Origin: Candidatus Gastranaerophilales bacterium | GTDB lineage: Bacteria > Cyanobacteriota > Vampirovibrionia > Gastranaerophilales > Gastranaerophilaceae | Assembly: GCA_944324375.1 (NCBI GenBank) | Contig: CALUWB010000020.1 | Location: 1-32,231 of the forward strand | Reading direction: 5' to 3' | Length of the DNA stretch: 32,231 nt | Shown: piece by piece, positions 1-32,231 of the stretch | Layout of the letters: every line of letters begins with the position of its first letter | Position numbering within the stretch: position 1 is the stretch's first letter | Position numbers and translations under genes: made by a program | The notes under the pieces: model-generated | Seen by the model: the letters and a program-made list of their open reading frames with translations, nothing else | Told to the model about the DNA's origin: nothing | Databases searched by the model: none

Positions 1-1
1 A

Positions 2-640
2 AGGGAGTTATTAAGCTTAGAAGGTAGTTTCGATGTAGTAAACGCATCAACAAGTGCATCAGTCGGTATTAATATGGTAAAAAAATATCAACCTGACGTA
101 GTATTGATGGATATGAACATGCCAGAAAAGGATGGCTTACAAGCTATTCAAGAAATCAAGTCATTAGATATACCAGTAAAAATAATTGCACTAAGTGCAT
201 ATGATGATGCAGATTTAATTTTCCGAGCAATGAAATTAGGAGCAAGAGGTTATGTTCTAAAAACAATGGCATCAGCACAACTAATTTATGCAATAGAAGA
301 AGTAATCGCAGGAAAGATATATTTACCATCAGCATTATCATTGAGATTCTTTGAATACTTCCAAAAATCAGTTAAGGAAGAAAATTCAACAGAAAATAAT
401 GAAGAAAACTTATTATCATACTTAACACAAAGAGAAGAAGAAGTTTTAGACTTATTAACAAAAGGTATAACTTATAAAGGTGTTTCAAGTAAATTATTTA
501 TTTCAGAAACAACAGTAAAAACACACGTTAATAATATATTCCAAAAACTTCAAGTAAATGATAGAACACAAGCAGTATTATATGCGATAAATAACGGTTT
601 TTTAAACAAGAGAAAATCAAAAATCGCAGTAAGAGGCTAA
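2..640 (+). CDS. LuxR/NarL-family response regulator (5' end outside window)
   Basis: The reading frame is open from base 2, so the true start lies upstream of the window; the ATG at 74 falls inside the receiver domain and is not the start. The receiver domain shows the phospho-acceptor aspartate in VLMDMNMP (codon 110-112), the conserved Ser in LSAYD and the Lys in YVLKT. After an acidic linker, a C-terminal LuxR-type helix-turn-helix follows (LTQREEEVLDLLTKG, then a TTVKTHVNNIFQKL recognition helix). A cytoplasmic two-component transcription regulator is expected. The histidine kinase gene begins 16 bases downstream, so the two probably form a pair, and flagellar rod genes follow, so control of motility is a reasonable inference. 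The regulated genes cannot be read from the sequence. Confidence 0.93.
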   Translation, partial: RELLSLEGSFDVVNASTSASVGINMVKKYQPDVVLMDMNMPEKDGLQAIQEIKSLDIPVKIIALSAYDDADLIFRAMKLGARGYVLKTMASAQLIYAIEEVIAGKIYLPSALSLRFFEYFQKSVKEENSTENNEENLLSYLTQREEEVLDLLTKGITYKGVSSKLFISETTVKTHVNNIFQKLQVNDRTQAVLYAINNGFLNKRKSKIAVRG

Positions 641-656
641 AAACTATAAGGTAAAA

Positions 657-1865
657 ATGATTAAACAAACTAATTCATTAGATGAATATTTACTAAAACA
701 GTCAATCTCAACACTAACAACAGAACAAGGCTTAAGCAGCCTATTCCGTGGTTTACTTGAGCCTGTTTTAGAAATAAGCACAGATGGAGTAGAATCGGAT
801 GTCATTCTAAAGGTAACTAATCGGGATATGTTTACTGGTTTGTTAACAAGATTAGAATTTTCTGATATTAATTATGTTGATTATGGGGATGATTTAAAAG
901 GGAGAGAACAATTAGAAGAGACTGATTTTCTATTAGTAATGACGTCCGATTTTATATCATTTTTATCTTGGAAACTAACAGATGAAGGGCTAAAATATTG
1001 TAATTATACAAATAGTCCAGAAATAAGTAAAATTATAGATTTACTTAATGACAATTCAGATTATGACATCTCTTACTTGAAAGCTAAATATAATACAGAT
1101 AATTTAAAAGATAATTTAGTAAGTATTTGTATTAATAAACTAGGCTCAATGCTAAGTAATACATCACCAGTAAATAATGATGTAATTGATAGTGAAGATT
1201 TAGCAAACAAGATTAATTATTTAACAAAAAAATCAAGATATATTTCACACGAAGTAAAAAATCAATTATCAATCTGTGACTTATATTCAGGGATAATAAA
1301 ACGCTACTGTTCAAATAATGAAATCAATGATACAACAATAAATAACGCACTTGATTGTATAAGTAAATCAATCAAAATCGCAGGCAACACACTTACACAA
1401 TTGAAAACATTAAACAGTAAAGAACTAAAATTATATAAAACAAACAAATTAATTGAAACATCAGCAGAATTATCAAAAGCCTATCTTGAAAACAGAAACA
1501 TAGAACTAATATTAGAGAACGAGATAGAAGAAGAAATCTTTGTAGATGAAACTTTATTCACATCAACGGTTATAAACTTAGTAAAAAATGCATGTGAAGC
1601 ATTCGACGATTTTGAATCAAAAGATAATTGGATAAAGATTTCAACATCAATAGAAAATGACAACGTAATAATCCACGTAAGCAATAATGCAAAACCGATT
1701 CTAGAACCTGAAAAAATCTTTAACGAAGGAATGACAACAAAATCAACAGGTAGTGGACTAGGTTTGTATATATGCAAACAAAATACAGAGGAGCAATGTG
1801 GACAACTTAATCTAATAAAATCAGACGAAGACTCAACAATATTTGAACTGAGATTTTGTCTTTAA
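657..1865 (+). CDS. Soluble sensor histidine kinase
   Basis: This 402-residue protein has no visible transmembrane segment or signal peptide, so it is probably cytoplasmic. The first ~180 residues match no domain I recognise. The phospho-accepting histidine is H198 in YISHEVKNQL, within a dimerisation helix. An HATPase region follows with an N-box (LVKNACEAF, about residues 305-313) and a G-box (GSGLGLYICKQ, about 365-375). The start at 657 is preceded by AAGGT at a normal distance. The gene lies 16 bases after the response regulator and is probably co-transcribed with it. The partner and the flagellar genes downstream suggest motility control. The lack of a membrane sensor means it senses an internal cue or a partner protein; this is inference. 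Confidence 0.9.
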   Translation: MIKQTNSLDEYLLKQSISTLTTEQGLSSLFRGLLEPVLEISTDGVESDVILKVTNRDMFTGLLTRLEFSDINYVDYGDDLKGREQLEETDFLLVMTSDFISFLSWKLTDEGLKYCNYTNSPEISKIIDLLNDNSDYDISYLKAKYNTDNLKDNLVSICINKLGSMLSNTSPVNNDVIDSEDLANKINYLTKKSRYISHEVKNQLSICDLYSGIIKRYCSNNEINDTTINNALDCISKSIKIAGNTLTQLKTLNSKELKLYKTNKLIETSAELSKAYLENRNIELILENEIEEEIFVDETLFTSTVINLVKNACEAFDDFESKDNWIKISTSIENDNVIIHVSNNAKPILEPEKIFNEGMTTKSTGSGLGLYICKQNTEEQCGQLNLIKSDEDSTIFELRFCL

Positions 1866-1884
1866 TAAATGGTAAGGACACAAA

Positions 1885-1990
1885 ACGGATGTAAGCCCGA
1901 AACGGCTACACGAAGGTGGAGGCGTACAGGGCGAAACTGGACGAGAGCGACGTAGAAATCTTTGATTTCACAGGAGCTAGGGGTAAATGA
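1885..1990 (+). repeat. 106-bp intergenic repeat, long form, copy 1
   Basis: The segment begins ACGGATGTAAGCCCGA and ends GGGGTAAATGA. A second copy of identical length lies at 26549-26654, and I count only three mismatches between them. It is clearly GC-richer than its surroundings and contains a perfect small hairpin, GAAATC-TTT-GATTTC. It lies just after the kinase gene and has no convincing reading frame. Together with the next two entries it fills the 324-base gap between the kinase gene and flgB; nothing else is recognisable there except the flgB ribosome-binding site. Confidence 0.9.
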
Positions 1991-1991
1991 A

Positions 1992-2030
1992 GAAAATTTT
2001 TAATAAAATTTGTTTTTTATAAAAATTTTC
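1992..2030. repeat. A/T-rich inverted repeat between two repeat copies
   Basis: GAAAATTTTTA (1992-2002) is perfectly complementary to TAAAAATTTTC (2020-2030), giving an 11-bp stem. The left side, beginning AATGAAGAAAATTTTTA, recurs at about 3230-3246 after flgC, so it is a shared module and not a one-off hairpin. It could act as a weak terminator after the kinase gene. Confidence 0.6.
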
Positions 2031-2066
2031 GAATGAACCCAACGGATGTGAGCCCGAGGGGTAAAG
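2031..2066 (+). repeat. Short form of the intergenic repeat, copy 1
   Basis: This copy has the first 16 bases of the 106-bp repeat (ACGGATGTGAGCCCGA) joined directly to its terminal GGGGTAAA, as if the middle had been deleted. It is preceded by GAATGAACCCA. The same short form follows the long form at 26655-26692, so the long-then-short order is conserved between the two loci. Confidence 0.8.
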
Positions 2067-2189
2067 GGTTAAATATAAGGGGGTAAATAAATTCAATTTA
2101 CTCAACAAATTAAAAATTACACCTAAAAACAAATGATAAAAAATTATTGTAGATAGTTTGCATATCCAAACAAAACAAACGAGGTAAGT

Positions 2190-2684
2190 ATGGACTTAAT
2201 AACATCAAGCACAATGCATACATTAAAACTAGGGATGGACGGCTTGCTTGCAAGACAACAGGCAGTATCATCAAATATAGCCAATGTTATGACCCCAGGT
2301 TACCAAAGACAAGAAGTAAGCTTTGAAGGTCAGCTTTACGAAATGATGGAAGATCAAAAGAATAAAGAATACGTAAAAGGCTTAAACAGTATAAAATATA
2401 ACCCACAATCAATAAGTGAAGTAAGTCCACAGCGATTAACCAAAGAGGGATATAACATACTAACACCAGAGCAAAAAGCATATTTGAATTCAAATTCTTT
2501 TTCAGGATTTCAGCCACAAATTTTAGCAGACACATTTAATGGTGGAAGTAAAGACGGGAACAATGTTGAATTAGAAAAAGAATTAATGGATTTATCCAAA
2601 ACAGGTACACAATACACAATGTTATCAAACCTAGAACGTAGAGAGTACGCCAAAATCTCAGAAGCAATAAAAGGCGGACAATAG
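2190..2684 (+). CDS. flgB: Flagellar basal-body rod protein FlgB
   Basis: FlgB is a proximal rod subunit exported through the flagellar type III apparatus into the periplasmic rod. The 164-residue product has the diagnostic N-terminal rod signature (RQQAVSSNIANVMTPGYQRQEVSF, with the SNIAN core) and a C-terminal helical segment (GTQYTMLSNLERREYAKISEAI) of the kind that packs in the rod. There is no cleavable signal peptide, as expected for this export route. The start follows GAGGT at 2181-2185. flgC begins 32 bases after the stop, and fliE follows in the usual flgB-flgC-fliE order. Confidence 0.95.
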   Translation: MDLITSSTMHTLKLGMDGLLARQQAVSSNIANVMTPGYQRQEVSFEGQLYEMMEDQKNKEYVKGLNSIKYNPQSISEVSPQRLTKEGYNILTPEQKAYLNSNSFSGFQPQILADTFNGGSKDGNNVELEKELMDLSKTGTQYTMLSNLERREYAKISEAIKGGQ

Positions 2685-2716
2685 ATTTTAGGGACTTGGA
2701 TAGAGAGGTATAAACA

Positions 2717-3223
2717 ATGAGTTTCAGCGCATTTGACATAGCAGGATCAGGCATGACAGCACAACGTATCAAAATGGATACGATAGCTAGTAATATTGCG
2801 AACATAAATACAACAAGAAATCCTGATGGTTCAAAAGGTGTATACATCAAGAAAGATGTAGCCTTTAGAGCAGTTCTTGCAGACCAATTGTCAAGAGGTC
2901 CATCAAACTTCAGTAACAATGGAACAGCAGGAAGATTCAATCCAGAAACAGGTAATTATGAAATCAATACCGGTATCGCGTTGAACGAAGGTAGAAAATA
3001 TAAGGGAGTAGAAGTTTCAGAAATATATGAAGCAAAAAACCCAATAAAGACAATCTATGATCCATCACATCCGGATGCAGATGAAAATGGATATGTAGAT
3101 TTGCCAAACGTAAATATTGTAGAAGAAATGGTAGGAATGGTATCAGCATCAAAAGCATACCAAGCAAACGCAGCATCAGCAGAGAACGTTAAGACAATGA
3201 TTCAATCTGCGATGAATATATAA
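2717..3223 (+). CDS. flgC: Flagellar basal-body rod protein FlgC
   Basis: FlgC is a second proximal rod subunit. The 168-residue protein begins with the rod motif (FDIAGSGMTAQRIKMDTIASNIANINTT, with the SNIAN core). It ends with the family C-terminus (PNVNIVEEMVGMVSASKAYQANA, then a short helix ending SAMNI). It has no signal peptide and uses the flagellar export apparatus. A ribosome-binding site, GAGAGG, precedes the ATG. It is very likely co-transcribed with flgB. A 204-base gap carrying a structured repeat separates it from fliE. Confidence 0.96.
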   Translation: MSFSAFDIAGSGMTAQRIKMDTIASNIANINTTRNPDGSKGVYIKKDVAFRAVLADQLSRGPSNFSNNGTAGRFNPETGNYEINTGIALNEGRKYKGVEVSEIYEAKNPIKTIYDPSHPDADENGYVDLPNVNIVEEMVGMVSASKAYQANAASAENVKTMIQSAMNI

Positions 3224-3404
3224 TTAAAATGAAGAAAATTTTTAGTAAAATGTTTATTTTCCCTCTCCGAGGGAGGCGAATTTCCGGACGGACAATGTCC
3301 GGATAGCGAGCAGATTGAGTTGTCAGGAGCAAAGCTCCGAAAACGAAACTCTGTGAGCGTGGAGGAAATTCAAGACAGGGCTAGGGTGAGGGTTAGCTCA
3401 CTAA
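3224..3404 (+). repeat. Structured, GC-richer intergenic element between flgC and fliE
   Basis: Several complementary segments are nested here. GAATTTCC (3278-3285) pairs with GGAAATTC (3364-3371), TCCGGAC (3283-3289) with GTCCGGA (3297-3303), GAGTT (3317-3321) with AACTC (3347-3351), and GGAGC (3326-3330) with GCTCC (3334-3338). Edges such as CCCTCTCC and GGGTGAGGGTTA resemble intergenic palindromic repeats seen in many bacteria. The left end shares an A/T-rich module with 1986-2002. It sits inside the flagellar gene cluster and could form a multi-branched RNA; no function can be assigned. Confidence 0.65.
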
Positions 3405-3427
3405 AATAAAAAAACGAGGTAAGTATT

Positions 3428-3817
3428 ATGGAATATATAGGTGGCATATCAGAATTTAATTACAGTCCGATAAGGGATTTTAATACATCATTAAAAAATG
3501 GGAAAGCATTTACAATAAATAATGACCCAGAAAAATCATTTGATGAGATATTAGAGAGCCAAAGAAAACCAGAGAAGAATGATATGGATCACTTTATGAC
3601 AAAGGTAAGTAATGCGTTTTCTGATGGAATAAACTCAGTTAACAATGATGCATTAAGAGCCGAAGAAGCAGAAGAGATTTTAGCATCAGGTGGGGATATA
3701 TCAGCACACGAAGTAATGATAGCAGCAGAAAAATCTAACTTGAGCTTACAAATGGCAGTTCAAATAAGAAACAGATTGATTAATGCCTACACAGAAATCA
3801 ATAGTATGCAGATATAG
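3428..3817 (+). CDS. fliE: Flagellar hook-basal body protein FliE
   Basis: FliE joins the MS ring to the rod. The 129-residue product has the typical FliE C-terminus: ISAHEVMIAAEKSNL, then MAVQIRNRLINAYTEI. The N-terminal ~50 residues are not conserved in character. A Lys/Glu/Asp-rich middle is followed by FMTKVSNAFSDGINSVN, matching the start of the family core. The ATG at 3428 follows ACGAGGTAAGTATT, almost the same leader as flgB (ACGAGGTAAGT before its ATG). No fliF follows: the next gene is alr, so the flagellar set is split at this point. Confidence 0.93.
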   Translation: MEYIGGISEFNYSPIRDFNTSLKNGKAFTINNDPEKSFDEILESQRKPEKNDMDHFMTKVSNAFSDGINSVNNDALRAEEAEEILASGGDISAHEVMIAAEKSNLSLQMAVQIRNRLINAYTEINSMQI

Positions 3818-3966
3818 AACAGTGAACAAGTGATTAAATGACCAGCTGATTAAGCGACTAAGAGACTATTTACCCCGTCATTGCGAGGGAAGCGAAGCAA
3901 TCTACTTAACAGTGAACAAGTGATTAAGTGACTAGGTGATTAAGCAACTAAGATAATATTTACCCC
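3818..3966. repeat. 59-bp direct repeat pair flanking a GTCATTGCGAG-type palindrome
   Basis: Two related units beginning AACAGTGAACAAGTGATTAA start at 3818 and 3908, each ending in ATTTACCCC. Between them, at 3877-3907, lies GTCATTGCGAGGG followed by AAGCGAAGCAATCT. This matches a palindromic intergenic sequence seen in many unrelated bacteria. The block fills the gap between fliE and the alr promoter and has no credible reading frame. Confidence 0.75.
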
Positions 3967-3971
3967 ACCCC

Positions 3972-4000
3972 TAGATATAAATTTACCCCCGATGTATAAT
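3972..4000 (+). promoter_or_regulatory. Probable alr promoter, leaderless layout
   Basis: TAGATA (3972-3977) and a perfect TATAAT (3995-4000) are separated by 17 bases. The ATG at 4007 is only six bases after the -10 element, which is about where transcription should begin. No ribosome-binding site is visible before either candidate ATG. Confidence 0.6.
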
Positions 4001-4006
4001 TTTCGT

Positions 4007-5143
4007 ATGAAAAATACAAGACAGACACAAGTAAATATTCATAGAGACGCGTGGGTAGAGGTAAATATAGATTCTTTGGCACACAATGTTGAAGAATTTA
4101 GAAAAAATATCCCATCTGATAAAAAGATATTAGGAATAGTAAAAGCTGATGCTTATGGCCATGGAGCCGCAATGTTAGTACCTACAATGTTGGCTTCAGG
4201 AATTGATATGTTGGGAGTTGCATCGATTGATGAGGGGTTAGATTTAAGAGCTGAAAATATTGATTGTGATATACTTGTAGTAGGAGCTGTACCTGTTTGG
4301 TCATTTGATGTAGCAGCAAAGAATAATATATCTATATCAATATTTACAGAAGATCATATTGAAGCTTGTAAAAAAGTATATGATAGATTTGGCTTGAAGG
4401 TAAAAGCACATATTACATTAGATACAGGCATGAATAGGATTGGTTTGCAGCCAGATAAAGCTATTGATTATATAAAACGAGTTCAGAATTGTAATTTTAT
4501 AGAATTGGAAGGTATTTTTACACATTTAGCAAATGCAGAGAATGCAGAAAAGACAAAAGCACAATTTGATAGATGGAATAAAGTTATTTCAGGAATTAAT
4601 AGAGAAGGATTAATATTACATATATTAAATACAGCAGGTAGTATGATATACAATCCTGATGATTTACATTCAAATATGGTAAGAATAGGGATATCGTTAT
4701 ATGGATTATATCCTGATTTACCAGAGAGCTTAAGATTTTATCCTAAGTTAAAACCAATAATGGGGTTGAAAGGAAGAATAACAAATATCCACAACATGCC
4801 AGTACATGATGGAGTTAGTTATGGTCATACATATATCGCAGATAGAGAGACAAAGGTTGCGACAGTTCCGATAGGATATGCAGATGGAGTACCAAGGGGA
4901 TTGTCAAATAAGATATATGGCAAGATAAATGGAATTAAGATAAAGCAGATTGGTAATATCACGATGGATCAAATGATGTTTGATATCACAGGAATTGATG
5001 CAAAGTTGGGAGATATTATAGTCTTGTTAGATGAAAACGATAGAGAGTTATCATTAGACAATTGGGCAAAGATAGTTGGTACAATCAATTACGAATTACC
5101 TTGCAGATTAAAAGTTCGCTTACCAAGAATATATATAAGATAA
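4007..5143 (+). CDS. alr: Alanine racemase
   Basis: This PLP-dependent enzyme interconverts L- and D-alanine for peptidoglycan. The PLP lysine lies in GIVKADAYGHGA near the N-terminus (K46 counting from 4007), and the catalytic tyrosine is in GVSYGHTY (Y272). The C-terminal beta domain ends with the family LPCRLKVRLPR. The length, about 378 residues, is normal. An in-frame ATG at 3992 would add five residues but overlaps the -10 element, so I prefer 4007; no Shine-Dalgarno precedes either. The gene stands alone between flagellar genes and a recombinase. Confidence 0.95.
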   Translation: MKNTRQTQVNIHRDAWVEVNIDSLAHNVEEFRKNIPSDKKILGIVKADAYGHGAAMLVPTMLASGIDMLGVASIDEGLDLRAENIDCDILVVGAVPVWSFDVAAKNNISISIFTEDHIEACKKVYDRFGLKVKAHITLDTGMNRIGLQPDKAIDYIKRVQNCNFIELEGIFTHLANAENAEKTKAQFDRWNKVISGINREGLILHILNTAGSMIYNPDDLHSNMVRIGISLYGLYPDLPESLRFYPKLKPIMGLKGRITNIHNMPVHDGVSYGHTYIADRETKVATVPIGYADGVPRGLSNKIYGKINGIKIKQIGNITMDQMMFDITGIDAKLGDIIVLLDENDRELSLDNWAKIVGTINYELPCRLKVRLPRIYIR

Positions 5144-5189
5144 GCTTGTATCGCTATTATTAGTTAGAAATTATTTTCAAAAAATACTA

Positions 5190-5214
5190 TTCTTAATTTG
5201 GAATTAAGAAGGAG
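5190..5214 (+). promoter_or_regulatory. Inverted repeat abutting the recombinase ribosome-binding site
   Basis: TTCTTAATT (5190-5198) and AATTAAGAA (5202-5210) are perfect complements around TGG, and GGAG (5211-5214) follows immediately. Part of the Shine-Dalgarno, AAGGAG, is therefore in the right arm. It may be an operator for autoregulation, possibly by the recombinase, or an RNA hairpin limiting translation. Confidence 0.55.
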
Positions 5215-5222
5215 TATGATAT

Positions 5223-5765
5223 ATGAAAATAGTAGAACCAATTCGCGATAAAGCGACAATTAAGAAGGTTGAATCAATCTTAGGAAGGAAGAATCAACGA
5301 GATTTATTATTTTTTGTTTTAGGAACAAATAGTGGTTTAAGAATATCGGACATTTTAGGTTTAGATGTAGGAGATGTAAGGAATAAAGATTTTATCGAAC
5401 TGGAAGAGCAAAAAACAGGAAAACGGAAAAAGTTTCCAATTAATTCAAAACTTAAACAACTAATAACTAAGTATATAAAAAATCGATTAGATGACGAACC
5501 ATTATTTATGACAAAATTTTTTAATAGACTTGAGCGTTGTAATGCTTATGTAATAATCAATTCAGCCTGCAGAGAAGCAGGAATAAAATATAAAGTAGGG
5601 ACCCATACATTAAGAAAAACTTTTGGATATCATCATTATCAGAAGTTTAAAGATGTAGTCATTTTACAGAAGATATTCAACCATTCATCCCCAAGCATAA
5701 CATTGAGATATATAGGAATAGAAGAAGATGAAATATTTGAAAGCTATAAAAATTTCATTTTATAA
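5223..5765 (+). CDS. Solitary tyrosine recombinase (catalytic domain only)
   Basis: This 180-residue integrase-family protein appears to consist of the catalytic domain alone, with no long N-terminal core-binding or arm-binding domain. All active-site positions are visible: R40 (SGLRISD), K64 (EEQKTGK), H128 and R131 (HTLRKT), H154 (FNHSS) and nucleophile Y163 (LRYIGI). AAGGAG precedes the ATG. No phage structural genes or excisionase lie nearby, so it is not part of an obvious prophage. It ends 24 bases before the first of two inverted 26-bp sites that bracket the promoter of the glycan operon. I therefore infer that it is an invertase for phase variation, acting like the small recombinases that flip fimbrial or capsule promoters. 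It could instead be a remnant of an integrated element. Confidence 0.88.
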   Translation: MKIVEPIRDKATIKKVESILGRKNQRDLLFFVLGTNSGLRISDILGLDVGDVRNKDFIELEEQKTGKRKKFPINSKLKQLITKYIKNRLDDEPLFMTKFFNRLERCNAYVIINSACREAGIKYKVGTHTLRKTFGYHHYQKFKDVVILQKIFNHSSPSITLRYIGIEEDEIFESYKNFIL

Positions 5766-5788
5766 ATATGATATTACATGACATAAAA

Positions 5789-5814
5789 TATAACATAATA
5801 TCCATTGTGTTATA
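5789..5814 (+). repeat. Left inverted recombination site (candidate)
   Basis: The 26-bp site reads TATAACATAAT, ATCC, ATTGTGTTATA. The two 11-bp arms complement each other at 10 of 11 positions around the asymmetric centre ATCC. This is the expected layout for a tyrosine-recombinase core site. Bases 5799-5814 (TATCCATTGTGTTATA) are perfectly inverted at 5952-5967, and 23 of 26 bases match across the full sites. Confidence 0.75.
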
Positions 5815-5951
5815 AAAAAATTAGTTTTTTGATTTTTTTTAACATATACCCCACTTTTTGAATATATTTCCAAATTTTACAATATAATTTGTTACATTAA
5901 CCTTGCATTTAAAATCGGTTATGATATCATAATGTACATAAGTTTTAGGTA
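5815..5951 (+). other. Candidate invertible promoter segment (137 bp)
   Basis: The segment lies between two inverted recombination sites, after the recombinase stop codon and before glf. It begins with A- and T-tracts (5814-5840) that might weakly end recombinase transcription, and carries the promoter described in the next entry. As given, the promoter faces the glycan operon (ON). Inversion would direct it towards the 3' end of the recombinase gene (OFF). Confidence 0.65.
5903..5930 (+). promoter_or_regulatory. Probable glycan-operon promoter inside the invertible segment
   Basis: TTGCAT (5903-5908) is followed after 16 bases by TATCAT (5925-5930). A TG one base before the -10 gives an extended -10. 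The -10 lies within a perfect 14-bp palindrome, TTATGATATCATAA (5919-5932), which could be an operator. Transcription would start near 5937, leaving a leader of about 38 bases before glf. Confidence 0.55.
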
Positions 5952-5977
5952 TATAACACAATGGATAGTTTGTTATG
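5952..5977 (-). repeat. Right inverted recombination site, overlapping the glf start codon
   Basis: This is the inverse complement of the left site at 23 of 26 positions, including 16 uninterrupted bases (TATAACACAATGGATA). Its centre is GGAT. The outer arm contains the glf ATG at 5975-5977. A crossover in the shared centre would leave that arm in place, so the start codon survives inversion. Confidence 0.75.
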
Positions 5978-7075
5978 AAGAATTTAGTAGTTGGAGCTGG
6001 GTTTTCAGGAGCAGTAATTGCAAATTTAATTGCAACTACATTAAATGAAACTGTCCTAGTTATTGATAAAAAAGACCATATTGCAGGGAATTGTTATGAT
6101 TACAGAGATAAAAACGGGATAATGATTCACAAATATGGTTCACATATTTTTCATACAAATAATGAAAAAGTTTGGAATTTTATCAAACAATTTGGGGATT
6201 TTAACCAATATATGCATAAAGTTATTGCAATTATTGATGGAATTGAAACAACTATTCCATTTAATTTCAATACCCTTTATGATGTTTTTCCACAAACAAT
6301 GGCAAAAAGGTTGGAAGAAAAACTTTTGGAAAAATTTGAGTATAACAAAAAAGTTCCAATATTAGAGTTCCAAAAACAAGATGATAAAGATTTAAAATTT
6401 TTAGCAAATTATGTATATGAAAAAGTATTCTTGCACTATACAACCAAACAATGGGGAGTAAGCCCAAATGATGTTGATGGTGCAGTAACAGCTAGAGTTC
6501 CTGTATATTTAAGTAAAGATGATAGATATTTCCAAGATAAATATCAAGGTATTCCATTAGAAGGTTATACAAAACTTGTTGAAAATATGTTGAATCATCA
6601 AAATATTGAGGTTAGATTAAACACTGATTATAAAGATATAACAGAAAACTTTGATAGAGTTTTTTATACAGGAGCTATAGATGAATACTTTGATTATGAA
6701 TTAGGACAACTACCATATAGAAGTGTTAATTTTAAATTTGAAGAATATGATAGAGAATTTTATCAAAAGAATTCTGTAGTTAATTATCCTTGCAACTATA
6801 ATTTTACAAGGATACACGAATACAAACATTATTTAAACGATAAATCAGACAAAACAGTTATAGCAAAAGAGTATTCAGAATTTTTTGAACTAGGAAAAAA
6901 TGAAAGATACTACCCTATTCCAAAAGATGAGAATACAGAGCTTTATAACAAGTATTTGGAAAAATCAAAAGGGTTGAATAATGTTTATTTTTTAGGACGT
7001 TTGGGAGATTACAAATATTATGATATGGATAAAGCAATCTTAAGAGCGATTGAGTTATTTGAGGAGATTGCTTAA
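5975..7075 (+). CDS. glf: UDP-galactopyranose mutase
   Basis: Glf is an FAD enzyme that converts UDP-galactopyranose to UDP-galactofuranose, the donor for galactofuranose in surface glycans. The N-terminus has the dinucleotide-binding signature VVGAGFSGAVIA and then VIDKKDHIAGNCYDY. Family motifs GSHIFHT and FLHYTTKQWGVSP follow, and the C-terminus ends near FLGRLGDYKYYDMDKAI. The 366-residue length is typical. The ATG at 5975 gives the canonical MKNLVVGAG start but has only a weak GGA upstream. It overlaps the right recombination site and is the first gene of the operon. Its stop overlaps the next start (TAATG), so translation is probably coupled. Confidence 0.96.
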   Translation: MKNLVVGAGFSGAVIANLIATTLNETVLVIDKKDHIAGNCYDYRDKNGIMIHKYGSHIFHTNNEKVWNFIKQFGDFNQYMHKVIAIIDGIETTIPFNFNTLYDVFPQTMAKRLEEKLLEKFEYNKKVPILEFQKQDDKDLKFLANYVYEKVFLHYTTKQWGVSPNDVDGAVTARVPVYLSKDDRYFQDKYQGIPLEGYTKLVENMLNHQNIEVRLNTDYKDITENFDRVFYTGAIDEYFDYELGQLPYRSVNFKFEEYDREFYQKNSVVNYPCNYNFTRIHEYKHYLNDKSDKTVIAKEYSEFFELGKNERYYPIPKDENTELYNKYLEKSKGLNNVYFLGRLGDYKYYDMDKAILRAIELFEEIA

Positions 7076-8151
7076 TGCCAAAAGTTTCAATTTTAGTACC
7101 AATTTATAATGTAGAGAAATATTTAAGAGAATGTTTAGATAGTTTAATCTGTCAAACATTAGATGATATAGAGATTATTTGTATTAATGATGGTTCTACA
7201 GATTCATGCGCTGAGATTTTAGAAGAATATCGTGCAAAAGACAAACGTATCCAAGTTATTAACAAGGCAAATTCAGGTTATGGACATTCAATGAATATTG
7301 GTTTGAATAATGCACGAGGCGAATATATTGGAATATTGGAATCTGATGATTTTGCAGATAGACATATGTTTATGGATTTGTATAACCTAGCCAAAGAATT
7401 TGATGCAGAGGTTGTAAAGTCTGATTGGTATAATTATTGGACATCAAAAGATACATCAATTAAACAAGGTAGAATTGCAGTAAAGAAGACTAATAAACTT
7501 ACCAATGCAAAAGAAGACAAATCTTTATTAAAAATTCAATCTTCAATATGGAGTTCAATATATAAAAGAGAGTTTTTAGAAAAAAATGATATAAGATTTT
7601 TAGAAACAAAGGGAGCAAGTTATCAAGACACTTCATTCAATTTCAAGGTAATGATGAGTGCTAAAAAAGTTGTTTTGACTCCAAAATCTTATGTTTATTA
7701 TAGACAAGATAATATAAATTCATCAGTCAGAAGTAAGGAAAAAGTTTATGCAATATGTGATGAGTATAACGAAGTGGAACGATTTATGAAATCTCATCAA
7801 GATATCGCAAATGAGTTTCAAGAATATATATATGCAATCCAGTATCGCGCGTATTTTGCAACAATGTTGAGAATAGATGAAAAATATGTTGAAGGATTTA
7901 TTGATGAATTTTCAAGAAAATTCAAAGAATTATATGATGCGAGGGTTTTAGGAGAATATTTCTTTTCAAGAAATAAAAAGAAAGAAGTATTGTGCTTGAT
8001 AAATAACAAACAGAAGTTTTATAAGATTTATCAAAGACATATGAAAAAAAATTTACTAAGGGAGAAACGAAGAAAATTATTATCAGTAAAAATAAACCCA
8101 TCCCGAGTAAGCGTAGTAGTATTTGGGAAACAGATATTGAGGATAGAATAA
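7075..8151 (+). CDS. GT2-family glycosyltransferase
   Basis: This inverting GT-A glycosyltransferase has the family 2 start VSILVPIYNVEKYLRECLDSL, with INDGSTD and the metal-binding ESDD (residues 89-92). A long helical C-terminal region follows. The last ~25 residues (LLSVKINPSRVSVVVFGKQI) are a divergent form of the peptide module found in other proteins of this locus. The start overlaps the glf stop by one base. It would add one sugar to a membrane-linked glycan precursor on the cytoplasmic face; donor and acceptor cannot be told from sequence. Confidence 0.92.
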   Translation: MPKVSILVPIYNVEKYLRECLDSLICQTLDDIEIICINDGSTDSCAEILEEYRAKDKRIQVINKANSGYGHSMNIGLNNARGEYIGILESDDFADRHMFMDLYNLAKEFDAEVVKSDWYNYWTSKDTSIKQGRIAVKKTNKLTNAKEDKSLLKIQSSIWSSIYKREFLEKNDIRFLETKGASYQDTSFNFKVMMSAKKVVLTPKSYVYYRQDNINSSVRSKEKVYAICDEYNEVERFMKSHQDIANEFQEYIYAIQYRAYFATMLRIDEKYVEGFIDEFSRKFKELYDARVLGEYFFSRNKKKEVLCLINNKQKFYKIYQRHMKKNLLREKRRKLLSVKINPSRVSVVVFGKQILRIE

Positions 8152-10137
8152 TTGCCAAAAATTAGTATAATAGTACCAATATATAGAGTAGAAAAGTATT
8201 TGAGAGAATGTTTAGATAGTATTTTATCTCAAACATTTACTGATATGGAAATTCTACTCATTGACGATGGAGGAAAAGATGAATGTCCTCAAATTATTGA
8301 TGAATATGCAAAAAAAGATTCAAGAATAGTTGCAATCCATAAACAAAATGGTGGTTATGGTCAGAGTTGTAATGTCGGTTTAGAAAGAGCTACTGGAGAA
8401 TATATTTCTATTATTGAACCTGATGATTATATAGATTCCAAAATGTTTGAAGATTTATATAATATTGCAAAACAGTATAACTCAGATATTGTAAAATCAG
8501 GATTCTATGATAATTTGCAATCAAAAGAAAAAGTTTGCTGTAAACAAGTTGAATGGAATGATTTTATTCCAGAAGATAAAAGTTTTACAATAAAAGAATA
8601 TCCATATTTTTTGCATTATCATCCAAGTATTTGGAGTTGTATTTATAAAAAAGAATTTTTAAATAAACACAATATTCGTTTTGTAGAAGCTCCAGGAGCA
8701 GGTTGGACAGATAATCCGTTCCAAGTTCAAACAATGTGCTTAGCAGAAAGAATAAATTATACATCAGATGCCTATTATTATTGGCGAAGAGTTAATGAAA
8801 ACGAATCAGAGGATTTAAAAGATTGGACAATCCCATTTAAAAGAAGTGATGAGATACATAAATGGTTAGATGAAAATAATATTAGTGATAAGAATTGTTT
8901 AGCAGCTTTATATATGCGAGAACTAGCATATATACAAATAGTTTTAGGTAAAAACTATTCAAAAGAAGAAATAAGAGATGTTTTTTCAGAGATAGAAAAA
9001 ATGACTTCAAGAATGGATATGGATATAATCCAAAATTGCTCATTTATGAAAAAACGTTTAAAGAAAAGTTTGATATTAGCCAAAACAAATTTATCAAAAT
9101 TTTATAAAAACTTGAGCTTCAAAAAATTCCGTCAGAATTTATTTAGTATTCGCTGGAACAAAGAAGAGAAAAGAATAAAAATTTTGGGATTAAAATATTA
9201 TATAAAAAAATATATGATTAGTAGCCCTATTAATTATTATAATTTATGTTTTGCTTGTAATGAAAGATATGTTCAACATCTATGTTCCACACTTAAATCA
9301 ATATTTGTAAATAAAAATCCTAATGAAAATTTTAATATAGTAATTTTAAATGAAAACATCAAGCCTAGGACTAAACGTTATATTGAGCTAATATTGCCAC
9401 AAAATTCAAAAATAAAATTTATTGATGTAAATAATGAGGTATTTAAAAATTGTCCATTAACTATTGATACTTTTCATATTAATTCTTTGACTACTTATTA
9501 TCGCTTTATATTGCCAGAAATCTGTGATTTTGATAAAGTACTATATCTGGATTGTGACACTATAGTGAACAAATCACTCTCTGGATTGTATAAAACTAAT
9601 ATTAATAATTATTACATTGCTGGGGTTATAGATAGCTATGAAAAAGAAAATTGTGAACGTCTAAGTTTAAATAAATATGTTAATGCTGGAGTTTTATTAA
9701 TAAATCTTGATTTATGGCGAAAAGATAACGTTACGCAAAGATTATTTGATTGGACAATAAATAATCAAGATAAGATAAAATGGCAGGATCAAGATGTTTT
9801 AAATGTTGTTTTACAAGAAAAAATTCTTTATTTGCCAGAAGAATATAATGCACAAGTTTCAAAATTAGAATTTGGAAATACAAAAGAATTCAATAAAATA
9901 GGATATAATGCAACGATAATCCATTATGTAGGACATCTTAAACCATGGAACGATATTGAGTTTAATTTTGGTTTAAATAATTATTATTGGAAATATTTAT
10001 TTAAATTAAACAGATTTTATATTAGAAAAATTTTATTTTTGATTAATCAACTATTTAATTTAAGGAAAAAAATAATAAAAATAAGATTTAATTCAAAAGA
10101 AAAATCAATATATATATTGGGTAATAAAATTATATAA
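8152..10137 (+). CDS. Bifunctional GT2-GT8 glycosyltransferase
   Basis: This 661-residue protein joins two glycosyltransferases. Residues 1 to ~320 are a GT2 domain (ISIIVPIYRVEKYLRECLDS, IDDGGKDE, EPDD at 89-92) closely resembling the preceding gene. Residues ~365-640 are a GT8 domain with LYLDCD (D467 and D469 as the metal-binding pair), YVNAGVLLINLDLW and KWQDQDVLN. Between them, residues 329-353 (NLFSIRWNKEEKRIKILGLK) are a copy of the locus-wide peptide module, and a weaker copy ends the protein (FNSKEKSIYILGNKI). The start is TTG at 8152, directly after the previous stop; no better start is visible. It probably transfers two sugars in succession. Confidence 0.9.
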   Translation: MPKISIIVPIYRVEKYLRECLDSILSQTFTDMEILLIDDGGKDECPQIIDEYAKKDSRIVAIHKQNGGYGQSCNVGLERATGEYISIIEPDDYIDSKMFEDLYNIAKQYNSDIVKSGFYDNLQSKEKVCCKQVEWNDFIPEDKSFTIKEYPYFLHYHPSIWSCIYKKEFLNKHNIRFVEAPGAGWTDNPFQVQTMCLAERINYTSDAYYYWRRVNENESEDLKDWTIPFKRSDEIHKWLDENNISDKNCLAALYMRELAYIQIVLGKNYSKEEIRDVFSEIEKMTSRMDMDIIQNCSFMKKRLKKSLILAKTNLSKFYKNLSFKKFRQNLFSIRWNKEEKRIKILGLKYYIKKYMISSPINYYNLCFACNERYVQHLCSTLKSIFVNKNPNENFNIVILNENIKPRTKRYIELILPQNSKIKFIDVNNEVFKNCPLTIDTFHINSLTTYYRFILPEICDFDKVLYLDCDTIVNKSLSGLYKTNINNYYIAGVIDSYEKENCERLSLNKYVNAGVLLINLDLWRKDNVTQRLFDWTINNQDKIKWQDQDVLNVVLQEKILYLPEEYNAQVSKLEFGNTKEFNKIGYNATIIHYVGHLKPWNDIEFNFGLNNYYWKYLFKLNRFYIRKILFLINQLFNLRKKIIKIRFNSKEKSIYILGNKII

Positions 10138-10152
10138 AATGGAAGGATTAAC

Positions 10153-11838
10153 ATGATTATAAATATATGTTTTTCAAGTGATAATAATTATGCAAAGCAT
10201 ATGGGAGTTGCAATTACTTCTATTCTTAAGAACTCTAATATAAATGACACTTATAATTTTTATGTTCTTGACGGTGGTATAAGTGATTCAAATAAATCAA
10301 AACTCAATTCTTTAAAAAGTACTATCAGAGATTTTTCTATTGAATATTTAGAAATAAATCCTGATGATTTTAAAAAATGTCCTATGACGGGTTATGTAAA
10401 ATATATTACACTACCAACATATTATAGGTTTAAAATCCCATCTTTATTACCCAATCTTGATAAAGTATTATATTTAGATTGTGATATTGTTGTTAATTCA
10501 GATATATCAGAACTTTATAATACTAATATAGATGATTACTATGTTGGTGGAATTCCAGAAGTTTTTAATCATCATCATAAAGAACGTTTAGAAATACTTG
10601 GAAGCTATTATTACATAAATGCTGGTGTCTTACTTATAAACACTAAAAAATGGCGAGAGGATAATATTGAAAGTAAATTATTTGAATATGCACTTAATCC
10701 TAAAAGAGAAATAATATTCCAAGATCAAGACATTATAAATGAAGTTTTAATGTACAATATTAGATATATACCATTATGTTGGAATTTACAACATGATATA
10801 TTATTTGAAGCTGAAGCATATTTAATAAATGAAAATGAGAAGAACGTAGCTTTAGAAAATCCCAAACTTGTACATTTTACACACAAATATAAGCCTTGGA
10901 ATTATAAATGTCAAAATAAATTTAGAAAACTATATTATAACTATTTAAAACAAACTCCTTGGAAAAAAGATTATTTAAAAATACGATTCATGAAAGCTTT
11001 AAGCTATATATATTCCAGAACAAAAACTCCTGAATATCAAATAACTACAATATTAGGTATAAGAATCAAAAAATATCGAATCAAGAATATTTTAAATGAA
11101 ATAAGACAAGATATAGATAAGTGTTATCATCAGGTAAAATGGCAAGAGCATCCTTTATATTGTATAAATAATGGTGTAAATACAATATTTAGATATATGA
11201 GTGGATTACAACTTACACAAAATTATCAAACTGAAAGAGTTGTTGTTTTTGAACCAAATGAAGCTCCTATTGATCATTACGAAAGATATCATTTTGTAGA
11301 AAATTATATAAATGAAAATGATGATGTATTAGATATCGCTTGTGGGGTTGGTTATGGCTCTGCACAAATTGCTAAAAAAGCAAAATCAGTTTTGGGAGTA
11401 GATATAAATCAACCGTCAATTTCTTTTGCAAATAAAATTTTTGCAAAAGAAAACTTATCATATAAATGTGCCAATGCAATAGAAGTTTCTTTTGATAAAA
11501 AATACGATAAAATTATTTCTTTTGAGACTATAGAACATATAAAAGAAGATAAATTATTTATATCAAAAATAATTAACAATTTAAAAGATGATGGGGAATT
11601 TATTTGTTCTGTCCCAAATCAAACAATATTTCCATATAATCCATTAATAGTCCCATTTCATGTAAGACATTATACAACAGAAGATATAACAAATTTATTA
11701 GAATCTTGCGGATTAAAAGTCATTGAATACTATTATCAGTATAAAAATATGGGTGAAAAAGTTCTAAAAAAAGGAACTGAAGAGGGTTACACAATTGTTT
11801 GTATTGCAAAGAAAAATAAAAGGGAATATTATGAATAA
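10153..11838 (+). CDS. GT8 glycosyltransferase fused to a SAM methyltransferase
   Basis: Residues 1 to ~280 are a GT8 domain: INICFSSDNNYAKHMGVAI, the metal site LYLDCDIVV (D109, D111), INAGVLLINTKKW and IIFQDQD. Residues ~285-315 contain part of the locus peptide module (ITTILGIRIKKY). Residues ~370-561 are a class I methyltransferase with VLDIACGVGYG (392-402), a VDIN acidic loop and SFETIEHI. GGAAGG precedes the ATG. The protein may add a sugar and then methylate it, for instance to cap the glycan; this is inference. Its end overlaps the next gene by eight bases. Confidence 0.9.
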   Translation: MIINICFSSDNNYAKHMGVAITSILKNSNINDTYNFYVLDGGISDSNKSKLNSLKSTIRDFSIEYLEINPDDFKKCPMTGYVKYITLPTYYRFKIPSLLPNLDKVLYLDCDIVVNSDISELYNTNIDDYYVGGIPEVFNHHHKERLEILGSYYYINAGVLLINTKKWREDNIESKLFEYALNPKREIIFQDQDIINEVLMYNIRYIPLCWNLQHDILFEAEAYLINENEKNVALENPKLVHFTHKYKPWNYKCQNKFRKLYYNYLKQTPWKKDYLKIRFMKALSYIYSRTKTPEYQITTILGIRIKKYRIKNILNEIRQDIDKCYHQVKWQEHPLYCINNGVNTIFRYMSGLQLTQNYQTERVVVFEPNEAPIDHYERYHFVENYINENDDVLDIACGVGYGSAQIAKKAKSVLGVDINQPSISFANKIFAKENLSYKCANAIEVSFDKKYDKIISFETIEHIKEDKLFISKIINNLKDDGEFICSVPNQTIFPYNPLIVPFHVRHYTTEDITNLLESCGLKVIEYYYQYKNMGEKVLKKGTEEGYTIVCIAKKNKREYYE

Positions 11839-12985
11839 TGTTATAAAAAAAAATAGTGTTTTTGGCTATAAGAGTTATTTCCGTGAATGTCAAAATATAA
11901 CTTTATTAAAAAATGTTTATTGGCAAAAAAAAGTTCTTAATACAGGTAATGAAATTTTTTGTGTTTTAACAACTCGTCCATTAAATATTTTAGATTGTAA
12001 TTTATATCCAAACGCTGAATATGCTCAAGATGATAATAATTGTTTAATTTGTTTACCAGCTAATATTTTTGCAAATCATGCAAAAGAATCATTAATAAAA
12101 TTAACAGAATTAATAGAGCAGTATAAATGTAGAATGTTTATTGCAAGTATAGGTGCGCAAGCAACATTGGAAGAGATGAATAATCCTAAAAAATATGCTG
12201 AAAATTTAATTCCGGAAGCAAAAAAATTCGCTAAATTAATATCTTCCAAATCTATTTCAATTGGTGCAAGAGGAGAGTTTACATATAATGTATTGCAAGA
12301 ATTGGGAATCAAAAATGTTGATTGCATAGGGTGCCCTTCCTATTTTGTGAATGGGTTTAATCAAACGGATATTTATAAAAAAGATTGGTCGAAAAAATTA
12401 AAAGTCGGTTGTTTTGCTGTTAATACTAATGATAATTTATGGCCAAAGCAAATAATGAGTGAAGCCTTACAATTAAACGATACAAAATATATAATGCAAA
12501 GTGAATTTAAAATATTACCTTATTATTTTTTTACTAACAATCATCTTTTTACAGGATTGAAGTGTATTAAAGATTTAAAATCATCAATGAAATATATAAA
12601 GAAAATGTTTGGAATATCTTATAAAGATATGCTATTTAATAATAAAGTACAAAATCTATTTGAAATATTTTTAAACATAAATAAATGGGAAGATTTTATT
12701 AAAACAAGAGATTTTGTTTTTGGAATGAGAATACATGGTTCAATAATTGCATTAAAACAGGGAATTCCTGCAATGGTAATTGCACATGATTCAAGACTCA
12801 TTGAAATGTGCGATTTATTTAATATTCCATACATTAGAATTGATGCAATAAATCCTCAAGATTTTAATTTACAAAAATTTTATGAAGAAAGTGATTATAC
12901 TTTAATGAATAAAAATTATACTAAGCTTTTAGAGAATTACATTTCATTTCTAGACAAAAATGAAATTCAACATTCTTTTAGGTAA
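11831..12985 (+). CDS. Polysaccharide pyruvyltransferase-like protein
   Basis: This protein of about 384 residues fits the polysaccharide pyruvyltransferase family (WcaK/CsaB-like), which adds ketal pyruvate to glycans. Supporting segments are FIASIGAQA, SIGARGEFTYNVLQELGI, DCIGCPSYF and, near the end, FVFGMRIHGSIIALKQGIP followed by VIAHDSR. The frame is open from 11795, but I choose the ATG at 11831 because AGGGAA precedes it and the longer version would overlap the previous gene by 44 bases. It has no copy of the locus peptide module. Some relatives are glycosyltransferase-like, so the exact reaction is less sure than the fold. Confidence 0.78.
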   Translation: MNNVIKKNSVFGYKSYFRECQNITLLKNVYWQKKVLNTGNEIFCVLTTRPLNILDCNLYPNAEYAQDDNNCLICLPANIFANHAKESLIKLTELIEQYKCRMFIASIGAQATLEEMNNPKKYAENLIPEAKKFAKLISSKSISIGARGEFTYNVLQELGIKNVDCIGCPSYFVNGFNQTDIYKKDWSKKLKVGCFAVNTNDNLWPKQIMSEALQLNDTKYIMQSEFKILPYYFFTNNHLFTGLKCIKDLKSSMKYIKKMFGISYKDMLFNNKVQNLFEIFLNINKWEDFIKTRDFVFGMRIHGSIIALKQGIPAMVIAHDSRLIEMCDLFNIPYIRIDAINPQDFNLQKFYEESDYTLMNKNYTKLLENYISFLDKNEIQHSFR

Positions 12986-13006
12986 CTTTTGGGAATAGGA
13001 GTATTA

Positions 13007-13177
13007 ATGCATAAATTATATTTAAATAGTGAAAATAAAGAAAAACATATTAATAGGATAAATCATAATTGTCTTAATAATCATTCTTTGAGTATTGATT
13101 TCATTGATGATAATCTTATTTTGCCATTTATTGATGAGATTGATGATAAAAGGAATAAATTAGGGGGGCTAAGATGA
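13007..13177 (+). CDS. Small protein of unknown function, possible gene remnant
   Basis: The 56-residue frame starts at an ATG with a good AGGAG six bases upstream, and its stop overlaps the next start (ATGA). An in-frame TTG at 12989 lacks a ribosome site. The product is rich in Asn, Asp and Ile, with no signal peptide or membrane segment. The segment DDNLILPFIDE followed by LGG loosely recalls the N-terminus of capsule-type glycosyltransferases, which would make it a truncated leftover; that is a weak impression. Its translational signals look intact. Confidence 0.45.
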   Translation: MHKLYLNSENKEKHINRINHNCLNNHSLSIDFIDDNLILPFIDEIDDKRNKLGGLR

Positions 13178-13911
13178 ACAATTTATATAATAAAATTTTG
13201 AAAAAAATTTATTATTACTCACAAGAAAAGTATGCTTTTATCCCAACACACTGGATGTCATTATTTAGCTGCTGTTATATTGTGCGTAAGAATTTATATA
13301 ATCAAATAAAAGAAAAAGCTTATTTATTCTCCGGGAAGGTTTTAGATATTGGATGTGGGCAAAAACCTTATGAATCATTATTCGAAAATTGTGAAGAATA
13401 TATTGGTCTTGATTATGATACTCCTGAAATCTCATATTCTAAAAATGTAGATTATACATATGATGGTAATACATTTCCGTTTGAAAATGATTCTTTCGAC
13501 AATATTGTATCATTTCAAGCATTAGAACATATACCAAATACGGAAAGAATATTATCAGAAACATCAAGAGTTCTAAAAAATAACGGATATTTTCTTTTAA
13601 CCTTTGCATTTGCGTATGCCGAGCATTTTAAACCTTATGATTATTATAGGTTTACCCGATATAAAATAAAAGAATTACTTGAAAATACTGGATTTGAAAT
13701 CGTTGAAATAAAAGGTTCAACAACAACATTCGAAAATATATGTCTACAAATAAATGAATTTCAATTTAATCACATAAAAAAACATTTTTTAAGATTATTG
13801 AATGCATTTTTAATAAATATTATTACGACAAAATTACTTAAAAAGTTTCCTAAAGATGATGACTTTGCAGAAGGTTGGACTATTTTGGCTAAGAAAAGGA
13901 GTAAAAAATGA
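13174..13911 (+). CDS. Class I SAM-dependent methyltransferase
   Basis: This 245-residue methyltransferase has motif I VLDIGCGQKP (residues 56-65), the acidic loop YIGLDYD, and the Methyltransf_11-type FDNIVSFQALEHIPN followed by EISRVL-like helices (ETSRVLKNNGYFLLT). It overlaps the upstream small gene (ATGA) and the downstream gene (ATGA), so all three are probably translated together. It has no copy of the locus peptide module. O-methylation of a sugar in the glycan is the natural guess from context; the substrate is unknown. Confidence 0.88.
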   Translation: MNNLYNKILKKIYYYSQEKYAFIPTHWMSLFSCCYIVRKNLYNQIKEKAYLFSGKVLDIGCGQKPYESLFENCEEYIGLDYDTPEISYSKNVDYTYDGNTFPFENDSFDNIVSFQALEHIPNTERILSETSRVLKNNGYFLLTFAFAYAEHFKPYDYYRFTRYKIKELLENTGFEIVEIKGSTTTFENICLQINEFQFNHIKKHFLRLLNAFLINIITTKLLKKFPKDDDFAEGWTILAKKRSKK

Positions 13912-14921
13912 AGTTATTTTCTGTAAAATGTACAAATAAACATAAAGTATATAATATTTGCGGAATTAAATGTAAAATTAAAAACAAAAATTTTATGATT
14001 AATTCTCCATTATGCTCTGAATTAAAAACTATATGGGAAATTTATGGACCTACAAATGAATTAATGCAAAAATTTGCATATATTGAACAAAGTAAATACT
14101 TATGGTTATATGAAGATAATAAAATATGGTTAATATACATTGCTTGTTTATTAGAAAAAAATAATAAAGCTAAAGCTCTGGAAATATTAAAGAAATATTA
14201 TATTTTTCATAAAAATAAAGATTTGAATTTGATTATTTCTGTTGCAATATTTGCAAATGAACAAAATTTTGCAGTAAAAGATATTGACAAAATTGTTTAC
14301 ATTAATAATTATTTTAAGCTAAATAGCTCAATTAAAGGTTTTATTGAATTTTGTAAAAATAAAAATATTGCTATTGTTGGAAATTCACCATCAGCAGTCG
14401 GATTAGCACAAGGTAAAAACATTGATTGTCATGATATAGTTATCAGATTTAATAATTTTAAAATTAAAGGTTATGAAAAAGATTATGGCAGTAAAGTAAA
14501 TATTTGGGTTACTACTTTTGGTGATGATGTAGAATGTAAAACTGACCAATTTAATATAATTATATATAATGTCGATATATACCATCATTTTTTAATAAAT
14601 AATAGTTTAGAAAATATATATACAAACTTAAAACGAGACATTAAACATTTTTATATAAATTATAAAATTAGAAATGAAATTTCAGAAATTTCTGAAATCC
14701 ATTATCCTATGTCTGGTACAACAATTATTTATCTATTGTATAAATATTTATCATTAAAAAATGTAGATTTGTATGGATTTAATTTCCAAAAGGCGAGTCC
14801 AGATAATTTTGCAACGCACTATTTTAGTGACAGTACTGATAATGATAGAGAAAGACGTACAAAAACACACTATTTGGCTATGGAAGATATGTTTTTAAGA
14901 AAATTAATGGAGATTAAATAA
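13908..14921 (+). CDS. GT29-like (sialyltransferase-type) glycosyltransferase
   Basis: The N-terminus (residues 1-29) is a copy of the locus peptide module (KLFSVKCTNKHKVYNICGIK). Residues ~40-130 are helical and not recognised. From ~154, IAIVGNSPSAVGLAQGKNID, then HDIVIRFNNF and GYEKDYGSKVNIW match the L-motif of family 29 sialyltransferases. PMSGTTIIYLLYKYLS and VDLYGF resemble the downstream S-motif. A His late in the protein (THYFSD) could be the catalytic base. Bacterial GT29-like enzymes need not use CMP-sialic acid, and no sialic acid synthesis genes are in the window, so the donor is open. Both ends overlap neighbouring genes (ATGA upstream, TAATG downstream). Confidence 0.75.
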   Translation: MKLFSVKCTNKHKVYNICGIKCKIKNKNFMINSPLCSELKTIWEIYGPTNELMQKFAYIEQSKYLWLYEDNKIWLIYIACLLEKNNKAKALEILKKYYIFHKNKDLNLIISVAIFANEQNFAVKDIDKIVYINNYFKLNSSIKGFIEFCKNKNIAIVGNSPSAVGLAQGKNIDCHDIVIRFNNFKIKGYEKDYGSKVNIWVTTFGDDVECKTDQFNIIIYNVDIYHHFLINNSLENIYTNLKRDIKHFYINYKIRNEISEISEIHYPMSGTTIIYLLYKYLSLKNVDLYGFNFQKASPDNFATHYFSDSTDNDRERRTKTHYLAMEDMFLRKLMEIK

Positions 14922-15310
14922 TGAAAATAAATATTTTTAAAGATTTAAATAATATATTCCATTTATTTAATCTTTTATGTAAAAATTATACAAAAAATTT
15001 TTCTAATAATATAGAAAATATTCATTTTATTACTTTTAGAAGATTCTTTCCAGATGGTGGAGCTTGTGGCGGAGAAGCTATCCAAACAGCAAACAAGGTT
15101 ATATTTGGAGATAAATTAAATAACCCATATCATGTTCGCAGTTATACTTATCATAGTTTCCAAAATGCATTACAAGATTTTGATATAATAAAAATTTATA
15201 ATCAAATATCTGGTTCTCATCTAAATACTATGCGAGAAATTGATTTAACAAATGCAGAAAACTACAAATTTACAGAATGTTTTATTGTAATTTGTAGAAA
15301 TATTAAATAA
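14921..15310 (+). CDS. Unknown protein in glycan operon, possibly truncated
   Basis: The 129-residue product starts within the previous stop (TAATG). I do not recognise a family. The middle (FRRFFPDGGACGGEAIQTAN) and DFDIIKIYNQISG look like part of a GT-B-type glycosyltransferase N-terminal domain, which would be too short to work alone. The last ~20 residues look different in character and could follow a frameshift. The next gene has its own AGGAGG and GTG start 18 bases later, so the two are not simply one broken frame. There is no signal peptide or membrane segment. Confidence 0.5.
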   Translation: MKINIFKDLNNIFHLFNLLCKNYTKNFSNNIENIHFITFRRFFPDGGACGGEAIQTANKVIFGDKLNNPYHVRSYTYHSFQNALQDFDIIKIYNQISGSHLNTMREIDLTNAENYKFTECFIVICRNIK

Positions 15311-15328
15311 GTAGGAGGAATAATATTA

Positions 15329-16546
15329 GTGACATTAATTGTACATATTTCATTGACACCTTTGGCTGGAGCACCAATTAGAATCGTTGATGCTCTTAAT
15401 AAGTACACTGATTTTTCTTGTCGGCTAATTAATTTCAATCCAGATTGCTATGGAAGAAGGACTTTTCCAGAAGATTTAATTTGGCAAAAAGAAAAAGACT
15501 TGTGTATTGAACTTATTAAAAATGCTGATATTATTCATTTTCATCATCATATAGATTTAGAAAATAATATTTTTAATATAAATTTTAAAGATTTTGCAAA
15601 GTCTGAGTGTAAATTTTTAAAACATTTTCATTCGAATAAAAGCTTTATTATAAAAACAAGAAAATATCAAAATTTTAAGAACATTAATGCTATAGTCATA
15701 GCACATTGTCCTGAAAGAACTTTTCTTTCATATATTCCTATTCCTAATATTATCCCAATTAACAATAAATTGCTTGTTCCTCAAAAAACAAATAACAAAA
15801 AAGTAAAAGTTGTTTTTTCAACTTCTTCTAAAAAATCGATGTATGAAGATAGATGGCAAACAAAAGGGTACAAAGAAGTTCATCCTTTACTTATCAAATT
15901 AAGTAAAAAACTGGGATTTGATTATCAATTAATTGAAAACATTCCTTATGAAGATGCGATGAGAATTAAGCAAAATGCAGATATTATTGTTGGTGATATT
16001 GTTACTGGTAGTTATCATTTGACAGAGTTAGAAGGTTTATCACAAGGTAAATGTGTATTAACTAAGTTAGATCCAAGAACTGTTTTGAATTGTGCTTCTG
16101 TATTAAAATGTAATGAGATTCCTTTTATTAATACAAATATCAAAACATTAGAAACTATATTAAAAATTCTTATTGAAAATGAAAAGCTTAGAAAAGAAAT
16201 CGGCCAATATTCAAGATATTGGATTGAAAAATATTATGATGATAAAATTTTAGTTCAAAATTTTGTAGAAGTTTACGAAAAACTTTTAAATAATGAAAAA
16301 ATTGGAAGAAAAGATTGTGAAAAATTTACTTTAGCTAAAGAATTTTTAAATAATGAAATTTATGACATAGAATTTAATCTTGAAAGACAAAAAATAAATA
16401 AAATAGAAAAGCACAATATAAAAATTAAAGCAATATTGCAAAATATTTTTTCTGTAAAAAATGAAATAAGAAATGGTATAAAAAGGAAACAAATTAAAAT
16501 ATTAGGTTTAAAAATAGCATTTAGGAGTAAAAAGAAGGAGAATTAA
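15329..16546 (+). CDS. GT-B-fold glycosyltransferase (GT4-like)
   Basis: This 405-residue protein begins LIVHISLTPLAGAPIRIVDAL, with ADIIHFHHHID, a pattern of GT-B N-terminal domains. The C-terminal half has VVFSTSSKKS, DAMRIKQNADIIVGD and ELEGLSQGKCVLT, with a glutamate region that normally contacts the nucleotide sugar. The last 37 residues (LQNIFSVKNEIRNG, then KQIKILGLKIAFR) are the locus peptide module. It uses a GTG start with AGGAGG upstream. A retaining transfer step is expected; the sugar is unknown. It is in the operon, four bases before the next ATG. Confidence 0.8.
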   Translation: MTLIVHISLTPLAGAPIRIVDALNKYTDFSCRLINFNPDCYGRRTFPEDLIWQKEKDLCIELIKNADIIHFHHHIDLENNIFNINFKDFAKSECKFLKHFHSNKSFIIKTRKYQNFKNINAIVIAHCPERTFLSYIPIPNIIPINNKLLVPQKTNNKKVKVVFSTSSKKSMYEDRWQTKGYKEVHPLLIKLSKKLGFDYQLIENIPYEDAMRIKQNADIIVGDIVTGSYHLTELEGLSQGKCVLTKLDPRTVLNCASVLKCNEIPFINTNIKTLETILKILIENEKLRKEIGQYSRYWIEKYYDDKILVQNFVEVYEKLLNNEKIGRKDCEKFTLAKEFLNNEIYDIEFNLERQKINKIEKHNIKIKAILQNIFSVKNEIRNGIKRKQIKILGLKIAFRSKKKEN

Positions 16547-16549
16547 CAT

Positions 16550-17356
16550 ATGAAAGTTTTAGAAAAAATTTTTTCTGTAAAAAATTCCGAAAATAGAAGT
16601 CATAAAGTTTTTACTATTTTAGGATTAAAATTTAAGTTTAAATTAAAAGATAGTAATATTATAAATATTCTTCTCGAAAATAATAAACTTATAAGAAAAA
16701 ATCAACGTTTGTTAAACAAGATAGAGAAACGAATGTATATGCTTGATATACCATTAGATTATAAAAAATTCTGGATAAATGATGATTTACAAAATATTAT
16801 TCCTCTTAATTGGGGAAAATATCCGGAAGGATTTAATCCCGGTGAAGTTATTAGCAAAGAGATTTTAAAAGATATTCCATATAATACAATAGTAGATTTT
16901 GGTTGTGGGTACGGAAGATTATCGGAAAATTTTAATCCTAAAAAATATATAGGAATTGATTTAAATTCTAAAGCTCTTGAAAAAGCAAAAGAAAATAATC
17001 CTGAGTATAATTATTTAGAAATTAACATTGATTCTGAATATCCAAAATGTGATATTGTTTTTGCATATACTGTATTTTTACATAATGATGATAAAACATT
17101 AAAATCCATTTTATGTAGATTAAAAAATACAAATTGTAAGTATATTATGATTGCTGATATTATGTCTAAAAATTGGCCAGAAAATATAATTCCTCCAACA
17201 TATCATAGAAGTGTGGAAGAATATAATACCTTAATGTCAGACATCGGTTTTTCTTTAATTCTTGAGAAACGATACCCTTATAAAAGATATGCCGAATCAG
17301 CAGAATTTAATCATTTAAATACAGATATGTCGTTCTTACTGTATAAGCAAGATTAA
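16550..17356 (+). CDS. SAM methyltransferase with N-terminal peptide module
   Basis: Residues 1-32 are the clearest copy of the locus peptide module (IFSVKNSENRSHKVFTILGL, then KFKFK). A short helical linker leads to a class I methyltransferase with IVDFGCGYGRL (114-124), IGIDLNS (134-140) and DIVFAYTVFLHND. AAGGAG precedes the start. The DNA for the module is about 90% identical to the one ending the gene at 18297, yet here it is at the N-terminus and there at the C-terminus. The substrate is unknown; a glycan sugar is the contextual guess. Confidence 0.88.
   Translation: MKVLEKIFSVKNSENRSHKVFTILGLKFKFKLKDSNIINILLENNKLIRKNQRLLNKIEKRMYMLDIPLDYKKFWINDDLQNIIPLNWGKYPEGFNPGEVISKEILKDIPYNTIVDFGCGYGRLSENFNPKKYIGIDLNSKALEKAKENNPEYNYLEINIDSEYPKCDIVFAYTVFLHNDDKTLKSILCRLKNTNCKYIMIADIMSKNWPENIIPPTYHRSVEEYNTLMSDIGFSLILEKRYPYKRYAESAEFNHLNTDMSFLLYKQD
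16568..16648 (+). repeat. DNA repeat encoding the peptide module, copy 1
   Basis: These 81 bases match 19011-19091 at all but about eight positions. They encode the IFSVKNSENRSHKVFTILG module in both genes. The flanking sequences differ entirely, so the module moved or was converted recently within the locus. Confidence 0.85.
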
Positions 17357-17388
17357 AATGTAAAACTATTAAACATGAGGTATTAACA

Positions 17389-18285
17389 ATGTCAATTATT
17401 AAATCTATCATTCAAAATATATTTTCTGTGCAAAATGATAATAATAATCATAAAGTAATAAAAATATTTTGTTTTAAAATTAAATTTAAGACTAAGAATA
17501 ATATTCAAACGTATACACCGTTTAAATATATCGAATTAAATAAATCATATTATAAAGTTAAAGAACATTGGATTTGGGATAATAACACAAATATACTAAA
17601 TGAATGGGAGCCTGAAACATATAATACTTATAAATACTTTTTAGATCCCTCAACAACGTATGTTGATATTGGTGCTTGGGTTGGATTAACTATATTTATG
17701 GCTGCTAATATTGGCGTAAAAGATATTTATGCAGTTGAAGCTAATCCTCTATCATATGATTTAGTGACAGAAAATTGTAAATTAAATAAAATAACAGAAA
17801 CAGTAAAGCTAGATAATATATGTATAACCGATAAAGATAATATAACCGTAGGTTTTGGTGGCAGAAATGATGAAAAAAATACATCTTCCGCATCTAATAT
17901 TAGAGGTAATTGCTGGCAAATTCCATCAAAAAAATTAATTACTTATCTTAATAATTATAATTTATTGTCTTCTGAAAATTTATTTATAAAAATAGATATT
18001 GAAGGTGCAGAAGAATTACTTTTAGATGATATAAAAGAGCTTGTTGCGAAAGATAATATAACAATATATCTATCACTTCATCCACCATTTATGAATAATA
18101 AAGAAGAATTTTGTAATAAATTAATAAGTTTTTGTTATGACTTTAAACAAGTTTTAGATAGCAATCTAAATTTCTTACCTAAAGAAAACCTAATAGAAAT
18201 GATTTTAACCGAAGAAAAATATCCTTCCTGGGGAACAAAATTTGGCAACTTTTTTGAAATAACTTTAACAAATAAAATTATATAG
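17389..18285 (+). CDS. FkbM-family methyltransferase with N-terminal peptide module
   Basis: Residues 1-36 carry a divergent locus module (IQNIFSVQNDNNNHKVIKIF). The rest fits FkbM-type O-methyltransferases: YVDIGAWVGLTIFMAANIG (91-109), AVEANPLSYDLVTENCKLN, and LFIKIDIEGAEELLL, the family's typical late motif. These enzymes often methylate sugar hydroxyls. A weak AUG context with GAGGT lies about ten bases upstream. It is 32 bases after the previous gene and 11 before the next, so part of the same transcript. Confidence 0.9.
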   Translation: MSIIKSIIQNIFSVQNDNNNHKVIKIFCFKIKFKTKNNIQTYTPFKYIELNKSYYKVKEHWIWDNNTNILNEWEPETYNTYKYFLDPSTTYVDIGAWVGLTIFMAANIGVKDIYAVEANPLSYDLVTENCKLNKITETVKLDNICITDKDNITVGFGGRNDEKNTSSASNIRGNCWQIPSKKLITYLNNYNLLSSENLFIKIDIEGAEELLLDDIKELVAKDNITIYLSLHPPFMNNKEEFCNKLISFCYDFKQVLDSNLNFLPKENLIEMILTEEKYPSWGTKFGNFFEITLTNKII

Positions 18286-18296
18286 GAGGTAATAAT

Positions 18297-19106
18297 ATGG
18301 GTTTTTTAAGAGAAAAATATACAAAAGAATATTTTTTAAATTATGATTGCCATGGTAATAAACTTAATTATGGAGCTTTAGGAGGTAAAGAATTTTTAAA
18401 CGGTGAAATTTATTATGATATACAAGATTCATTAGAATTAATTGATAATATTTCTGAAAAAAATATTTTAGAAATAGGTTTTGGTAGAGGAGAATCTATA
18501 AAATATTTCTATAATCATAATGCACATTCATATTATGGAATTGATTTTTCTCCTGCTTCTATAGAAATTGCGGAAGAATATATTATGCCAAATATAAAAA
18601 ATGATTCTTATGAAATTCACTGTGATGATGCACTGTTACATATAAAAAAAAATTTTAAAAAGATTAAACAAAGGAATATTAATTGTATAATTATGCTAGA
18701 TGTTATTGAACATATTCCGAATAAAGAATTAAATCAATTATTAAAATTATTTGATAAATTAGTAGAAAATGGATGTTTATTTTTAGTTCATACTCCTTTT
18801 TATGAAGTTGATGAAGATTTTTGTAAAACAAAAAAATATCTTAATCCGAGTACAAGTGATTTAATTCCTGAAACGTCTGGTATGCATTGTAATAAATTTA
18901 CTGCAAAACGATTTTATAAAACATTATCAAAACATGATTTTTTCATTTGTAAATCTGATAAATTATTTGTAAAAAAACAGACTAATAGATTAAAAAAAAA
19001 TTTTCAAATGATTTTTTCGGTAAAAAATTCTGAAAACAGAAGTCATAAAGTTTTTACTATTTTAGGGATAAAAGTTAAATTTAAAATAAAAAACAAGAAT
19101 AATTAA
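18297..19106 (+). CDS. SAM methyltransferase with C-terminal peptide module
   Basis: This 269-residue class I methyltransferase has ILEIGFGRGESI (57-68), YYGIDFSPASIE and IIMLDVIEHIPNKE. Residues ~232-269 are the locus peptide module (MIFSVKNSENRSHKVFTILG, then KVKFKIK), here at the C-terminus. GGAGGT lies seven bases before the ATG. It is the last small enzyme before the exporter. Fusion of the same tag to opposite ends of otherwise unrelated methyltransferases argues that the tag, not its position, matters. Confidence 0.88.
   Translation: MGFLREKYTKEYFLNYDCHGNKLNYGALGGKEFLNGEIYYDIQDSLELIDNISEKNILEIGFGRGESIKYFYNHNAHSYYGIDFSPASIEIAEEYIMPNIKNDSYEIHCDDALLHIKKNFKKIKQRNINCIIMLDVIEHIPNKELNQLLKLFDKLVENGCLFLVHTPFYEVDEDFCKTKKYLNPSTSDLIPETSGMHCNKFTAKRFYKTLSKHDFFICKSDKLFVKKQTNRLKKNFQMIFSVKNSENRSHKVFTILGIKVKFKIKNKNN
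19011..19091 (+). repeat. DNA repeat encoding the peptide module, copy 2
   Basis: This is the partner of 16568-16648, in the same orientation and reading frame, about 2.4 kb away. Direct orientation would allow deletion or gene conversion between the copies. Confidence 0.85.
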
Positions 19107-19165
19107 TACTTATTTTAATTCATATAAGATATTAGATACTAATGTAAATTTTTAAAGGAATAATA

Positions 19166-21841
19166 ATGATAGATAATAAAATAAATATAGTGTATGCTTT
19201 AAATGTTAATGAAATACAAATGCTATTTGTTTCAATGATAAGTGTTTTATTGAATCATCAAAATTCACAGATAGAATTTTATATAACATCTGATTATAAG
19301 ATAGACAATAGATATATAAAATTATTGGATAAATTTAAAGAATATAATAATTGTGTAGGCGTACATTTTATAACAATAGATAGAAATAAGTATTTATCAT
19401 TAAGACCACAAATAGTTAATTATATTTTTTCTTATATATATGAGATAGCTGAACATATAAAAGTTGATAAATTTCTTTATTTATCATATTTTTCAATTGT
19501 AAATGATGATTTATCCGAAATGTACAATAATTTGGATAATTATGATGCAGTTGCAAGTGAATTTACTTTTATATCAAAGTTAGATAATAAGAAAAAAATT
19601 ATATTTAATAATACAGGAGTTTTAGTTAATGTTCAAAAATGGCGTGAAAAGAAATATTTTGAACAGTTTTTAAGTAAGAAATTTTTACCTAAAATGGAGG
19701 TAGATGAGGTTTTTCATGATTTAGAATGTTTTAATTTATTAATCCAAAATTGTAAAAAACTGGATTTAAAATATAATTATTGTGAAAATTGGTATACAAA
19801 GAATTTAGTTTTAAAACCTTCATTAAATTTGCAATTAGAATACCGAAAATTTTTAACTCATGCAGAAGCTCCTGCAATAATAACATTTATTGGACCAAAA
19901 CCGATTGGTCCTGAGGTGTGCAAAAATAGCTACACTTCTCTTTGGTGGAAATATGCAGAGCAATCACCAATATATGATGAAATTAAAGAATTTAGAAATT
20001 CTAATAAATACAAACTCTCGGCAACTTCTGCGCAAAATTCATTCAAATATGGTTGGTTATTATCTAGAATATTTCCATATATCAAACCTTATTGGTTTAG
20101 AATTTTAATTGGATTTTTAATTGCTATTCCATTAGGACTTTTAGATGGTGTAACAGCTTTTGCACTCAAACCATACATGGATTTTGTTATTGGGGGAAAA
20201 GATTTCATATATAATGCCCATGGCTTTAATTTATCAATAAATAGTCTACAAATGGCATTTATTATTCCTATTGGAGTTATTTTATTTGCTCTATTACAAG
20301 GAGTATTAAGATACCTCAACGGATATTGTTCTACGTGGACATCACAAAGAATAACTAACGATGTTAAATTTGATTTGTTTGATAGATTAATTCATATGCA
20401 CCCACAATTTTTTGATGATAATTCATCAGGTATTGTTATTTCGCGTTATATGGGAGATCCTGGAACAGCATCTGCTGGAATTGTGGATAATGTAAAAACT
20501 ATTACAACAAGTTTATGTGGGGCATTAGGTCTTATTGCTGTTATGCTATATAGCTCTTGGAAACTTGCATTTATTGGAATTTTAGTGCTTTGTATTGCGT
20601 TTGTTCCTGTTGCACTTATTAGAAAAAGAATTAAAGAAGCTTCTAACAAAAATATGGTTATTGGTAGTAATATCACCACAAATATCAATGAAACATACTC
20701 TGGCAACAAAGTTATGGCAGCATATGATTTACAAGATAGACAAAATGAATATTTCAAAGAACAAACTTGGAAATCATTTAATATTAATATGTCACTATAT
20801 AAACGTGCAGGTTGGATGAGTCCTTTAATGTACACTATTGCATCTTGTGGGATTGCAACTGTACTAGGGGTTGGAACTTATTTAATAAATTCTGGACAAA
20901 TGACAGCAGGTTCATTCGCTTCATTCGTAACATCTTTATTACTTTTATATAAACCTGTTAAAACTCTTGGAAACACTATGACAGGAATTCAAAATATTTT
21001 TGTTGCTATGGGACGTGTATTTGAATTATTTGATCTAGAACCAGCTATAAAAGATTGTGAAAAGCCAAAAACACTTCAAGGTTTAAACAATAATATATCT
21101 TTTGAAGATGTAACTTTTGAATATGTTCCAAATAATCCAGTTTTGAATAATCTTAATCTTGTTGTTCCTAAGAATGAAACTCTTGCTATTGTTGGAAACT
21201 CAGGTGGTGGAAAATCTACTTTAGTTAATCTTATCCCACGTTTCTATGATATCAAATCAGGTTCTATTAAGATTGATGGAGTAGATATTAGAGAATATTC
21301 GCTTAAATCTCTTAGAAAAAATATTTCTATGGTATTTCAAGATAACTTTTTATATTCAGGAACAATAAAAGAAAATATTATGATGGGAAATCCTGACGCA
21401 ACTGTAGGAGAACTTATGGAGGCTATTAAATCAGCTCATTTACAAGATATGATTCAAGAATTACCTGACGGGCTTGATACAATGCTTGGGGAACGTGGTT
21501 TGACTCTATCAGGAGGTCAAAGACAAAGAGTTGCAATTGCTCGTGCAATGCTTAGAAATGCTCCAATTGTTATCTTAGATGAAGCAACTTCTGCTCTTGA
21601 TAACGAATCAGAGGCAATTGTTCAAAAAGCTATGGATAATCTAATGAAAAATAGAACAGTATTTATTATCGCTCATAGATTATCCACTATCAAAAACGCA
21701 AGCAGAATTGCTGTAATCAATGAAGGGCATCTTGTAGAACTTGGAACACACGATGAATTAATGCAAATCGAAAACGGGCAATACAAAGCACTTTACGAAA
21801 TGCAATTCAAAAACAAATCTGAAGCTGGGGTAAATGTATAG
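19166..21841 (+). CDS. Degenerate GT8 domain fused to an MsbA-like ABC exporter
   Basis: Residues 1 to ~270 have the layout of a GT8 glycosyltransferase (INIVYALNVNEIQMLFVSM at the start, NTGVLVNVQKWR in the middle). The metal-binding D-x-D is replaced by S107-Y108-F109 (LYLSYFSIV), so catalysis is doubtful. From ~295 an ABC exporter half follows: six hydrophobic segments between about 305 and 590, Walker A GNSGGGKST (677-685), signature LSGGQ (781-785), Walker B IVILDEATSALD and the switch His in IIAHRLS. Such exporters flip lipid-linked glycans or lipids as homodimers. No start codon with a ribosome site separates the parts, so this is one protein. It closes the operon and is the obvious export step; the GT8 part may bind the glycan. 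Confidence 0.9.
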   Translation: MIDNKINIVYALNVNEIQMLFVSMISVLLNHQNSQIEFYITSDYKIDNRYIKLLDKFKEYNNCVGVHFITIDRNKYLSLRPQIVNYIFSYIYEIAEHIKVDKFLYLSYFSIVNDDLSEMYNNLDNYDAVASEFTFISKLDNKKKIIFNNTGVLVNVQKWREKKYFEQFLSKKFLPKMEVDEVFHDLECFNLLIQNCKKLDLKYNYCENWYTKNLVLKPSLNLQLEYRKFLTHAEAPAIITFIGPKPIGPEVCKNSYTSLWWKYAEQSPIYDEIKEFRNSNKYKLSATSAQNSFKYGWLLSRIFPYIKPYWFRILIGFLIAIPLGLLDGVTAFALKPYMDFVIGGKDFIYNAHGFNLSINSLQMAFIIPIGVILFALLQGVLRYLNGYCSTWTSQRITNDVKFDLFDRLIHMHPQFFDDNSSGIVISRYMGDPGTASAGIVDNVKTITTSLCGALGLIAVMLYSSWKLAFIGILVLCIAFVPVALIRKRIKEASNKNMVIGSNITTNINETYSGNKVMAAYDLQDRQNEYFKEQTWKSFNINMSLYKRAGWMSPLMYTIASCGIATVLGVGTYLINSGQMTAGSFASFVTSLLLLYKPVKTLGNTMTGIQNIFVAMGRVFELFDLEPAIKDCEKPKTLQGLNNNISFEDVTFEYVPNNPVLNNLNLVVPKNETLAIVGNSGGGKSTLVNLIPRFYDIKSGSIKIDGVDIREYSLKSLRKNISMVFQDNFLYSGTIKENIMMGNPDATVGELMEAIKSAHLQDMIQELPDGLDTMLGERGLTLSGGQRQRVAIARAMLRNAPIVILDEATSALDNESEAIVQKAMDNLMKNRTVFIIAHRLSTIKNASRIAVINEGHLVELGTHDELMQIENGQYKALYEMQFKNKSEAGVNV

Positions 21842-21935
21842 AGGTAAAAAATTGTTGATACATAGTCAAGTTTCTATTTGCTCACAATGAACAGATAATT
21901 AACACTTTGTCACCTAAAACCTAGAAAGAAATCAA

Positions 21936-22268
21936 ATGAACGAACAGGAAATTAAGCAAAAAGTTGGAAATAAGATTAAAGATTATAGAAAATCACTAAA
22001 GCTCACTCAACAAGCTTTAGGAGATATTATAGGAATTAACCAAAGACAAGTTGCACTTATAGAAACAGGCAAATCCTTTCCTATGCTTTCTACTATGATT
22101 AAGCTTGCAGATGTTTTCAAATGTAATGTTAATGATTTCTTTGAAATTCTTGCAGAAAAACCACAACAAGAACTAACTACCCAAATTAAAACATCTATTG
22201 ATAATTGCAACCTTAAAGAGCTTAAACAAATTGATTATTTCATCAAAATCCTAAAATCAAAAGACTAA
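21936..22268 (+). CDS. XRE-family small DNA-binding regulator
   Basis: This 110-residue protein has an N-terminal HTH_3 domain (GNKIKDYRKSLKLTQQALGDI, then NQRQVALIETGKSFPMLSTM) and a ~45-residue tail without a recognised domain. It starts 94 bases after the exporter gene with only a weak AGAAAG upstream, so it may be read from the operon or from its own promoter. It could regulate the glycan locus, for instance at the palindrome in the invertible promoter; nothing in the sequence proves this. It converges with the helicase gene. Confidence 0.82.
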   Translation: MNEQEIKQKVGNKIKDYRKSLKLTQQALGDIIGINQRQVALIETGKSFPMLSTMIKLADVFKCNVNDFFEILAEKPQQELTTQIKTSIDNCNLKELKQIDYFIKILKSKD

Positions 22269-22301
22269 AAGCAACGACATCATCTTAAAGCAATAATACA
22301 T

Positions 22302-25300
22302 TTACCCCACCAACAATCTATCAAAAAACATATTCATTTCGTTATCTTGCATACGACCAAAGGATTTTGATTTTTCTGATGCTGTGATATAAAGTTTTCT
22401 TTTTGCTCTTGTGATTGCAACATAAAGAAGTCGCAAATTCTCTGCGATATTAAATTCTTTCAATTCATCATCTGTTTTTGGTTTGTAGTTCAAATCCAAT
22501 CCCTTAACATTTTCCATAAATGTTGATGATGATTTCAGTTTCATTTTAGAAATATCAAGAGCAAGATTTCTTTCCGTAAGTTCCGGAATAAATACATAAT
22601 CAAACTCATCACCTTTTGACTTATGAAGTGTCATTATCTGAATTTTGCCTGATTGTTTTTCTGATGTATCTTCTTCTGAAAAGAACTTAAACCCACTCAA
22701 TGAAGGCTTTTTAGCTAACTCTGATAATTTTTCAACCAACAATGTCAAATCATTTTTCACATTTAATCTTGCAACAAGAGTAGAAATCAAATAAACATTA
22801 GAGATTTCTAAATCCGTTTTGTAATAACAAAGTCCGATTTTTGAAACCAATTCTTGCAAAGGTAAAGTTGAGCATAATAACCAATAATTCATATCCCAAA
22901 GAAATTCAGACAAATCGCCTGCATCATCAGGATTTATTGTAATAAAATCAGCCTCACAGGATTCAATTTTTGATGACAAATTCTTTTTATAAAACCCTTG
23001 TTCATAAAGAGTTTGGTATGTATCAGCCAAATTTGTGTTGCTGAAAGGATTTTCTACAGCTTTTAATATTGCAAAAATTGTTTTAAAAATAGCTTTTTTA
23101 CCCAAAGACTCACTTCTTGTAATAACCTTAAACCCTGCATTATTAATAAAACTTTCCCATTCTGCGACTTGAAAATTATTTCTTAAAAGAATTCCGATAG
23201 TAGAATCAGGGTTTTCTGATAAAAGTTTTTTAATTTCTAGCAAGATATAATTTTTTTCATCTTGCCCTGTTTCAAAAACTTTTGAGAATAACGCATTTTT
23301 CTGAACAGGATTTTTACCCTCAACAGGATTCATCATCATAGGATAAAACGCACCTTTTAGGATATCTTCACCCATTTTAACAAGTCCGTTCGCAAGCTTC
23401 CAAACATCTTCCGTACATCTTTGAGAACGGTTCATTGAAACATTTTGAGATTGATTAATAAAATTATAAAACCCTTCAACATCAGCATTTGTGAATGTTG
23501 TTGTAATTGCTTGGTTAATGTCACCACAACGGATAAGATTTTTGTATTTTCCTGATAAAAGGTTCAATAATCTTTGCTGAATAGCAGAGGAATCCTGAGC
23601 CTCATCTTCAATGAGATATTGGCATTGAGCTTGATAATATTCTAGGATATCAGGATTTTCTTCCAAAAGTTTTACAGCAGAAACGAGGATATCATCATAA
23701 TCTATAAGATTGTTTTCTGAAAGTTTTTGTTGATATTCCCTAAAGAACCTTAAAAAACGATTAACTTTAGGATTAAGTTTACTAGGGTTAGAAAAAATTT
23801 CTTCAAACCTAGTTTTAGACAAGTTGCTAAATTTTAAAACAGATATTGCTCGAGTAAAATCTTCTATATCTGATTTATCAATGTTCCCTGATATTGAGCC
23901 TAAAATTCTACCTTTTAGAGAATCATCACAGATATCAAAATCAGCATCAAGCCCTAATCTTTCGTAATTAGAATTTTCTTTTATAATTCTTAAAGCAAGC
24001 CCATGAATTGTTGTAATATTAGGAAGCTTTGTATTTTCAGGATTAATATTTTTTATCCTGTCTTTAAAATTTCTTGCAGCAGATTCCATATAAGTTAGAA
24101 CATAAATATTATCAGGCTGAATTCCTTTATCCATAAGTTTTAAAACGAGTGCTAAAAGAATTGTTGTTTTTCCAGCTCCAGGGACAGCAGAAATAGCCAT
24201 TTGACCTTTTTCATAATCAAGAACAGGTTTTTGATCATCACGAGGGATTATATGAAACTTAGTTTCAGTTGTTGTTTCTTTATGCTCTATGATTAAATAT
24301 TTTTCTATTCCACCAAAATTTTCAACCCCTTGCGAATCAAAAAGAGAAGAAAACGCATAAACATATTCAGTACATAAAGCTAGTTTTCTAATAATTTTAG
24401 CCGTTTTTTCTTTTGAAAATTTAATATCATCTTCGATAGTATATTCACCCTTATCCCAACTTTTTTGGAACACCCAAGAATTATACAAAGGCCCTGTGTC
24501 AGATTTTATCCACTCAGAAGATGAAACATCAAGCCAGATTTGATATTTTGTTTGAATTTTATTATCAATAATTTTTTGAGGAGTAGATATAATAATATCG
24601 TTTTCACCAACAGTTAAAACTGAATAAGGATTTTCAGATACAATAGAATTTTCTAACTGTATAATTATGTCATCGACTCTATTTTCTAGTTCTTTTTGAG
24701 AAAATACTTTTTCAAAATCTTGGATTTGCTTTAAGAAGAAATTAAATTTTCTAACTTTTTCAGCCGAAATCCTATCAATAAGAGTTTGATATATGTAGAA
24801 TATTTTTTCTGACAAAGTTATTTCAGCAGTTTTAAGATACTGAATAACTTCTAATAATCTTGAATATTTTTCATTCTGAATCCCTGTTGGTAAAACTTCT
24901 TTAGCCTTGTAACCTTTTATGATATCTTTAGAATTTTTTATAGGAATATCAAGAAAATCAGATAGAATACATCTTAATTCAAACTGATTAATAGGTAGAT
25001 TTATACCTAATTTTAAAATATTGATAACACATTTTATTAAACTGTTATCAATAAGTTTTTCACTTCCTGAAATAAATTGCAAATCGTATGTAGAGAGCTT
25101 TTGAGAAAGAGAGAATTTAAGAACATCATCTATAACAGGCGAAACAATAGCGATATCAGTAGGTTTTACGCCTTGATTTAATAGTTCTTTTAGCTTATTT
25201 ACACCATTATCAATCATTTCAGGTCTTTTGGAATATGAAACATAGGATAGATTTTCTAGGATATTTTCTTTATCTTCTAAAATATTGAAATAAAGTTTAT

Positions 25301-26111
25301 TAGCATCTTGGTTTGAATTGGATTCAAGAGTTTGGGGTAGTTCTTTGTATAAGTTGTATAAAATTGTTTCAAATTCAGGTTCAGCCCCAAGATAACCGAC
25401 TCTGGAATTTCCTGGAGAGTCAAACCCAATAAATTTATCTTTTATTTTTAATTGCTCTAAAAACGCAAACGCAGCAGGAGTAAGTTCATCAGCATCATCA
25501 ATTATAAGATATTCAATATTTTTAAAATAATCTGTATTTTGAAAAATATACTTGAACAATGGCATTTGTCTTAAATAATCAAAACTTCTAAAAGTAAGAG
25601 TTCTGGCCATAAGGGTTTTAATAATTTTATGCGCATCATCAGCAAAAGTTTCTTTGAGGGTTTCAGATTTTTCAGCGATTTCAGATTCCGTAAGATTATT
25701 TTGTAAGATAAGAGAATATCTTCTAAAAATTTGGTGTAGGAGTGATTTTTTAGAATTGTACCCTTTAACTTGAATATCTTTTAGAATATCTTTGAGAATT
25801 AATTGAGAAACTTCTAAACCAACAAGATTTGGAAGGATAGAATGTTTTTTAGTTGGAACAATAGATTCAAGAATAGGCCAGTTGTCGCAGATTGTATTAT
25901 AAATAAGCCCATGAAAAGTATGTATATTAAGTTTTTCAATCACGGGAATATCAATTTTTTCTAGGATATTATTGATAAACCTATTTTTATCATTAGGAGT
26001 TTGGAGAATAACTAGGATATTATTAGTTTTCGCACCATTTTGAACAAGTTGAATAAAATTTTCAACGAGTAGGTTAAACTTATTTGATTTTATATCTCCT
26101 TTGAATAACAT
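22302..26111 (-). CDS. UvrD/PcrA-type superfamily 1 helicase with a degenerate N-terminal helicase-like half
   Basis: The C-terminal half (~640-1269) carries the SF1A motifs: Walker A SAVPGAGKTT, Ia (ITTIHGLALRI), DEAQ box LIEDEAQDSS (~832), MTLHKSKGDEFDYVF and LLYVAITRAKRKLYI. It should be an ATP-driven 3'-5' DNA helicase for repair or recombination. The N-terminal half repeats the pattern in decayed form: VILQTPNDKNRF where Walker A should be, HTFHGLIYNTI as a motif Ia analogue, and IIDDADEL (203-210) instead of DEAQ. This recalls the helicase-like half of AddB, but I see no nuclease motif in either half. AAAGGT precedes the minus-strand ATG. At 1269 residues it is far longer than PcrA (~720). 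Confidence 0.85.
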   Translation of the reverse strand: MLFKGDIKSNKFNLLVENFIQLVQNGAKTNNILVILQTPNDKNRFINNILEKIDIPVIEKLNIHTFHGLIYNTICDNWPILESIVPTKKHSILPNLVGLEVSQLILKDILKDIQVKGYNSKKSLLHQIFRRYSLILQNNLTESEIAEKSETLKETFADDAHKIIKTLMARTLTFRSFDYLRQMPLFKYIFQNTDYFKNIEYLIIDDADELTPAAFAFLEQLKIKDKFIGFDSPGNSRVGYLGAEPEFETILYNLYKELPQTLESNSNQDANKLYFNILEDKENILENLSYVSYSKRPEMIDNGVNKLKELLNQGVKPTDIAIVSPVIDDVLKFSLSQKLSTYDLQFISGSEKLIDNSLIKCVINILKLGINLPINQFELRCILSDFLDIPIKNSKDIIKGYKAKEVLPTGIQNEKYSRLLEVIQYLKTAEITLSEKIFYIYQTLIDRISAEKVRKFNFFLKQIQDFEKVFSQKELENRVDDIIIQLENSIVSENPYSVLTVGENDIIISTPQKIIDNKIQTKYQIWLDVSSSEWIKSDTGPLYNSWVFQKSWDKGEYTIEDDIKFSKEKTAKIIRKLALCTEYVYAFSSLFDSQGVENFGGIEKYLIIEHKETTTETKFHIIPRDDQKPVLDYEKGQMAISAVPGAGKTTILLALVLKLMDKGIQPDNIYVLTYMESAARNFKDRIKNINPENTKLPNITTIHGLALRIIKENSNYERLGLDADFDICDDSLKGRILGSISGNIDKSDIEDFTRAISVLKFSNLSKTRFEEIFSNPSKLNPKVNRFLRFFREYQQKLSENNLIDYDDILVSAVKLLEENPDILEYYQAQCQYLIEDEAQDSSAIQQRLLNLLSGKYKNLIRCGDINQAITTTFTNADVEGFYNFINQSQNVSMNRSQRCTEDVWKLANGLVKMGEDILKGAFYPMMMNPVEGKNPVQKNALFSKVFETGQDEKNYILLEIKKLLSENPDSTIGILLRNNFQVAEWESFINNAGFKVITRSESLGKKAIFKTIFAILKAVENPFSNTNLADTYQTLYEQGFYKKNLSSKIESCEADFITINPDDAGDLSEFLWDMNYWLLCSTLPLQELVSKIGLCYYKTDLEISNVYLISTLVARLNVKNDLTLLVEKLSELAKKPSLSGFKFFSEEDTSEKQSGKIQIMTLHKSKGDEFDYVFIPELTERNLALDISKMKLKSSSTFMENVKGLDLNYKPKTDDELKEFNIAENLRLLYVAITRAKRKLYITASEKSKSFGRMQDNEMNMFFDRLLVG

Positions 26112-26139
26112 ATAGACCTTTGTAATACTTTGTCATAAA

Positions 26140-26193
26140 AGTGTATAGATTACTTGCAAAAAATCAAAAATTTTACTAGTATAATTATACACT
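26140..26193. promoter_or_regulatory. Divergent promoter region between the helicase and winged-helix genes
   Basis: A TATAAT lies at 26180-26185 with TTGCAA at 26154-26159, but the 20-base spacing is long. The -10 is inside the palindrome GTATAATTATAC (26179-26190). AGTGTATA (26140-26147) and TATACACT (26186-26193) form an inverted repeat around it, which suggests an operator. Other -35 choices are possible. Confidence 0.4.
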
Positions 26194-26290
26194 ATGAAGG
26201 TTCAAAGGATAAAAATTTAACATTTTATTTTTGAGCAGGCAAAGGGTTATTGTGGAACTTTTAAAAAAAAGATTTAAGGAGAAGGAAATT

Positions 26291-26542
26291 ATGTTGTTAA
26301 ACAAATCAACATCATCAAAAAAATCATCAACAAAAGTTTTAGACATGCAACAAGAAATCATCAATGCAGCAGGTCAGATTTACAATTACTTAGCAGAAAA
26401 GGGTGAAGTTACAATGTCAAAAATGAAAAAAGATTTAGACTTAAGTGGTAACTTTGCAGAAATGGGCTTAGGTTGGTTATCAAGAGAAGACAAAATTTTA
26501 TACAACCAAAAAGCAAGAAGCATATCTATCAGCTTAAGATAG
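26291..26542 (+). CDS. Winged helix-turn-helix protein (DUF2582-like)
   Basis: From the ATG at 26291, which has AAGGAGAAGG just upstream, the product is 83 residues. After a Ser/Lys-rich N-terminus, INAAGQIYNYLAEKGEVTMSK and KKDLDLSGNFAEMGLGWLSREDKI fit the small DUF2582 winged-helix family, in which AEMGLGWLSREDKI is the signature. The frame is open further upstream, but an earlier start would lack a ribosome site. It probably binds nucleic acid; the target is unknown. It is divergent from the helicase and followed by repeats and a terminator. Confidence 0.8.
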   Translation: MLLNKSTSSKKSSTKVLDMQQEIINAAGQIYNYLAEKGEVTMSKMKKDLDLSGNFAEMGLGWLSREDKILYNQKARSISISLR

Positions 26543-26548
26543 AACCCA

Positions 26549-26654
26549 ACGGATGTGAGCCCGAAACGGCTACACGAAGGTGGAGGCGTACAGGGCGACA
26601 CTGGACGATAGCGACGTAGAAATCTTTGATTTCACAGGAGCTAGGGGTAAATGA
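26549..26654 (+). repeat. 106-bp intergenic repeat, long form, copy 2
   Basis: This has the same length as 1885-1990 and I see only three mismatches. It begins seven bases after the winged-helix stop codon and ends in GGGGTAAATGA. As at the first locus it follows the 3' end of a gene, is GC-richer than its surroundings, and is directly followed by the short form. Confidence 0.9.
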
Positions 26655-26692
26655 AATGAACCCAACGGATGTGAGCCCGAGGGGTAAATGAA
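26655..26692 (+). repeat. Short form of the intergenic repeat, copy 2
   Basis: ACGGATGTGAGCCCGA is joined to GGGGTAAATGA, lacking the middle of the long form. Unlike the first locus there is no A/T-rich hairpin between the long and short forms. Confidence 0.8.
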
Positions 26693-26708
26693 TGGGTAAA
26701 TAAGTAGT

Positions 26709-26730
26709 GTAGGTTGGGTGAAACCCAACA
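26709..26730. repeat. GTAGGTTGGGT-type palindrome
   Basis: GTTGGGT (26713-26719), GAA, ACCCAAC (26723-26729) form a perfect 7-bp hairpin preceded by GTAG. It resembles a minimal form of a GTAGGTTGGGT...ACCCAAC intergenic repeat seen in many bacteria. No T-tract follows, so it is not a typical terminator. Confidence 0.5.
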
Positions 26731-26764
26731 ATTTGTTCTTATTTACTAATAACAATAACTAAGA

Positions 26765-26796
26765 AGGAACGGTAAAAAAATACTGTTCCTTTTTTA
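26765..26796 (+). terminator. Intrinsic terminator after the winged-helix gene
   Basis: AGGAACGGT (26765-26773) and ACTGTTCCT (26782-26790) pair except for one mismatch around an A-rich loop, followed by six T. It also lies at the 3' end of the minus-strand gene that follows, so it may serve both. Confidence 0.85.
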
Positions 26797-26991
26797 ATGA
26801 TTTAAAATTATTCCTATTTTTTCTGAACAAGAATTAATTTCTTTTATATAATCCAGTGCAACAGAAACAAGAATAAATTTTTCTCTTCTACTATCTGCTT
26901 TATATAAAACATTTTCTAATAAATATTTTATTTTGGTTGAATTTGTACTTATTTTTAATCTTAAATTATATAGTTCATCTTGTTTAGACAT
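26794..26991 (-). CDS. Small protein of unknown function
   Basis: The 65-residue product has no recognised domain, no signal peptide and no membrane segment. It reads as two or three amphipathic helices (LYNLRLKISTNSTKIKYLLE, then KFILVSVALDYIKEINS). The Shine-Dalgarno AAGGAG precedes its ATG at a good distance, so it looks like a real gene. A 9-bp perfect inverted repeat brackets that ribosome site (next entry). The position between two transcription terminators and its own signals point to a stand-alone unit. Confidence 0.6.
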   Translation of the reverse strand: MSKQDELYNLRLKISTNSTKIKYLLENVLYKADSRREKFILVSVALDYIKEINSCSEKIGIILNH

Positions 26992-26993
26992 AA

Positions 26994-27020
26994 TTTATAC
27001 TCCTTAAAATTGAGTATAAA
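26994..27020 (-). promoter_or_regulatory. Inverted repeat enclosing a ribosome-binding site
   Basis: TTTATACTC (26994-27002) and GAGTATAAA (27012-27020) are perfect 9-bp complements. On the minus strand the GGAG of the small gene's ribosome site is part of the second arm. It could be an RNA hairpin hiding the ribosome site or a repressor operator. The layout mirrors the repeat before the recombinase gene at 5190-5214. Confidence 0.5.
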
Positions 27021-27199
27021 TATATAAAAAATGTTAAACAAGATATAAAAAATCATTGATAACAATAATGTATACAATGTTTTCAAAAATAGTAATAAAT
27101 ATTAAGATTTTATGATATTTAATAAAAAATAAACTTTTAACTTGAAACATACAAATCCCTTGAAAGCATGTAATAACTTAAGATTTAGTAACAAATTAT

Positions 27200-27228
27200 T
27201 TGCAATTTAAACATGTTTAATATACGAT
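27200..27228 (+). promoter_or_regulatory. Possible rpmG-operon promoter with internal palindrome
   Basis: TTGCAA (27200-27205), 17 bases, then TACGAT (27223-27228). The spacer contains the perfect palindrome TTAAACATGTTTAA (27207-27220). The -10 is weak (4 of 6). In the rest of 26992-27309 I see only the inverted repeat above and the hairpin below. Confidence 0.4.
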
Positions 27229-27246
27229 TATATAGCCGATAATAAA

Positions 27247-27276
27247 AAGAATGTGACAATAGCACATTCTTTTTTA
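27247..27276 (+). terminator. Hairpin with T-tract upstream of rpmG
   Basis: AAGAATGTG (27247-27255) and CACATTCTT (27263-27271) form a 9-bp perfect stem followed by further T residues. It is a good intrinsic terminator by sequence, but no plus-strand gene precedes it for over 450 bases. It may therefore be an attenuator in the rpmG leader or the end of an unseen small RNA. Confidence 0.65.
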
Positions 27277-27309
27277 AATAGGAAACAAACTAGAAAAAGG
27301 AAAAGACAA

Positions 27310-27477
27310 ATGGGAATCAAAGGTAAAAACGATAAAATGGTAGTTTTAGCTTGCGAAGAATGTAAAGAAAGAAACTACACAACAACAAAAAACAAAAAGA
27401 CAAACAAAGAAAGAATGGAATTAAACAAATATTGTCCAAAATGTCAAAAGAAAACTGTACATAAGGAAACAAAATAG
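27310..27477 (+). CDS. rpmG: 50S ribosomal protein L33
   Basis: The 55-residue product starting [18 protein letters not shown] has the two Cys pairs of a zinc-binding L33 (CEEC and CPKC), and [20 protein letters not shown] is the family core. The ATG at 27310 has AAGGAAA upstream; an in-frame start at 27253 would overlap the hairpin and add a non-family extension. rpmG followed by tRNA-Trp, secE, nusG and rplK is the order widely found in bacteria. It belongs to the large ribosomal subunit. Zinc-binding and zinc-free forms exist in the family; this is the zinc form. Confidence 0.96.
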
Positions 27478-27567
27478 TTTAGTTTCATAAGTAGATTGTC
27501 CTAGGTCACTACGGTAGTTGATTTAAGAATCAAGTTTGTAGAAAAATAATAAAGGCTAGGGACTAAT

Positions 27568-27820
27568 ACATTGAAAAATTAATAAAAGAGGTTGAGTAAA
27601 AAGACCTCTACCTGCGTCCTTAGTTCAGTTGCCAAGAAGAGCTTGCTCTTCGAAAGTTCAAAATAAGTTCTACCAACTGAAATAAGAACGAAACACATTG
27701 AAAAATTAATACAGAGGTTGAGTAAAAAGACCTCTACCTGCGTCCTTAGTTCAGTTGCCAAGAAGAGCTTGCTCTTCGAAAGTTCAAAATAAGTTCTACC
27801 AACTGAAATGAGAACGAAAT
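27568..27820 (+). repeat. Two tandem ~127-bp units carrying the 5' end of tRNA-Trp
   Basis: Units start at 27568 and 27695, and a third partial unit at 27821 runs into the real tRNA gene. Each holds the hairpin AGAGGT...ACCTCT and then the first 18 bases of the tRNA-Trp gene (27614-27631 and 27740-27757). A hairpin AAGAGCTTGCTCTT follows, and then an inverse copy of the first 24 tRNA bases (27667-27690 and 27793-27816) with two or three changes. The tRNA 5' piece and its inverse copy can pair within each unit. Bases 27478-27567 hold nothing I recognise. Confidence 0.85.
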
Positions 27821-27866
27821 ACATTGAAAAATTAATAAAAGAGGTTGAGTAAAAAGACCTCTACCT

Positions 27867-27939
27867 GCGTCCTTAGTTCAGTTGGTAGAACGTCGGTCTC
27901 CAAAACCGGATGTCGAGGGTTCGAGTCCTTCAGGGCGCG
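27867..27939 (+). tRNA. tRNA-Trp (anticodon CCA)
   Basis: The cloverleaf is complete. The acceptor stem GCGTCCT pairs with AGGGCGC, the D arm is GTTC/GAAC, the anticodon stem CGGT/ACCG carries loop CTCCAAA with anticodon CCA, and the T arm GAGGG/CCTTC encloses TTCGAGT. The discriminator is G, as usual for tRNA-Trp; CCA is not encoded. It lies between rpmG and secE, its common position. Upstream units contain copies of its first 18 bases. Confidence 0.97.
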
Positions 27940-27961
27940 ATTTTATACAAAAGGAAAAAAG

Positions 27962-28159
27962 ATGAACGATACATTAAATAATATAATTGCATACTTAAAA
28001 GCAGTCCGTTTAGAATGGTCAAAGATTAATTGGCCAGAAAGAAGACAGGTAATTGCAGAAACAGTTTTTGTAGTAATTATAGTATTTGCGTTCACGGTAT
28101 CAGTTTATTTATTGGATATAATATTTAAAGCAGTGTTGGGGTTAATCCCAACCAGATAG
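27962..28159 (+). CDS. secE: Preprotein translocase subunit SecE
   Basis: The 65-residue product has the single-span SecE layout. An amphipathic helix with the family motif (YLKAVRLEWSKINWPERRQV) is followed by one membrane segment (VFVVIIVFAFTVSVYLLDII). SecE stabilises SecY in the inner-membrane translocon. I start at the ATG at 27962, after AAGGAAAA; a longer open frame upstream runs through the tRNA gene and is not real. The stop is nine bases before nusG. Confidence 0.96.
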   Translation: MNDTLNNIIAYLKAVRLEWSKINWPERRQVIAETVFVVIIVFAFTVSVYLLDIIFKAVLGLIPTR

Positions 28160-28168
28160 GGTGAAAAG

Positions 28169-28780
28169 ATGGCTGAAAACGAAGAAAATATCTTAGAAGA
28201 AATGGAAGCAGAAAAAGAACCTGCATCTCAAGAACCTGAAAAAAAGGCAAAAAAAGCTGAAAAACGTTGGTACATTGTACATACATATTCAGGATACGAA
28301 AACAAGGTTAAAGGTAACCTAGAAAAACGTATTGAATATATGAATATGTCAGACAAGATTTTCCGTGTAGAAGTTCCACAAAAAACAGTAACCCAAATCA
28401 AAGGTGGAAAGAAACAAGAAAAAGACGAAAAGATTTTCCCAGGCTATGTACTTGTTGAAATGATAATGGACGAAGACAGCTGGTACGTAGTAAGACATAC
28501 AGCAGGTGTAACAAAATTTGTTGGCTCAGCCAAAAAACCTATTCCTGCAAAAGACAGTGAAATCAAAAAGATTATCAACCGTTCATCATCACAAACACAA
28601 AAAATTGAACTTGATGTTAAAGTTGGTGATAAAGTTAGAATCATATCAGGACCATTTGCAGAATTTATCGGCGAAATTACAGAAGTATATCCTGATAAGG
28701 CAAAATTAAGAGCAAACGTATCAATCTTTGGTCGTGAAACTCCGGTTGAATTAGAATACAAACAAATACAAAAGATATAA
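28169..28780 (+). CDS. nusG: Transcription termination/antitermination factor NusG
   Basis: NusG binds RNA polymerase and links it to Rho or the ribosome. After a ~30-residue acidic and Lys-rich extension, the NGN domain starts at RWYIVHTYSGYENKVKGNLE and includes FPGYVLVEM and VRHTAGVTKFVG. A C-terminal KOW domain follows (VGDKVRIISGPFAEFIGEI). The 203-residue length is normal apart from the N-terminal extension, which is present in some lineages. AGGGTGA precedes the ATG. It is in the secE-nusG-rplK-rplA cluster. Confidence 0.97.
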   Translation: MAENEENILEEMEAEKEPASQEPEKKAKKAEKRWYIVHTYSGYENKVKGNLEKRIEYMNMSDKIFRVEVPQKTVTQIKGGKKQEKDEKIFPGYVLVEMIMDEDSWYVVRHTAGVTKFVGSAKKPIPAKDSEIKKIINRSSSQTQKIELDVKVGDKVRIISGPFAEFIGEITEVYPDKAKLRANVSIFGRETPVELEYKQIQKI

Positions 28781-28800
28781 TTTATTTTATAACTAGCAAT

Positions 28801-28830
28801 GTGGAAGGGGCCGCCCCCCGTTATTACCAC
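28801..28830 (+). promoter_or_regulatory. Probable L1-binding mRNA site before rplK
   Basis: GTGG (28801-28804) pairs with CCAC (28827-28830), and an upper stem GGGG/CCCC is capped by CCG, leaving AA opposite a longer purine/pyrimidine bulge ending TTATTA. This fits the L1 recognition element that mimics the L1 stalk of 23S rRNA in L11-L1 operon leaders. Binding would let L1 repress its own operon. The rplK Shine-Dalgarno AAAGGAG follows directly. Confidence 0.65.
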
Positions 28831-28844
28831 GAAAGGAGACAAAA

Positions 28845-29270
28845 ATGGCAAAAAAAGTAGTAGGAAAAATTAAACTACAAATTCAAGCAGGTAAAGCAAA
28901 TCCATCACCACCAGTTGGTCCAGCATTAGGTCAACACGGTGTTAACATCATGGATTTCTGTAAACAATTCAACGCGAAAACAGAATCACAAGCTGGTTAT
29001 GTTATTCCAGTTGTAATTGATGTTTATGAAGACAGAAGTTTCTCATTCATAACAAAATCACCACCTGCAACTATTTTAATCAAAAAAGCATTAAACGTAT
29101 CTAAAGGTGCTTCTAATACTAAGAAAGAAGTTGTTGGAGAAATCACAATGGCTCAATTAGAAGAAATCGCAAAGATTAAAATGGACGACTTAAATGCAAC
29201 TTCAATGGAAGCAGCAGTTAAGATGATTAAAGGTTCAGCAAGATCAATGGGCGTAAAAGTAGTAGATTAG
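28845..29270 (+). CDS. rplK: 50S ribosomal protein L11
   Basis: L11 forms the GTPase-associated centre with 23S rRNA. The 141-residue product has the family start [20 protein letters not shown] followed by [16 protein letters not shown], and the C-terminal rRNA-binding part with [20 protein letters not shown] and [12 protein letters not shown]. Length is typical. AAAGGAG precedes the ATG. It is followed by rplA after 61 bases, and both have an L1-type mRNA structure upstream. Confidence 0.98.
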
Positions 29271-29285
29271 TTTAGTGACTTAAAA

Positions 29286-29316
29286 ATGGAAGGACGAAAT
29301 TGTCCGCTATGACCAT
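29286..29316 (+). promoter_or_regulatory. Second probable L1-binding mRNA site, before rplA
   Basis: ATGG (29286-29289) pairs with CCAT (29313-29316), and GGAC (29292-29295) with GTCC (29302-29305) around GAAATT. The 3' side bulge GCTATGA resembles the conserved L1-site bulge. AAGGAAT, the rplA ribosome site, follows. The fold repeats that before rplK with compensatory differences in the stems. Confidence 0.65.
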
Positions 29317-29331
29317 GAAAGGAATAAAAAA

Positions 29332-30057
29332 ATGGCAAAATTAACAAAAAAACAACAAAAAACAAAAGAATTACTTGCAGGTTTTGAACAACCAGCTAGT
29401 ATTTCTGCTGCGATAGACAAATTACAAGAAGTTTCAAAAGAAATTTCTAAATTCAACGAAACAGTAGAATGCCACATGAGATTAGGTATTGATGTTAAAC
29501 ACGCAGACCAACAAATCCGTTCAACAGTTGTATTACCAGCTGGATTAGGAAAAGAAGTTCGTGTTTGTGTAATCGCAAAAGGTGCAAAAGTTACTGAAGC
29601 AAAAGAAGCTGGAGCAGATTTTGCAGGAACAGAAGACATCATCGACAAAATTTCAGATGGTTGGTTTGAATTTGATACATTAATCGCAACACCTGATTGT
29701 ATGGGTATGTTAGGTAAATTAGGTAGAGTATTAGGTCCAAAAGGTTTAATGCCAAACCCTAAAACTGGAACAGTAACATTAGATGTTGCACAAGCAGTTC
29801 AAGCAGCAAAAGCAGGTAAAGTTGAATTCCGTGCTGACAAGCAAGGTATGATTCACTGTCCTGTTGGTAAAATTCAATTCAATGCAGACGACTTAAAGAA
29901 AAACTTTGCTACATTGGCAGAAGCTATCTTAAAAGCAAAACCATCAGCAGCAAAAGGTACTTATGTTAAGTCTGTATATGTAACAACTACAATGGGACCA
30001 AGTATTAAAATTGATTCTAAAAACTTGGCTTCAGAAGTTAAAGAAATTGTTGGTTGA
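29332..30057 (+). CDS. rplA: 50S ribosomal protein L1
   Basis: L1 binds the mobile stalk of 23S rRNA at the E site and in many bacteria represses its own operon. The 241-residue product has [38 protein letters not shown], the signature [20 protein letters not shown] and a C-terminal [18 protein letters not shown] precedes the ATG. In most bacteria rplJ and rplL follow; here a terminator and minus-strand genes follow instead. Confidence 0.98.
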
Positions 30058-30063
30058 TACTTT

Positions 30064-30090
30064 GGGGGTTAATTCAACCCCCTTTTTTTT
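30064..30090 (+). terminator. Intrinsic terminator of the rplK-rplA operon
   Basis: GGGGGTT (30064-30070), a five-base loop and AACCCCC (30076-30082) are followed by eight T. It is a textbook intrinsic terminator six bases after the rplA stop and marks the end of the ribosomal operon. Confidence 0.95.
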
Positions 30091-30092
30091 AT

Positions 30093-30125
30093 GAAAAAAG
30101 GACGATTTAAATATCGTCCTTTTTG
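30093..30125. terminator. Bidirectional terminator between convergent genes
   Basis: AGGACGAT (30099-30106) and ATCGTCCT (30113-30120) form an 8-bp stem with an A-tract before it and a T-tract after, so it can act on both strands. It lies between rplA and the minus-strand XRE gene. Confidence 0.85.
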
Positions 30126-30144
30126 TTTTGTTTAATAAAATTAT

Positions 30145-30378
30145 TTATATTTTATTCTTAATATAACTATCGTATTCATCGAACAACTCTGCAGGTGTTA
30201 AACCTAATCCCTTAGCAATTTTTATAAAAGACTCCAAACTAATTTTTCTTTGAGAATTTTCATAACGAGATAATGTCGCAGGTTCAATATCTGCATAATT
30301 TGCAAAAGAATTTAATGTTTTATTAGTTGATATACGTTTTTGTTTTAAAAATTCAGCTAAATATTTTAAGTATTGCAT
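30145..30378 (-). CDS. XRE-family DNA-binding regulator, small
   Basis: The 77-residue product is almost only an HTH_3 domain: LAEFLKQKRISTNKTLNSFA, IEPATLSRYENSQRKISLE and IAKGLGLTPAELF. No Shine-Dalgarno lies before its ATG. Instead TATATT (minus strand, 30390-30385) sits exactly six bases before the ATG, with TTATCA 17 bases further up (30413-30408), so it may be a leaderless gene. Its targets are unknown. It is close to and in the same direction as the sigma factor gene upstream, with a 66-base gap. Confidence 0.82.
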   Translation of the reverse strand: MQYLKYLAEFLKQKRISTNKTLNSFANYADIEPATLSRYENSQRKISLESFIKIAKGLGLTPAELFDEYDSYIKNKI

Positions 30379-30444
30379 ATTGGTAATATATCATATAATT
30401 TCCTAATTGATAAGAAAAAGATAAAATATTTTAAATACATCATG

Positions 30445-31344
30445 TTACAAAATATATTCCTTATTTTCTTGGATATTTTCGTTACGTCTTAATTTTCTTA
30501 ACGCCTCACCTTCCAGCTGTCTAATTCTTTCTTTAGAAAACCCCATCGATTTTCCTAACTGTTCTAATGTTTCACATTCTTGCTGATTTATTCCAAATCT
30601 TTTTATTATAATATTCTTTTCCCTATCATCTAAATACTCTAATAATTCCTCAATATCTTTGCTCATAGATATTTTTTCAGTATATTTTTCAGGTGTTTTA
30701 TAGGTTTCATCGATAATGTAGTCTTGAATTGTCAAATCATCAGTAACAGGTGTTTCAAGACTAATAGGTTCAGACATTATGGCTTTTTTGATAGATTGAA
30801 GTTTCTTTTTGGTAAGCTTCATAATTTTCATCATCTCATAATCTGTTGGCTCTCTTCCAAAATCAAAATTAAACCTAGAGAATTCTTTTTTATAAACCCT
30901 AATTTTATCAATCATATGAACAGGTATACGGATTGTTTTAGAATTATTAGCAATCGCTCTTGTAATAGTTTGTCGAATCCACCAAGTTGCATAAGTAGAA
31001 AACCTAAAATTTTTTGTATAATCAAATTTTTCAGCAGCTTTAATAAGTCCCAAAGAACCTTCTTGAACAAGATCCATAAAAAGTACACCTTGCCCAATGT
31101 ATCTTTTCGCAATACTTATAACAAGTCGCAAATTAGCATTAACCAATTTTTTCTTCGCATTTTCTGCTTCTATTGGACTTCCTTCTGCAATAATTTGAGC
31201 GAGCCTAAGTTCTTCTCTATGGTTAATCATTTTAGTTTTGCCAACATCTTTCAAATACATTTGCAAGATATCATCATCAATCGCAATAGAATTAAAGGTT
31301 TTAACATTTTCATTTTCGTAATTTAAAATAGGATTTGTACTCAT
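30445..31344 (-). CDS. RpoD/SigA-like sigma-70 factor, group 2 type
   Basis: The 299-residue protein has region 1.2 ([13 protein letters not shown]), region 2 with [38 protein letters not shown] and [17 protein letters not shown], region 3, and region 4 with a helix-turn-helix ([20 protein letters not shown]). It lacks a long region 1.1 and is shorter than a primary SigA, so it is either a small primary factor or an alternative (group 2) one of the type numerous in the cyanobacterial lineage. GAGGAG precedes the minus-strand ATG. It is divergent from the K-P repeat gene at 31459. Confidence 0.92.
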
Positions 31345-31423
31345 CGTTTAATCTCCTCACACTCCACAAAAGATTAAAAAAAACATATTTCTATATAATT
31401 TAGACGAAAAATTAATAAATTAG

Positions 31424-31452
31424 TTGCATTATTGAAAAAATCTAGTAATAAT
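31424..31452 (+). promoter_or_regulatory. Probable leaderless promoter for the K-P repeat gene
   Basis: TTGCAT (31424-31429), 17 bases, then AATAAT (31447-31452), six bases before the ATG at 31459. No ribosome-binding site is present. The geometry is the same as at alr and at the minus-strand XRE gene. Confidence 0.55.
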
Positions 31453-31458
31453 AGTATT

Positions 31459-32231
31459 ATGGACCCTTTGTATTTAAGAAAGCTTTTAATACAACGACAG
31501 CTGAAACAAGAAAAGATTGAAACAAGAAAAACTGAAACTACCCCATCTGTTGATATAAGTAAAACAACTGAATCAAATGTTACAAAACAAGCAGAGAGTT
31601 TAGTCAATCAAGTTCGTTCAGAGATGTTGAACCCCAAACAGCTAAAGATGAATTATTTAGCAAGTATGGAGCGTTCAAGTTATGTCAAAAAGGTAATGAA
31701 TCTTCCTAACACATTACCGGAGCTTTTGATGCAGTTACAGAACGAAGATTCAGTTGCAGATGCACTAACAGAGCACTATTATGACCAAAACAAAGAGCGT
31801 CATGAGAGATTAAAGAACCGTATAAGAGAGGAATTAATTAAGAATGCAGATGAGAGCTTTGAAGAAATCCTAAACAAGGGTTTAGGGGTAAATGAAAGGG
31901 TAGGGGTAAGTGAAAGGGATAAACCTAACAAGCCACCAGTTGATAATAAACCACCGGTTAATCCTGATATTGAGCCGGGGGTAAATGAAGGTAATAAACC
32001 AGAGATAAAACCTGAGGTGAAACCAGATACTAAGCCTGAAACTAAACCGGAGATGAAGCCGGATACTAAGCCTGACGTTAAACCTGAGGTCAAACCAGAC
32101 ACTAAACCGGAAGTTAAGCCTGAGGTCAAACCAGACATCAAGCCGGATGTTAAGCCTGACGCTAAACCAGACATCAAGCCTGAAACTAAACCGGAGATAA
32201 AACCTGAGATAAAACCAGATACTAAGCCAGA
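31459..32231 (+). CDS. Protein with long K-P-[E/D]-x repeat tail (3' end outside window)
   Basis: The frame runs from the ATG at 31459 to the window edge, 257 codons without a stop. The first ~135 residues are charged and helical (LYLRKLLIQRQLKQEK at the start; later LPNTLPELLMQLQNE and HERLKNRIREELIKN), with no signal peptide or membrane segment seen. A short bridge (GLGVNERVGVSERDKPN) encoded by GGGGTAAATGA-type repeats leads into a tail of four-residue repeats such as KPEVKPDTKPEI, at least 25 units long. Such tails form extended, charge-alternating chains. I recognise no family; an elongated scaffold or spacer is the most that can be inferred. Confidence 0.75.
   Translation, partial: MDPLYLRKLLIQRQLKQEKIETRKTETTPSVDISKTTESNVTKQAESLVNQVRSEMLNPKQLKMNYLASMERSSYVKKVMNLPNTLPELLMQLQNEDSVADALTEHYYDQNKERHERLKNRIREELIKNADESFEEILNKGLGVNERVGVSERDKPNKPPVDNKPPVNPDIEPGVNEGNKPEIKPEVKPDTKPETKPEMKPDTKPDVKPEVKPDTKPEVKPEVKPDIKPDVKPDAKPDIKPETKPEIKPEIKPDTKP

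Follow-up and report, generated by a model that had tools for sequence, protein, structure and literature searches.

A self-contained cassette for probable promoter inversion ahead of a glycan operon in a Gastranaerophilales bacterium

The window analyzed here, a stretch of 32,231 nucleotides, is contig 20 in the draft genome (2.03 Mb) of a Candidatus Gastranaerophilales bacterium. In this window, a gene for a small tyrosine recombinase, two inverted sites and the short segment between them very probably constitute a self-contained phase-variation cassette that acts by promoter inversion and that is in the ON orientation as assembled. The anatomy of the locus, the conservation of the recombinase together with its inverted sites, the matched centers of paired sites, and the presence of both orientations in related genomes were established directly. 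That the copy in the window flips, that its segment carries a promoter, and that the outcome is a surface glycan switched ON or OFF were inferred. The features of the locus are as follows.

5157..5977, plus strand: portable cassette, consisting of the recombinase gene with about 66 bp upstream, both sites and the segment (from the homology borders against sister species)
5223..5765, plus strand: small tyrosine recombinase of 180 aa, catalytic domain only (from the open reading frame, PF00589, catalytic residues and fold)
5789..5814, minus strand: left recombination site, center ATCC (GGAT on the minus strand)
5815..5951, no strand: invertible segment of 137 bp and 20% G+C between the inverted sites, 82-89% identical in sister species
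5856..5926, plus strand: most conserved block, the inferred promoter (from an alignment of six loci)
5945..5949, plus strand: TTAGG, a possible ribosome-binding element in the segment (inferred from sequence; conserved where sequence reaches)
5952..5977, plus strand: right recombination site, center GGAT, overlapping the glf start codon
5975..7075, plus strand: glf, UDP-galactopyranose mutase, the first gene under the proposed switch (TIGR00031, 432 bits, above the cut-off)
7075..21841, plus strand: rest of the inferred glycan operon (open reading frames on one strand with Pfam and NCBIfam matches; operon status inferred)

The recombinase and its inverted sites

The order of the genes and sites was alr (3992-5143), the recombinase gene, the left site, the segment, the right site and glf, with 23 bases between the recombinase stop codon and the left site. 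The two 26-bp sites were inverted relative to each other, 137 bp apart, and identical at 23 of 26 positions, the first 16 in an unbroken row. Each site had the form of an 11-4-11 dyad with an asymmetric center, GGAT or ATCC, and the outer arm of the right site was less symmetric (8/11). The first-pass annotation of this DNA had described both the pair beside the recombinase and the layout of 11-bp arms around a 4-base center, and both descriptions were correct. When the 400 bp downstream of the recombinase were scored for inverted repeats, the top score was 19, which was never reached in 1000 dinucleotide shuffles (maximum, 15). No 400-bp tile elsewhere in the window scored above 19, and scores of 18 and 17 were present. 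The inverted site pair beside the recombinase is beyond chance. At up to 3 mismatches the pair occurred once in the draft genome, in which the only further site copy was an unpaired palindrome with 1 mismatch at C17, common to the window's genome, G002, G003 and G005. The locus has the layout of an inverton, in which a short stretch bounded by inverted repeats lies upstream of a gene.

A five-codon open reading frame, ATGGATAGTTTGTTATGA (MDSLL), was located in the right site at window positions 5961-5978, and its stop codon overlapped the glf ATG. The same reading frame was present in G007 and G005. In G002:C144, an equivalent ATGGAT seemed to serve as the start of the gene itself.

The recombinase matched Pfam Phage_integrase (PF00589) with an E value of 1.5e-24, and R40, K64, H128, R131, H154, and Y163 were invariant across 28 homologues. 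Its predicted structure (mean pLDDT 87) consisted of a single catalytic domain, a separate core-binding domain being absent, and the fold of the model matched those of XerA, XerH, lambda Int, and Cre. The R-K-H-R-H-Y set and the integrase fold identify the protein as a tyrosine recombinase. Membership of the FimB/FimE type was not supported by either of two models (NF007371, 41.5 bits with a cut-off of 222; NF007370, 28.6 bits with a cut-off of 221), nor was membership of XerC, XerD, or XerA (61-89 bits with cut-offs of 220-335), the match being confined to the C-terminal part of each of the latter models. The best phage family was the phrog_216 integrases (E 1.5e-55), and homologues of 41-68% identity were found on viral contigs. 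Because the family is common on viral contigs (IMG/VR loci L293-L372, in that same range of identity), the switch enzyme may derive from a phage. A few homologues were found in records of Helicobacter, Tenuibacillus, and Paenibacillus. The one from Helicobacter sp. 13S00401-1 (L245) was 60% identical, which suggests transfer between phyla, and no inverted pair was found adjacent to it.

The cassette in relatives and traces of inversion

The cassette, about 830 bp in length, recurred in sister species (Candidatus Gastranaerophilales) before unrelated glycan operons. Homology began about 66 bp ahead of the recombinase start codon and ran to the right site, and the flanks outside these borders differed: alr and glf in the window, other genes and a nucleotidyltransferase gene in G007, and an epimerase-like gene and a GT2 gene in G005 (flanking genes of G007 and G005 were named from their first residues). 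In G007, G005, and G002, the same pair was found beside an orthologous recombinase (85-95% identity), and the segments were 82-89% identical to that of the window; in G003, the left site was present and the contig ended inside the segment. The window, G007, and G005 had in common that the right site overlapped the start ATG. According to the first-pass annotation, a lack of conserved inverted sites next to the recombinase in relatives would have counted against the switch; the sites were conserved in G007, G005, and G002, and this check did not refute the switch. Its proposal of a switch for galactofuranose glycan is well supported as far as the switch is concerned, whereas galactofuranose belongs only to the version in this species, the cassette itself being generic.

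Across the family, 66 recombinase homologues had enough downstream sequence to be assessed; a strong inverted pair was present within 450 bp downstream in 18 of them and in 4 of 1320 control stretches. At 59% identity or higher, 16 of 29 homologues had such a pair downstream, and most of those under about 59% had no adjacent pair. Site sequences varied between recombinases, and several close homologues had no adjacent pair (e.g., G004:C9 and G001:C29). Contigs ended within 600 bp of the recombinase downstream in 12 cases and upstream in 4, with 2.7 expected for each. A 55-bp inverted match between the recombinase and a GT2 gene in G032 and G053 (L062 and L072) was not counted; L072 was without a site pair.

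Traces of inversion were found in relatives, in three cases. In G130, two loci (C7:12964-13366 and C8:91968-92370) had flanks of 97-99.6% identity in the same orientation, and the 378-bp segment between their identical sites matched, at 363 of 378 positions, only as the reverse complement. On contig C111 of G002, the right site was followed by 74 bp, at the contig end, that were the perfect reverse complement of the recombinase-side flank, site included. Judged from its sequence, this junction is what the flipped state would give; a hairpin produced in assembly could also account for it, but there would be no reason to expect one exactly at the site. Between G001 and G004, the gene-proximal end of the segment at an AlgX-like gene in the former corresponded to the far end in the latter (E 1e-29); a short repeat that recurs at other loci forms part of this comparison. 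At a second orthologous locus, that of a gene of 1818/1960 codons, a stretch of roughly 120 bp was inverted. None of these traces came from the window's own genome, and inversion in the window's species was not observed because no reads or strain-level genomes are available for it. At least 11 sites were no more than 100 bp from the end of a contig, about 50 times the expected 0.21, a value computed with rounded contig numbers. Repeats or mixed orientations can cause contigs to break at sites; a 24-bp repeat alone should not.

It is unlikely that the switch is a relic, dead in the window's species with the operon locked ON, despite three observations that would fit. G007 and G005 showed the same visible orientation as the window, as did G002 and G003 on their recombinase side; the outer arm of the right site was only 8/11 symmetric; and apparently locked derivatives occurred. 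One of these, G006:C76:7275-7479 (L092), combined the C-terminal part of a recombinase with one site and a glf gene and is apparently a naturally locked switch; in the other, G002:C144, the conserved block lay after alr and before another open reading frame or operon, with the recombinase and left site absent. Against a relic, the recombinase reading frame and all its catalytic residues were intact, and the right-site changes AGTTTGTTATG look conserved rather than decaying because they are common to the window, G007, and G005.

Scattered sites in related genomes

In G001 and G004, close orthologues of the recombinase (77-80%) stood among other genes without sites, and window-type sites at up to 2 mismatches numbered 14 and 17, respectively, with 1 and 0 for a control pattern. 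Four genomes of other genera (G119, G130, G138, and G158) contained 6-25 sites of related type. G119 yielded no site at its recombinases and had its pairs elsewhere, and in G158 one pair lay beside the recombinase and two elsewhere. Many pairs with common arms per genome were found in G004, G001, G119, G130, and G158; the window's genome, with one pair, is not multi-locus in this sense. In 30 near pairs from eleven genomes, all of them inverted, there were no mismatches at 120 center positions and 26 at 600 arm positions. The probability of no center mismatch at the arm rate is 0.005. Thirteen distinct 4-base centers were found among the pairs, and unlinked contig ends could be paired by center: C7 with C11 of G004 by GATT, and C57 with C59 and C23 with C2 of G001 by AGGT and TGGT, respectively. 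Centers were also reused, ACAT in seven pairs of G130 and GTAT in three of G158. Not all loci have private centers, and therefore insulation between loci would be partial.

The genes adjacent to sites encoded glycosyltransferases, a nucleotidyltransferase, acyltransferases, an AlgX-like protein, very large LysM/FHA proteins, a type IV pilin-like protein, and an RHS-repeat protein, and also BioG and DnaJ. Some pairs lay between divergent genes (G004:C14 and G004:C2, and G001:C57/C59 as inferred from two contig ends). Single unpaired sites were present in G004 and G001, at least one with a mutated partner (G001:C57:4815 and near 5028).

In some relatives, one free-standing recombinase probably acts in trans on numerous pairs whose arms are common and whose centers are often locus-specific, as is inferred from the shared window-type arms and from recombinases unlinked to pairs. 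We lean slightly towards a wider interpretation, in which promoter switches in several Gastranaerophilaceae would be run in trans by a single free-standing tyrosine recombinase, with arms of about 10 bp shared among loci and the 4-base center serving as the address. Paired sites would then recombine with each other and rarely across loci, surface genes would flip independently, and the cassette of the window would be the single-locus form.

The sites might alternatively be attachment sites at which the recombinase inserts, excises or exchanges cassettes, as an integrase or transposon would, with inversion as a by-product. Cassette borders that are sharp against differing flanks (G000, G007, G005/G003, and G002), the similar segments at several loci in G130 and G158, three direct sites in G004:C14, and the closeness of the protein to phrog_216, with homologues on viral contigs, can be read this way. 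We consider it improbable: 30 of 30 near pairs were inverted with matched centers, an arrangement that yields inversion, not excision; the inverted orientation between fixed flanks was observed in G130; and no empty and occupied site with a recombinase was found.

Two arrangements of sites are recorded separately. The region G004:C14:53-333 (L157), between the divergent start of an FdtA-like gene and a nucleotidyltransferase operon, contained four GGAT sites, one inverted and three direct at 46-57 bp from one another, so that nested inversions or deletions are possible. In G130 (L184-L190), several loci, some of them beside type IV pilin-like genes, carried similar segments with palindromic ends, about 400 bp long or in some cases about 290 bp; the segments look like a spreading invertible element.

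The segment, the glycan operon and the proposed switch

The conserved block of the segment contained TTTGTTACAT at 5888-5897 and a -10-like TATGAT at 5920-5925, which was invariant in the alignment of six loci. There was no strong -35 element, and the consensus score was at chance level: eight promoter-like matches were found, 7.1 were expected from shuffled sequence, and matches of similar quality were also present inside the operon. Identification of the promoter by consensus scan was rejected, as the scans did not single out any promoter. The segment had been credited in the first-pass annotation with the only good promoter of the operon, which is untenable from the consensus because matches were as frequent as in shuffled sequence. 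Assignment of the block as a promoter is thus an inference that rests on its conservation among relatives and not on a consensus score. A terminator scan of both strands of the segment found none. The glf start lies within the last bases of the right site. All gene-like open reading frames from glf to 21841 were on the same strand, and the products of the inferred operon included GT2, GT8, and GT29 glycosyltransferases, a pyruvyl transferase, methyltransferases, and an MsbA-like exporter with an N-terminal extension; a gene for a small HTH protein came next.

In the proposed mechanism, the 180-aa recombinase would bind the 11-bp arms of both inverted sites, cleave around the asymmetric GGAT center and invert the 137-bp segment. 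In the assembled orientation, the putative promoter and the ribosome-binding-like AGG are directed towards glf, with the right site overlapping its start codon, and for this reason the glycan operon of about 16 kb is taken to be ON. In the flipped orientation, the promoter would point towards the 3' end of the recombinase gene, glf would follow an A+T-rich stretch that lacks the AGG, and the operon would be OFF. The flipped junction on the recombinase side is predicted to read as the left site followed by TACCTAAAACTTATG. Control after initiation instead, as in the RecV switches of Clostridioides difficile (PMC5386303), has little in its favor, in that the chance-level promoter consensus and the AGG in the segment, through which inversion alters the leader, are consistent with it, but the terminator scan found none on either strand, the conserved block is kept 5' of another operon in G002:C144, as fits a promoter, and some pairs lie between divergent genes (G004:C14 and G004:C2, with G001:C57/C59 inferred).

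Promoter inversion of this kind resembles several known systems. The FimB/FimE recombinases of Escherichia coli, which are about 180-200 aa in size, are likewise small tyrosine recombinases beside a promoter segment between inverted repeats (fimS). The window recombinase differs in that it scored far below the NCBIfam cut-offs of the two FimB/E-like models, is one enzyme and not two, and precedes a glycan and not a fimbrial operon. The phrog_216 phage integrases were the best family match, but there were no phage genes around the window recombinase, and its adjacent sites form an inverted pair. Mpi of Bacteroides fragilis, a serine recombinase, and RecV, a tyrosine recombinase, both act on several switches; at least 13 inverted regions are assigned to Mpi, whose sites share a 10-bp consensus (PMC5903667, PMC5386303). 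The scattered sites resemble the Mpi regulon, with one recombinase and many inverted promoter segments genome-wide, many of them at surface polysaccharide loci. Mpi is a serine enzyme, whereas the system described here involves a tyrosine recombinase in another phylum, conserved arms, and a center that varies with the locus; the window enzyme, moreover, is local and has one pair. RecV, too, is a tyrosine recombinase, and it acts in trans to invert several switches (PMC5903667, PMC5386303). The RecV-dependent cwpV and flg repeats, when compared, had no recognizable common sequence, and control is exerted after initiation (PMC5386303), whereas the sites described here have common arms and the control element inferred is a promoter.

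The switch is of a known kind (Mpi, RecV, and FimB/E), for which no description in this group was found in open-access papers. In the open-access literature, nothing was found on phase variation, invertible promoters or DNA inversion in Melainabacteria or Gastranaerophilales, or on invertons in cyanobacteria, and open-access papers contained no description of common arms with locus-specific centers under a tyrosine recombinase in this bacterial group. The Gastranaerophilales are non-photosynthetic gut bacteria of a little-studied cyanobacterial group, known mostly from metagenomes; the present finding adds a surface-variation system to what is known of them, and it is one that metagenome reads reveal directly. 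The switch sites also help to explain the breakage of assemblies at certain loci. As a natural set in which the arms are common and the centers differ, the sites lend themselves to testing how tyrosine recombinases discriminate among targets, and are a potential source of mutually insulated inversion sites.

Three other features of the window were noted. The small HTH_3 protein at the end of the operon (21936-22268) resembled a 41% identical protein encoded first after the switch in G006:C51 (L057) and a 43% identical one near the recombinase in G016:C8 (L070); this regulator was rejected as a partner of the recombinase, as it was near recombinases in only two clear loci, which is too few. A tandem 126-bp repeat (2.5 copies, 96%) at 27568-27884 ran into tRNA-Trp (27866-27940), ahead of secE-nusG. 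At the window edge (32008-32204, plus strand), an array of 36-bp repeats was found in coding sequence of a lysine/proline/glutamate type.
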